In this document: in pieces, positions 1 to 53,166 of the stretch
Layout: the number at the start of each line of letters is the position of its first letter
How positions within the stretch are numbered: the stretch's first letter is position 1
Assembly (NCBI GenBank): GCA_020722765.1
Contig: DYKD01000015.1
Coordinates: 1-53,166 of the forward strand
Direction: 5' to 3'
Source: Brevinema andersonii
Lineage (GTDB): Bacteria; Spirochaetota; DYKD01
Length of the DNA stretch: 53,166 bases
Made by a program: the position numbers and the translations under genes
Notes under the pieces: generated by a model
What the model saw: only the letters and a program-made list of their open reading frames with translations
What the model was told of the DNA's origin: nothing
The model's database searches: none

Positions 1-24
1 GCTTTTTGACGTTGAAACCGATTT

Positions 25-1464
25 TTAACGCACAAATCCTTTGAACAGAATGGCTTTGATACGTCCCATGATCTTTATAAAACCGTCAATATTCCATTTC
101 CAATCAAATATCCGTATCTTGGAGATAAGATATTTGAAGTCAAGTATGATTCTTCTATAGACATAGTTCCTTATCTCCACAAGATCATCCTGCGAGAGTT
201 CTTTTGTCCTGACAACGGGCATAGGTGCAAGCGGACTATACTGTTTCCAGTCCTTTGAAAGCAACAATCCATTTTCCACATAATACTGATAGACATCCGT
301 ATTCGGGAAAGGCGTTGAAAAACAGAACTGCGTATAGAATGGATTGATCTTCTTAATAAACTTGATTGTATTCTCAATGGAACTACGAGTCTCTCCAGGA
401 AGCCCAATAATGGCCATTCCGTAAAAAAGGATGCCTACTTTCTTGCAGAGTTTTGTCGCGTTCTCAATATCTTCCAACGAAATTCCCTTGTTAGTCATCT
501 TAAGGACTTCTGGATCCCCTGACTCTATGCCAAAAGCGAGCTCCTGGCATCCTGCTTTTTTCATGAGCTTCAACTGTTCAAGGTTGACAAGATTAGCACG
601 TGTACAAGCGACCCACTTCAGATTCAGTTTTTCCTGTATCATCAGTTCACAGATCTTTTCAAAACGTCCTTTCTGCAAACCTATGACATCATCAAAAAAG
701 AGGAAACTCTTCAAACCATGCGTTTTTTTCAAAAACTTCAATTCCTCAATCACATTTTCTGGACTCCGAGTCCTATATCCGGATCTGTGATACGCACAGA
801 ACGTGCAAGGGAACGGACATCCACGTGACGTATTGATCAAGGCAAATGGCTGATCAAGGACTCCTGTGTGATAAGGTTTCAGATTGGGCAGCAGATGATA
901 GGCAGGAAATGGCAAATGATCCAAGTCCTCCTGTGGAACCACAGGACCAGTCGTCTTCATCTTCCCTTCTTCAAGATAACTAATCCCTTTGATTGAAGCG
1001 CGTCCAGCAAGTCCATTCTTTTCCAACTGACGGACCAGATCCACAATCATGCTATCAGGTTCACAATTTATGAAAATATCAACAAACTGCCATTTCTTAA
1101 GAGATTCTTCCTTGAGCCAATCGACATCTCCGATGATCTTGTTGCGTAGGACGGTTATGGCATTCAGTCTTTCCTTAGCATACTGCAGGACTTTGACATC
1201 CGTATCTTGAGTATCAAAACCGCAACGGATGAAAACGACGTCTGGCCTGTATGCATCCATCCGTTTCTGGATTTCTTCCAGGGAAATGTCAAATCCATTC
1301 GCATCAATAAGTTCAAGTGGAATTTCCTCACGTTCAAGTACAGCTGCAGTATAAAGAAGGCTGATGGGCGGATAGAGCGCCCCCACATCCTTATGTTCAT
1401 ATCTTTCTTCACGTACAACAACAAATCCGTCCACACGAGGAGGATTAACAAGCATAATTTTCAT
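25..1464 (-). CDS. B12-binding-domain radical SAM enzyme
   Basis: The N-terminal third (about residues 1-150) resembles the cobalamin-binding Rossmann fold found before the radical SAM core in the B12-dependent family (BchE/HpnP/P-methylase type). The cluster-binding motif CPFPCTFC (Cys216, Cys220, Cys223) follows and should hold the [4Fe-4S] cluster that cleaves SAM. GIESGDPEVL and GLPGET are typical later strands of the barrel. The cobalamin-ligand motif DxHxxG is not visible, so B12 may bind base-off without a protein His, or not at all. The start at 1464 (MKIMLVNPP) is preferred because TAAAGG lies 9 nt upstream; the ATG at 1473 directly abuts that site. The substrate cannot be told. The gene lies near the window edge, so its operon partners may be outside. 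Family assignment is firm, reaction unknown. Confidence 0.85.
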   Translation of the reverse strand: MKIMLVNPPRVDGFVVVREERYEHKDVGALYPPISLLYTAAVLEREEIPLELIDANGFDISLEEIQKRMDAYRPDVVFIRCGFDTQDTDVKVLQYAKERLNAITVLRNKIIGDVDWLKEESLKKWQFVDIFINCEPDSMIVDLVRQLEKNGLAGRASIKGISYLEEGKMKTTGPVVPQEDLDHLPFPAYHLLPNLKPYHTGVLDQPFALINTSRGCPFPCTFCAYHRSGYRTRSPENVIEELKFLKKTHGLKSFLFFDDVIGLQKGRFEKICELMIQEKLNLKWVACTRANLVNLEQLKLMKKAGCQELAFGIESGDPEVLKMTNKGISLEDIENATKLCKKVGILFYGMAIIGLPGETRSSIENTIKFIKKINPFYTQFCFSTPFPNTDVYQYYVENGLLLSKDWKQYSPLAPMPVVRTKELSQDDLVEIRNYVYRRIILDFKYLISKIRIFDWKWNIDGFIKIMGRIKAILFKGFVR

Positions 1465-1567
1465 ACAGACCATCCTTTACGACAATATAATAAGAGAAGC
1501 GCAGAAAAGCAAAGGGAAGAATTTCATCCGCCTTGAAACATCCTTTAATCAGATTGAAAATTAGAAA

Positions 1568-3118
1568 CTATTCCAAACAACCATAAGCATCAGGTATGGA
1601 ATCAATCACATCTGATGCCAATAGGCTTCGAACCCCTTTTTTCTTTACGCCGAAATCCGCAGCTTTTCCGTGTAGCCACACAGAAAAAAGCACATGCCTC
1701 AGCAAGGAAAAAGTGAGAAGCCCCCTATGGGAAAGCTCATCTGCCTGACAGACAACTCCTGCCAGTATTCCAGCCAAGACATCACCAGAACCTGCTTTTG
1801 CCAAACCTGGATTTCCTGTCGAATTGATCCAGACCTGCTCTTCAAGGGGATGAAAAATATATGTATCTGAAGATTTAAGGACAATGACTGCCTGGTACTG
1901 GATAGAAAATCCATGAACAGCTTTGATATCTTCCCGCTTCTGGAGATCAATTTTTCTTCCAAGCAAACGCTCCATCTCCCCAACATGCGGAGTCAGTACA
2001 GAACGGTTCCTGACAATATCGAGCAAAGTCAGATCCTCTGCTATCATATTCAAAGCATCAGCATCCAAAATGACAATCCCTTTCAACGTGGAAAGAAGGT
2101 CCTTTAGGTCTGCATGTCGTTCAGAAGAGACACCTAAACCAGGTCCTGCGAGTATCACTTTTTTCTCATGAATCCCAGTCTTCAAAAGGGGCATAGCCTC
2201 ATCCACTGGTTGGACCATTACTTCATGGAATTTTGATGACAGCACAGACCAGATCGACCTATCACAATACAAGGTGACAAGCCCGACACCAGACCTAATG
2301 GCAGCTTCACCTGCAAGGTATGCGGCTCCGTTCCTGTTTTCAGAACCTGCCCATATACCCAGATGTCCAAACATATTCTTGTGCGAATGATCAGGACGAG
2401 GAGGAATATCTTTTTTCGCTTCACTATCATCATACCATGAAAAGACGCTATCCACTGAGGCAAGGGAATCTTCTGAGAACCCAATATTCCTGATATGAAG
2501 TCTACCGCAATGACGTTTCATAGGATGAAGAAGAAGGGGTAACTTTGGCAATCCTATGGTTACAGTCTCATGAGCTCTTATAAAAAATGATGGGATCTCT
2601 ATACTATCAGAAAAAAAACCAGATGGAAGATCAAGAGAAACAACTTTTACTCCAGAACGGTTGATCTGACTGATCAGTTCGACATAATGTCCATTGATAT
2701 CTTTCGTAACACCTGTACCAAAAAGGGCATCTATGATGATTTCGCATCTCCTGATAGCTGCAGTATTAATGACAATATTTTTCAATGAAGTGACATCTCT
2801 TTTACGAATTCCTGTCAGATGCCTGTAAAAATATCTGCAGTCGCTCCGCATTTCAGATGGCTTTTTGGAATAAAAAACTGTAAGATCCCTGTATCCTTTT
2901 CTTCTAAGAAACATGGCGAGTGCGAACCCATCTCCCCCATTGTTTCCTGGTCCACAGAAAATTCCTATTCTTGTACTCTTGTTTAAGGAAAGATCCTTGG
3001 AACAGAAATCCGCAAGCATCAAGCCTGCACGCCCCATAAGATCCCTCGACTTTATTCCTTGGGCTTCACATGTCGTTCTATCCAGTTCTTCCGCAGAATT
3101 CTTATCTAGAACCTTCAC
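1568..3118 (-). CDS. nnr: bifunctional NAD(P)HX epimerase / dehydratase
   Basis: Repairs hydrated NADH and NADPH: the N-terminal half (about 1-215) is the YjeF/NnrE epimerase with the GPGNNGGDG loop at residues 56-64; the C-terminal half (about 230-510) is the ribokinase-like ADP-dependent NnrD dehydratase with LAGPGLG, a PHVGEMERL segment and the GSGDVLAG nucleotide-binding motif. Length (516 aa) matches the usual fused enzyme. Its ATG overlaps the stop codon of the upstream beta-propeller gene (ATGA), so the two are translationally coupled. This coupling has no obvious functional meaning. Cytoplasmic housekeeping metabolite repair. Confidence 0.93.
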   Translation of the reverse strand: MKVLDKNSAEELDRTTCEAQGIKSRDLMGRAGLMLADFCSKDLSLNKSTRIGIFCGPGNNGGDGFALAMFLRRKGYRDLTVFYSKKPSEMRSDCRYFYRHLTGIRKRDVTSLKNIVINTAAIRRCEIIIDALFGTGVTKDINGHYVELISQINRSGVKVVSLDLPSGFFSDSIEIPSFFIRAHETVTIGLPKLPLLLHPMKRHCGRLHIRNIGFSEDSLASVDSVFSWYDDSEAKKDIPPRPDHSHKNMFGHLGIWAGSENRNGAAYLAGEAAIRSGVGLVTLYCDRSIWSVLSSKFHEVMVQPVDEAMPLLKTGIHEKKVILAGPGLGVSSERHADLKDLLSTLKGIVILDADALNMIAEDLTLLDIVRNRSVLTPHVGEMERLLGRKIDLQKREDIKAVHGFSIQYQAVIVLKSSDTYIFHPLEEQVWINSTGNPGLAKAGSGDVLAGILAGVVCQADELSHRGLLTFSLLRHVLFSVWLHGKAADFGVKKKGVRSLLASDVIDSIPDAYGCLE

Positions 3119-4296
3119 TTCTCGATTCCGGTAATGCCAGCTTTGAAAATACCATCTACAGTGACAATCGCATCATTGATCTCAAAATCAGAGGTCTCTC
3201 CCACCTTTTCAAGAAGTGCATAGGAATCAGACAAGGATACAACCCGTGCTTTCCCTTTCAGCTTTGTCGGATCAAATCCCACCACAGAATTATTGAACGG
3301 ATTGATTTTCTCCTCATACACCTGGAATATATCTCCTTTTTTGATGCTATTTGCAGATCCTACTCCAATCTTATAAAATTTAGAGGATGGCAATTTGGAG
3401 GATATATTCTCAAAAGGAATGACCTTGATCACATCTTTGGGCAATTCATAAGAAACATAATCGTCATTCATTGAGAAAGACGGGAAAAAACCCTCATCCA
3501 ATATTTTTGAGGACTTATTTACAATCAGATTATAGACTTCTACGCCTTGTCCTTCAATACCATAAGCAAGATATTTCCCTTTGGAATCAAAAGAAAGTCC
3601 TTGGACAGGTCCACTCACAGAAAAAGAATTCGTATTTTTGTCAGGCATCTTCATCAGTATGATCCTATTTCCCTGTCCATTATAGAAAGCGTATGTGTTC
3701 CCATCACTCGAGACTGCGAAATCATCGATATCTGAAAGAAGGATATCACGCTCTCCTGCCGGATCCATGAAATAGACAGAGAATTCATCATCCATATAAA
3801 GAAGTCCCCGATCTCCTGGAAGATAATACGGCCGTCTTCCGAATGTGACCTGTGAATTGTTCTTAGAAGCTATATCATAGAGATAAATCTGACCATCGCC
3901 AGAATACAGGATCTTGAGGCTGTCCGGAGACCAGACAATGGAATCAATGGCTGAAACAGGAGTCTTGAATTCAGTCACATTCCTCTGACTATCAGAGACT
4001 TTCAATATGGAAGTATCCTGAAAGGCAATGTAATTACCATCATAGGACCAGACAGGAGAAATATTTTTCCCAAAAAAAAGAGTCTCCTCGGCACCATCAG
4101 ACATCGTATAAAGGCGCCACACTATAGACCCAGAACTTTTTCCGACGCTCCCATACAGGAAAGCGTTCATGGTGGGAGACCAGATCACACCTTTACCAGA
4201 AAGAGTGGTTGATCCGTCTTTACCTGTCTGTGAATAGGCAAAAGGGATGAATGCCAGAACCAGTAACATGAAAGTGATTTTTTTCATCATCATCAT
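3115..4296 (-). CDS. secreted TolB/PD40-like beta-propeller protein with FlgT-like C-terminus
   Basis: A signal peptide (MKKITFMLLVLAFIPFAYSQ) is followed by repeated four-stranded blades with motifs such as VWSYDGNYIAF, VWSPDSLKILYSG and SFDSKGKYLAYG, typical of TolB/WD40-like propellers. The last ~90 residues (IGVGSANSIKKGDIFQVYEE onward) resemble the small beta-domain at the end of FlgT and related surface proteins. Probably periplasmic. Six tandem ATG codons (4302-4285) open the frame. GGAG ends directly before the first, so the ATG at 4296 (6 nt spacing) or 4293 (9 nt) is the likely start. A near-consensus promoter lies upstream, separating it from the ATPase operon. A scaffold or ligand-binding role is only inferred from the fold. 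Confidence 0.7.
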   Translation of the reverse strand: MMMMKKITFMLLVLAFIPFAYSQTGKDGSTTLSGKGVIWSPTMNAFLYGSVGKSSGSIVWRLYTMSDGAEETLFFGKNISPVWSYDGNYIAFQDTSILKVSDSQRNVTEFKTPVSAIDSIVWSPDSLKILYSGDGQIYLYDIASKNNSQVTFGRRPYYLPGDRGLLYMDDEFSVYFMDPAGERDILLSDIDDFAVSSDGNTYAFYNGQGNRIILMKMPDKNTNSFSVSGPVQGLSFDSKGKYLAYGIEGQGVEVYNLIVNKSSKILDEGFFPSFSMNDDYVSYELPKDVIKVIPFENISSKLPSSKFYKIGVGSANSIKKGDIFQVYEEKINPFNNSVVGFDPTKLKGKARVVSLSDSYALLEKVGETSDFEINDAIVTVDGIFKAGITGIEK

Positions 4297-4328
4297 CATC
4301 ATCTCCTACATACTGATATCTAAACACA

Positions 4329-4356
4329 ATTATACGTCATCACGGCAAGATTTCAA
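4329..4356 (-). promoter_or_regulatory. predicted sigma70-type promoter of the beta-propeller gene
   Basis: On the minus strand TTGAAA (4356-4351) and a perfect TATAAT (4334-4329) are separated by 16 nt. The site sits in the 87-nt gap between atpD and the beta-propeller gene, so the propeller-nnr pair can be transcribed apart from the ATPase operon. Confidence 0.65.
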
Positions 4357-4383
4357 AAAAAAACTGGAACAGAGGAAAAGCCC

Positions 4384-4995
4384 CTATCTCCTCTTTTTAA
4401 GGACTTTCAGAGTAGAAAACGCTTCCCGCTCAGCTTCCTCAAGGCGTTCAATAATATAGCTGATCGTTTCCTTATAATCAGGGATGCTGATCTTTTCCAA
4501 GGCATTCACTTTCCTGATCGTACTTTTGATTTCCTTAGCAAGCCTGAGAACCGTAATCCTCAGCTGGGCCAGATGTGAAATAATGTCAAGGATTTTCCTG
4601 AAATGCGTCACAGTATGATCAACCCAAGGACTTGTATTCAAAAGGCTATAATAAAGCTTTGGTTCCTTGATGGAAGATTCAACAACCGGGATGCTTACCC
4701 CCATTACCTTCTTATAATGGACATTGATGCTCGCATTGATATTCACCATGGAAGCGATGTTTTCCATTTTCGAAACACCTTCCCTAAGGATGGCATTTTC
4801 CAGTGCTTCATAGGCTTCCTTCAACAAGTCCTTGATTTCAGACTCAGTCATTTTAGCCTTGCTTATCACCGAGAGAAGCTCACCCAACAGTATGGTCTTC
4901 TTCTGGTCAAGGAGCTCGAAACCTTCCTTTGCGAAGGACAGCTCCCCTTTCAGCATGAATAGGTTTGTCTTTGTTGGTGGAATATCTTTAGGCAT
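4384..4995 (-). CDS. atpD: V/A-type ATP synthase subunit D (central rotor stalk)
   Basis: At 203 aa this has the family's usual size and is built of two long helical segments (about 15-75 and 125-200) that form the coiled-coil rotor axle inside the A3B3 head. The N-terminal PPTKTNLFMLKGEL segment matches the conserved opening of V/A-type D subunits (typically PTKxxLxxLKxxL). It starts 2 nt after atpB and is the last gene of the ATPase operon. It couples catalysis in A3B3 to ring rotation through subunits F and C. Confidence 0.93.
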   Translation of the reverse strand: MPKDIPPTKTNLFMLKGELSFAKEGFELLDQKKTILLGELLSVISKAKMTESEIKDLLKEAYEALENAILREGVSKMENIASMVNINASINVHYKKVMGVSIPVVESSIKEPKLYYSLLNTSPWVDHTVTHFRKILDIISHLAQLRITVLRLAKEIKSTIRKVNALEKISIPDYKETISYIIERLEEAEREAFSTLKVLKKRR

Positions 4996-4997
4996 CT

Positions 4998-6371
4998 TTA
5001 TTTACCGTAATACTTCTTGATCTCTTCATCCGTTATCCTGTAAAGTTCCTCGCGAGGCAGCACAGAAATGCAACGCCACCCGATATCAAGAGTCTGTTCT
5101 ATGCTGCGGTCTTCATCATGGCGCTGTGCAATGAATTCTGTCTCGAACTTTTCACCAAACTTGATGTACGACTTGTCAATCGTGCTCAGCTCTTCCTCTC
5201 CAATGACTGATGCAAGAGCACGGACTTCCTTCACACGGGAATAGGCTGCAAAAAGCTGGCTTGCAAGATGAGGATGGTCTTCACGTGTATAACCCTCGCC
5301 AATACCGTCCTTCATGATGCGGGAGAGCGAAGGAAGAACAGAGATAGGAGGATAGATACCACGCTGGTTCAGGTCGCGGCCAAGCACGACTTGTCCTTCA
5401 GTAATATAACCTGTGAGGTCAGGGATAGGATGGGAAATATCATCATTAGGCATGGTCAGTATGGGCACTTGCGTTATGGAACCATTGATTCCAGCAACCA
5501 TACCTGAACGCTCATAAAGTGTAGCCAAATCAGAATAAAGATAACCTGGATACCCTTTTCGTGCGGGAATCTCTCCACGTAATGTTGAAATCTCGCGTAA
5601 CGCTTCACAATAGTTGGAAAGGTCAGAGAGGATGACAAGCACGTGCATCTTCTTTTCAAAGGCAAGATATTCAGCCGCAGTAAGAGCTGCGCGCGGAGTG
5701 ACAATACGTTCGACAGAAGGCTTATCCGCAAGTGAAAGGAACATGACGACCTTGTCAAGAACACCGCTGTCCCTGAATCCCTGGATAAAATAATTGGCTA
5801 CGTCATATTTGAGACCCATGGCAGCGAAGACGATTACAAAGCGCGTATCTTCACCCACAATCTTCGCCTGGCTTATAATCTGTCTTGCAATGACATTATG
5901 CGGAAGACCGTTGCCTGAGAAGATAGGAAGTTTCTGTCCTCGGATCAATGTATTCATCCCATCAATGGCAGAGATACCTGTCTGGATAAATTTCGTAGGG
6001 TATGTACGGACAGTAGGATTAAGCGGATTGCCGTTGACATCCAGCTCAAGATCAGAAAAAATGGCAGGGCCGCCATCAATTGGCCGCCCGATTCCGTCAA
6101 AGACACGACCTACAATATCATCACACACCTTCAGCTTGAGGGCCTTCCCCCTGAAACTGACACGCGTGTTCTTGATATTCAACCCGGTTGTACCTTCAAA
6201 AACCTGGACAACAACAAAATCCTCATGTGTCTCCAGGACCATACCGAGCCGTTCCTTGCCCTTGTCATCAACAACTTCAACAAGTTCGTTATAACCTACG
6301 GCCTGTGTTTTTTCTACTATGATGATCGGTCCGTAGATATTCGCTAGACCTTTGTATTCAAAAGACGCCAT
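4998..6371 (-). CDS. atpB: V/A-type ATP synthase subunit B (non-catalytic head)
   Basis: 457 aa, the usual B-subunit length. The beta-barrel N-domain (about 1-75) is followed by a RecA-like domain with [23 protein letters not shown] where the catalytic P-loop would be (degenerate, as expected for B), and [25 protein letters not shown]. It alternates with AtpA in the hexameric head on the cytoplasmic side. GGAGGA precedes the ATG at good spacing. It lies 18 nt after atpA in the same operon. Confidence 0.96.
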
Positions 6372-6389
6372 TGTGTTCCTCCGTCAGGC

Positions 6390-8135
6390 TCAGGCCATGT
6401 TCTGTATTGCTGTTATGATATCATCCAACTTCTTGTAATCGTCATTACTGATCTGATATTTCATCTGTGAGATTGTTGTGTAAACAGGATTGCTCCTGAT
6501 CTGGTTCACAGTCTCTCCAGCCTTGACGAGTTCCGTTCCTTTCCTATAGAATTCAATGACAACTTCAAGCATCTTGAACTGCTTGGCAGGAACAGTGAAC
6601 ATGTCAATCTTGTCATACGCATTCTGCTGCAGGAAAGCATTTTTAAATACCCTGCAAACTTCCAAAATCAATTTCTGGCTTTCAGGCAAGGTATCAGGAC
6701 CTACCAGTTTGACGACCTGCTGCAGTTTTATCTCTTTCTGGAGAAGATCCATTATGATGTTCCGGTATTCGAACCACCGTGTATCAACATTCTTTCCCCA
6801 CCACGAAGTGACTTCAGTCAGATATTCACTGTAACTCTCAATCCAACTGATGGCAGGATAATGACGAGAATTTGCCAGTTGCCTGTCCAAAGCCCAGAAA
6901 CAGCGGACAAACCGTTTTGAATGCTGTGTGACAGGTTCAGAGAAGTCTCCCCCTGGTGGTGACACAGCTCCAATGATGGAGATGGTTCCGTTCTTACCAC
7001 AAAGCGTTTCAGTGGCACCAGCACGTTCATAGAATTGGGCCAACCTTGTAGGAAGGTAGGACGGGAATCCTTCATCTGCGGGCATCTCTTCCATACGGCC
7101 AGAAAGCTCTCTCAAAGCTTCAGCCCAACGGGAAGTGGAGTCTGCCATGACTGCCACATCATATCCCATATCCCTGTAGTATTCAGCGATTGTGATTCCT
7201 GTATAAATGGAAGCCTCGCGCGCAGCTACAGGCATGTTTGAAATATTGGCAATCAGCACAGTCCGTCCCATGAGTGATTGTCCTGTACGGGGATCTATCA
7301 ATTTTGGAAAACTGAGAAGGACGTCTGTCATCTCATTTCCACGTTCTCCACAACCTACATAAACGATGATATCCACATCAGCCCATTTTGCTAGTGCGTG
7401 CTGGACCATGGTTTTTCCAGTCCCAAAACCACCTGGAACAATCGATGTTCCACCCTTTGAAAGAGGGAACAAAGTATCAATGACACGCTGTCCTGTGATC
7501 ATAGGAATATCTGAATTAATCCGTTTGGTGACAGGCCGAGGTTCACGTATGGCCCATGTCTGGTACATTTTCACTTCATACGTTCCAGTCTTACCTTTTA
7601 CCTTTGCAAGCACATGGTCAATATTGAAATCACCACTTGAAACCATCTCTTCAACAACACCTATCTCCTTGTCTGGTGGAACCATGACACGATGCTCTAC
7701 TGTTTCTGTCTCCTGCACAGTTCCAATAATCTGCCCTGGAGAAACCTGGTTTCCAACTTTAACCAACGGAGTGAATGCCCATAGTTTCTTATGATCAAGA
7801 GAATCTACACGGCTTCCTTTCTGGATATAATTTCCATACTTGTCGCGAATGGCAGTCAATGGTCTTTCTATTCCATCATAAATGGACCGTAAAAGACCAG
7901 GCCCCAGCTCCAAGGAAAGCGGCATTCCAGAACCAAAGACCTTGTCTCCAGGTTTTAATCCTGTAGTATCTTCGTAAACCTGGACAATCGCTTCTGTGCC
8001 ATCAAGACGGACAATCTCACCAATAAGGTGCTGATCGCCAACCTCAACAACTTCAAGCATGCGCGCATACTCAACGTTCTTGACTTTTACAACAGGGCCA
8101 TTAACTCCCTTGATCTGACCAATCTCTTGAGACAT
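6390..8135 (-). CDS. atpA: V/A-type ATP synthase catalytic subunit A
   Basis: Catalytic nucleotide-binding subunit, 581 aa. The P-loop reads GGFGTGKT (residues 235-242). The bulge or non-homologous region characteristic of V/A-type A subunits lies before it (about 110-190), which distinguishes it from F-type beta. GCGERGNEM, MADSTSRWAEALRE and GAVSPPGGDFSEPV are the conserved catalytic-head motifs. It is followed by atpB and atpD and preceded by atpE. Whether the enzyme works as a synthase or as an ion pump cannot be read from this subunit. Confidence 0.97.
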   Translation of the reverse strand: MSQEIGQIKGVNGPVVKVKNVEYARMLEVVEVGDQHLIGEIVRLDGTEAIVQVYEDTTGLKPGDKVFGSGMPLSLELGPGLLRSIYDGIERPLTAIRDKYGNYIQKGSRVDSLDHKKLWAFTPLVKVGNQVSPGQIIGTVQETETVEHRVMVPPDKEIGVVEEMVSSGDFNIDHVLAKVKGKTGTYEVKMYQTWAIREPRPVTKRINSDIPMITGQRVIDTLFPLSKGGTSIVPGGFGTGKTMVQHALAKWADVDIIVYVGCGERGNEMTDVLLSFPKLIDPRTGQSLMGRTVLIANISNMPVAAREASIYTGITIAEYYRDMGYDVAVMADSTSRWAEALRELSGRMEEMPADEGFPSYLPTRLAQFYERAGATETLCGKNGTISIIGAVSPPGGDFSEPVTQHSKRFVRCFWALDRQLANSRHYPAISWIESYSEYLTEVTSWWGKNVDTRWFEYRNIIMDLLQKEIKLQQVVKLVGPDTLPESQKLILEVCRVFKNAFLQQNAYDKIDMFTVPAKQFKMLEVVIEFYRKGTELVKAGETVNQIRSNPVYTTISQMKYQISNDDYKKLDDIITAIQNMA

Positions 8136-8158
8136 AATTGTACCTTCTTATGGTTTTT

Positions 8159-8821
8159 TCAGTTTTTCGATTCACAGGCATGTCCAAGCGTGCGACAATA
8201 ATCCAGATTCGCGACCAAAGCGTCAACATCATTGTTTATCTGGCGGATGACATCCTCTTTCCTACGCCTCCAGATCCCTTCCAAAGTATTGTCACTGACT
8301 ACATGTCCTGTCATATCACTAAGGATAAAACCGTCCAGAGCATCGTTCTTTTCAACAGAAAACTCATGACCAGGATGATCTTTCATATATTTCTTCAAGC
8401 TCTCTTCCAGTTTCGACGATCCAGAAATCCTTACAGCTCCTTGAAACAGGGGCAGACTCCTATCCAGCATGTTCACCATGAAGGGAATATACCGGGCATC
8501 ATCCTTCAAGGAGAGAAAATAATTATGGGTCATCTCAAGTATTTTCCTGATGAGGATCTGCTTCTCCATCAGGATCATCCGTTTCTGTTCGGATTCCAGA
8601 TTTCTTGCCTTGTTGGATTTCAGCGTCTTCACTGCAGCTTCAGCAGTCCGCTCTGCCTTAACCCTGATGTCCGCTACATCCGCATTCGCTTTCTTCTCAT
8701 ATTCCCTGATTGCCTTTTCATCAGCCGCCTTGATACTTGCAATCTCAGAAGTCGTCTTTGCCTCCAACTCCTGTATGATGTCCTGGCTGTTATCAATGAA
8801 AAATTCATCATTTGCTTTCAT
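8159..8821 (-). CDS. atpE: V/A-type ATP synthase subunit E (peripheral stalk)
   Basis: 220 aa. The N-terminal ~95 residues are charged and rich in Ala, Glu and Lys with heptad character (segments such as EKKANADVADIRVKAERTAE), giving the long helix that pairs with subunit H/G. The C-terminal part (about 110-215, with DGFILSDMTGHVVSDNTLEG) is the globular domain that contacts the A/B head. Family size and operon position (between F and A) agree. Sequence conservation in this subunit is low, so context carries part of the call. Confidence 0.87.
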   Translation of the reverse strand: MKANDEFFIDNSQDIIQELEAKTTSEIASIKAADEKAIREYEKKANADVADIRVKAERTAEAAVKTLKSNKARNLESEQKRMILMEKQILIRKILEMTHNYFLSLKDDARYIPFMVNMLDRSLPLFQGAVRISGSSKLEESLKKYMKDHPGHEFSVEKNDALDGFILSDMTGHVVSDNTLEGIWRRRKEDVIRQINNDVDALVANLDYCRTLGHACESKN

Positions 8822-8842
8822 ATCAGTTGCCTCTCCTCGGGA

Positions 8843-9142
8843 TCAGATAGAGATTCCCACGGCTTTCTTGATTATCTCTTCAATCGTAATCTTGTCCTCA
8901 ACTGGACCCGTCCTATCCGGAATATCGATGATCAGAGGGAAATCACAGGTAAAATTATATTTCTCTACCTCGATCATTTTTCCAACTTTTTCAGAAACCA
9001 GGATTATTCCATATTCCTTTTGGGAAAGAAGTTTCTTGATCTCAGAACCGGCATCTTCCCTATTGTCAACTACTATGCCTTCGATACCGACAAGCCTGAA
9101 TCCCAAGACCATGTCCCTGTCACCAAGAACAAAATATTTCAT
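8843..9142 (-). CDS. atpF: V/A-type ATP synthase subunit F
   Basis: 99 aa, standard for the small Rossmann-like F subunit that binds the D-subunit axle. MKYFVLGDRDMVLGFRLVGIEG and the later IILVSEKVGKMI are characteristic (compare the family pattern VIGDxDTVxGFRLAG and ILxTExIA). The ATG overlaps the stop of the cation-transporter relic (ATGA), so its translation may depend on ribosomes finishing that broken frame. Confidence 0.92.
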   Translation of the reverse strand: MKYFVLGDRDMVLGFRLVGIEGIVVDNREDAGSEIKKLLSQKEYGIILVSEKVGKMIEVEKYNFTCDFPLIIDIPDRTGPVEDKITIEEIIKKAVGISI

Positions 9143-9664
9143 CTTCTGCAGACTCCTTTATCGCAATCCTCTAACTCAAATTCCAGTGTGGAATGGCTAA
9201 TACCGAACTTCTCCTTAAGAAGGCATTTGATAGCCCTCTTGATCTCCTCCATCTTCCTGATATTGGCCTGAGCTATACGTACGTGTCCTTCATAAAAGAC
9301 ATCCCTCTCATTCAGGGACCACGCATGCACATGATGCAAATCCTCCACACATCTGATCTTGAGGATCTCTTCCTCTATTTTTTCCAATGAGATGTGGTCA
9401 GGAACAGACTGCATCAGGACGCTTGTATCCATAGGTCCGTTTCTTGTCTGATGGTTTTGATGCCACCTTCTCAGAAAACCAAGCCACCACAAGACTGAAT
9501 GTGTCCATGAAATTATGGAACGCATCAGACAGGAGAGCCAAGCTGTTTGATAACAGACCTCCAACAAGCTCGACAACTGAAATGATAAGATTGAGTACCA
9601 TGGGAAACCCCAGGGTTTTCAATCCCGCATGTTCATGGACATGAGAGCCCTCATGTTCGTGCAA
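9139..9664 (-). pseudogene. relic of a cation diffusion facilitator (CzcD/ZitB-like), internally deleted and frameshifted
   Basis: From a TTG at 9664 the first frame encodes a His-rich start (HEHEGSHVHEHAG), two membrane helices with the metal-site pattern LLSDAFHNFMD, and KRTYGYKR, the conserved N-terminal third of CDF metal exporters, then stops at 9398. The other frame (to 9139) encodes SVLMQSVPDHISLEKIEEEI and VEDLHHVHAWSL, the cytoplasmic C-terminal domain. The frames switch near 9415-9430, where YGYKR runs straight into SVLMQSVP. Everything between, that is transmembrane helices 3-6, is missing (roughly 400 bases by comparison with a normal CDF gene). The product cannot transport. It sits between atpK and atpF, and its stop overlaps the atpF start. 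Decay after insertion into the operon is inferred. Confidence 0.8.
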
Positions 9665-9680
9665 AAAAACAGACCTGTTA

Positions 9681-10073
9681 TTAGAACGCGTTCATGATGA
9701 GGAATCCGAACAGAACACCATAAATAGCAATCCCTTCCGCTAGACCGATGTAGATGAACGTTTTACCCATCATATCAGGCTTTTCTGCAATGACGCTTAG
9801 GGCAGCTGTAGCTACATGCGCAGTTGCGATACCTGCACCAATGGAGCCAAGTCCAACAGCAAGAGCTACACCCAAGTAAGCGATGGCTTTTGGCAAAGAC
9901 TGGGCTGTCTCTACTGTTGCACCTTCAGGATTGGTATCACCTGCAAAAAGGGAAACAGCACCCAATGAGAGAACCAAAACGATTACCAGTGCGAACAAAG
10001 CCGAACTGACTGCAACAAACCGTTTTAGTCCCTGACGAGCTTTGACCACTTTCTTTGAAATCTTTTTTTTCAT
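9681..10073 (-). CDS. atpK: V/A-type ATP synthase subunit K (membrane rotor ring)
   Basis: 130 aa with three hydrophobic stretches: an N-terminal one (FVAVSSALFALVIVLVLSLG) that may be a leader or extra helix, then the hairpin pair with the Gly-rich GLGSIGAGIATAHVATAA and the C-terminal IGLAEGIAIYGVLFGFLIM, whose Glu in LAEG is the ion-binding carboxylate. No clear Gln partner of the sodium-type site is seen in the first ring helix; proton coupling is a weak inference. The start at 10073 is chosen because GGAGGA (10083-10078) stands 5 nt before it; the ATG at 10085 overlaps that site. Confidence 0.93.
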   Translation of the reverse strand: MKKKISKKVVKARQGLKRFVAVSSALFALVIVLVLSLGAVSLFAGDTNPEGATVETAQSLPKAIAYLGVALAVGLGSIGAGIATAHVATAALSVIAEKPDMMGKTFIYIGLAEGIAIYGVLFGFLIMNAF

Positions 10074-10103
10074 TTTATCCTCCATAAGAATTGCTTTTCA
10101 TTT

Positions 10104-12089
10104 CTATTTCAACTTTAATGGTTTGAACTGCAAATTACCGTCCCTATAAAATTTTGTGAAAAACTCATAGAATTGGAGCCTGATTGCCTGGATTCCGGAA
10201 AGGAAGGCTTCCAAAATAATTATAAAAACATTTCCAACAATCAATACAATCCAATCACTGATACCGCCCCCTTTAGGATCTCCTACCATACTCGCAATAA
10301 TAAAAACACCTATAAAAAGACCTGCATGTGCGATAGCAAATGCTCCGATTCGGACAAAAGAAATGGAGTTGTTAAGATATCCAATGAAAAGCTCATAAGT
10401 CTGTATCAGCGACTCCAGGAAATACATTCCAATCCCCCCTTCAAAAGGCTCATGCTCTTTCTTAAGGAGATATAGGATAGGACCTTTGAAAAAAAGCAGA
10501 ATGACTGGAAGACCGAGCAAGGCAAAAACAACTGGCAAAGAGAGGACTCCCGAACCAGATTGCATGTAAACAAAAACACCTAAAGCTCCAAAATAGAAAA
10601 GGGCTCCAAGCAAACCATAATTATCGAATATGCCTTTCCTTATGTCTTTCACAATGAAGGAATTGATGAGGTTGAATATAAGCCCCAGAATGATGTAAAA
10701 AACACCAAACCCTATGGAAACTGCAACAATAGTCATAATATTATGAATGGGGTGCATCCACAAGGCTGGTATCAAATTCTCATAACCGAAAACACTTCCA
10801 AATAGCAAACCAAACAACATGGATGATGAACCGCAATAGACAAATATCTTGGCAAAATCCGTGGTCTTGATACCAAGAACCCGTTTCAGCCAGTTCTTGA
10901 CTCTCTTGTTATAGACCATAAAAAGTCCCAAAGCCAGAATGACAGCCCCGTGTCCGAGATCACTGAACATCATTCCAAACATGATCATATAGGTGATTGT
11001 AAAAATAGGGGTCGGGTCGATTGACTTATAGGCAGGAGGACCATAAGCTGAAACAAATATCTGGAAAGGTCTGAAGAAAACAGGGTTCTGGAACAGAATG
11101 GGAATATGGATTTTCCCTGCCTTGTAAGCTTCTGCCCGGCTTGCTTCAATACCTTCAATATAACAATGGTTCTTAGTCACACGCTTGATTGTTTCAACAA
11201 TCTTCTCTTTCTCCGAGGCAGGAGACCAGAATGACATACAGACATTATCCCCCGATTTCTTAAAAAAGGATTTGATGTCATTAAGCATACGCAGGTAATA
11301 AAACTCCCAATATTTTGGGAAAAGATACTCCCTGTCTTTGGAGACAAGTGCAGTCATTTCCTTCTGGAGAGCATCAATCTCATTCTTGAGCAAAGCCTTG
11401 GCACCTTCGATATCCTTATAGACATCTGAGATATCATGGAATTCTTTTGCAAGGTCGACATCAGTCCACCCATGATTCCTTAAAGCGCTATCCACATAAG
11501 CCTTGTTCTTGATCAAGCCCACGACAAGAGTCAGACACTGATCTTTTTTCTCTGACAAAGGATAAAGAATGACAGGAACACGCTCAAGACCTTTCCGTAA
11601 TGCAAGAAGTTGTTCCTGATCCATAGTGCCAAATCTATAGAAGACCACACTACTTCCGTCAAGGTTGAAAACATTATCTACCTGATTGAAGGTTCTAGTC
11701 TTTTCACTGGCTGACTCAAGTTCTTCCAATCTGTTCTTCTTACCATTCAGCCTATTGAGCAGGGAATAATAAGCGTCTGTAAACTCCCCTAACCTCTTGA
11801 TATCCTCTGAATGATCAGTCTTCCTGATGAAATCATAATTAGTGATTTCAGGCCTATGCTCCTTGAAATGGACTACATGGTCAATAGCGAACAGTTTCTC
11901 TTCGATATTTTTTATGTTTTCATATTCAGGAGAGACTGGAAATTTCTTAAGTTCAAGGCCTTCTGGCTGGACAGACTCAAATTCAACAAACTGCAGGTCT
12001 GCTTTTTCCAACAAAGGGAAAAGGGCAAGTTCAGAAAGTTTTTCCTGCAGGACGACCCTGAACAGGTACATCTTAGAAGGTGTGAACAT
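10104..12089 (-). CDS. atpI: V/A-type ATP synthase subunit I (membrane stator)
   Basis: 661 aa. The N-terminal half is a soluble arm with coiled-coil segments (about 90-120 and 230-270) that anchors the peripheral stalks. From about residue 350 on there are seven to eight transmembrane helices, beginning with the conserved IFTITYMIMFGMMFSDLGHG. The half-channels for ions lie between this part and the K ring. SFVRIGAFAIAHAGLF near the end is the conserved channel helix with its Arg. Its ATG overlaps the atpC stop by one base. Confidence 0.95.
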   Translation of the reverse strand: MFTPSKMYLFRVVLQEKLSELALFPLLEKADLQFVEFESVQPEGLELKKFPVSPEYENIKNIEEKLFAIDHVVHFKEHRPEITNYDFIRKTDHSEDIKRLGEFTDAYYSLLNRLNGKKNRLEELESASEKTRTFNQVDNVFNLDGSSVVFYRFGTMDQEQLLALRKGLERVPVILYPLSEKKDQCLTLVVGLIKNKAYVDSALRNHGWTDVDLAKEFHDISDVYKDIEGAKALLKNEIDALQKEMTALVSKDREYLFPKYWEFYYLRMLNDIKSFFKKSGDNVCMSFWSPASEKEKIVETIKRVTKNHCYIEGIEASRAEAYKAGKIHIPILFQNPVFFRPFQIFVSAYGPPAYKSIDPTPIFTITYMIMFGMMFSDLGHGAVILALGLFMVYNKRVKNWLKRVLGIKTTDFAKIFVYCGSSSMLFGLLFGSVFGYENLIPALWMHPIHNIMTIVAVSIGFGVFYIILGLIFNLINSFIVKDIRKGIFDNYGLLGALFYFGALGVFVYMQSGSGVLSLPVVFALLGLPVILLFFKGPILYLLKKEHEPFEGGIGMYFLESLIQTYELFIGYLNNSISFVRIGAFAIAHAGLFIGVFIIASMVGDPKGGGISDWIVLIVGNVFIIILEAFLSGIQAIRLQFYEFFTKFYRDGNLQFKPLKLK

Positions 12090-13129
12090 TACATCATCCC
12101 CCTAATCCTGTCTTCAGGAAGATCATAATATTTTCCGTTCATCACTGTAAAAACAATCCTCAACTCGCGGATCTTAAGGATATAAAAGGCTGTCAGAGTA
12201 CCGATATTGAAGGGGTCACTGGAAAGGATAGCTCTCGACTGCCTGTAAAGGACTTCTGACTCAAGCTCTTCCAGAAGCATAGCCTGTACACCAGGATCGA
12301 ACTCGTCCGCAATCCGGCTTGTCAAGGAAGACTTCTTAATACCCAGTGATGAAAGCACTTCTGAAATCTCAAAACCTACAGCTCTTTTCATGATTTCAAA
12401 AATCTTGCCATAAGGAACAAGATAAGTGACCAGTTCAAAAGGAGGCACCTTGTAATAGTGATGAAGCCTAAGGTGATTCTGAAGGTTGCTGAAATCCGCC
12501 ATTATATCATAGAATTTCTTAAGTATCGTACGGTCTTCCACATCAGCTTTTACCAAAGTTCCATAAAGACATTTGAAATAATACCTATCCAGATCCATGG
12601 ACATGAAAAACAGGGTTTGCGTTGTTGGGAACTGGTTGAAACTCTTAATCATGACCTGATAATATTCTGTCTCCCTGAGTTTCAACATAAGCTCGTCTGT
12701 AGTGCCTACGCGGGAAAGCTCTTCAGGGTTAAACTTCCCTATATTGATATGATAGACAAGGTTGATGGGCTTTCCAAAAAAAACATGGGAAAGCACTTTC
12801 TTGAGATTGTCAATCTCAAACACTCTCATTAGGCTATGAATCATTTTCTTAAGTGCTACCGAACCAGATGAACGGACAAGACTGAACATCCTGTTCTGGA
12901 AATCATCCAGAATGGCAGACTCCACATTCCTGTTGTTATGACCATTCTCTTTTTCATCAAGATCTACGGATTTCAGGAAAGCAAACGAAGGAAAAGACTT
13001 CAACTGCTGGATGAAAGTTTCAAAAGAATCAGTACGAATCAAGGAAGAAATGTCATCTTCTTTCAACAAGAAAGAGAGTTTAGCCCTTAACTTGGCATTC
13101 AGATAAGCGTAGGAATCAATATCGCCCAT
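12089..13129 (-). CDS. atpC: V/A-type ATP synthase subunit C (socket between rotor ring and stalk)
   Basis: 346 aa, almost all helical, matching the V/A-type C/d family (about 320-350 aa), which caps the K ring and receives the D/F axle. The opening DSYAYLNAKLRAKLSFLL corresponds to the conserved family start (Y-x-N-A-R-x-R). The C-terminal FNIGTLTAFYILKIRELRIV matches the usual closing helix (Y-x-x-x-K-x-x-E-x-x-N-L/I-R). Its position after the stalk gene and directly before atpI supports the call. Confidence 0.9.
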   Translation of the reverse strand: MGDIDSYAYLNAKLRAKLSFLLKEDDISSLIRTDSFETFIQQLKSFPSFAFLKSVDLDEKENGHNNRNVESAILDDFQNRMFSLVRSSGSVALKKMIHSLMRVFEIDNLKKVLSHVFFGKPINLVYHINIGKFNPEELSRVGTTDELMLKLRETEYYQVMIKSFNQFPTTQTLFFMSMDLDRYYFKCLYGTLVKADVEDRTILKKFYDIMADFSNLQNHLRLHHYYKVPPFELVTYLVPYGKIFEIMKRAVGFEISEVLSSLGIKKSSLTSRIADEFDPGVQAMLLEELESEVLYRQSRAILSSDPFNIGTLTAFYILKIRELRIVFTVMNGKYYDLPEDRIRGMM

Positions 13130-13143
13130 AGGACCTTCTTAGT

Positions 13144-13446
13144 TCAATGTTCAATCAGTACAGTCAAGGCTTCCCGCGCTAAAGCATCCTGTTTTTCAAC
13201 AGGAATGGAATCAAAACTTATGGAAGCCTGTTTAAGAACCTCTGCCTGTTCACGGTCTGCCTGCATTTCAGCCTGATGTATAGCTTCAGCAACGGCTCTT
13301 TCTGTTTCAGAACGCACTTGTTCGACAAGATCCTTGGCTTTCTTTTCAGCTATCTGCACAGCCAAGCGGGATTCGCGCTTAGCAACCTCAAGACGTTCAG
13401 CACATTCCTTTTCCTTGTCAATGACGGACTGGATGATCTTCTTCAT
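13144..13446 (-). CDS. V/A-type ATP synthase subunit H/G (peripheral stalk helix)
   Basis: 100 aa, nearly one continuous charged helix: segments such as KEKECAERLEVAKRESRLAV and RSETERAVAEAIHQAEMQAD are rich in Glu, Arg, Lys and Ala, the pattern of the short stalk subunit (called H in archaea, G in Thermus) that winds around subunit E. It starts 3 nt after motB and 14 nt ahead of atpC, making it the first ATPase gene. The identity rests on size, coiled-coil character and operon position. Confidence 0.8.
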   Translation of the reverse strand: MKKIIQSVIDKEKECAERLEVAKRESRLAVQIAEKKAKDLVEQVRSETERAVAEAIHQAEMQADREQAEVLKQASISFDSIPVEKQDALAREALTVLIEH

Positions 13447-13449
13447 GGT

Positions 13450-14223
13450 TTATTCCTGGCTTTCCCTGTCGATAATTACAATATCAACCCTGCGGTTGAA
13501 AGCACGACCTTCGGGAGTATCATTTGTAACAAGAGGCTTCGTATCTGAATAAGCGACAGCCATCATTCTGGACTCTGGTATTCCAAGAGACTTATACATC
13601 TTCAAAATGTTTATGGCGCGCTGGGAAGAAAGTTCCCAGTTTGAATCAAACTTATCCGATTTCAATGGACGGCTGTCCGTATGTCCCTCAATCCTAAGCT
13701 TGTTAGGAATCTCTGAAAAAAGCAGGGAAAGCTTTTTGAGAATCGTTTCTGCAGAAGGATTGACATCCGCAGAGCCTGGAGCAAAAAACATGTCCGCACC
13801 GAGCTGAATGATGATACCACGCCTGTCCACAAAAATCCGCATCTTATGAGTGGCGATTTCCGACTGGAACATGGAAAACGCATCCTTATATGTCTTGGAA
13901 AGATACGTGCCTACATCATCAAAAGAAGTGGAGGTCGTCTTTTCGGAATCTTTCATGACAACCATGTTGTTGTTCACATTCCTGCTCGGCAAGATGGAAT
14001 TATTACCGAAATCGATGATAATACGTCCTGCCGTGAAGACCATGCCTAGGGAAGCTGAAAGTTCCTCCAGCTTCTTCTGGCTAACCGAACTCATGGCATA
14101 AAGGACTATGAAAAACAACATAAGCAACGTAATCATGTCCGCATAAGTCAGAAGCCAACGTTCCATGCCTTCAGGCTTCTCTTCATGTTCCTCATGTTTT
14201 CGGATCATCCCACCGCGAGCCAT
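13450..14223 (-). CDS. motB: flagellar stator protein MotB
   Basis: 257 aa. A short basic N-terminus is followed by one membrane helix, TYADMITLLMLFFIVLYAMS, with the proton/sodium-carrying Asp29. A plug/linker (about 50-140) leads to an OmpA-like peptidoglycan-binding domain (about 145-250; LRIEGHTDSRP, NWELSSQRAINILKM, GRAFNRRVDIVI). GAGGAG precedes the ATG. It pairs with motA upstream and is followed after only 3 nt by the first ATPase subunit gene, so stator and ATPase appear to share one mRNA. Confidence 0.95.
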   Translation of the reverse strand: MARGGMIRKHEEHEEKPEGMERWLLTYADMITLLMLFFIVLYAMSSVSQKKLEELSASLGMVFTAGRIIIDFGNNSILPSRNVNNNMVVMKDSEKTTSTSFDDVGTYLSKTYKDAFSMFQSEIATHKMRIFVDRRGIIIQLGADMFFAPGSADVNPSAETILKKLSLLFSEIPNKLRIEGHTDSRPLKSDKFDSNWELSSQRAINILKMYKSLGIPESRMMAVAYSDTKPLVTNDTPEGRAFNRRVDIVIIDRESQE

Positions 14224-14250
14224 ATCAACTCCTCAAATGTCAGTAACTGA

Positions 14251-15045
14251 TCAGCGACGATCCTGTTCGGCGAAAGCTTTTCGCTTCGATTCGTCAATAA
14301 AACAGATAAGACGTTCCTTGATAATAGCAGGATTTTCACCCTGCTGGATGGCAAGAATGCCTTCCACAAGAAGTTCCTGTTGAAGCTTTTCTTTTTTCGC
14401 TATCAGTGCAAGCTTGTTGGCAATCGGAATCCAGAACAGGTTAGCAAGAGAGATCCCATACAAAGTGGCTACGAACGCCATAGCAATAGCAGGTCCCAGA
14501 CTGCTGGGATCAGACAAGTTCTTCAAAACATTGATGAGACCCATAACTGTTCCGATAATACCCATGGTTGGGGAGAAACCTCCAGCATTCATGAATATTC
14601 CTATGTCATTTTTAAGGCGAAATTCGTGATTATAAATCTCGTTTCCAAGAATGGAACGGATCGTATCCGGGTCAGTACCGTCAACAACAAGCTGAAGACC
14701 CTTTGGAAGGATCGGATTCAGTTTTTGCTGCTCAAGTTCGCCAATATCCTCTTCAAGGATGAGAAGCCCTTCACGACGCGCTTTTTCCGCAAGGGAAATC
14801 ACTGTGACAATGATATCTTCTTCCTTGCTTACAGGAACAAACATAGCCCTTTGAACAAGCTTGGGAATGTTGAAGATATCTTTCAAAGTGTAGGAAATAA
14901 TGATAGCGCCTAAGGTACCACCTAAAATGATAATCAAGGCGGAGATGCTGACGAGTCCCATAAGGGCTCCGCCCTCGCTTAAATAACCTACAAGCAGTCC
15001 ACCGAAACCGACAATCAGACCGATGAGTGTTGCTGAATCTTTCAT
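14251..15045 (-). CDS. motA: flagellar stator protein MotA
   Basis: 264 aa, four membrane helices: two near the start (about 5-20 and 32-52), a cytoplasmic domain of about 100 residues, then GGFSPTMGIIGTVMGLI with the conserved Pro159 and SLGPAIAMAFVATLYGISLA. This is the pentameric ring component that turns around the MotB dimer and pushes on the flagellar rotor protein FliG. MotA is 27 nt upstream of motB. A TTGACA box 50-56 nt upstream suggests that the stator-ATPase operon begins here. Confidence 0.95.
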   Translation of the reverse strand: MKDSATLIGLIVGFGGLLVGYLSEGGALMGLVSISALIIILGGTLGAIIISYTLKDIFNIPKLVQRAMFVPVSKEEDIIVTVISLAEKARREGLLILEEDIGELEQQKLNPILPKGLQLVVDGTDPDTIRSILGNEIYNHEFRLKNDIGIFMNAGGFSPTMGIIGTVMGLINVLKNLSDPSSLGPAIAMAFVATLYGISLANLFWIPIANKLALIAKKEKLQQELLVEGILAIQQGENPAIIKERLICFIDESKRKAFAEQDRR

Positions 15046-15072
15046 GTCCCTTCCCGATGATAATTTTTTAAA

Positions 15073-15101
15073 AAATTAGCAATAAATATCTGGAATGTCA
15101 A
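15073..15101 (-). promoter_or_regulatory. possible promoter of the motAB-ATPase operon
   Basis: Minus-strand TTGACA (15101-15096) is a perfect -35 box; 17 nt on, TAATTT (15078-15073) is only a fair -10. The 73-nt gap between the TPR gene and motA is otherwise very AT-rich. The TPR gene reads the same way, so read-through is also possible. Confidence 0.4.
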
Positions 15102-15118
15102 CAAAATATATAAATATT

Positions 15119-16486
15119 TCATACTCTTTTGCTCATGTTTTCCCTGTAATCCTGATACGCCTGATCCAACAGACCAATGAACTCATTTTCACGTATAACA
15201 GCAATGGAATGGATATGTGTAAGGTGAAGCACCTCTGAAGAGACTTCCCCAACCGTATAAATGGCCCCTTGGGAACAACTCTTATGCTTCATTTCAAAAT
15301 GGAAAAGCTCTACAACTTTCCTATCCACTACTTCCAATCCTCTCACAAACCGATACAAAACCTTGACAAACGCATCTTCCTGAGTCTTTATCTCACAGAA
15401 AGCCTCAACCACATTATGGGACAAATCCAATATTTTCAGGATATTGGCCCCAAGCCTTCCAAGAACTGCCAAAAGGAATGGTCTGAAATGTGAGGGATCT
15501 GAAAAAAGATAAATCCTGAAAGATTCATGCCCATTATACAGAGTTGCCAAATCATACCGTAGCTTGGCATCAGAATACTTTGGATCCATCGTATAGAGAT
15601 CCTTCCAATAGTCAAAGGATTCCTTGAAACGACCGATTTTTTCGGCAGAATTGGCAAGTTTGTAAAGGACATCCTTATATAAGATATGATAATTCGGCAG
15701 AAGGGAGAGCAATGGTCCCAATCTATCATAGGCACCTGCAAAATCATTCATCTTATAAAGAGACATACCCAAAGCATTCAGATATTCTACCCTCTGTTTT
15801 CCAACAGCAGTGACATTCTCAAGCATCTCTATGGATTGCCCGAACCTGTCCATCTTATAGTATGAAAGTCCTGCGTAGAGACCTGCTTCCGCACAATCAT
15901 GATTCACGCTTAAAGCACTCTGACCGAATTCAGCGCTGCGGGGAAAGTTCCTGATCTCATAATAGATTTTTGACAGGAGCAACATCGCTTCCCATGATTT
16001 GGGATTCTGTTCAAGACAAAGAAACAGGTGATGCACAGCCTTCTTGAGATCACGTATGATATAAAAGACCTCTGCAATCTTCAGGTTGACTGTCCAGAAA
16101 TCGAATCCGTTATTCTTCAGATAGACCAGATACTTGATGGAATCATTATAGAGAGCCATAGCTTTGCAAATATCAGAATAGAAAAGATAATATTCCTTAG
16201 TATTAAAATATCTGTTTCCCTGGATTTGGGAAAGCGGAATCTTTTTCAAAATTTTGACAGATTCATTCTCATTCTGAAGACCATGATAGGCACGTGCGAG
16301 CCCCCACAGGACACCCAGATTCTTCCTGCGCTCTTTGAGAGGGAGAAGAAGATCCACAGCGTCCTGAAACAGACCCTTTGTTACAGCTTGCAATCCTTTA
16401 TTGACTCTCATATCAAAAACAACATTTCTGATTATGAAAAACGCCATGCCAAAAACAACTAATCCCACAACTAATAAAAATTCCAT
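15119..16486 (-). CDS. membrane-anchored TPR protein with a possible nuclease-fold C-terminus
   Basis: 455 aa of unknown function. One N-terminal membrane helix (LLVVGLVVFGMAFFIIRNVV) is followed by at least seven helix-turn-helix TPR units between about 30 and 300 (for example WEAMLLLSKIYYEIRNFPRS, EAGLYAGLSYYKMDRFGQSI). The last ~115 residues change character: FHFEMKHK and then QGAIYTVGEVSSEVLHLTHI plus IRENEFIGLLDQA look like the closing strands of Mrr-like restriction-endonuclease folds, with a possible E-x-K but no clear upstream Asp. It lies directly upstream of motA on the same strand. A role in motility or envelope assembly is only suggested by place. No good ribosome site is seen at 16486. 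Confidence 0.6.
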   Translation of the reverse strand: MEFLLVVGLVVFGMAFFIIRNVVFDMRVNKGLQAVTKGLFQDAVDLLLPLKERRKNLGVLWGLARAYHGLQNENESVKILKKIPLSQIQGNRYFNTKEYYLFYSDICKAMALYNDSIKYLVYLKNNGFDFWTVNLKIAEVFYIIRDLKKAVHHLFLCLEQNPKSWEAMLLLSKIYYEIRNFPRSAEFGQSALSVNHDCAEAGLYAGLSYYKMDRFGQSIEMLENVTAVGKQRVEYLNALGMSLYKMNDFAGAYDRLGPLLSLLPNYHILYKDVLYKLANSAEKIGRFKESFDYWKDLYTMDPKYSDAKLRYDLATLYNGHESFRIYLFSDPSHFRPFLLAVLGRLGANILKILDLSHNVVEAFCEIKTQEDAFVKVLYRFVRGLEVVDRKVVELFHFEMKHKSCSQGAIYTVGEVSSEVLHLTHIHSIAVIRENEFIGLLDQAYQDYRENMSKRV

Positions 16487-16590
16487 GGAATGAATATACC
16501 TATAATGCTTTGGAAAAGCAAAAGGGAATAGTTGGACTTTTCATCTAAAAAACGTTTTGTTACAATAAATAAACAAAGGTCTGAAAAAAT

Positions 16591-17901
16591 ATGAGCGATT
16601 GTGACATAAATATCTATCTTATGGCAGCCATGGGAGACGCTCTTGGTACAGGCGTTTATGGATTAAGACCAGAAGCAGTAAAATCGTTTTATGGCGATTT
16701 GGACAGATATATCAATCCGGAAGAGCACCTCTCCCATAAGATCTATCGCTGGACAAAGCCAGGATATTATTCGTTCATCACACAGATGGCTCTCTTGGTT
16801 ACAGACGCCCTTCTGTCAAAAGGCAAGCTGGAAAACAACATCACAAAACTGATGGACGAAGCAGACCAACGTTCTTATAGCCATTTCAGGGGGATTTTCC
16901 GGAATTCGTCAGGCGGATTCGAAGATTGTCTTGATTCCAGGAAAATGGAAGAAAAAAACAACAGGACCCAATCTTTCTTTTCAGGAATCACATATCCCTT
17001 CATTTGCAGGTATTCCGAACATCCGGACAGGGCTGCAGACGAGCTGATCCAATTCATACTTACAATGAACAACAACTGCATAACCCTGTCAGCAGCACTG
17101 GCAACTTTAGCAGCCATTACTTGCAGGAAAGAAGCAGGCTCTTCCACATCAAGAAAAAAAATCCTGGAAGCCATTGCTGACAGGACAGAAACGTGGGAAC
17201 AAAAAGTGAAACAGCGGCATTCCAAAGACATAGACATGATGTCACTTCCTTTCTTGGGAAATTTCAGCTCAATCATCAGAACACTTTCCTTGTTGGACGA
17301 AACTGCAACAATCGATGAGGGAACAAAACTGATCACTAAAAATGCAAAAGAAAAAATGCGGATGGAAATCAACAGACCAGGACATCCAGAGCCTCTTGCC
17401 TGCGTTGTCACGGGGATATTTATCGGGTGCAGCCCGTTCACTACACCGCATGAGAGCCTCTTCAAGGCAGCACAATATGGGCAAGGTGCGAACATCACTG
17501 CATCTATCGCAGGAGCTGTCCAAGCTGCTGGTTTTCCTGAAAGAATCGAACACCCATCCCAGATCCTTACGGGGCTAGCCAACTACAAGCAGATCATACT
17601 GCGTGCAGAAGCCATAGATGCAGGGAACTTCGTGGCAGACATGAAAGATTTCAGGACAATGGAACACAGCCTTACACAGAGCGTCTCTTTGGATCTGGAA
17701 AAACTGATCAAGAAATATCCTGTACAAGAGAAGCAGGAAGGTCCCCGACAGAAGGATTTCCTCGATGACATGATCATAAAACCATTGATTCCGGACAGGA
17801 AAAACAAACGGCTGTGGAGAGACTACGAAAGAGAGAAGACAAAAAAGAAAAAGAGAAGACGGGATTTCATCGATTACCCTATGAAAACGGAAGATGATTG
17901 A
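16591..17901 (+). CDS. degenerate ADP-ribosylglycohydrolase-family protein
   Basis: 436 aa. The layout recalls ADP-ribosyl-acceptor hydrolases: MAAMGDALGTGVYGL at the start (family pattern GxxxGDALGxP), SFITQMALLVTDALL in the position of the usual TDDTQMAL, and GQGANITASIAGAVQAAGF in the position of GGDTDTIAAIxGA. In both metal sites the Asp/Thr ligands are replaced (ITQ and QGANI), so the two-Mg catalytic centre is probably lost. The tail (about 400-436) is very basic (EREKTKKKKRRR). It is divergent to the TPR gene and stands alone on its strand. A binding or regulatory role is possible; the family link is by motif only. Confidence 0.55.
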   Translation: MSDCDINIYLMAAMGDALGTGVYGLRPEAVKSFYGDLDRYINPEEHLSHKIYRWTKPGYYSFITQMALLVTDALLSKGKLENNITKLMDEADQRSYSHFRGIFRNSSGGFEDCLDSRKMEEKNNRTQSFFSGITYPFICRYSEHPDRAADELIQFILTMNNNCITLSAALATLAAITCRKEAGSSTSRKKILEAIADRTETWEQKVKQRHSKDIDMMSLPFLGNFSSIIRTLSLLDETATIDEGTKLITKNAKEKMRMEINRPGHPEPLACVVTGIFIGCSPFTTPHESLFKAAQYGQGANITASIAGAVQAAGFPERIEHPSQILTGLANYKQIILRAEAIDAGNFVADMKDFRTMEHSLTQSVSLDLEKLIKKYPVQEKQEGPRQKDFLDDMIIKPLIPDRKNKRLWRDYEREKTKKKKRRRDFIDYPMKTEDD

Positions 17902-17914
17902 TTTTCAATCATTC

Positions 17915-18384
17915 TCACACTACTGCCATGAAACATTCATACAAAACGATCATCACAGCTTGCGCAAGGTTGTAGGATGGTTCACTTCCAGCCATAGGAA
18001 TGCGGATCCGCGCATCACAATCCTTTTCTCCTCCCCTACCCAGTCCCTGATTTTTATAGTGGCATTTTTAGGAACAAGAACATCTTTCACACGTGCCCGA
18101 CCAGAGGTTCCAACCACAATATCATAGCCAAAAACAGCTTCTTCAAACGAAGAGACAATTTCCGCATTTTCCAATATACGATCAGAACCTACAGCCATTT
18201 TCAAGGCATTAGGATGTTTCAAATCAGCCAATTCATGAGGATTTAACAGTACAAGCTCCTTAAAACCAGTCACCTGCATGGCTCTGGCAACAGCGCCTAC
18301 ATTTTCAGGATAGCTTGGTCTTACAAGACAAATCCTGATATTTTCAAGGATGTGCCCATGTCTGCGTTTGCTGAAGGGACTCAT
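17915..18384 (-). pseudogene. broken TrmJ/SpoU-type RNA 2'-O-methyltransferase
   Basis: The first frame (18384 to 17953) gives IRICLVRPSYPENVGAVARA, MQVTGFKELVLLNP and VVGTSGRARV, the N-terminal half of TrmJ-like SPOUT methyltransferases. After KRIVM it runs out of frame. Near 18010 the neighbouring frame takes up GSEPSYNLAQAVMIVLYECF and runs to a TGA at 17915, matching the family's C-terminal knot (N-L-A-Q-A-V). The intervening SAM-site strand (FGxExxGL...) is absent, so this is a small deletion plus frameshift, not a sequencing-type single-base slip. The knot that binds SAM is destroyed. Its ATG overlaps the stop of the flavoprotein gene, so the remnant may still be translated. Confidence 0.75.
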
Positions 18385-19655
18385 TTTTTCGCTTTTCCTA
18401 CCAATGATTTTGCAGCAGCCTTCCCTGCTACAGCGCCAGATGCAAAAGCAAACTGAAGGTTATATCCACCACAATCCCCATGAATATCCATGACTTCTCC
18501 AGCAAAGTACAACCCAGGGCACAACAAGGACTCCATGGTGCGTGGATCAATCTTATCCGTATCCACACCACCATCTGTAACTTGCGCTTCCTTGAAAGAA
18601 CGAGACTGTTTCAATCTGATTTCCAGTCTCTTGAAGACTCTCACAATTTCCTGACGCACAGTCTTGGATACCTGCGATACAGGAATTTCCACATCCAGCT
18701 TCAGTATATTTCGCAAAATGACTTGGACATGTTTTTTAGGAAGTATGCCGATAAGGCTGTTCCCCAATGAACGTCCAGGATTGGATTCCCATATCGTAAG
18801 AATCTTCTTATCAACTTCCTCTGATGAATGTTCTGGAAAGAAATCAAGGATGAGCACTGCGGGGTTCTTCTCTATGTCCCTTGAGACAAAGGAACTCAAA
18901 TAAAAAACAGCGGGGCCTGAGACTCCATAATGAGTAAACATCACTTCATCAGTCACAGAGGGACTTTCTTTCCCATTCTGAAGGATACGCGCAGCAGCAA
19001 GAACCTGGACCCCTTGCAGATCAAAAAGCGCTTTCTCGTGTGTCTCAAATCCGACCAGACTTGGAACAGGATCAACTATAGAATGCCCAAAAGCGCGTGC
19101 GATGTCATATCCATCTGGCAAAGCACCCAACTGCGGATAAGTCATTCCTCCTGTAGCTATGATGACACGCAGACCTGAAAAGGTTTCTCCTGCTGCGGTC
19201 CTGATGACAAAACAGTCATTGCCCTTTTCAACAGCCTTGACACGCATATTTGTGAAAGCCTTCACACCATATCTATTTATCTCATCCTTCAGATTGTCAA
19301 TGATGGTAATGGCCTGATCTGTCACAGGAAAATATCTTCCTTTCTCTTCCTCCTTGAATTCCACACCAAGGCTATTGAAATATTCCAGAAGATCGAAATT
19401 GGAAAACCTTCCTAAAACACCGTTTACAAAGCGGGGGTTTTTCCCATGAAAAAAATCGTTCGACATGTCTGAATTTGTCAGGTTGCAACGTCCATTCCCT
19501 GTGACACCGAGCTTGCGTCCGAACTTTATATTCGCATCAAGAAGCAGGACAGAACCCTTTCTATCTGCCAGTTCCTTCGCAGCGTTTATGGAAGCGAACA
19601 TTCCTGCAGGTCCCCCACCAAGGACTATGATTGAAAAAACTTCATGGCTGCGCAT
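18381..19655 (-). CDS. HI0933/BaiN-like FAD-dependent oxidoreductase (YhiN family)
   Basis: About 424 aa. The FAD-binding GGGPAGMFASINAA is at the N-terminus, GVTGNGRCNLTN is the family signature, and the end carries GLYFAGEVMDIHGDCGGYNL with a second FAD contact. The insert domain (about 190-340) is the beta-barrel/helical part typical of HI0933-like flavoproteins. The true substrate of most members is unknown. The start at 19655 (MRSHEV) has GGAGG six nt upstream; the TTG further upstream overlaps that site. The 5' end overlaps the tcdA 3' end, and the 3' end overlaps the methyltransferase relic, forming a compact operon tatD-tcdA-this gene. Confidence 0.88.
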   Translation of the reverse strand: MRSHEVFSIIVLGGGPAGMFASINAAKELADRKGSVLLLDANIKFGRKLGVTGNGRCNLTNSDMSNDFFHGKNPRFVNGVLGRFSNFDLLEYFNSLGVEFKEEEKGRYFPVTDQAITIIDNLKDEINRYGVKAFTNMRVKAVEKGNDCFVIRTAAGETFSGLRVIIATGGMTYPQLGALPDGYDIARAFGHSIVDPVPSLVGFETHEKALFDLQGVQVLAAARILQNGKESPSVTDEVMFTHYGVSGPAVFYLSSFVSRDIEKNPAVLILDFFPEHSSEEVDKKILTIWESNPGRSLGNSLIGILPKKHVQVILRNILKLDVEIPVSQVSKTVRQEIVRVFKRLEIRLKQSRSFKEAQVTDGGVDTDKIDPRTMESLLCPGLYFAGEVMDIHGDCGGYNLQFAFASGAVAGKAAAKSLVGKAKK

Positions 19656-20415
19656 TTTGCCCTCCAAGCAGATGAAAAATCACTTCTGACACAATCATCA
19701 AACCGAATATCCCTGTAATATAGGAAAGGCTGCCTATTGGTTTCCGCTTTCGTCCTCTTTCAAAGTCGCCTGGATCATTCTCTTCTTCATCCGCAATCAA
19801 GGACTTATCTGGAAGTTCTGTCGAATAGACGCACCTGATTCCAGAGGAAATATCCAGCTTTCTCAATTTCTTGCGTACATGCTGGGCCAACGGACAATTG
19901 ACAACATTGAAAAGGTCTCCTGCCTTTATGAAAGCCGGATTCTTGCGACCTGCAGCGCCCATGCTGGAAATGATGGGAATCTTGCGTTTGTAACATTCAG
20001 AAAGAAGAACAACCTTGGGATTCACACTGTCAATGGCATCAACAACAATATCAGTGGGAAGACTGAAAACAGAATCAAAAGAATCATGATGAAGGAAAAC
20101 AGGATATTTTTCAACAGAACAGTCAGGATTGATTTCAAGAATCCTTTCAGCCGCAATATCCGCTTTCCGTTTTCCCAGGTTTGATGTCAACGCATAAATC
20201 TGACGGTTGAAATTGGCTGGCCTTACAACATCAAAATCAACAAGGCGGAAAGCCCCGATTCCCATCCTAGCCAGACCTTCCACAGCATAAGAACCCACAG
20301 CTCCCAATCCACATACTGTAACATGGCTTTTCTTAAGAATCTCCATTTTCTCGGCACCCAAAGCGAGAAAGATCCTGTCAAAACGTTCTTCGTATGTCGG
20401 AATGTTTTCAGACAT
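19642..20415 (-). CDS. tcdA: tRNA threonylcarbamoyladenosine dehydratase
   Basis: 257 aa, E1-like ThiF/MoeB fold. ATP-dependent cyclisation of t6A37 in tRNA to ct6A. Key features: the glycine-rich VCGLGAVGSYAVEGLARMG, the DFDVVRPANFNRQ segment with the nucleotide-contacting Asp/Arg, DAIDSVNPKV, and SSMGAAGRKNPAF. The C-terminal GSLSYITGIFGL matches TcdA rather than ThiF or MoeB. It overlaps tatD by 8 nt. The ribosome site is weak, consistent with translational coupling. Confidence 0.92.
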   Translation of the reverse strand: MSENIPTYEERFDRIFLALGAEKMEILKKSHVTVCGLGAVGSYAVEGLARMGIGAFRLVDFDVVRPANFNRQIYALTSNLGKRKADIAAERILEINPDCSVEKYPVFLHHDSFDSVFSLPTDIVVDAIDSVNPKVVLLSECYKRKIPIISSMGAAGRKNPAFIKAGDLFNVVNCPLAQHVRKKLRKLDISSGIRCVYSTELPDKSLIADEEENDPGDFERGRKRKPIGSLSYITGIFGLMIVSEVIFHLLGGQNAQP

Positions 20416-21202
20416 TGTTTTCCCTTTTTTTCAAAAGATCCCCGAAAACAGACATAGAATTATTCCAGATGATTTCTTCCAAATCAGTCGAATCCAATTT
20501 CAACTTTTCTGCAACAGTTTGTGCCACATGAACAAGATTTGCAGGGATGTTCGGTTCAACAACTTTGTGGTCAACAACAGGAGGCAGGTCAGGTGCATCC
20601 GTCTCCAGCAACAGGCGTTCCTTTGGGACTGTTAGCAGTGCAGCGTTCCCTTTTTTGTTATTTGAACGTGTGATACTTCCTGAAAAAGAGAAATAGCATC
20701 CTGCTTTTGAAAGACGGGGAATAAGCTCAACAGGCCCTGAGAAAGAATGAAGAATGATTGGAAATCCTGAGCAGGCATATTCTTCTATAATAGCAGGCAT
20801 GATATCCCAAGCTTTCCTGCAGTGAATGCTTACAGGCAAACCTCGTTTCTTTGCAATGTCCATCTGCATCCTGAAAACTTTTTCCTGTAACTGGTCATTT
20901 CGGACATTTAAAGCGTAATCTAGACCAATCTCTCCTATTGCTGAAGGCTCTGCATCAAGGAATCCCATCAATTTTCCAGACCAATCCTCTCCTGCCTCAT
21001 CAACATACCATGGATGAAGACCGAAGGCTGGCAGGATGGCTGATTCCTTTGCGCATAGTGAGGATACAGAACTCCAATCATCAGGAGAGCTTCCACAGCA
21101 GATCCATCCTTTGATATTGGAAGAGAAAGCATCCTCAAGCAACCTTTTAAACTGAGGAAAAATCCGTTCATCTTGGAAGTGTATATGAGAATCAAAAAGC
21201 AT
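20408..21202 (-). CDS. tatD: TatD-family metal-dependent hydrolase (DNase)
   Basis: 264 aa TIM barrel. DSHIHFQD at the start (metal-binding HxH), GEIGLDY, SIHCRKAW, ILHSFSG and LLETDAPDLPP are the ordered TatD metal and active-site motifs. Family members act as 3'-5' DNases and in some cases as quality-control deacylases. No Shine-Dalgarno site is visible before the ATG; the strand just upstream holds the hairpin at 21227-21262. It heads the minus-strand operon with tcdA. Confidence 0.9.
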   Translation of the reverse strand: MLFDSHIHFQDERIFPQFKRLLEDAFSSNIKGWICCGSSPDDWSSVSSLCAKESAILPAFGLHPWYVDEAGEDWSGKLMGFLDAEPSAIGEIGLDYALNVRNDQLQEKVFRMQMDIAKKRGLPVSIHCRKAWDIMPAIIEEYACSGFPIILHSFSGPVELIPRLSKAGCYFSFSGSITRSNNKKGNAALLTVPKERLLLETDAPDLPPVVDHKVVEPNIPANLVHVAQTVAEKLKLDSTDLEEIIWNNSMSVFGDLLKKRENNV

Positions 21203-21226
21203 GAGAGATGATAATCAAAAATCCGT

Positions 21227-21262
21227 AAAAAAGCAAGGTCTCCTATAATAGGAGGCTTTTTT
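21227..21262. terminator. terminator-like hairpin in the divergent tatD / radical SAM-cluster gap
   Basis: AAAAAAGC (21227-21234) and GCTTTTTT (21255-21262) flank the stem CTCCTA/TAGGAG (21240-21245/21249-21254). The structure would stop transcription on plus after the T run and has a run of T on minus as well. It stands only 25 nt upstream of tatD, between two divergent genes, where no terminator is needed for either gene; it may be a leader attenuator for tatD or an insulator. Confidence 0.5.
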
Positions 21263-21274
21263 ATGGGATAAAAA

Positions 21275-21322
21275 ATGTCAACCATATGTTAATCATGTTA
21301 ACTTATTCATATTGATGTTAAC
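21275..21322. repeat. array of ATGTyAAc repeats, possible operator
   Basis: Four copies: ATGTCAAC (21275), ATGTTAAT (21286), ATGTTAAC (21295) and ATGTTAAC (21315). Start-to-start spacings are 11, 9 and 20 bases, close to one or two turns of the helix. GTTAAC occurs again at 21405-21410. The array lies upstream of the DsrE-radical SAM cluster and behind tatD. The factor is unknown. Confidence 0.45.
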
Positions 21323-21420
21323 TTTTTTGTTTTAAATGATCTTTAAAAACAATCGGATACGAACGGATCTACTCCTCACTTTTTTAATTATTACTATTTA
21401 TGTTGTTAACTAAAATAATA

Positions 21421-21451
21421 ATTTTGGTCTGATAATATATTTTGGTCTGAT
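21421..21451 (+). repeat. direct repeat ATTTTGGTCTGAT x2 upstream of the radical SAM cluster
   Basis: Two identical 13-base copies (21421-21433 and 21439-21451), 18 bases start to start, 38 nt before the DsrE-like start codon. GATAAT in the first copy could also serve as a -10 box, but no convincing -35 stands at the right distance. Probably a regulator-binding pair. Confidence 0.4.
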
Positions 21452-21488
21452 TTTTGCATTAAAAAATAGTACGCTGAAGAGGTAATAC

Positions 21489-21920
21489 ATGTCAACAGCA
21501 CAAAAAGAAAAATCAACCATCGTTGTTCATAGCGGAGACTTGGACAAGATATATAGCGCACTCATAATAGCCAACGGAGCCCTTTCCATGGGAATGGAAT
21601 CGACACTTTTCTTCACTTTTTGGGGACTGGAGAGATTGAAGAAAGGGTCCTTAGACAAAGGGAAGCTTTCCAGTATGAATATGCTTGGCATAGGTCCAAC
21701 AATGGTAAAAAAGAAAATGAAGAAACAGAATGTACCAACACTGGACACACTAATGACCGATTACAAGGAACTTGGCGGAAAAATACTTGCCTGTGAAATG
21801 ACTATGGCTGTGATGGGAATAAAAAAGAGTGATCTCAGGCAGGATCTGATTGACGGATATGTTGGTGTCGGATCCTACATACAGGAAGCCCGAGAATCCA
21901 AGATGACCTTGTTTATCTGA
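21489..21920 (+). CDS. DsrE/DsrF-like (DsrE2-type) sulfur-carrier protein
   Basis: 143 aa. The N-terminal VVHSGDLDKIYSALIIANGA and MESTLFFTFWGLERLKKG match the DsrE-like fold; the single cysteine (Cys102) in ILACEMTMAVMGI is in the position of the reactive Cys of DsrE2-type sulfur carriers (family pattern ACxMSMdvMGi). Such proteins hold sulfur as a persulfide and pass it on. AGAGGT precedes the ATG. It is the first gene of a six-gene plus-strand run that includes a methyltransferase, a Cys-rich peptide, a radical SAM enzyme and a thioredoxin/reductase fusion, so supply of sulfur or redox equivalents to that pathway is likely. Fold call is firm, role inferred. Confidence 0.8.
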   Translation: MSTAQKEKSTIVVHSGDLDKIYSALIIANGALSMGMESTLFFTFWGLERLKKGSLDKGKLSSMNMLGIGPTMVKKKMKKQNVPTLDTLMTDYKELGGKILACEMTMAVMGIKKSDLRQDLIDGYVGVGSYIQEARESKMTLFI

Positions 21921-21937
21921 TTAAGGAAAAAAGTAGA

Positions 21938-22549
21938 ATGAGTGATACTCTCATACAAAAACGCTATGCCAAAGAGACAGAATCAGCGGGACTTGGATGT
22001 GCCAATCTCAATCCGTTTCTTGACATTAGAGCTGGAGAAAAGGTACTCGATCTAGGATGTGGTTCTGGTGGGCAATCTATTTTGTTGGCTGAAAAAGTTG
22101 GAACAGCAGGCAGTGTGACTGGTATTGATCTAACAACGGAGATGATTGATAAGGCAAAAGCGAAGAATCCTCCTGAAAACGTTGTTTTTCTTACGGCTGA
22201 TATGCATTCTTTGCCCTTTTCTGACAGATCCTATGATCTTATCCTATCCAATTGCGTCATCAATCATACTCTTAGAAAAGCTGATGTTTTCAGTGAGATC
22301 TTCAGGGTTTTAAAACCAGGAGGACGGTTTCTCATAGGCGATGTCATGTCTGTAGAAGCTCTACCTGAAGAAATCGCCAATGATCCAGTAGCTTTGGCAG
22401 ATTGCTGGGGGGGAGCCATTCCGAAGGAAAAATATCTTGAGATTGTGGAACAATGCGGATTTATCAAACTTGAAATCCTCTCTTCACGAAGGTACATGAA
22501 AAACGGCTATGAATTGGAAAGTATCACACTAAAAGGAGTGAGACCATGA
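21938..22549 (+). CDS. ArsM-like SAM-dependent methyltransferase
   Basis: 203 aa class I methyltransferase: VLDLGCGSGGQS (motif I, about 36-47), GIDLTTEMIDKA (acidic SAM loop with Asp64), RVLKPGGRFLIGDV. It also has three cysteines where arsenite methyltransferases (ArsM) have metalloid ligands: Cys21 in LGCANLNPF, Cys106 in LSNCVINH and Cys156 in DCWGGAIPKEKY. That suggests a thiol- or metalloid-bound substrate, but a peptide or another thiol compound is equally possible here because the next gene is a tiny Cys-rich peptide starting inside this stop codon (ATGA). It is shorter than canonical ArsM, which has a longer C-terminal domain. Confidence 0.8.
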   Translation: MSDTLIQKRYAKETESAGLGCANLNPFLDIRAGEKVLDLGCGSGGQSILLAEKVGTAGSVTGIDLTTEMIDKAKAKNPPENVVFLTADMHSLPFSDRSYDLILSNCVINHTLRKADVFSEIFRVLKPGGRFLIGDVMSVEALPEEIANDPVALADCWGGAIPKEKYLEIVEQCGFIKLEILSSRRYMKNGYELESITLKGVRP

Positions 22550-22665
22550 AAAGCGTAACGGTTGTGAATATCAACCAGACGAAATCCTGTTGTGGCACAG
22601 CCAACAGCAATGTGGCACAGTGTTGCAGCAAGAGTTCCAGCTTGGTGGCAGGATGCCACGATTAG
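22546..22665 (+). CDS. 39-residue Cys-rich peptide, candidate RiPP precursor
   Basis: Not recognised as a named family. ATG overlaps the methyltransferase stop (ATGA at 22546-22549) and has AAAGGAG at ideal spacing upstream. A leader-like N-terminus (MKSVTVVNINQTKS) is followed by CCGTANSNVAQ, CCSKSSSLVAG and CHD. The cysteines stand at 15/16, 26/27 and 37, with His38 completing a third pair: an exact 11-residue period with VAQ and VAG before pairs two and three. The next gene encodes a radical SAM/SPASM enzyme, and a terminator hairpin between them would raise peptide levels over enzyme, as is usual for modified-peptide precursors. A small metal- or metalloid-binding peptide is the main alternative. 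That it is translated is well supported; modification is inferred. Confidence 0.75.
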   Translation: MKSVTVVNINQTKSCCGTANSNVAQCCSKSSSLVAGCHD

Positions 22666-22670
22666 GTAGA

Positions 22671-22707
22671 AGAGGGACGGGAAGATTTTTCCCGTCCTCT
22701 TTTTTTT
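22671..22707 (+). terminator. intrinsic terminator / attenuator between peptide and radical SAM gene
   Basis: Left arm AGAGGGACGGGAA (22671-22683), loop GATTT, right arm TTCCCGTCCTCT (22689-22700) with a one-base bulge, then eight T (22700-22707). The GAGGTG ribosome site of the radical SAM gene begins directly after the T run. Partial termination would give many peptide transcripts per maturase transcript. Confidence 0.8.
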
Positions 22708-22717
22708 GAGGTGAACG

Positions 22718-24058
22718 ATGAAACTGTCTCGTTATAATCAGATCACAGAACTGTCAGACGGGCAATTTGCGATATATAACATTCTCTCAGGTGCTTTTGA
22801 TATCTGTAACAAGGACGTGGCAGATGCGGCCTCTGGAAAAGGTCCGGTTCCGGAAGCGTTCAGAGAAACACTGTTTGAAAGGGGATATATATTTCGAAAT
22901 GGACGAGATGAGCAGAACTATGTTGACAGAAGATATCAGGAGTTCCTATCTGAACAGGCGAAAAACGAGAATCAGTATTTGTTTGTCTTTGATTATTCCT
23001 GCAACTTTCAGTGTCCCTATTGTTATCAAAAGGGAACACCCATTTCACTCTCTTCTGATGATGATTTGGTTATGGATGCTTTTATTGATTTTGTAAGAAA
23101 GGATTCACAAAAAAACGGGAAAAGACCTTTTGTAACCCTGTTCGGTGGGGAACCATTGCTTGTTAGCACAAAAAGGAAAGACCAGGTATCACGGCTTGTG
23201 AAGAAACTTGCAGCAGAAAATATAGAACTTACAGTCGTGACTAACGGATATCATTTCTTGGAATACCTTCCCATTTTGCAGATGGCAAAGTTAAGGGAAA
23301 TCCATTTTACTCTTGATGGTTACAAGGATATCCATGACAAACGTCGTGATGTGAAAGAGGGAACAGGAAGTTTTGACAGGATCATCAAAGGAATGCATGC
23401 AGCGGTTGAGGCGGGAATAACAGTCAATTTGCGGATCATTACAGACAAAAGCACCATGCCAACATTTCCTCAACTCGCCACTCGTTTGCAGGAAGAAGGT
23501 TTTTTAGATCTTCCTAAAAACAAATTCAAGACATCATTGGGGCGTAATTACGAGTTAATCAATGATTCTGAAACCCCGGAAGTGTTATATACACTTGATG
23601 TGATGTATGCCGATTATGCGAAGCTTATGGTGGATAATCCCCTTGTGAAGAAGATGCACATGCCTTCCTTTTTTGGAATTACCATGATGATGGAGACTGG
23701 AGAGATGTACCTTCCCAGTTTTGATACATGTCCTGGAGCCAAGTCTGAATTCGTATTGGATCTTAGCGGACACATCTATTCCTGCACAGCGACTTGTGGT
23801 CGTGAAGATTATCAACTGGGAACCTTCTATCCCGAAGTCAGGTATAATGAAGCAGAACTGGAAAAATGGAAACAACGATCTATCCTTACTATTCCTGGCT
23901 GCAAGGATTGCAGTGTTGGGGTTGTTTGCGGTGGGGGGTGCGCTGTCATTGCCAAAGAGCAGAATGGCGATATCCTTTCAAAAAATTGTAAACCCATCAA
24001 GAAGGTGATGGATATAGGAATCGAATATTTCAAGAACGAGTTACTCAAAAAAATATAG
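22718..24058 (+). CDS. radical SAM/SPASM peptide-maturase-like enzyme
   Basis: 446 aa. Residues 1-85 hold a small domain (SDGQFAIYNILSGAFDICNK) of the sort seen ahead of radical SAM peptide maturases, where a peptide-recognition element may sit. CNFQCPYC (Cys95, Cys99, Cys102) binds the SAM-cleaving [4Fe-4S] cluster; FGGEP and THE-type strand motifs follow. The C-terminus has a complete SPASM set: a Cys before LSGHIYSC, then C-x2-C-x5-C-x3-C (395-408: CKDCSVGVVCGGGC) and a last Cys at 424, enough for two auxiliary clusters. Sactisynthases and related thioether- or C-C-forming maturases share this layout. The nearest candidate substrate is the upstream Cys-rich peptide. The bond formed cannot be predicted. 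Confidence 0.88.
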   Translation: MKLSRYNQITELSDGQFAIYNILSGAFDICNKDVADAASGKGPVPEAFRETLFERGYIFRNGRDEQNYVDRRYQEFLSEQAKNENQYLFVFDYSCNFQCPYCYQKGTPISLSSDDDLVMDAFIDFVRKDSQKNGKRPFVTLFGGEPLLVSTKRKDQVSRLVKKLAAENIELTVVTNGYHFLEYLPILQMAKLREIHFTLDGYKDIHDKRRDVKEGTGSFDRIIKGMHAAVEAGITVNLRIITDKSTMPTFPQLATRLQEEGFLDLPKNKFKTSLGRNYELINDSETPEVLYTLDVMYADYAKLMVDNPLVKKMHMPSFFGITMMMETGEMYLPSFDTCPGAKSEFVLDLSGHIYSCTATCGREDYQLGTFYPEVRYNEAELEKWKQRSILTIPGCKDCSVGVVCGGGCAVIAKEQNGDILSKNCKPIKKVMDIGIEYFKNELLKKI

Positions 24059-24066
24059 GAGGCCTT

Positions 24067-25347
24067 ATGGCAATAGAAATCAACAGTAATGAATTTGAAA
24101 AAAAAGTTATACAGGGAAAAGGTCCGGTAATAGTAGACTTTTATTCGACAGAATGTCCACCGTGCGAAGCCTTGGCTCCCAAATTCGAATATTTTTCTGA
24201 ACAATTCCATGGTAAGATCGCTTTTTACAAGATGTTAAGGCAAGGGAATAAGGAGCTTTCACTTTCGCTGGGTGTACGATCAAGTCCCACTCTCCTCTTT
24301 TTTTTAAATGGCAAAGAGGTGGGAGAACGCCTTTCAGGAGCAGTGAAAAAAAGCTCAATCCGCAAGGTGATAAAGGATTCGTTCGGACTTGTAGATGATA
24401 TATCCAAGATTGTCCGCAAGGAGATTCATACCGATGTGGCTATCATCGGTGCAGGACCTGCTGGTCTTACAGCTGGTCTTTATGCTTCCCGGGCAAAACT
24501 TGATACGTTGATCATCGATCAGGGAAATCCCGGTGGGCAGGTAAATCTCACCCATCTTGTTGCCAACTATCCTGGAACGGAAGAGCCCATCAATGGATAT
24601 ATGTTGATGCATAAGACAACGGAGCAAGTGTTGCACAATGGAGCAACCATAATGAGAGCTGCAGAAATTACTGCATTGGATCTCAAGAAAAAGACAATTG
24701 ACGTGGATGATGACAAACGCATAATAGCTCGTAGTATCATTTTAGCTACAGGCTCTAAACCACGTGAACTAGGATTGCCCGGTGAAAAAGAACTTTTTGG
24801 CAAAGGAATATCCTATTGTGCCACATGTGATGGCAAGTTTTATGAAGGAAAAGATATACTCGTCATTGGTGGTGGGAATAGCGCAGTGGAAGAGTCCATT
24901 TTTCTTGCTGAATTTGCGAAGAGCATAACCATAGTGCATCAGTTTGATGAATTCCAGGCAGAAAAGAAGTCCGCTGAAACCTTGCTGAGCAATCCCAAGG
25001 TGAAAGTCCTTTGGTCACATGAACCACGTGCTTTTATTGGTGAGGACTCTTTTCATATCCTTGAGGTAGAAGACTTGAAGGAAAAGAAACGGAAAAAGCT
25101 GGAAGGTTTTGCAGGAGTCTTTGTTTTTGTAGGATATGTTCCGCAGAATTCTCTTTTTGATAAACAGGTATCTCTCAACAAGTGGGGTTATGTTCAGGCA
25201 GATCCCCAAACAATGGCCATAGGTATGGATGGGGTTTTTGTAGCAGGAGATGTTCGGGAAAAAATATATAGGCAGATTACGACAGCAGTAAGTGATGGAA
25301 CCATAGCAGCCTTGTCTGTTCAGAATTTTTTACGCGAGAATCATTGA
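24067..25347 (+). CDS. thioredoxin-thioredoxin reductase fusion protein
   Basis: 426 aa. Residues 1-105 are a thioredoxin domain with CPPC at 30-33 (no preceding Trp, which is usual in WCGPC) and the cis-Pro loop SSPTLLFF. From about 121 a TrxB-like flavoprotein follows: FAD-binding GAGPAGL (128-134), redox-active CATC (251-254), nucleotide-binding GGGNSAVEE (268-276). The residues that normally clamp the NADPH 2'-phosphate (HRRDxFRA) read HQFDEFQA (291-298), without Arg, suggesting NADH or another electron donor. The order Trx-TrxR is the reverse of the fusion known from Mycobacterium leprae. AGGAGG of its ribosome site overlaps the preceding stop. Probably reduces disulfides of a neighbour protein or peptide. 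Confidence 0.9.
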   Translation: MAIEINSNEFEKKVIQGKGPVIVDFYSTECPPCEALAPKFEYFSEQFHGKIAFYKMLRQGNKELSLSLGVRSSPTLLFFLNGKEVGERLSGAVKKSSIRKVIKDSFGLVDDISKIVRKEIHTDVAIIGAGPAGLTAGLYASRAKLDTLIIDQGNPGGQVNLTHLVANYPGTEEPINGYMLMHKTTEQVLHNGATIMRAAEITALDLKKKTIDVDDDKRIIARSIILATGSKPRELGLPGEKELFGKGISYCATCDGKFYEGKDILVIGGGNSAVEESIFLAEFAKSITIVHQFDEFQAEKKSAETLLSNPKVKVLWSHEPRAFIGEDSFHILEVEDLKEKKRKKLEGFAGVFVFVGYVPQNSLFDKQVSLNKWGYVQADPQTMAIGMDGVFVAGDVREKIYRQITTAVSDGTIAALSVQNFLRENH

Positions 25348-25359
25348 AGTAAAGAATTT

Positions 25360-26109
25360 ATGGATCATAAAGAAGGATGTCTGATCTGTGGTAAACCACT
25401 CGTTTACACGGATCAGTCTGAAAAACGAAAATGTGTTTTCTGTGGTGAAGAAAAATCGAGTACAAGCATTTGTTCGGAAGGACACTTTGTATGTGACACG
25501 TGTCATGGTGCTGATGGAATTGATGTCATCACCATGTTTTGTCTGAACTCGGATGAAACTGACCCTATGGCTATGGCTCTCCAACTTATGCGTCATCCTT
25601 CTATACATTTGCATGGGCCAGAGCACCATTATCTTGTTCCAGCCGTATTGATCACAGCCTATCTCAATAAAAAGGGGATGAAGAAAGAGAAGAAAGCATA
25701 TCTCGAAGAAACACAGAAAAGATCTGCCAATATTCCTGGTGGAGCTTGTGGTTTGATGGGTGTTTGTGGAACGGGGGTTGGGACGGGAATATTCGTAAGT
25801 CTTGTGACAAAATCGACACCTCTCTCAAAGGATGAATGGGAATTGACAGGGCAGATGGCAGTTCAAGCATTGGGAAAAATAGCAGGAGCAGGAGGTCCCC
25901 GCTGTTGTAAAAGGACCAGTTATATAGCCATTGAAAATGCCATGGAATTCATCAGATTCCAAGGATTGGGAGATTTAGGTGTGCCAACGACTGTTAAATG
26001 TTCTTATTCAAAATTAAACAAGGAATGTCAGTATACAGACTGCCGTTTTTTCAATCCAGAAAAGGAGAAATCTTATATCCCCAAAAAAGATGACTCCTGT
26101 TGCTGTTAA
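25360..26109 (+). CDS. DUF5714-like Cys-rich protein ending in Cys-Cys-Cys
   Basis: 249 aa, function unknown; resemblance to DUF5714 is from recollection of the family and unverified. The N-terminus looks like zinc ribbons: C7-x2-C10, C25-x2-C28, C38, C45-x2-C48. A central Gly/Cys-rich patch (GGACGLMGVCGTGVGTGI), GPRCCKRTS and CQYTDCRFF follow, and the chain ends DSCCC. No signal peptide. It closes the plus-strand cluster. A role in binding a metal(loid) or carrying a thiol-bound intermediate for the methyltransferase or radical SAM enzyme would fit, but is inference. The ribosome site is weak; coupling to the upstream gene (12-nt gap) is likely. Confidence 0.6.
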   Translation: MDHKEGCLICGKPLVYTDQSEKRKCVFCGEEKSSTSICSEGHFVCDTCHGADGIDVITMFCLNSDETDPMAMALQLMRHPSIHLHGPEHHYLVPAVLITAYLNKKGMKKEKKAYLEETQKRSANIPGGACGLMGVCGTGVGTGIFVSLVTKSTPLSKDEWELTGQMAVQALGKIAGAGGPRCCKRTSYIAIENAMEFIRFQGLGDLGVPTTVKCSYSKLNKECQYTDCRFFNPEKEKSYIPKKDDSCCC

Positions 26110-26165
26110 CCGTGAAAACAGGAAAGCCTGTCGAGATCCGATAGCCGCATTCCCAGTCATGGAGA

Positions 26166-27191
26166 TCATTCATATTCATAAAAAAGATAATAGCTTTCCC
26201 CGCCAGATGAGTAGCGCCCGCTACTCGAATAGATATGCAACATTTCTGATGGACGTCCTTTTTCATCATGGCTTCTCTGCATCTTGACAATGACACCATG
26301 CTCTGCTATGTTCTCGACACTCCCCACAACACGATTTTCAGCATCGTAGGAAAGCTTCTCGACATACAAAGCGCTTATCCCTCCGTCATCAATCCTCCTG
26401 ATGACATTCCCGCTGTCATCAAAAATGGTATCCCGCACGTCAGCTTCCAGAGGGCCTACATACTTGACTGTCAGGATCCTGTTCCCCTTACTGTCATATC
26501 CGTATTTCTGCACAAAATCAAAACCATCAGAAGACCATGTTTCTGCAAAAAGCCGGCCTTCCTTGTAAATATGGTTACGGACTAGAGCCTGGTCTTCAGT
26601 ATATTCTGTCTCTTTGACAAGAAGACCGTTCTCATCATACTCATATCCAATGCGCACCATTTCATTTCCTGAGCCATCACATTGCCTGAAAGAGAGAAGG
26701 TTTCCCTTTTCATCATAAGCTCTTTCTGTCACAGACTGGACTGTATTTTCCCAGTCATGGACTTCTGTCTTTACAGGCCGTCCTGCGGCATCATGCCATA
26801 CGAATTCCTTTTCATGGACTTCCTTGTCAAAATACTGAATTCGCAAATGAAGTTTTTCCACGTCATCATAAGTGATGATTGTCTTGACTGGCAAAGGACA
26901 ATCCTCTCCAGTCTCTTCCCTATTCACAAGTCTGCCTTGCGAATCATAGGTCTGTGCAATTCCATGTTGGAGTTTACCGTCTGGAAAATATTGCTTAGCT
27001 TCAACAACCCTTCCCTCGCTATCAAACCGGGCTTCTTGCCATAGGAATCCTTTTTCAATTGGATCTGTTTCTGGATGGTCACTATGCGTTGCTTGTAAGG
27101 ATACTTCTCCGTTCCACGATTTGAGTTCATTCCTATAAACACGCACACATTCCGCATCCTTCAGCTTGCCATATTCAAAAAGACCGTTCAT
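26166..27191 (-). CDS. YD-repeat protein without secretion signal
   Basis: About 341 aa made of short beta-hairpin repeats with Tyr-Asp and Gly-Arg/Asn turns (YDSQGRLVNRE, YDEKGNLLSF, YDENGLLVKE, YDSKGNRILTV, YDAENRVVGSV, HDEKGRPSEML), as in Rhs/YD-repeat shells and the YwqK-type antitoxin-like family. It has no signal peptide, no RHS core and no toxin tip, so it is not a typical Rhs effector. The start at 27191 has GAGGT 7 nt upstream and stays clear of most of the transporter gene; the longer frame to 27245 would overlap that gene by 44 bases. It follows the EamA transporter gene in the same direction. Function unknown. Confidence 0.6.
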   Translation of the reverse strand: MNGLFEYGKLKDAECVRVYRNELKSWNGEVSLQATHSDHPETDPIEKGFLWQEARFDSEGRVVEAKQYFPDGKLQHGIAQTYDSQGRLVNREETGEDCPLPVKTIITYDDVEKLHLRIQYFDKEVHEKEFVWHDAAGRPVKTEVHDWENTVQSVTERAYDEKGNLLSFRQCDGSGNEMVRIGYEYDENGLLVKETEYTEDQALVRNHIYKEGRLFAETWSSDGFDFVQKYGYDSKGNRILTVKYVGPLEADVRDTIFDDSGNVIRRIDDGGISALYVEKLSYDAENRVVGSVENIAEHGVIVKMQRSHDEKGRPSEMLHIYSSSGRYSSGGESYYLFYEYE

Positions 27192-27201
27192 ATCTGTAAC
27201 C

Positions 27202-28056
27202 TCATTTCCAAAGTGCGAGAATCGTAATTCCTGTGATTCCTGCAAATACTCCCAACCATCCTGAACCCCTTATCTTTTCCTTGAAAAAAAGAGATGAGAT
27301 TCCCATGCCAAGGATTATGGGAGCACTCAAAGTGATCGGATAAACAACAGCGGGTGAAAGGGTTTTCAATGCTGAAAGAGTGCAATAGACTCCAATATAA
27401 CTTGCTATAGATGCGATGCTTCCATATAGCAAAGCCCTTGTATCAAACTTTTTTTGTTTTAAATAAAAAGGAAGAAGGAGGAACGCACCTGCAGCATAAG
27501 AAAGGAACAGGTATGCAAAAAAACTCTGCTTGTATGTGCTTGTAAGAAGCTGTCCCACGCGCGGCAACCCACTCAACAAGAAAGCCGCCATGATGATGAC
27601 AAACCATTTCCATTCTGATCCTTTCCCTTTTGAAAAGGCGTCATTCGACCAGGACATAAGAAAGATAGCTCCAAGAATGAGTAGTATTCCTGCTGATGTT
27701 GTCAGTTTGAGGACAGCACCAAAAAATAGGATTCCAACAACCACAGGCACAAGAAATGAGGACCTATAAATGGCATTTGAAAAACCGAAATGTCCCATAC
27801 GTATGGCATGATTGAATGTGAGCACAGCCAATCCACCACCAAAACCTGCAGGAACAGCATATAAAAAAACAGAAGGGGTATAAGCAGATACAGGGACTTT
27901 GAAAAGAAGTGTGAAAAGATATCCAAACAGCGTGGCCAGGACAAAAATAACAGCCGTCAGATCCAAAGAAGGAATCCCTTTACGACCCGCAAGCTTTCCC
28001 ATCATCGCAACAGTAAGGATAGCGAAAACAACAGCAGTCACATGTAAAAATCCCAT
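27202..28056 (-). CDS. EamA/DMT-family transporter
   Basis: 284 aa with about ten hydrophobic helices, in two five-helix halves; the C-terminal half ends with LSPAVVYPITLSAPIILGMG and SSLFFKEKIRGSGWLGVFAG, the usual EamA closing motif. The family moves metabolites such as amino acids or nucleotide-related compounds across the inner membrane, mostly as exporters. The substrate is not predictable. AGGAG is well placed before the ATG. Confidence 0.88.
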   Translation of the reverse strand: MGFLHVTAVVFAILTVAMMGKLAGRKGIPSLDLTAVIFVLATLFGYLFTLLFKVPVSAYTPSVFLYAVPAGFGGGLAVLTFNHAIRMGHFGFSNAIYRSSFLVPVVVGILFFGAVLKLTTSAGILLILGAIFLMSWSNDAFSKGKGSEWKWFVIIMAAFLLSGLPRVGQLLTSTYKQSFFAYLFLSYAAGAFLLLPFYLKQKKFDTRALLYGSIASIASYIGVYCTLSALKTLSPAVVYPITLSAPIILGMGISSLFFKEKIRGSGWLGVFAGITGITILALWK

Positions 28057-28117
28057 AAAAACTCCTTAATAAGGATATAAAAAAAGCAGGAAGCTGAATA
28101 TGAAGTGGAAGCTGGAC

Positions 28118-29518
28118 TTAATACCTGTAGTGTTCTGGCTTGTATGGACCTTCCACTGGAACACCTATATAGTCAGCCTGTTCCTTGGAAAGCTTGGTGA
28201 GTTTGACACCGATCTTTTCCAAATGCAGGCGAGCCACTTCCTCGTCCAGTTTCTTGGGAAGCCTATAGACACCGACCTTGTATGTGTCCTTGTTTTTCCA
28301 AAGATCCATCTGTGCAAGAGTCTGGTTTGTGAAACTGTTAGACATGACGAAACTTGGATGACCTGTTGCGCAACCAAGATTGACTAGCCTTCCCTCTGCA
28401 AGAAGATAAATGCAATGTCCATCGGGGAAAAGGTACTTATCAACCTGCGGCTTGATGTTGATGCGTTTGATACCAGGATAATTGTTCAACTTGTCCACCT
28501 GGATTTCATTATCAAAATGACCGATGTTACAGACAATCGCCTGGTCTTTCATCTTGGCCATATGTTCGATTGTGATGACATTCAGATTTCCTGTAGTTGT
28601 GACAAAAACATCAATAAAAGGGAGAGCCTCTTCAATCGTTGTAACCTTATATCCTGCCATGGCAGCTTGCAAAGCACAGATGGGATCAACTTCTGTAACC
28701 CAGACCTGGCTCTTCTGCCCAGCAAGAGATTCAGCAGACCCCTTGCCTACATCACCATAACCACAGACAAGGCTGATTTTTCCTGCAAGCATGACATCCA
28801 TGGCACGAAGTATACCGTCAACAAGAGAGTGCCTGCAACCATAGATATTATCGAACTTGCTTTTTGTGACTGAGTCATTGACGTTTATGGCAGGAACGCG
28901 GAGCTTCCCTGCTTCAGCCATATGATAGAGACGGTGAACACCAGTCGTTGTCTCTTCAGATACGCCTTTCCATTCCTTTAACGCTTCCTTGAACCATCCT
29001 TTCTTCTCAGATGTGGCTTTTTTCAGTTGAGCCTTAATAATCGCTTCTTCAGCGTTGGAAGATGGAGAATCAACCCATTTATCGCCTTCTTCAAGTTCAA
29101 TCCCTTTATGCATGAACAGTGTGGCATCACCGCCATCATCAACAATCAGTTGGGGTCCTTTTCCACCAGGGAACTGAAGGGCTTCCCATGTACACCACCA
29201 ATACTCTTCCAAAGACTCACCTTTCCAAGCAAAAACAGGGACTCCTGTTTTTGCAATGGCAGCAGCTGCGTGATCCTGAGTTGAAAAAATATTGCAGGAA
29301 ACCCAGCGTACATCAGCACCAAGTGCGACAAGCGTCTCTATCAGAACAGCCGTCTGGATCGTCATGTGCAGGCTACCCATGATACGTACACCTTTGAGAG
29401 GTTTCTCTTTGGCATACTTCTCACGGACACTGATCAGTCCAGGCATTTCTTTTTCAGCGATCTCTATCTCTTTGCGACCCCAATCAGCAAGGTCAATATC
29501 TTTGACTTTATAATCCAT
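28118..29518 (-). CDS. ahcY: adenosylhomocysteinase (SAH hydrolase)
   Basis: 466 aa. NAD-dependent cleavage of S-adenosylhomocysteine to adenosine and homocysteine, which removes the product inhibitor of methyltransferases. Visible: [20 protein letters not shown], the NAD-binding [25 protein letters not shown] with the catalytic Lys/Asp region, and the C-terminal [10 protein letters not shown] with the Lys-Tyr pair that contacts NAD across the dimer. The homocysteine can feed the sulfur genes at 33-36 kb. GGAGGA precedes the ATG. No SAH-riboswitch-like fold was recognised upstream. Confidence 0.97.
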
Positions 29519-29607
29519 GGAATCCTCCAGTTAATTTGGTAGAGTAATATAGAATAAAAATATCGTCTTGTCAAAATAAAGATGAGGTTTTTTGATGTAG
29601 GAATAAT

Positions 29608-29923
29608 AAAAGGTGCCAGGTCTTTACTTTACTTGCAAAGTATAGACCTGGCACCTTTTTCAGCTTACTTGCAAAATGTAGACCTGGCACCTTTTTTAAC
29701 TGTAACTGGGGTAGCGCCAGCCCCTGATGCCGGTATCAGGAACAAAACGGAGGCTCAGCCGAATAGGCTGAGACCCCGCATGTAAAAAGACATTCACGGC
29801 ATCAGAGGCTGGCGCGTAGGGGCCTCTGCCCCTGCCACATACTTATGGTGTATCGACTGCCATAAAAAATACCAGGTCTGTAATTTTTACTTACTTGCAA
29901 AATGTAGACCTGGCACCTTTTTT
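29608..29923. repeat. REP-like repeat cluster (copies A, B, C plus inverted ends)
   Basis: Copies B (29665-29697) and C (29891-29923) are identical over 33 bases and carry TGTAGACCTGGCACC; copy A (29628-29660) differs at a few bases. AAAAGGTGCCAGGTCT (29608-29623) is the inverted partner of AGACCTGGCACCTTTT in copy A, and a decayed inverted partner lies at 29864-29889. The sequence looks like the repetitive extragenic palindromes that RAYT-type (Y1) transposases spread in many bacteria (from memory, unverified). No transposase gene is in the window. It fills most of the 492-base gap between ahcY and guaB. Confidence 0.7.
29713..29832. repeat. GC-rich structured block inside the REP cluster
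   Basis: An outer inverted repeat of 19 bases (GCGCCAGCCCCTGATGCCG at 29714-29732 and 29797-29815, 18 of 19 matching) encloses a hairpin CTCAGCC/GGCTGAG (29754-29760/29766-29772). A third hairpin GGGGC/GCCCC follows (29819-29832). The block is much richer in G and C than its surroundings. It may be a miniature mobile element or a folded RNA; no open frame or transposase is seen. Confidence 0.55.
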
Positions 29924-29951
29924 ACACAGGTAAATTAACAATACTAATAAA

Positions 29952-29980
29952 TTGAAAAACCAGAGAAGCAGGATTATATT
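29952..29980 (+). promoter_or_regulatory. predicted promoter of guaB
   Basis: TTGAAA (29952-29957), 17-nt spacer, TATATT (29975-29980), 31 nt ahead of the guaB ATG. It lies just downstream of REP copy C. AGGAGG (29995-30000) serves as the ribosome site. Confidence 0.6.
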
Positions 29981-30010
29981 ACAGAGAAAGCCTTAGGAGG
30001 CCTTCACAAC

Positions 30011-31471
30011 ATGAAAAGCACCACTTTCCGAGAGGGTTTGACTTTCGACGACATCCTGATGTACCCGAACAAATCAAATGTCGATTTCTCAAAAATCAGC
30101 CTGAAAACAAAACTTACAAGAAACGTAGAAATCAACATACCTATTGTCAGCGCAGCCATGGATACTGTCACAGAATCCAAAACAGCCATTGTTTTGGCAC
30201 AATTAGGCGGGATTGGTGTCATCCATAAAAACATGACTGTCCAACAGCAGGCTACTGAAGTTGAAAAAGTGAAACGGTTCGAAAACGGGGTCATAACCCA
30301 GCCTATTACATTAAGTCCTGACCATTCTGTGCAGGACGCTGTCGATGTCATGAAAAAATATGAAATTTCAGGATTACCCATCTGTATAGGCACAAAAATA
30401 GCAGGGATTCTGACAAACCGTGACCTCCGTTTTGAGACAAAATTCAACCAGCCTATCAAGAACATCATGACCAAAGAGAATCTTGTGACTGCACCAGTGG
30501 ACACGACCCTAGAACAGGCAAAAGCGATTCTCCAGAAACATAAGATTGAAAAATTGCTGATTGTGGACAAGGATAACAACCTCAAAGGTCTCATCACAAT
30601 CAAGGATATCTTCAAGAACATCAACTACCCTCTTGCAGCAAAGGATTCCCGTGGACGTTTACTTGTGGCAGCAGCCATTGGTGTGGAACCTTCCTTAGAA
30701 CGGGTTGAAGCCCTCATCGCAGCCGGAGCAGACGTCATCTCCATTGACAAAGCGCATGGATGGACAAATTCAGTGATTGAAAAAGCAAGGAGCGTAAAAA
30801 AACATTTCAAACATATTGAACTGATAGCAGGAAATATCGTTGAAGGCGCAGCTGCTGAGGCGTTGATTGAAGCCGGGGCTGACGCTGTCAAAGTCGGGAT
30901 AGGACCTGGATCCATCTGTACGACCCGCATCATTTCTGGGGTCGGTGTACCACAGATCACAGCAGTCATGGACTGTGTTGAAGTAGCCAAGAAATCAGGC
31001 GTCCCTGTCATTGCCGATGGAGGAATCAAATATTCCGGAGATATTGTCAAAGCTTTAGGTGTTGGGGCATCAACAGTCATGTTAGGAAACCTTCTGGCTG
31101 GAACAGATGCGACACCTGGGGAGATCGTCTACTACCAAGGACGGAGCTACAAGATCTACAGAGGAATGGGATCTGTGGAAGCGATGAAAGAGGGCGGACG
31201 TGAACGTTATTTCCAAAGTGACGAATTTGACATGAACAAACTCATACCTGAAGGCATTGTAGGCCGTGTTCCATACAAGGGCACTCTTGAAGATGTTGTC
31301 TATCAGCTAACAGGCGGACTCAGGTCTGGAATGGTTTACATAGGTGCAAGCACGATTGACGAACTCCACAGCAATGCAAGATTTGTACGGATTACAGGGG
31401 CGGGACTTGCAGAAAGCCATCCCCACGATGTGAGCATAGTGAAAGAAGCGCCGAATTATAGGACGAATTGA
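30011..31471 (+). CDS. guaB: inosine-5'-monophosphate dehydrogenase
   Basis: 486 aa. NAD-dependent oxidation of IMP to XMP, the committed step to GMP. N-terminal LTFDDILMYP, a pair of CBS domains (about 95-205) inserted in the TIM barrel, the phosphate-binding GIGPGSICTTRIISGVGVPQ with catalytic Cys, ADGGIKYSGDIVKAL, and the mobile flap with YFQSD and EGIVGRVPYKG. Length is standard for bacteria. It is transcribed from its own promoter. Confidence 0.98.
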   Translation: MKSTTFREGLTFDDILMYPNKSNVDFSKISLKTKLTRNVEINIPIVSAAMDTVTESKTAIVLAQLGGIGVIHKNMTVQQQATEVEKVKRFENGVITQPITLSPDHSVQDAVDVMKKYEISGLPICIGTKIAGILTNRDLRFETKFNQPIKNIMTKENLVTAPVDTTLEQAKAILQKHKIEKLLIVDKDNNLKGLITIKDIFKNINYPLAAKDSRGRLLVAAAIGVEPSLERVEALIAAGADVISIDKAHGWTNSVIEKARSVKKHFKHIELIAGNIVEGAAAEALIEAGADAVKVGIGPGSICTTRIISGVGVPQITAVMDCVEVAKKSGVPVIADGGIKYSGDIVKALGVGASTVMLGNLLAGTDATPGEIVYYQGRSYKIYRGMGSVEAMKEGGRERYFQSDEFDMNKLIPEGIVGRVPYKGTLEDVVYQLTGGLRSGMVYIGASTIDELHSNARFVRITGAGLAESHPHDVSIVKEAPNYRTN

Positions 31472-31498
31472 AAAGTAAGAATATATCCCTCACCCCCA

Positions 31499-31552
31499 CG
31501 GATTGCTTAAAGCAATCCGTTCCCCCCTCTCCCTGACTGGACACAGTCGGAG
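31499..31552 (+). promoter_or_regulatory. two hairpins in the hisS leader, one covering its ribosome site
   Basis: First, a near-perfect palindrome CGGATTGCTT/AAGCAATCCG (31499-31508/31510-31519). Second, GACTG/CAGTC (31535-31539/31544-31548), extended by CTCC/GGAG (31529-31532/31549-31552), where GGAG is the likely ribosome site of hisS 6 nt before its ATG. Pyrimidine-rich flanks (CCCTCACCCCC, CCCCCCTCTCCCTG) surround them. No T run, so not an intrinsic terminator. Confidence 0.45.
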
Positions 31553-31558
31553 AAAGGA

Positions 31559-32881
31559 ATGAACAAGGAGAATGTTTTGGCACAGAAGTTTGAAGGACCC
31601 AAAGGCACACGCGATTTCATTCCAGGATCGATGAATATCCGGGAAAAGATCATCAGAAAAATAGAAGACATTTTTTCTCTTTATGGATTTCAGAAGTGGG
31701 ACGGACCTGCCTTTGAATATCTGGATTTACTTACTGCAAAAAGCAGCCCAGAGATCGTTAAAGAGATATATACGTTTGAAGACAAAGCCGGCCGCAAGCT
31801 AGGGTTACGCTTTGAGTTGACCACTTCACTTGCCCGTTTGATGGCAAGCATTGGCAATGTAAAAAAACCGATCAAGGCTTACAATGTGGGAAAAGTCTGG
31901 AGATATGAGAACACGCAGAAAGGACGTTACCGCGAATTCCTCCAGATGGATGCAGATGTATTCGGAGCAGAAGCGCCAGGCATGGAAGTGGAACTACTAA
32001 CCATAGCTACGCGTGTACTTGCAGCCATAGGTTTTGATAATTACAAGATCCTCATCAACAGCAGGAAAATCCTTAATGGTCTCACAACTGTTTCCGGGAT
32101 TGCTGCAGAGAAGAAACAGGATGCTTTCCGCGCTCTGGACAAACTTGCCAAGATAGGCAAAGAGGGAGTGAAAAAGGAATTTGAAAACCGCGGACTCACT
32201 GTTGCACAGTTTGACACGCTCATGGACGTGATCAGCAAAGCATCTTCCTTATCAACTTTGAAAGATATAATGAAGGACGATCCTGACAGTGTTTCTGGCA
32301 TCAATGAGCTGGAATCAATCATCAGCACTGCAGGAGAGTCCGGCATCAAGAACATAGAATTCGATCCAGCTCTCATAAGAGGATTCGATTATTACACAGG
32401 TCCGATTTACGAGATCCGTATCATTGGCGGGGAGGATCTGGGCAGCATCTCGGGTGGTGGCCGTTATGACAAGCTCGTGGAAACATTCGGTGGGCAACCC
32501 ACGACTGCTGTAGGAATTTCTTTCGGTATAGAACGAATCATTGACCTTGTAGAAAACAACGAAAACCACAAGTCCCGCTTTGCTTCTGCACCAGCCCAGG
32601 TCTTCATCTGCCACATGAACCCACCCCTTCTATCCCATGCTTTCAAGATTGCAGAGGAATTACGAAACGCCGGGGTTTCTGTTGATATGGATATGAACAG
32701 CAGGAAATTCCAGAAGCAGATGCAATACGCAGATGACAAGAAATATCCTTACTGTGTCATCATTGGTGATGACGAAGTAGCCAGCGGACAATTCATGCTA
32801 AAGAATATGACAAATGGCAAACAGGAAAAGACAGATAAAAGCTCATTGATTGAAAAATTAAAATCAACATTAATGATTTGA
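31559..32881 (+). CDS. hisS: histidyl-tRNA synthetase
   Basis: 440 aa class II synthetase: PKGTRDFIPG and the long motif 1 helix, RYENTQKGRYREFLQMDAD (motif 2 with ATP-binding Arg), RGFDYYTGPIYE (histidine-binding), GGGRYDKLVETFGG and GISFGIERI (motif 3), followed by the anticodon-binding domain (about 335-430). Its first ATG is at 31559; a TTG at 31577 with AAGGAG six nt upstream would give MAQKFEGPKGTRDF, a more typical N-terminus, so the start is uncertain by six residues. guaB and hisS are unrelated in pathway but follow each other closely. Confidence 0.96.
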   Translation: MNKENVLAQKFEGPKGTRDFIPGSMNIREKIIRKIEDIFSLYGFQKWDGPAFEYLDLLTAKSSPEIVKEIYTFEDKAGRKLGLRFELTTSLARLMASIGNVKKPIKAYNVGKVWRYENTQKGRYREFLQMDADVFGAEAPGMEVELLTIATRVLAAIGFDNYKILINSRKILNGLTTVSGIAAEKKQDAFRALDKLAKIGKEGVKKEFENRGLTVAQFDTLMDVISKASSLSTLKDIMKDDPDSVSGINELESIISTAGESGIKNIEFDPALIRGFDYYTGPIYEIRIIGGEDLGSISGGGRYDKLVETFGGQPTTAVGISFGIERIIDLVENNENHKSRFASAPAQVFICHMNPPLLSHAFKIAEELRNAGVSVDMDMNSRKFQKQMQYADDKKYPYCVIIGDDEVASGQFMLKNMTNGKQEKTDKSSLIEKLKSTLMI

Positions 32882-32969
32882 CCTTGTCCCAAAGTCAGTA
32901 CTCTCTTTCCTTCCCTTTCCCTTCCCTTCTCTTTCGGCAATTTCTTCCTTTATCCTTTGACCTAATTCC

Positions 32970-32998
32970 TTGACTTTCTATTTTATAATTACTATATT
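32970..32998 (+). promoter_or_regulatory. predicted promoter of the Rrf2-sulfur operon
   Basis: TTGACT (32970-32975), 17-nt spacer, TATATT (32993-32998), 36 nt before the regulator's ATG. An imperfect dyad ACTATCGATTTAGT (33000-33012 region) overlaps the expected transcription start and could be the regulator's own operator. Confidence 0.6.
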
Positions 32999-33033
32999 AC
33001 TATCGATTTAGTGATATTACGTGAAGGATGATT

Positions 33034-34790
<1,757 letters not shown>

Positions 34791-34799
34791 GAGCTTGAA

Positions 34800-35726
34800 A
34801 TGAGAATATTTGATAACATAACACAGACGATAGGAAACACTCCGCTGGTCCGTATCAATACGATGAGCAAAGGGTTTCCTGCCACTCTTATCGCAAAGAT
34901 GGAATCCTTCAATGCACTTTCCTGCGTAAAAGACAGGATTGGCGCTGCCATGATCGATGCTGCTGAAAAAGACGGCAAACTCAAACCTGGAGGACTGATT
35001 GTTGAACCCACAAGTGGCAATACAGGAATAGCGTTAGCCTTTATTGCAGCGCAGCGCGGTTATAAGCTCATACTCACAATGCCCGAAACCATGAGTATGG
35101 AAAGAAGGCAACTCCTAAAAATTTTTGGTGCAGAACTTGTTCTCACTCCAGGACCAGAAGGAATGCGAGGAGCCATCGCAAAGGCAGAAGAGATTGTTAA
35201 GAATACACCCGGCGCTTTCATGCCACAACAATTTTCCAATCCTGCAAACCCTGACATACACAGAAAAACTACAGCTCAGGAAATATGGAATGACACTGAG
35301 GGTAAAGTCGATATCTTCGTAGCTGGTGTCGGAACCGGTGGGACAATCACAGGTGTGGGTGAAACGCTCAAAGCAAAAAACAAGAATGTTAAGATTATTG
35401 CAGTAGAACCGGATTCATCCCCCGTCCTGTCAGGAGGCTCCCCTGCCCCTCATAAAATACAAGGAATTGGCGCAGGTTTTATTCCTGCTGTTGTCAATAC
35501 AAAAATCATTGACGAGATAATCCGTGTTAAGGACGAAGATGCTGGTACGACAGCACGCGAACTTGCAAGAAAAGAAGGCATGCTTGTGGGTATCTCCAGT
35601 GGGGCTGCCATGTGGGCTGCCCTGAAAGTGGCAAAACGTCCGGAAAATGAAGGCAAAATGGTTGTTGTATTGTTACCTGATTCAGGAGAGCGATATCTCT
35701 CTACATGGCTGTTTAAAGAGGAATAG
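34800..35726 (+). CDS. cysK: cysteine synthase A (O-acetylserine sulfhydrylase)
   Basis: 308 aa fold-type II PLP enzyme. [19 protein letters not shown] carries the PLP Lys, [16 protein letters not shown] is the substrate loop, [16 protein letters not shown] binds the PLP phosphate, and [11 protein letters not shown] and [14 protein letters not shown] are conserved towards the end. It makes cysteine from O-acetylserine and sulfide. It lies 9 nt after metY, in the same operon. Confidence 0.97.
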
Positions 35727-35814
35727 GCACCTTATTCATTCTTGAAAAAACAACTCGAACTGTATATTTTAATCACTGTTATTCCATTCCTTAGAAAACT
35801 ATTTCGGAGTATCC

Positions 35815-36957
35815 ATGAACAGGAGCATATATCTTGATAACAATGCCACAACTCGCATCTATGACGAGGCACTCGAAGAGGTAGTCCGTACAAGCCGTGA
35901 CCTTTATGGGAATCCTTCTTCAGCGCATTCGCTGGGCGAAAAAGCAAAAAACATCCTTGAAAACTGCAGGGAAAAAATAGCATCCTTACTGAACACCTTA
36001 CCTGAGGAAATCATATTTACAGGATGTGGCAGTGAAAGCAACAACTTGGCCATCAAAGGACTTGCCGATCTTCAACCATCTGGCAAAAACCATATCATCA
36101 CCACATTGATTGAACATTCCTCTGTCTATAATGTCTGCCAATATCTTGAAACAAAAGGATTCAAAGTCACTTACCTCAAACCGGATAAGGACGGAATTAT
36201 CCCACCCTCTGATTTCGAGAATGCCCTCACTGACCAGACCTTTCTTGCAAGCATCATGTATGCAAACAATGAGACAGGAACACTTCAAGAGACAAACAAG
36301 ATCGGATCAATATGTAAGAAAAAAGGAATCATCTTTCATTCTGATGCCGTGCAGGCATTTGGCAAAATCCCCTTGGATTTGCAAGCAGATAATATCGGTC
36401 TTCTGGCCACATCCGGACATAAAATTCATGGCCCCAAAGGAATCGGTTTTCTCTACAAACAGAAAAACATCAGTCTCACACCCCTTATCCACGGTGGTGG
36501 ACAGGAAAACAACTGGAGATCAGGAACTGAGAATATTCCTCTTATTGCTGGCTTTGCCAAAGCATGTGAGATTAAATTCAAAAAGATGGAAGAGGAGAAC
36601 AGAAAACTATTGGAACTGACTGAATCATTCTACAGAAAAACAAAGGCTGCTCTCCCCCATGCTCAAAATAATGGAAGTCTGAAAAAAAGGATTCCCAACA
36701 CCATCAACATCCGCTTTCCTGGGACTCCTGGTCCGAAAATCATTTCCTATCTCAGCGATGAAGGGATCTTCGCATCTCCCTCCTCAGCATGCTCTTCCCA
36801 CGAAGAAAAACCTTCCCGCATCCTTCTCGCTATGGGACTAATGACTGATGAAGCATTCTCCTCCATCCGATTCTCCTTTGATAGTACAAACAATGAAAAT
36901 GATGTTGATGTCACTGTTTCAATATTGAAGAAAATAGTAGACAAGCTTATGGAATGA
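35815..36957 (+). CDS. NifS/IscS-type cysteine desulfurase
   Basis: 380 aa, class V aminotransferase fold. YLDNNATTRIYDEALE at the start, TGCGSESNNLAIKG, MYANNETGTLQ, then HSDAVQAFGKIPLD (PLP Asp), ATSGHKIHGPKGIGFLY (PLP Lys) and the active Cys in SPSSACSSHEEKPS. It releases sulfur from cysteine as persulfide for Fe-S clusters, thiolation or, in this window, possibly the DsrE-like carrier. It is the fourth gene of the Rrf2 operon, after an 88-nt gap. No IscU-like scaffold gene follows. Confidence 0.93.
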   Translation: MNRSIYLDNNATTRIYDEALEEVVRTSRDLYGNPSSAHSLGEKAKNILENCREKIASLLNTLPEEIIFTGCGSESNNLAIKGLADLQPSGKNHIITTLIEHSSVYNVCQYLETKGFKVTYLKPDKDGIIPPSDFENALTDQTFLASIMYANNETGTLQETNKIGSICKKKGIIFHSDAVQAFGKIPLDLQADNIGLLATSGHKIHGPKGIGFLYKQKNISLTPLIHGGGQENNWRSGTENIPLIAGFAKACEIKFKKMEEENRKLLELTESFYRKTKAALPHAQNNGSLKKRIPNTINIRFPGTPGPKIISYLSDEGIFASPSSACSSHEEKPSRILLAMGLMTDEAFSSIRFSFDSTNNENDVDVTVSILKKIVDKLME

Positions 36958-36989
36958 GAGATACCACTACAACACACAACCTGCAATTT

Positions 36990-37625
36990 CTAAGGATTTA
37001 TGTTGGCATTCCTCTTTAAAAAAATGTTCCTCTTAAACTCCGATTCCATATCTGTAGCTGGTCCATGTCCAGGGAAGACTTGCCCTTCAGGAAATTCAAC
37101 AGCCAGTTTCTTCAATGAACCTGACAATACTTTCGGATCTCCCCCAGGAATATCCGTGCGACCGACTGTCCCATAAAACAGCGTATCCCCTGAAAAAAGA
37201 ATCTTTCCAAAATCAAAACAGACAGCACCAGGGGAATGCCCTGGAGTATGAATCACCCTGAATGGCAAATGTTCCGCTCCCTGAAGGCTATACTTTTTCT
37301 CTTCAAGGAAAGTGAATCCCTTTATCATGCGTCCTCCCCAGGCAGTGATCATCTCTTTCTGGTGCATATACGAGATTTCATCATCAGCATGCATGTAAAA
37401 AGGGCATCTGTACTTCTCAACAACATCTGGCAGGGCTGCAACGTGGTCATAGTGACCATGTGTAATGAGTACTGCTGCAGGATATAATCCACTGGACTCC
37501 AATGTCCTGAAAATCCTGTCTGGCTCACATCCTGGATCAATCAATAGGCATGAGGAATCACTTTCCTTGCTCAGGATATAGCAATTCGTATTATACTCAC
37601 CCACTGGAACGACGGCAATATTCAT
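36990..37625 (-). CDS. metallo-beta-lactamase-fold hydrolase (glyoxalase II-like)
   Basis: 211 aa. THGHYDHVAALPD is the HxHxDH metal motif, HTPGHSPGAVCF, LFSGDTLFYGTVGRTDIPGG and VFPGHGPATDME complete the dinuclear zinc/iron site in the order of the YcbL/glyoxalase II subfamily. The chain lacks the glyoxalase II C-terminal helical domain, so a general thioester hydrolase (YcbL-like) is more likely. It faces the desulfurase gene tail to tail and lies downstream of zwf. Confidence 0.9.
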   Translation of the reverse strand: MNIAVVPVGEYNTNCYILSKESDSSCLLIDPGCEPDRIFRTLESSGLYPAAVLITHGHYDHVAALPDVVEKYRCPFYMHADDEISYMHQKEMITAWGGRMIKGFTFLEEKKYSLQGAEHLPFRVIHTPGHSPGAVCFDFGKILFSGDTLFYGTVGRTDIPGGDPKVLSGSLKKLAVEFPEGQVFPGHGPATDMESEFKRNIFLKRNANINP

Positions 37626-37643
37626 CCATATACCTCAATCTGT

Positions 37644-39212
37644 TTATCCATTTTTGGTTCCAACACCTTCATCATACCATTGTCGTCCGTCTTTCACAAT
37701 CAAGTCAGTTGCAGCTTTTGGTCCCCAAGATCCTGCTGCATACTGGAATATTTCCAAACGTCCTGCGGTTTCATAGGCTTCAACAATCGGATCAACGATA
37801 CGCCACATTTCCTGCACACCTTCACGTTTTTCAAAAAGCGACACATCCCCCCTGATGCAGTCAACAAGTAGCCTGGCATAAGGAGGCATCATCACTTTTC
37901 CAAAAATCTTTCCATAATCAAAATTCATGAATGCAGGAACAGCTTGATTGTCCGCACCTGGATATTTCACTCCAAATTCCATGGATATCTTCTCTTCAGG
38001 CTGGATGTCAAAAAGGAGCACATTCCCGCGCAGACCTTTACACTCAGAACCAAAAAAACGGACTGGAGCTTTCTTGAAATGAACGCTTATCCTTGTCATG
38101 TTCTTTTCAAGTCGCTTTCCCACGCGAACATAAAATGGAACTCCTTCCCAACGCCAGTTTTCAACATGAAACTTCCCTGCAAAGAATGTAGGTGTGGAAG
38201 ATGTTGTGCGGATTCCAGATTCCTCACAGTATCCTGGGACCTTATTTCCCTCCACTATTCCTTCGCTGTATTGTCCAAGCACTATGTTTTCCTTCAAATC
38301 AATTCCTGTAAAAGGGCGGATGGCCTTGTACACCTTAAGCTTCTCCTGCCTCATGGCATCACTGTCAAACGCAAGGTGGGGCTCCATCGCAATGAGCGCT
38401 ATGAGTTGAAGGATGTGGTTTTGTACGAAATCCCTCACTATCCCTGCTGTATCAAAATATTTTGAGCGGTTGTTGATGCCCATGTTTTCAGACACTGTAA
38501 TCTGGACATGGTCTATATGGGTCCTGTTCCAGACAGGTTCGAATATGGTATTGCTGAACCTGAAAAACATGATGTTCTGGACAGTCTCTTTACCTAAATA
38601 ATGGTCAATACGGAAGACCTGGCTCTCATCAAATACTGAAGCGATTTCATTGTTGAATATCTCTGCAGATTGATAGTCATGTCCCAGCGGCTTTTCCACA
38701 ATCAGTTTCACATCACACTGGTTCATAAAGGATTTTTTCTTATCAAGATTTCCCACAATGGATGGAACGTTTTCCGGTAGGACGGCAAGATAAAAAACGA
38801 TTTTTCGTGTACATCCAGCCTTGTTGGGAACAATTTTGTCCAGCGATTCAACAATACGGGTGTAAGTCCCTACCTCTTCAAATTCACCATTTACGAAATG
38901 TAGCAAGGTTGCAAATGCATCCCATTTATCACTGCTAAAACCATCACCTGTTGCGGTTTTGATTGCATCTTTGCAGATTGACAATGATTCGATGTCAGTC
39001 CTGTCCTTATGGCCGACAATGAGTACTGAAAAATCACAGTCCAAGTGACCGTTCCGAAAAAGGTAAAATAACGTGGGAAGGAGTTTTCTTTTCGAAAGGT
39101 CTCCCAAACCACCAAAAATAACCAAGGCAAAAGGAGCTAAAGGATCTTTCTTCTGTTTGATGACACATTCCTTGATCAGCCCCTCATAAAAATGGACATG
39201 TTCCTCTTTCAT
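37644..39212 (-). CDS. zwf: glucose-6-phosphate 1-dehydrogenase
   Basis: About 522 aa. VIFGGLGDLSKRKLLPTLFYL is the NADP-binding loop (GxxGDLxxRK), VEKPLGHDYQSAEIFNN and RIDHYLGKETVQNIMFFRFSN include the catalytic His/Lys motif. First step of the oxidative pentose-phosphate pathway, making NADPH. The start at 39212 (MKEEHV) with AGGT upstream is preferred to the TTG at 39218. The nitroreductase stop overlaps its ribosome site. No pgl or gnd gene is next to it. Confidence 0.96.
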   Translation of the reverse strand: MKEEHVHFYEGLIKECVIKQKKDPLAPFALVIFGGLGDLSKRKLLPTLFYLFRNGHLDCDFSVLIVGHKDRTDIESLSICKDAIKTATGDGFSSDKWDAFATLLHFVNGEFEEVGTYTRIVESLDKIVPNKAGCTRKIVFYLAVLPENVPSIVGNLDKKKSFMNQCDVKLIVEKPLGHDYQSAEIFNNEIASVFDESQVFRIDHYLGKETVQNIMFFRFSNTIFEPVWNRTHIDHVQITVSENMGINNRSKYFDTAGIVRDFVQNHILQLIALIAMEPHLAFDSDAMRQEKLKVYKAIRPFTGIDLKENIVLGQYSEGIVEGNKVPGYCEESGIRTTSSTPTFFAGKFHVENWRWEGVPFYVRVGKRLEKNMTRISVHFKKAPVRFFGSECKGLRGNVLLFDIQPEEKISMEFGVKYPGADNQAVPAFMNFDYGKIFGKVMMPPYARLLVDCIRGDVSLFEKREGVQEMWRIVDPIVEAYETAGRLEIFQYAAGSWGPKAATDLIVKDGRQWYDEGVGTKNG

Positions 39213-39219
39213 ATTCAAC

Positions 39220-39804
39220 CTAAAAACCGTTGATTATAAGATCATTCATATTCATGCGTTGCCTCTCAGCTTTTTCCCATTCCTTTTTTTCTTCCGGCAA
39301 TTCCTCTGGATTCCCATAATAACCAAACGCAATACAAGTCATGGGTTTCAGTTCTTCAGATAATTTAAATGCTTCCACAATTTTCTGACGCGAAAAACCT
39401 GCCATAGGATGGGAATGTATCCCCAGTCCAGTCGCTTGCAACAGAAGATTTCCTAGAAATATGCCCACATCCTGTTCAGCCCAGTCATTCCTTTCTTTAG
39501 CTCCTTTCCAGAAAGGATAAGAGAGAAGACAAATCAGGACCGGAGCTTTGCCTGCCCATACTGCATTCGATGTTGAAAGTGCTGCAAGGATCTTACCATG
39601 ACTCTCATCAAAGTTCAACCCAACAAGACACCTCCATGGTTGTGCATTATTTGCAGATGGCGCCCAACGACCAGCCTCCAAAATCGACATCAGATCAGAT
39701 TTCTTAATCAACTTCGCTGGATCAAAAGCTCTTGGACTCCAGCGCTTTGAAATGACATCCAAAACCGAATGTACGGTGATTGCCTTTTTTTCTTTCAATT
39801 TCAT
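39220..39804 (-). CDS. nitroreductase-family flavoprotein
   Basis: 194 aa. SKRWSPRAFDPAKLIKKSD and EAGRWAPSANNAQPWRCLVG are the N-terminal FMN-contacting segments, QDVGIFLGNLLLQATGLGI and GFSRQKIVEAFKL the central helix and the loop region, CIAFGYYG the closing strand. NAD(P)H-dependent reduction of an unknown acceptor. It is co-directional with zwf downstream, so NADPH use would be consistent. Divergent to the FapA gene. Confidence 0.9.
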   Translation of the reverse strand: MKLKEKKAITVHSVLDVISKRWSPRAFDPAKLIKKSDLMSILEAGRWAPSANNAQPWRCLVGLNFDESHGKILAALSTSNAVWAGKAPVLICLLSYPFWKGAKERNDWAEQDVGIFLGNLLLQATGLGIHSHPMAGFSRQKIVEAFKLSEELKPMTCIAFGYYGNPEELPEEKKEWEKAERQRMNMNDLIINGF

Positions 39805-39866
39805 ATCCTTGAGACTTCATTTGACATATATAAAAATAAGGAGCTTTTACTCAAAGTCAAAAAATT

Positions 39867-39896
39867 TTGAAAAAAGCTTCCTTTGACATATATTAT
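39867..39896 (+). promoter_or_regulatory. possible promoter of the FapA gene
   Basis: TTGAAA (39867-39872), 18-nt spacer, TATTAT (39891-39896). TTTGACATATAT occurs here and once more, some 60 nt upstream, as an imperfect direct repeat that may serve the divergent nitroreductase promoter. Confidence 0.4.
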
Positions 39897-39961
39897 GGAC
39901 GGGCTTTCATATTGGAGAAGGCTATCTCCTCAATTTCAAAATATAAAGGACAGAACCGCCA

Positions 39962-42502
39962 ATGGAAACTATCAATCTTTTCACTTTAGAAACAGATGCA
40001 TACAAACTTGTCATTTCTGCAGACAAAATGAAAGCCCTTCTCTGGTTAAAACAGGTTGACGGTCTTTCCACCACAGGAGAGCCTCCCACATACAAGGATA
40101 TTTTACGGATACTCAATACAAACAAAGTCATTTTCGGACTCAAACAGAAGGAACTTACTGAAGCGCTTGTTATTTTGAAAACACACAAAAAACCAAGTGG
40201 CATGCTTATTGCCGCAGAAGGACAACAGCAGATAGATGGAACACCTTTCGAGTACAGGTTCTCAGTCCCTATGACCAAACCACAGATTGATGACTGGATC
40301 CAATCAGGCTCAATAGACATGATCGTCCGTTCAGAACAGCCTATCTCAAAAGGGAAAATCGCACTTGACATCACTTCTGGCACACGCGGCAGAGAGGGAA
40401 GGACCGTCACTGGTGAAACAATACCCTTTAAAAGTTTTCCAATCATCAAAGTCCAACCCGGACTTTTCATCCACACAAACGACAATCGGAGGTTCATTTC
40501 TGAAGCTGATGGGTTCCTGCACCTCGAAAAAAACTACCTTTCCATTATCCCTTTTGAGAATATGTTCATGCATGTGGAAGTGAGCCAGGACGAAATGGAA
40601 GCGACTATACGCATGGAATCTGATGGCCTACATACCCTCATCCCTTCCAAAGAAGACATCATAGAGAACCTGAAATATTCCGGAGTCCTGTCCGGCATAA
40701 TGACAAAAGGGATAGAACTGCTTATTATTGAACTTAAAAACAAGACTTATGACGGAACGAAAAGGTTGATAGCCCGGGGAGTCCCGCCAAAAGAAGGACA
40801 AAGCGCAAAAATATTTTTCCACTTCAACCTCAATGCGGAAAAAATTTCCCTGATGCCAGACAGCTATACCTATGACGCGAAACATGATTCCCTCTTTCAC
40901 AAAGACTCAGTTGTTGCAGAAAAAGAGAGATTAATCCAACCTGTTGACGGATTCACTGTGACAAATCGCAGGCTCAATGCCCATCCTGTTGAAGATGTCA
41001 GCATTCTGACAGAAAACTTTTACATAACACGTGAAGATAAAAAGACAAAAAGGATACTCTTTATCAATACTGTCGGGGGAAATGCCTCCTTCAGAGGAAA
41101 GACATTATTCCTCAAGCCCTATCAGGACGCTTCTATTGAACTCCACCCTGATGTGGAACTTCTAAAAATGACAATTGATTTCCATCCAGCCCTTGGTGGT
41201 GGTAAGACACTTCTTTTTGATGATGTCATGAAAATTCTTGATGATGAAGGATACCATTTCGGCATCAATCCTGATGTCATAAGAAGCACTCTCACCCGTT
41301 GTCAAGCCGAAGAAACACCCATACTCAATGTCCTCTGCGCCCAAGGAATCCCCCCAGTACATGGAGAAGACAGCAAACTGAAAATCTATTTTAAGACAAG
41401 CTCGGAACTGGTTATTGGCGAGGACATCACCATAGATTTCAAGCATAGGGAATCAGTTCCTCACATTAAAAAAGATACTCTTGCCGCAGAAATCATCCCG
41501 CCCACTCCAGGAAAACCGGGTACCGATATCAAGGACGATCCGATATTCGCAAGAGATGGCGAGTTACATCCGCCAGTCATAGGCATAAACATGAGGCAAG
41601 AAGGTGAAAAAATATTTGCCAATATCGATGGTTGGCCGCTATTCAGAAAAAACACATTGTCTGTACTTCCCTATTTTGAGACCGAAGGCAATGTGGATTA
41701 TTCAACAGGCAACATCTCATTTCCTGGGACTGTTCTTGTCAAAGGAGATGTCCTGCCAGGTTTTTCAGTTCACGCACTCAAAGGCGAATTGATCGTCAAA
41801 GGAAATGTTACAAGAGCTACATTGCGATCCTCATCCAATATGTTGATTAGCGGTGGAATAAAAGGCTCAGATGCCACATGTGATGGTGACTTTACAGCAA
41901 AATTCGTTGAATACTCAAAGGTGAGAGTAAAAGGCAATCTCACAATTCTGGGTTCATCCCTTGGCAACTACCTCCTCTCACAAAACGATATAAGGTTACT
42001 GAAAGGCAAAGGAATCATCATTGGTGGGAAAACGCTGGCTTCAGGAAGTATTGAAGCCATGACCATCGGTAATGACGTCTTCTTTGAAACAATTCTCATG
42101 GCAGGGGAAGACTTCCTTACAAAAAACAAGATGTCAAAAACCATGAAAATCATGAAAACAATCCAAGAAAGCACAGAAGAGATGCAAAACACCCTTCAAA
42201 AAATCAATCATTCATCCGGGAATGATGCCAATTCACAATTAATCAACATCAAAAAAAGGCTCAGCCTTAATCAGCATCAACTGGAACGACTTGAAAAAAT
42301 CAAACGACACTATCAGGAGTTGATTGAAAAAACACATGACATGGAGAAAGGATTCATATCTGTCAAAAATATGATTTATCCTGGAAGCATCATATCCATC
42401 AAAAATGCTGTAATCAAGATTAACTCCCCTATGACTTCAACAAGGTTCACATTCGACAAGGACACACAGAAAATGACAATGGAAAAGGCAAAACAGAAGT
42501 AA
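39962..42502 (+). CDS. fapA: giant FapA-type (DUF342) protein with three N-terminal modules
   Basis: 846 aa, well above the usual 450-700. Family layout: N-terminal alpha/beta module, right-handed beta-helix, C-terminal coiled coil. Here the N-terminal module occurs three times: about 45-100 (KVIFGLKQKELTEALVILKT), 230-283 (SGVLSGIMTKGIELLIIELK, ARGVPPKEGQSAKIFFHF) and 420-476 (YHFGINPDVIRSTLTRC, AQGIPPVHGEDSKLKIYF). The beta-helix spans about 575-720 (NISFPGTVLVKGDVLPGFSV, NMLISGGIKGSDATCDGDF) and the coiled coil about 720-800. DUF342 proteins are linked to flagellar or envelope polymer assembly; the motAB genes in this window agree with motility. The exact role is unknown. Confidence 0.8.
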   Translation: METINLFTLETDAYKLVISADKMKALLWLKQVDGLSTTGEPPTYKDILRILNTNKVIFGLKQKELTEALVILKTHKKPSGMLIAAEGQQQIDGTPFEYRFSVPMTKPQIDDWIQSGSIDMIVRSEQPISKGKIALDITSGTRGREGRTVTGETIPFKSFPIIKVQPGLFIHTNDNRRFISEADGFLHLEKNYLSIIPFENMFMHVEVSQDEMEATIRMESDGLHTLIPSKEDIIENLKYSGVLSGIMTKGIELLIIELKNKTYDGTKRLIARGVPPKEGQSAKIFFHFNLNAEKISLMPDSYTYDAKHDSLFHKDSVVAEKERLIQPVDGFTVTNRRLNAHPVEDVSILTENFYITREDKKTKRILFINTVGGNASFRGKTLFLKPYQDASIELHPDVELLKMTIDFHPALGGGKTLLFDDVMKILDDEGYHFGINPDVIRSTLTRCQAEETPILNVLCAQGIPPVHGEDSKLKIYFKTSSELVIGEDITIDFKHRESVPHIKKDTLAAEIIPPTPGKPGTDIKDDPIFARDGELHPPVIGINMRQEGEKIFANIDGWPLFRKNTLSVLPYFETEGNVDYSTGNISFPGTVLVKGDVLPGFSVHALKGELIVKGNVTRATLRSSSNMLISGGIKGSDATCDGDFTAKFVEYSKVRVKGNLTILGSSLGNYLLSQNDIRLLKGKGIIIGGKTLASGSIEAMTIGNDVFFETILMAGEDFLTKNKMSKTMKIMKTIQESTEEMQNTLQKINHSSGNDANSQLINIKKRLSLNQHQLERLEKIKRHYQELIEKTHDMEKGFISVKNMIYPGSIISIKNAVIKINSPMTSTRFTFDKDTQKMTMEKAKQK

Positions 42503-42562
42503 ATCCCATCATTCCAATTTCAATGCTGAAAAAAGGGAATCAAAAGCTTTTCGTCATGTAGC

Positions 42563-42772
42563 CTAAGACCTGTTTCGTGTAAGTTTCCACTTCAACCATG
42601 AGTCGTAGTATTTCTCTATCCAATCCAATGCCGCATTGTTACTGCCAATGTCATGATGGCTTTTCTCGCTTTCCAGCCACTTGTGTCTCTGGATCTCCTC
42701 AATCACTTCTTTATTGAAAACGGTTACGTCCATATCAGGCACCTCTTCATCTTTTTTCAATGCAGAAACCAT
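42563..42772 (-). CDS. small acidic hypothetical protein (69 aa)
   Basis: Not recognised. GGAGG stands 7 nt before the ATG, which argues for a real gene. The chain ends in a helix-rich ALDWIEKYYDSWLKWKLTRN with three Trp, and carries an acidic N-terminus. No signal peptide, no Cys. It is convergent with the FapA gene and alone on its strand. Confidence 0.55.
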   Translation of the reverse strand: MVSALKKDEEVPDMDVTVFNKEVIEEIQRHKWLESEKSHHDIGSNNAALDWIEKYYDSWLKWKLTRNRS

Positions 42773-42954
42773 ACGATATCCTCCACGTCACTTAGACATA
42801 AGGCTGTATCAATAAGCATATAATATACTATCGACCTAATTCCTTTTCAAGAAAAATCAAATCTTCCAAAAATTTAATAGCTTAAAGAATGATACCTTTA
42901 TAGCCGATATGATAATATAGTTGTATATATACTTCTGACCCCATGGAGGCGCAG

Positions 42955-43701
42955 ATGAAAATTAAAAATATTACGCTGGTTTCTGCACTTATAATGCTTC
43001 TTAGTGCAAGTCTATTCTTTGCCAGCATCTCTTTGGATGAATCACAATTCGAATTGGCTCTTGGCCAATATATAAAAGGCAATTATGATAATTCTATCGA
43101 AGAATTCAACAACCTCATTAAGGAGCATCCGGTCAGTCCTTATCTTTCTGAAGGATATTATTGGTTAGGCATGTCACATTTTTTTCAAAAAGACTATGAC
43201 GTAGCTATTGCGACATTCAACAACCAAATGCGGAAATTCCCAAAATCAACAACATATAAAAACTCGCTCTATTATCAAGGGCGTGCCCTCTATCTGATTG
43301 AACAACGGGATGAAGCTGTAAGAAAATTCAATGAATTCGTTTCTAAGTTTCCGAATGACGACCTGGCAGATAATTCCCTCTTCTGGACAGGTGTTGCCGC
43401 ATGGCGCGATGAAAACAAGGAAGGAGCCCTGAAGATATTCGAAAAAGTCCTTGCCAGATATCCTACTGGAAACAAGGCTGAAGCCGCTAAATATATGATA
43501 CTTCTCATCAAAGGTGGAAGTGGTGAACCAAAGGTCGTTTATGCTGAAGACCCTGAAAAAATCAAAAGCCTCGAAGCATGGGAAGAGCTCTTAAAAGCAA
43601 AAGAGGGCGCTCTCAACACAAAAGAGCAGCTCAACACCCTCAAAGAAGAAGCATTACTTGAAAAGGAAAAACAAATCAACGAAGCGCAGGGGAAAAAATG
43701 A
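42955..43701 (+). CDS. YbgF/CpoB-like TPR protein with signal peptide
   Basis: 248 aa. A signal peptide (LVSALIMLLSASLFFAS) is followed by three to four TPR6-type repeats (QFELALGQYIKGNYDNSIEE, YLSEGYYWLGMSHFFQKDYD, DDLADNSLFWTGVAAWRDEN) and a Glu/Lys-rich coiled tail (about 195-248). This is the layout of the Tol-Pal partner YbgF/CpoB and of BamD-type lipoproteins, but no lipobox Cys is seen and no tol genes are here. The ATG at 42955 has GGAGG five nt upstream. Four bases of overlap link it to the next envelope gene. Confidence 0.75.
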   Translation: MKIKNITLVSALIMLLSASLFFASISLDESQFELALGQYIKGNYDNSIEEFNNLIKEHPVSPYLSEGYYWLGMSHFFQKDYDVAIATFNNQMRKFPKSTTYKNSLYYQGRALYLIEQRDEAVRKFNEFVSKFPNDDLADNSLFWTGVAAWRDENKEGALKIFEKVLARYPTGNKAEAAKYMILLIKGGSGEPKVVYAEDPEKIKSLEAWEELLKAKEGALNTKEQLNTLKEEALLEKEKQINEAQGKK

Positions 43702-45227
43702 GATCCGCGCTCATCCTAAAAAGGGAAGGCATTCTCACTTTCCTTCTCATCTTGTTTCTTGCCACGTTGACACAGGCATCGCTTGTAGAAATCAAGAACA
43801 AATATATCAAAATCATTGGAGACACGGTTTCCGGAAGGTTTGTCATCAAGACAACAGACGGAGACCCTGACCTCAAAACAGACCAAAACAAGCTACTTCT
43901 CTATGAGGAATACCCACCCACCTCCTTCTCAACAATAATGATTAACGGCGAACATTATAAGTTCGGTGAAGAACGTGGAAGCTTTTCAATTCCCATCCAG
44001 GTAAAAGACGACACTCTTATTTCTGTATGGTCAATTAACAACATTGATATTACCCAGCTACTTGAATTTACTGATGGTCCAAATACAGGACGTCCAGACA
44101 GTTGCAAGATATCATACATGATCCATAACAAATCAGGGATGGCTGCAGAAATTGGACTTCGGATCCTGCTGGACACATATCTAGGCCGCAATGACGGCTC
44201 TCCTTTCCGTATTCCTGGAATTGGCGAAATCATCACAGAAACCTCCTTCTTGAAGGATAAAATTCCTTATTACTGGTATGCCTATGATGACCTTGGCGAC
44301 CCCTCGGTCCGAGCACAGGGCTCTCTCAAATATGAAGGAATCACTCCTCCTGACATGGTGATCTTTGCCAGCTGGGACAGGTTTAACAAATACCTTTGGG
44401 ACTTTCCAACTGTTGAAGGCAGGTCTTTCAGACGTGCAGTCATTGGTCCTCTCGATAGTGCTACTGCCAATTACTGGCTTCCTGTCAAAGTTGAAAGTGG
44501 TGAAAAAATCGGTTATAGCACGCTATATGGACTTTATGGAGCGACTATCCTCCGTTCTGATATTTTTAACATCTCGTTAAGCGGTCCTATGACATCAAAA
44601 GGGGAACCTGTCACTGTCAATGCTGATGTCCAGAAAAAATCAATGCTCCCTGCAGAAAACTGCTCAGCTGAGTTTATTCTTCCTATGGGTCTTTCTTTTG
44701 TCAACAACGATACGGCCTTGAAAGATCTTGGTACTATCCGATCCAACCATGTCGCCAAAGCAGTATGGAATATCGTTCCAGATGGGAGGGCTCGGGGTGA
44801 AATCGAGTATAAGATCAATATGAAAGGAACAGTTGAAGGGAAGGAATACAAGACCACTGCAGTACGGAAACTCACAGTAGAAGGTGAAATTCCGGTTACA
44901 CCACCACCGCCTCCTCCCACTGTTGAAAAACCAAAAGAGCCTCAGATAACTTATGTACAGAAATACTACTTCAATTTTGACCGTATCAACCAGATTGTAG
45001 CTTCTGTCAACGAAGATTACAGACTCAACAATGAAATCCTCGCGAAAATCAATGAACTGCTTGCACAACGCTTGAAGACTTATGACAAATCCCTCCAAGA
45101 TGCACATGCGACACAACTACAAGGGATCATGAGTAAGACAAATTCCTATCTGTCCCAGATCAGGGAATCCGGAACAAATCTGAAACGCATGGAACAACAA
45201 GCTATGACAAACTCATCCGGCAACTGA
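43698..45227 (+). CDS. secreted protein of unknown function with Pro-rich hinge and coiled tail
   Basis: 509 aa, family not recognised. Signal peptide at about 10-28 (GILTFLLILFLATLTQAS). Residues 30-295 are a beta-rich domain (GRFVIKTTDGDPD, SCKISYMIHNKSGMAAEIGL, GPLDSATANYWLPVKVESGE), about 300-400 a second Ig-like beta domain, then a hinge VTPPPPPPTVEKPKEP, and about 415-505 a helical tail with heptads. It overlaps the YbgF-like gene (ATGA) and the peptidase gene by one base (TGATG). Probably a periplasmic or surface partner of the TPR protein. Confidence 0.65.
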   Translation: MRSALILKREGILTFLLILFLATLTQASLVEIKNKYIKIIGDTVSGRFVIKTTDGDPDLKTDQNKLLLYEEYPPTSFSTIMINGEHYKFGEERGSFSIPIQVKDDTLISVWSINNIDITQLLEFTDGPNTGRPDSCKISYMIHNKSGMAAEIGLRILLDTYLGRNDGSPFRIPGIGEIITETSFLKDKIPYYWYAYDDLGDPSVRAQGSLKYEGITPPDMVIFASWDRFNKYLWDFPTVEGRSFRRAVIGPLDSATANYWLPVKVESGEKIGYSTLYGLYGATILRSDIFNISLSGPMTSKGEPVTVNADVQKKSMLPAENCSAEFILPMGLSFVNNDTALKDLGTIRSNHVAKAVWNIVPDGRARGEIEYKINMKGTVEGKEYKTTAVRKLTVEGEIPVTPPPPPPTVEKPKEPQITYVQKYYFNFDRINQIVASVNEDYRLNNEILAKINELLAQRLKTYDKSLQDAHATQLQGIMSKTNSYLSQIRESGTNLKRMEQQAMTNSSGN

Positions 45228-46306
45228 TGATTGAACAAACACTTTCAGACATTCGAAAAAGGCTAAAACAGGAAAAAGCAGATTCTTTCCTCATCACAAA
45301 TGATACAGATGTCCTTTACCTTTCTCGATTCCCTTGTACGTATGGTCGTATCCTTATTACAGGAAAAAGATGTTTTTTCATTACAGACCTCCGTTACAAG
45401 CTTGATGCGGAAAAATCAGAATGGTTGAAAAAGCATTTCCAACTCATGATCCAGGAAAAAGGACTTGAACAACTCCTGATTTCACTGGCAGCTTCAATCA
45501 AGATAAAATCATGTCTCTTGGATTCCGGGAATGTGACACTAAGGACTTTCTGGAAATTCCAGAAGGAAGCCAATTCCATTCATTTCATACCTACAAAAAC
45601 TCCTGTCCATCTCGGTAGACTTACGAAATCAGATTATGAAAAAAAACTTATTGTAAAATCCCTCCGCATTGCAGAAAAATCTTTTCTAGACACGCTCCCC
45701 CTCATCAAACCTGGTATCAGTGAACACGAAATCAGGACAGAACTTGAATACAGGTTCATGCGCAATGGAGCGGATTCAACGAGCTTTGAATCAATCATCG
45801 CCTCAGGGAAAAATGCGGCCACCCCACATGCTCATGCCACAAACAAGAAGATCAGGAGTGGTGACATGATCATCATGGATTTTGGTGTTAAAAAGGATGG
45901 TTATTGCTCTGACACGACACGGACAGTATTTATAGGGAAACCGGATTCTTTATATGTCAAAAGATACGAAGCTGTGAGGGAAGCCATGCTTATGGCTCAA
46001 AACCAAGCCAAACCTGGGATCGCTTCAAAATCAGTTGATTCCTTTGCACGTGAATCACTCAAAAGGAACAATCTGGACAAATACTTCACACACTCCTTAG
46101 GTCATGGATGTGGACTTGATGTTCATGAAGATCCATTCGTAAATCCTAGGAGCGAATCAATACTTAAAAAAGGCATGGTCATCACCATCGAACCAGGAAT
46201 CTATATCAAAGGCTGGGGTGGCATCAGGATTGAAAACATGGTGCATGTGACATCCGGAAATCCTGAAATCCTCACAAAACTTTCCAGCAAAATGCTTGTT
46301 ATATAA
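45227..46306 (+). CDS. M24-family Xaa-Pro peptidase
   Basis: 359 aa. Creatinase-like N-terminal domain (about 1-125) and pita-bread catalytic domain with the five metal ligands: MDFGVKKDGYCSDTTRTVFIG (two Asp), HSLGHGCGLDVHEDPFV (His), VITIEPGIYIKGWGG (Glu) and IRIENMVHV (Glu). It splits bonds next to proline, as prolidase (PepQ) or aminopeptidase P do; which of the two cannot be told. It is cytoplasmic. The ATG overlaps the preceding stop by one base, so it is coupled to envelope genes for no obvious reason. Confidence 0.92.
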   Translation: MIEQTLSDIRKRLKQEKADSFLITNDTDVLYLSRFPCTYGRILITGKRCFFITDLRYKLDAEKSEWLKKHFQLMIQEKGLEQLLISLAASIKIKSCLLDSGNVTLRTFWKFQKEANSIHFIPTKTPVHLGRLTKSDYEKKLIVKSLRIAEKSFLDTLPLIKPGISEHEIRTELEYRFMRNGADSTSFESIIASGKNAATPHAHATNKKIRSGDMIIMDFGVKKDGYCSDTTRTVFIGKPDSLYVKRYEAVREAMLMAQNQAKPGIASKSVDSFARESLKRNNLDKYFTHSLGHGCGLDVHEDPFVNPRSESILKKGMVITIEPGIYIKGWGGIRIENMVHVTSGNPEILTKLSSKMLVI

Positions 46307-46503
46307 GCTATCAATCATATTCATGGCATGTACGCTGGTAGAATCGACAATCTATCTTATTATCACCTTATAACTGGACATAGCTTTCTATACCCAAAAA
46401 CATTCCGTTCTTCCATCGTATCCATATAAAAAGTACGCCTTTCTAAGAAATATCAAGTCTTCATATTAAAACATTTCTCCCAGACTCAAATTGGAAGACT
46501 TTC
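46307..46503. other. convergent gap between the M24 peptidase and hflX, no gene seen
   Basis: 197 AT-rich bases. The only structure noted is AAGTCTTC (about 46457) against GAAGACTT (about 46492), a weak inverted repeat with a 25-nt loop that might end hflX transcription; a clear terminator is missing for both genes. Confidence 0.3.
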
Positions 46504-47592
46504 TCAACCATCATATCCAAAAAAACCTGCAATGCTTTTCCTCAACTGTTCAACTCCTATCCTATCTTTGACTGAAACATAAAAACCATCTTCTTCTGGT
46601 GGAGGAGATGCAAGATCCGGGATTCTATCAATCTTATTATAGGCTATGATACGGGGAATATCCGAACATCCAAGCTCTCCTAGGATTTTTCGAACGACTT
46701 CCAGATGTTCTTCATGGAAAGGAGAGGAATAGTCAGCAACTATGACAATCAATTGGGAAAAGGATATTTCCAACAAGGTTGTCTTGAATGATTCCACAAG
46801 ATGCGCAGGAAGTTCTCGGATAAAACCGATCGTGTCTGATATGACAATGGAACGGCCTCCCCCCACTGCCATTTTCCTACTTTTCACATCCACAGTTGAA
46901 AAGAGAAGGTTCTCCGCAAGCTGGTTTCCTCCTGTCAATACGTTTAGAAGTGATGACTTCCCTGCATTGGTATAACCAACAAGTGATACTGTAGGGATAT
47001 CCGCTCTTCCTGCAGCAAGCAACCTAGAGTGAGCTTCGAACCTTTTCAGTTCCTGCGTAAGCCTGTGAATCCGTTTACTGATGGAACGCTTGTCAATTTC
47101 CAGTTTCGTTTCACCAGGTCCCTTGATTCCCACTCCTCCACGTATCCTGTCATACCCCTCATAAGACCCGACAAGACGTGTACGCATATATTTCAGGTTT
47201 GCCAGTTCAATCTGGATTTTTGAAGGAGCTGTAGAAGCGCGTTTCAGGAATATCTCATAGATGAGATCTGTTTTTGTGATGATGCGGATTCCATGATCAA
47301 TAAAATACATGTTGATGTTTTTCTGTTGTGCTGGCGAAAAATCCCTGCTGAAAAGCAAGGCATGGGATGGATTTTCTGAAATGATATCCTTGATCCGCTG
47401 AAGTATCCCTGATGATAGGAATGTCTTAGAATCAATACGCCTGATACGTTGTATGAAGGGTTCTTTGTTGACAATCACAAGATCTGCAGTACGTGCCAAC
47501 TCCAGCATTTCCCTGTTGATTTCCTCCCCCCATAAGGAGATATCCTGCCGCTCTCCAACAAGAGTGACAAGGAAGGCTGAAGGTCTTTGCAT
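46504..47592 (-). CDS. hflX: HflX-type ribosome-splitting GTPase
   Basis: 362 aa. N-terminal HflX domain (about 1-125), coiled linker with GGVGIKGPGETKLEIDKR (the family signature) and a G domain: GYTNAGKSSLLNVLTGG (G1), DTIGFIRELPAHLVESFK (G3), AYNKIDR (G4). HflX frees stalled ribosomes after heat stress, which fits its place behind grpE-dnaK-dnaJ. It lacks the extended C-terminal tail of the E. coli protein (426 aa). AAGGAA overlaps the dnaJ stop region. Confidence 0.94.
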   Translation of the reverse strand: MQRPSAFLVTLVGERQDISLWGEEINREMLELARTADLVIVNKEPFIQRIRRIDSKTFLSSGILQRIKDIISENPSHALLFSRDFSPAQQKNINMYFIDHGIRIITKTDLIYEIFLKRASTAPSKIQIELANLKYMRTRLVGSYEGYDRIRGGVGIKGPGETKLEIDKRSISKRIHRLTQELKRFEAHSRLLAAGRADIPTVSLVGYTNAGKSSLLNVLTGGNQLAENLLFSTVDVKSRKMAVGGGRSIVISDTIGFIRELPAHLVESFKTTLLEISFSQLIVIVADYSSPFHEEHLEVVRKILGELGCSDIPRIIAYNKIDRIPDLASPPPEEDGFYVSVKDRIGVEQLRKSIAGFFGYDG

Positions 47593-47600
47593 TAAGTTCC

Positions 47601-48737
47601 TTAACCCGAAGTTTTCTCTGTTAGGGGAAGAGGTTCAATGGCAGAAGGTTCATCCCTCAGCTTTGATATTTTTTCCATTAACGATTTTTCTTCGCCTGAA
47701 AGTTTTTCTGGAACCTGTATGCTGACAATGGCATTCAGATCACCTTTTCCGGACCCACGTAATCCAGGCAACCCCATGCTGTGCAACCTAAGCACCCTCC
47801 CATTCTGTGTCCCTGATGGAATTTTCAAGGAAACTTTCTTCCCATCTAAAGTGACAAGTTCCACTTGTGTCCCGAGTGTAGCCTGAAAAATGGAAATCGG
47901 TATCCTGCAATAAAGATCTCGTCCATGACGTTCATAATATTTATGCGGGCTGATGTTCACAACAACATAAAGGTCCCCGTTGGAAGACCCACCTTCACCA
48001 CCTTCCCCTTCACCTGGAATCCGAATACGCGTCCCATCCTCAACGCCTGCAGGAATCTTGACTGCCAACGTTTTCTGCCTATATTCAAGCCCTGTCCCAT
48101 TACATGTGATACAAGGAGAAGTGAGGATCTTCCCTGTCCCTTGACAACGTGGACATGTCGTCTGTATGCTGAAAAAACCCTGTGACTGTCTGACAGCTCC
48201 CACTCCACCACATGTTGGACATGTTTGGGACTTAGTGCCAGGCTTTGCCCCACTCCCTCCACAAGTAGTACAGACTTCCCTTTTCTTAAGTTTGATCTTG
48301 ACTTCAGTATCCTTATAAACGTCTTCCATTGAGATATTCAAATCATATCTTAAATCAGAACCACGGCTTCTTCGTGACCGACCTCTTGAACGCGCACCTC
48401 CACCTGACCCGAAAAAACTTCCAAAAAAATCCTCGACATTCCCGAAGATATCCTCAAATCCTTGGAACTCATGGAAATCACTACCACTGAAACCACCACC
48501 CATGCTGTTGACACCGTCAAAACCATAATTGTCATAGGCTTGTTTCTTTTCAGGATTGCTGAGGATTTCATAGGCTTCTGTTGCTTCCTTGAATTTCTCC
48601 TCAGCTTCTTTGTTACCAGGATTCTTATCTGGATGAAATTTGATTGCCATCTTCCTGTATGCGGACTTGATCTCATCTACAGAAGAGCTTTTTGAGACAC
48701 CCAGCACTTCGTAATAATCACGTTTGTTAGCAGCCAT
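47601..48737 (-). CDS. dnaJ: chaperone DnaJ
   Basis: 378 aa. J domain at 1-75 with HPD in KFHPDKNPG; Gly/Phe-rich linker (GGGFSGSDFHEFQGFEDIFG); four zinc repeats CTTCGGSG, CPTCGGVG, CPRCQGTG and CITCNGTG; then the substrate-binding beta domains. Type I Hsp40 that stimulates DnaK ATPase and delivers substrates. It lies 98 nt after dnaK and 8 nt before hflX. Confidence 0.98.
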   Translation of the reverse strand: MAANKRDYYEVLGVSKSSSVDEIKSAYRKMAIKFHPDKNPGNKEAEEKFKEATEAYEILSNPEKKQAYDNYGFDGVNSMGGGFSGSDFHEFQGFEDIFGNVEDFFGSFFGSGGGARSRGRSRRSRGSDLRYDLNISMEDVYKDTEVKIKLKKREVCTTCGGSGAKPGTKSQTCPTCGGVGAVRQSQGFFSIQTTCPRCQGTGKILTSPCITCNGTGLEYRQKTLAVKIPAGVEDGTRIRIPGEGEGGEGGSSNGDLYVVVNISPHKYYERHGRDLYCRIPISIFQATLGTQVELVTLDGKKVSLKIPSGTQNGRVLRLHSMGLPGLRGSGKGDLNAIVSIQVPEKLSGEEKSLMEKISKLRDEPSAIEPLPLTEKTSG

Positions 48738-48835
48738 GAAATCTTACTCCTTTGTCCATGCGTATATACAGGAATGAGGATCCACGGAAAACACCGTGAA
48801 TCCTCATCTTAAAAATGTTTTATCAACCTTGAAAC

Positions 48836-50803
48836 TTACTTTTTCTTCTTGTCATCGTCTACAACTTCATACTCAGCATCTACCACTTTCTCACCATTGG
48901 CAGAAGAGTCCTTTGATCCATGATTATCCTGCGATCCACCACCCTGTGATTGACCGCCTGCTTCAGGACCAGCACCACCAGGACCAGCCTTCTGCTGTGC
49001 ATCCTTATAGAGAAGCTCTGAAAGTTTATGCGCTTCAGTGTTCAATTCATCAGCAGCCTTCCTGTATGTATCAGCATCATCAGACTTGAGAGCCTCTTTA
49101 GCTTTTGCCACCGCATCTGTAAGCTTCTTTTTCTCTTTTTCATCAAGCTTATCACCATATTCTTTCATGCTCTTCTCAATGCTGTAGATGAGCGAGTCAA
49201 GATTATTCCGAGCTGATGCCTTCTCTTCAAATTTCTTGTCCTCTTCCTCATGCTCTTTTGCGGCAGCCTCCATTTTTGCGATTTCTTCCTTGCTGAGACC
49301 ACTTGATGATTCAATGCGGATCTTCTGCTCCTTTCCTGTTCCAAGATCCTTTGCGGAGACATGGACAATACCGTTAGCATCAATATCGAAAGTGACTTCA
49401 ATCTGAGGAACACCACGTGGTGCAGGGGGGATTCCATCCAAATCAAACTTACCAAGCAGCCTGTTCTGTGAAGCGACTTTCCTCTCGCCCTGCCGGACCA
49501 TGATGGTCACAGAAGGCTGGTTGTCTGCTGCAGTCGAAAAAACCTGGGATTTCTTTGAAGGAATGGTTGTGTTCTTAGGAATCAGTACGGCAGTGACATC
49601 TCCCATCGTATCAATTCCCAAGGAAAGCGGTGTTACATCCAAAAGGAGAACGTCCTTGCCAAAATCATGTCCACTGAGCACTCCGCCCTGGACAGCAGCT
49701 CCGATGGCAACAGCCTCATCCGGGTTGACACTCTTGTTTGGTTCTTTCTTAAAAATCTCTTTTACGATTTTCTGTATTGCAGGAACACGTGTTGATCCGC
49801 CTACAAGAATGACTTCATCAACTTGGTCAGCAGTAAGGCCTGCATCCTTCAATGCAATCTCACAAGGCTTTCGCGAACGTTCAAAAATATCATCACACAT
49901 CTGTTCAAACTTGGCACGAGTTAGGGATTTTGTCAAATGTTTAGGGCCGGAACTATCTGCAGTGATAAATGGCAGGTTGATTTCCGTTGACTGTGAGCTA
50001 GAAAGCTCGATTTTCGCTTTTTCCGCAGCATCCTTCAATCTTTGCAATGCCATGGCATCCTTTGAAAGATCAATTCCAGATTCGGATTTGAATTCATTCG
50101 TGAGCCATTCAATCAGCCTCTGGTCGATGTCATCACCACCAAGATGTGTATCACCGTTCGTGGATTTGACTTCGAATACTCCATCACCGATTTCAAGTAT
50201 GGAAATATCGAACGTACCACCACCAAAATCATATACCGCAATTTTCTCGTTTTTCTTGACCTTGTCAAGACCATAAGCAAGAGCCGCAGCTGTAGGTTCG
50301 TTTATGATCCGCTTCACATCCAAGCCTGCAATCTTTCCAGCATCTTTTGTAGCCTGACGCTGCGCATCATTGAAATAGGCAGGAACAGTGACTACAGCTT
50401 CAGTCACTTCCTCGCCAAGGTAATCTTCAGCAGTCTTCTTCATCTTCTGAAGTATCTTTGCAGAAACCTCCGGCGGAGAATAAAGTTTGTCCTCTATTTC
50501 AACTCGCGCATCACCGTTAGGTGCCTTTGATACTTTGTATGGAAACATCTTAATCTCTTCAGACACTTCGTCAAACCGACGTCCCATGTATCTCTTAATG
50601 GAACGAACTGTACGCAAAGGATTTGTAATGATCTGGTTCTTTGCAGGCTGACCTACAAGAATCTCTCCTTTCTGTGTAAAACCGACAATTGAAGGAGTGG
50701 TCCGCTGCCCCTCCGCATTTGGAATGACAACAGGATCGTTTCCTTCCATTACTGAGACACACGAATTCGTAGTCCCTAAGTCTATTCCGATAATTTTACC
50801 CAT
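48836..50803 (-). CDS. dnaK: chaperone DnaK (Hsp70)
   Basis: 655 aa. [35 protein letters not shown] and [18 protein letters not shown] form the nucleotide-binding domain; the substrate-binding domain runs from about 390 to 510 ([18 protein letters not shown]), followed by the helical lid and a Gly-rich acidic tail ending in VVDDDKKKK. The ATG overlaps the grpE stop (TAATG). Confidence 0.99.
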
Positions 50804-51498
50804 TATAGTCCTCCTGATGGATTTTCATTGTTATTTTCAATCTTATCTTTTTCCGTGCTGTTTTCCTGAACCTGAGTCATAGGCTTTTCAACAATCACTT
50901 TTGCATGACGCACAATCTTACCTTTCATCTTATACCCTTTCTCAAAAACCTCAACCACCGTCTCATGGGAGACCTTGTCACTCTCCCGCATCATAAGAGC
51001 TTCATGGATTTCAGGATTGAACTCTATGTTCACTTCGCTGACTTCCTCGATTCCAAATTTATCAAGAATCGCCTTGAACTGCCTTACTATCATTTCCACG
51101 CCTTGCTCAAACTGTTCCAGACTCTGGCTCTTCCCAGCAGCTGCACACGCACGTTCAAGATTGTCATATACAGAAATGAACTCTTTTACAGTCTTGGATG
51201 TCTCATAATCGACTCGTTCTGAATAGTTTGTTTCACTCCGCTTCTTGAAATTCTCATATTCAGCCTTCAACCTTCGCGCAGTATCAAGCATCTCATTATA
51301 CTGCTGTTCCATGTGGAAAAGTTTTTCTTCAAGCTCCTTTACAAGCTGGTCACCTTTGGGATGCTTATGCTTCTCTTTTGCACCAGGATCAGAATGTTTC
51401 TCATCATGCTCCTTCTTATCGGATATTTTCCGAGTCTCTTCCTCGATCTCAGTCTTTTCCTGTTCTGACTGAGGGGCTTTTTCTGCCTCTTTTTGCAT
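50803..51498 (-). CDS. grpE: nucleotide exchange factor GrpE
   Basis: 231 aa. A long charged N-terminus (about 1-60, rich in Glu and Lys) leads to a coiled coil ([20 protein letters not shown]) and the beta domain with [20 protein letters not shown] and [20 protein letters not shown], ending [10 protein letters not shown]. It opens DnaK for ADP release and acts as a thermosensor in some bacteria. The start at 51498 (MQKEAEK) has AGGAG nine nt upstream; a longer frame to 51564 has none and lies within the promoter region. Confidence 0.95.
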
Positions 51499-51535
51499 TA
51501 TCACATGCTCCTTTAGGCTGTTTTTTTTCATCAAT

Positions 51536-51564
51536 AAGTTAAGACCAAGGAGGAGTGTTGTCAA
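51536..51564 (-). promoter_or_regulatory. possible promoter of the grpE-dnaK-dnaJ-hflX operon
   Basis: On the minus strand ACCCCCTTGACA contains a perfect TTGACA (51564-51559); after 17 nt comes TAACTT (51541-51536), a poor -10. The CCCCTTGA context recalls heat-shock sigma32 -35 boxes, but no CCCCAT-type -10 is seen. No CIRCE operator (TTAGCACTC-N9-GAGTGCTAA) is present. Confidence 0.4.
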
Positions 51565-51715
51565 GGGGGTATGTTCTTTTTTTAATGGTATTATTCATTC
51601 AAAAAACACCCACCATGGAACTGATCTGTTTCCTATAAAACTGGTTTTTATTAAATTTGGTCTTCCTCGCATTTTATATTATAGTTAATGAATTAAAGCA
51701 AAGGAAGGAACAATA

Positions 51716-52948
51716 ATGAACATCAGAAATTTCACTTTGATTATCCTTGTTACTCTGATTTTACCCGCCATTTCCAGTGCCAATATCCGGTCCCAAATCA
51801 ACTCTTTGACTGTTGATGTTGTCAACCAATATAAGATAAAAAATGTTGATACTTCCTTTAAAAAGCATATTGCCATATTCAACCTGAAAGAACAGTCTTC
51901 AGACCTGAGCAAAGTAAAAGCAGGAGCCACGATTTCAGCTCTTATCACCTCCAAACTCTCTGAAAGTGTCCTATTCATACTTGTGGAACGGGAAGACATC
52001 AACAAAATCATGAAAGAAATATCCTTAGGACAGACAGGTTTGGTGGATGAGAAATCAGCCCCAGAAGCAGGAAAACTCCTTGGAGCTGACTATATCCTGG
52101 ACGGTACAATTTCGGAACTGGGACAAGATGTCATTGTTGAAATCAGGATGATTTCAACAGAAAGTGGAGAAATCTATGCATCGAAAAATTTAACTGTCCC
52201 CCGCGTTGAAGTCATCTCAGAATCAAAAGGATATATGGAAAGCATGTTCCAGTCGAAATACGGAATCTCCATCAACATGCAAAATGGGTCACTGATTCCT
52301 AACATAAAATATGGTAACAGCATCACGATGCCAAGTGCAGAGGTCGGATACAGGCTTTTCAAACACCTCCGCCTGGGCATGGGATATTTCATGATTTCTG
52401 GAACCGAAATCATCCGTCAGGAAAAAGAAATAAACAACCAACCTGCCACGTTCAATTACAATGTAAGCCTGAGCGGATTTAAAACAAGCATAGAAGGAGT
52501 GATCCCTGTAAGCAGATGGTTAAACCTCAGTCTTCGGGGAGATTTCGGCATACCCATAGATACAAAAATGACCATAGACATTGCTGGATTCCCTGTCTAT
52601 TATCCAGTCTCAACCGCATCAAATACGATTGAATACAAGAGAATTCTCATAACAGGAACATATAGCGAATCATTAGTTATGATGACCTCACTATCAGCAG
52701 GATTTGACATCCTCATTTCCAAAAGGATAGCCTTGAATTTCAGGACAGCCTATTCCATGATGAACGATTACACTCCATGGGTCTATGAATACAATGGTGC
52801 GAGACAATGGAGTGATAAGACAGATGATAACGGGACGTTCTCCCAGCTTGGAGGATACAACTTCTCCCGATTTCCCAAAGATGGAAGCAGAGTGAAGTTC
52901 AACTTTTCAGGGATTGTCATACATCTTGGTCTCTCTCTCATTTTCTAA
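51716..52948 (+). CDS. CsgG/FlgO-like domain fused to an outer-membrane beta barrel
   Basis: 410 aa. Signal peptide at 1-21 (TLIILVTLILPAISSA). Residues about 45-160 match CsgG/LpoB/FlgO-type domains (IAIFNLKEQSSDLSKVKAGA, SESVLFILVEREDINKIMKE, AGKLLGADYILDGTISELGQ, EIRMISTESGEIYASKNL). No lipobox Cys is present. From about 185 alternating amphipathic strands with aromatic girdle residues (AEVGYRLFKHLRLGMGYFMI, RWLNLSLRGDFGIP, RIALNFRTAYSM) end in HLGLSLIF, the aromatic C-terminal signature of barrels inserted by BamA. The fusion suggests an outer-membrane-anchored CsgG-like module; partner and function are unknown. Confidence 0.7.
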   Translation: MNIRNFTLIILVTLILPAISSANIRSQINSLTVDVVNQYKIKNVDTSFKKHIAIFNLKEQSSDLSKVKAGATISALITSKLSESVLFILVEREDINKIMKEISLGQTGLVDEKSAPEAGKLLGADYILDGTISELGQDVIVEIRMISTESGEIYASKNLTVPRVEVISESKGYMESMFQSKYGISINMQNGSLIPNIKYGNSITMPSAEVGYRLFKHLRLGMGYFMISGTEIIRQEKEINNQPATFNYNVSLSGFKTSIEGVIPVSRWLNLSLRGDFGIPIDTKMTIDIAGFPVYYPVSTASNTIEYKRILITGTYSESLVMMTSLSAGFDILISKRIALNFRTAYSMMNDYTPWVYEYNGARQWSDKTDDNGTFSQLGGYNFSRFPKDGSRVKFNFSGIVIHLGLSLIF

Positions 52949-53166
52949 TCCTTTACAGCCGAACAACATTGACCTTATCGTTGACGCTACACACAGTTGC
53001 CCTCTACTTTTCCTTCAAAGTGGCGTCGTGTGGCGGCTGTTATGCTCTAGTGCCCTGATTTTTCCCTTTCCCGCGCTCTTATTCTTTAAAATTTCTAAAA
53101 ATATTTTTGGAGTTATTATCTCTATATTATCAGTTTCTTTTAAGCAAAGCAAATCATTATCTCCAG
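52949..53166. other. intergenic tail of the window, no gene seen
   Basis: 218 bases without a supported reading frame. GACGCTAC (about 52980) and GTGGCGTC (about 53021) could form an eight-base stem with a G-T pair, around a long loop; no T run follows. The last 60 bases are very AT-rich, as a promoter for a gene beyond the window would be. Confidence 0.3.

What the first reader, a model, noticed from the sequence alone, without database searches (positions are those of the whole stretch)
21489..26109. Candidate undescribed thiol-rich modified-peptide (RiPP-like) system
Six plus-strand genes in close order: DsrE-like sulfur carrier, ArsM-like methyltransferase with three Cys, a 39-aa Cys-rich peptide, a radical SAM/SPASM enzyme with a complete SPASM cysteine set, a Trx-TrxR fusion with an altered cofactor site, and a DUF5714-like protein ending CCC. 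Peptide next to SPASM maturase is the standard RiPP arrangement. The thiol and metalloid motifs in every partner suggest the peptide is sulfur-modified or binds a soft metal or metalloid. I do not recognise the set as a named pathway. Sequence shows the genes and motifs; the joint function is inference.
Basis: partly seen in the sequence, partly recalled or inferred. Interest (0 to 1): 0.92.

Follow-up and report, generated by a model that had tools for sequence, protein, structure and literature searches.

The report
Unnamed peptide-modifying cassette in two phyla
A tiny cysteine-rich peptide gene travels with the same small set of modifying enzymes, including a relative of arsenic-methylating enzymes, in scattered bacteria of two phyla, which points to an undescribed modified peptide that may handle a soft metal or metalloid.

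Summary
Its C-terminal motif AQCC[AST]Kx[ST]xxxxGCH[DN]-stop recurs in 37 of 392 genomes of the window's phylum and 19 of 398 of the phylum of Falcatimonas (Bacillota). All 56 loci carry an ArsM-like methyltransferase, 55 the radical SAM/SPASM gene (the 56th is cut by a contig end), 49 a thioredoxin–thioredoxin-reductase fusion. Conversely, each genome with a close maturase relative has the peptide: 32 of 32 and 19 of 19. The core is four genes, not six: DUF5714 is an accessory (15 of 56) and DsrE no conserved part. No NCBIfam or Pfam model names the peptide; the maturase is far below the model cut-offs seen. I read it as a new radical-SAM RiPP class, probably with an intracellular product. 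A soft-metalloid (arsenite-like) role is my best mechanism, because the methyltransferase keeps the three arsenic-type cysteines; but only 1 of 56 intact cassettes lies beside an ACR3 arsenic transporter. All chemistry is untested.

The parts
21938..22549 (+). ArsM-like methyltransferase (203 aa); C21, C106 and C156 align with cysteines of solved arsenite methyltransferase 5evj; H110 where stand-alone ArsM proteins have Leu
   Evidence: tblastn match in 56 of 56 loci
22546..22665 (+). precursor-like peptide gene (39 aa), start codon inside the methyltransferase stop (ATGA)
22615..22662 (+). conserved C-terminal core AQCCSKSSSLVAGCHD of the peptide; the stop follows at 22663-22665
22674..22698 (+). 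terminator-like hairpin between peptide and maturase genes, followed by a T run; probably partial read-through (inferred)
   Evidence: like hairpins in 13 of 51 such gaps examined against 0.7 in shuffles
22718..24058 (+). radical SAM/SPASM enzyme (446 aa), presumed peptide maturase; C95/C99/C102 and seven SPASM cysteines C338-C424
22718..22957 (+). N-terminal domain of the maturase, three strands then three helices in the model; RRE-like (order of elements compared from recall)
24067..25347 (+). thioredoxin (CPPC) fused to thioredoxin reductase (CATC) with HRRDxxRA replaced by HQFDEFQA
   Evidence: match in 49 of 56 loci
25360..26109 (+). DUF5714 protein (249 aa), accessory; 14 cysteines invariant in 15 aligned members
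21489..21920 (+). DsrE2-like protein; next to the cassette here but not a conserved part

Best explanation
A dedicated RiPP cassette (this part I hold at about 0.9). A peptide of 30-52 residues is made, probably in excess of its enzymes. The SPASM radical SAM enzyme, holding the leader by an N-terminal RRE-like domain, modifies the cysteine-bearing C-terminal core AQCCxKxSxxxxGCHD, most likely by a Cys-derived cross-link. The product probably stays in the cell as a cofactor-like thiol peptide. The thioredoxin-flavoprotein fusion keeps it, or the methyltransferase, reduced. The three-thiol core (plus His) binds a soft metalloid such as As(III) and presents it to the ArsM-like methyltransferase, in the role that glutathione has elsewhere. 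Shown here: the parts, their co-occurrence and their conserved residues. Inferred: every chemical step, the place of the product and its ligand.
For: Peptide and maturase occur together in two phyla; the methyltransferase, never used as a seed, is in 56 of 56 loci and the Trx fusion in 49 of 56 although gene order changes. The peptide core is invariant at AQCC, K, G, C and H. Hairpin between peptide and maturase in 13 of 51 gaps against 0.7 in shuffles, 1 of 40 and 2 of 17 in other gaps. Maturase model: mean pLDDT 92.6, best solved matches are peptide-modifying SPASM enzymes. Methyltransferase cysteines C106 and C156 in 50 of 50, C21 in the 48 rows that reach it, aligned with those of 5evj. 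Cys-rich DUF5714 in 15 loci and a MarR regulator with two invariant Cys in 6 of 6 aligned. No further protein cluster (ORFs of 70 aa or more) occurs in more than 8 of 56 loci, so no conserved exporter or peptidase was seen. ACR3 over cut-off in 39 of 56 cassette genomes against 30 of 78 others. One cassette lies beside ACR3, ArsR and a stand-alone ArsM (L019), and broken cassette pieces lie some 5 kb from an ACR3 gene in L109.
Against: No modification, metal or product has been seen. Only 1 of 56 intact cassettes is linked to ACR3, where 0.13 (within 3 kb) to 0.27 (within 9 kb) is expected by chance; the genome-level excess of ACR3 is weaker at matched size (30 of 39 against 20 of 38, p 0.03) and may reflect ecology. 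14 of 56 genomes also have a full-score ArsM, so the cassette is not needed for plain arsenic methylation there. The regulator seen in 8 loci is MarR-type, not ArsR. L103 has no Trx fusion in 18 kb. Cassette methyltransferases are not one clade in a weakly supported tree.
Confidence: 0.38

Rival explanations
1. Ordinary peptide-modifying RiPP: the radical SAM enzyme makes a cross-link and the ArsM-fold enzyme methylates the peptide itself (Lys, His, Ser or Cys). Its cysteines take part in thiol exchange with the peptide, and the Trx fusion keeps the Cys pair reduced. The product is a thiol redox cofactor, signal or antimicrobial.
For: The methyltransferase is in all 56 loci while arsenic genes are linked in only 1; invariant Lys, His and near-invariant Ser/Thr in the core are possible sites; His110 replaces Leu of stand-alone ArsM next to the conserved Cys106.
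Against: Three cysteines aligned with those of arsenite methyltransferases are kept in every row that covers them, which peptide methylation would not need; ArsM-type enzymes are not known to methylate peptides (recalled).
Confidence: 0.35
2. Organometalloid RiPP: the mature peptide carries the metalloid covalently (for example methylated As, Sb or Se on cysteines, or a carbon-metalloid bond set by the radical SAM enzyme) and acts as toxin or storage form.
For: ArsM-like enzyme plus radical SAM enzyme plus Cys pair in one cassette; arsinothricin and arsenosugar pathways pair ArsM with a radical SAM enzyme (recalled; NCBIfam names).
Against: No exporter or self-protection gene is conserved; the maturase resembles peptide maturases, and no arsinothricin or arsenosugar radical SAM model is among the matches shown.
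Confidence: 0.1
3. The peptide is an unmodified mini-metallothionein or metallochaperone; the radical SAM enzyme acts on something else.
For: Very short and Cys-rich; one of 32 members has a weak match to a metallothionein family (E 0.013) and two to the BTK zinc motif (best E 0.012); one of 32 matches VcpD at E 0.097.
Against: Exceptionless co-occurrence with a SPASM peptide-maturase-type enzyme in two phyla, peptide directly before the maturase in 55 of 56 loci, leader-plus-invariant-core layout.
Confidence: 0.08

Closest known systems
SCIFF / CteB and PapB-type ranthipeptide maturases (thioether-forming SPASM enzymes)
   Same: SPASM radical SAM enzyme beside a short Cys-bearing precursor. 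Foldseek's best solved structures are 5why/5wgg (sactipeptide thioether formation; the name CteB is recalled), then TigE and SuiB.
   Different: Window maturase scores 90.3 bits against 425 (SCIFF) and 107.7 against 340 (PapB); the precursor has a different core; an ArsM-like methyltransferase and a Trx-TrxR fusion accompany it.
CefA/CefB (Cys-every-fifth), geopeptide, TIGR04463 and Clo7bot systems
   Same: Nearest NCBIfam maturase models; CefB, TIGR04463, Clo7bot and PapB are matched by 45 of 45 members at E <= 1e-20, geopeptide by 43.
   Different: Window scores 146, 123, 120 and 102 bits against cut-offs 600, 400, 525 and 600; no NCBIfam precursor model recognises the peptides beyond one weak E 0.097 match to VcpD.
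ArsM arsenite methyltransferase (PRK11873, NF008823)
   Same: Fold, SAM motif and the three cysteines.
   Different: 182.5-183.1 bits against a cut-off of 263; 203 aa against 242-287 for the 20 other ArsM-type proteins fetched; His110 in place of Leu; always with the peptide cassette in the loci studied, which were chosen by peptide or maturase.
MbdU metal-binding double selenoprotein and VcpD vicinal-cysteine protein
   Same: DUF5714 protein matches MbdU (149.7 bits); peptide weakly matches VcpD (E 0.5).
   Different: MbdU cut-off is 600, VcpD's 90; both far from met.
PQQ and mycofactocin (peptide-derived cofactors)
   Same: Works like, by analogy from recall: short precursor with a nearly unchanging C-terminal core, RRE and SPASM enzyme, product used in the cell.
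   Different: No homologous precursor; no peptidase or dedicated dehydrogenase conserved among neighbours clustered; analogy not tested further.

Membership tests
Radical SAM/SPASM RiPP system (general kind) | Conserved small precursor gene next to the maturase gene | tested here: met
   37 of 392 and 19 of 398 genomes, directly before the maturase in 55 of 56 loci
Radical SAM/SPASM RiPP system (general kind) | CxxxCxxC and the SPASM cysteine set | tested here: met
   ten Cys columns invariant in 52 aligned proteins
Radical SAM/SPASM RiPP system (general kind) | Precursor-binding RRE domain | tested here: inconclusive
   N-terminal three strands plus three helices in the model; whole-chain matches to SPASM peptide maturases; no RRE-specific profile was run
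Radical SAM/SPASM RiPP system (general kind) | Modification of the core peptide | not testable with these tools
   needs expression and mass spectrometry
Radical SAM/SPASM RiPP system (general kind) | Leader removal or export genes (common, not universal) | tested here: not met
   no such protein among clusters of ORFs of 70 aa or more beyond 8 of 56 loci; clusters were judged from sequence starts, not all were run against family models
SCIFF (TIGR03974) / PapB (NF047865) / CefB (NF038107) / TIGR04463 | Score above the family cut-off | tested here: not met
   90, 108, 146 and 120 bits against 425, 340, 600 and 525 for the window's maturase
ArsM arsenite methyltransferase (PRK11873) | Score above the family cut-off | tested here: not met
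   183.1 bits against 263
ArsM arsenite methyltransferase (PRK11873) | Three As(III)-ligand cysteines (ligand role recalled) | tested here: met
   aligned with 5evj; 48 of 48 rows that reach C21, 50 of 50 and 50 of 50
ArsM arsenite methyltransferase (PRK11873) | Methylates arsenite | not testable with these tools
   needs an assay
Arsenic resistance operon component | Linkage to ACR3, ArsR or arsenate reductase | tested here: inconclusive
   ACR3 linkage in 1 of 56 intact loci (L019) and one broken copy (L109); expected by chance 0.13-0.27
MbdU selenoprotein | Score above cut-off 600 | tested here: not met
   149.7 bits

The most novel reading that the evidence does not exclude
A RiPP whose job is metalloid chemistry: a maturase-shaped tri-thiol peptide that is the physiological carrier of As(III) or a similar soft metalloid to a dedicated ArsM-type methyltransferase, or that ends up carrying the methylated metalloid itself; a genetically encoded peptide cofactor for organometalloid metabolism.
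Probability: 0.35. Interest if true: 0.93.

Novelty: new variant of a known kind. Interest (0 to 1): 0.76.

Why it matters
If right, it adds a RiPP class found in two bacterial phyla whose core has hardly changed, which suggests a cofactor-like product rather than a variable bacteriocin. It ties peptide radical SAM chemistry to the enzyme family of arsenic methylation, and gives a short cassette (one peptide, three enzymes) in which that link can be tested directly.

Tried and rejected
Six-gene unit: rejected; a DsrE match in 2 of 56 loci, DUF5714 in 15 of 56 (tblastn gives 16 with an antisense fragment in L102). Arsenic operons in L102 and L054: my first reading of two transporters as ACR3 (cluster) was wrong. 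L102's scores 64.8 bits against 282.8 and is SBF family; the one ACR3 hit in L054's genome (G142) lies on another contig. One clade of cassette methyltransferases: not found, low support, undecided. Viral spread: the peptide DNA pattern gave 0 matches in viral contigs. Named relatives: the one genome-contig scan gave three remote enzymes of 27-29 % identity. DUF5714 fold: no PDB match at E <= 0.001. Rfam and tRNA scans of the window: nothing. Not tested: phyla other than these two, and selenocysteine forms.

Literature: ten searches of the held open library gave no paper that, from its listing, describes the set. Searches found no paper. Only the top 20 of 75 papers were listed. I saw listings and abstract beginnings, and passages of PMC13188914. 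Haft and Tolstoy 2025 (PMC12013261) is not held, so I cannot exclude that it or another paper outside the library mentions the cassette.
Full report
What is there. The peptide ORF starts inside the stop of the methyltransferase gene (ATGA) behind AAGGAG, and a hairpin with a T run lies between it and the maturase gene.

Is the peptide real? The maturase was searched in 60 relatives (9 hits at E <= 1e-40) and in 392 genomes of the window's phylum (32 hits at E <= 1e-75). Peptide homologues lie near it in the fetched loci. A profile of 32 peptides, run without the maturase, hits 37 of the 392 genomes at E <= 5.5e-10: the 32 maturase genomes and five more. The five also have the methyltransferase and at least part of the maturase beside the peptide. 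Two weaker hits (9.6e-4 and 0.004) were not followed. In the phylum of Falcatimonas sp. MSJ-15 (Bacillota by NCBI) the profile hits 19 of 398 genomes. A separate maturase search of the same 398 finds exactly those 19 at E <= 1.2e-103, then three weaker matches at 1e-54 to 9e-44: two remote enzymes (27 % identity) without this peptide and one broken copy. The profile missed in 3 of 3 genomes of remote relatives.

The core motif. Over 56 loci (37 + 19) the C terminus reads AQCC[AST]Kx[ST]xxxxGCH[DN], then the stop; only L105 departs (Ala at the Ser/Thr position), and L106 alone ends in Asn. Conserved positions use their synonymous codons freely (55 loci). The N-terminal part varies in length; many members start MKS or a close variant, and some have further Cys pairs upstream.

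The companions. tblastn with the window's proteins finds the methyltransferase in 56 of 56 loci, the maturase in 55 (L067 ends within it; one search finds its first 95 residues) and the Trx fusion in 49. Of the seven without the fusion, L016, L027, L052, L064 and L068 are whole contigs of 3.3-4.6 kb and L050 is cut just before the methyltransferase; L103 lacks it in a full 18 kb. Gene order changes: fusion before the methyltransferase in L047, L048, L058, L060-L063, L065-L067, L088, L096 and L101; methyltransferase last in L103 and L106; peptide on the other strand in L019; fusion on the other strand in L019 and L105. DUF5714 clusters in 15 loci, 11 of them in the second phylum; a MarR-type regulator in 8 loci, own phylum only.

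Maturase. Three radical SAM and seven SPASM cysteines are invariant in 52 aligned proteins. The model from 45 sequences has mean pLDDT 92.6 and an N-terminal domain of three strands, then three helices. Foldseek's best solved matches are 5why/5wgg (thioether formation), TigE and SuiB, at 15-18 % identity and TM-scores of 0.52-0.67. The ten best NCBIfam models give the window's protein 77-146 bits against cut-offs of 340-855.

Methyltransferase. In the alignment with arsenite methyltransferase 5evj its three cysteines meet cysteines; that these are the As(III) ligands is recalled. C106 and C156 are in 50 of 50 rows, C21 in the 48 that reach it (six loci gave no usable pair of ORFs for this alignment). 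Against 20 other ArsM-type proteins of the same genomes, the clearest cassette-specific change is His110 (50 of 50), where they have Leu (14 of 15, one gap; 5 of 5). A tree of 48 cassette and 20 other proteins does not make either group a clade (support 32 and 66), so the origin is undecided.

Reductase. The thioredoxin site CxPC (47 of 48, one gap) and reductase site CAxC (48 of 48) are kept, but HRRDxxRA is replaced by H[QE]FDx[LF]QA in most (Phe293 and Gln297 44 of 48 each). That loss of these arginines disfavours NADPH is recalled; the donor is unknown.

Expression. Hairpin plus T run between peptide and maturase in 13 of 51 gaps against 0.7 in shuffles (five of 56 loci dropped: L019 and L067 without a usable pair, L027, L104 and L105 with gaps under 20 bases). 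The same test gives 1 of 40 and 2 of 17 in two other gaps of the cassette. In 38 of 51 no such hairpin was seen. This fits precursor over-expression, usual in RiPP operons (recalled).

Arsenic? For: the cysteines; ACR3 over cut-off in 39 of 56 cassette genomes against 30 of 78 others (p 0.0004), and 30 of 39 against 20 of 38 in genomes of 2.9 Mb or more (p 0.03) (ecology may explain part). L019 has the cassette beside ACR3, an arsenate-reductase-like protein below its cut-offs, ArsR and a stand-alone ArsM. L109 has broken methyltransferase and maturase pieces some 5 kb from ACR3, with HgcA and HgcB between. Against: only 1 of 56 intact cassettes is linked to ACR3, with 0.13-0.27 expected by chance; 14 of 56 genomes have a full-score ArsM besides; the regulator seen is MarR-type. 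The metalloid role is my best reading, not an established one.

Verdict. A real, recurrent RiPP-type cassette. No convincing NCBIfam 20.0 or Pfam match for the peptide and no description in the open papers searched (calls listed in Tried and rejected). The kind (radical SAM RiPP) is known; this class and its companion set are new as far as these tools show. No tool names the organism; that the window's phylum may be Spirochaetota is my guess from genome sizes and rests on no call.

Noticed in passing
L109 (G549) 7091-7973, with 770-4091: Broken pieces of the cassette's methyltransferase and maturase lie near an arsenic set (ArsR, ACR3, arsenate-reductase-like) and the mercury-methylation pair HgcA/HgcB.
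   Followed up: partly
L108 (G416) 7568-7717 and 7834-10709: A 49-aa ORF ending ACINLCCWNCCFQI sits just before two tandem radical SAM/SPASM genes, with ABC-transporter-like genes nearby (the transporter reading is from sequence, no family scan): a different possible RiPP cluster.
   Followed up: no
L054 11623-12174 and L049 12802-13374 (cassette orientation): Related-looking proteins of 183 and 190 aa that start MNC with clustered Cys directly follow the Trx fusion in these two loci; the first 70 residues of L054's have no Pfam match at E <= 0.001.
   Followed up: partly
25360-26109: The DUF5714 model (mean pLDDT 84.1) has no solved structure matching at E <= 0.001, so this Cys-rich family may have an unseen fold.
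   Followed up: partly
L043, L046, L053-L056 upstream of the cassette: MarR-type regulators with two invariant cysteines (6 of 6 aligned), possible thiol or metalloid sensors of the cassette.
   Followed up: partly
26166-27245 (-): RHS-repeat protein on the opposite strand just after the cassette.
   Followed up: no
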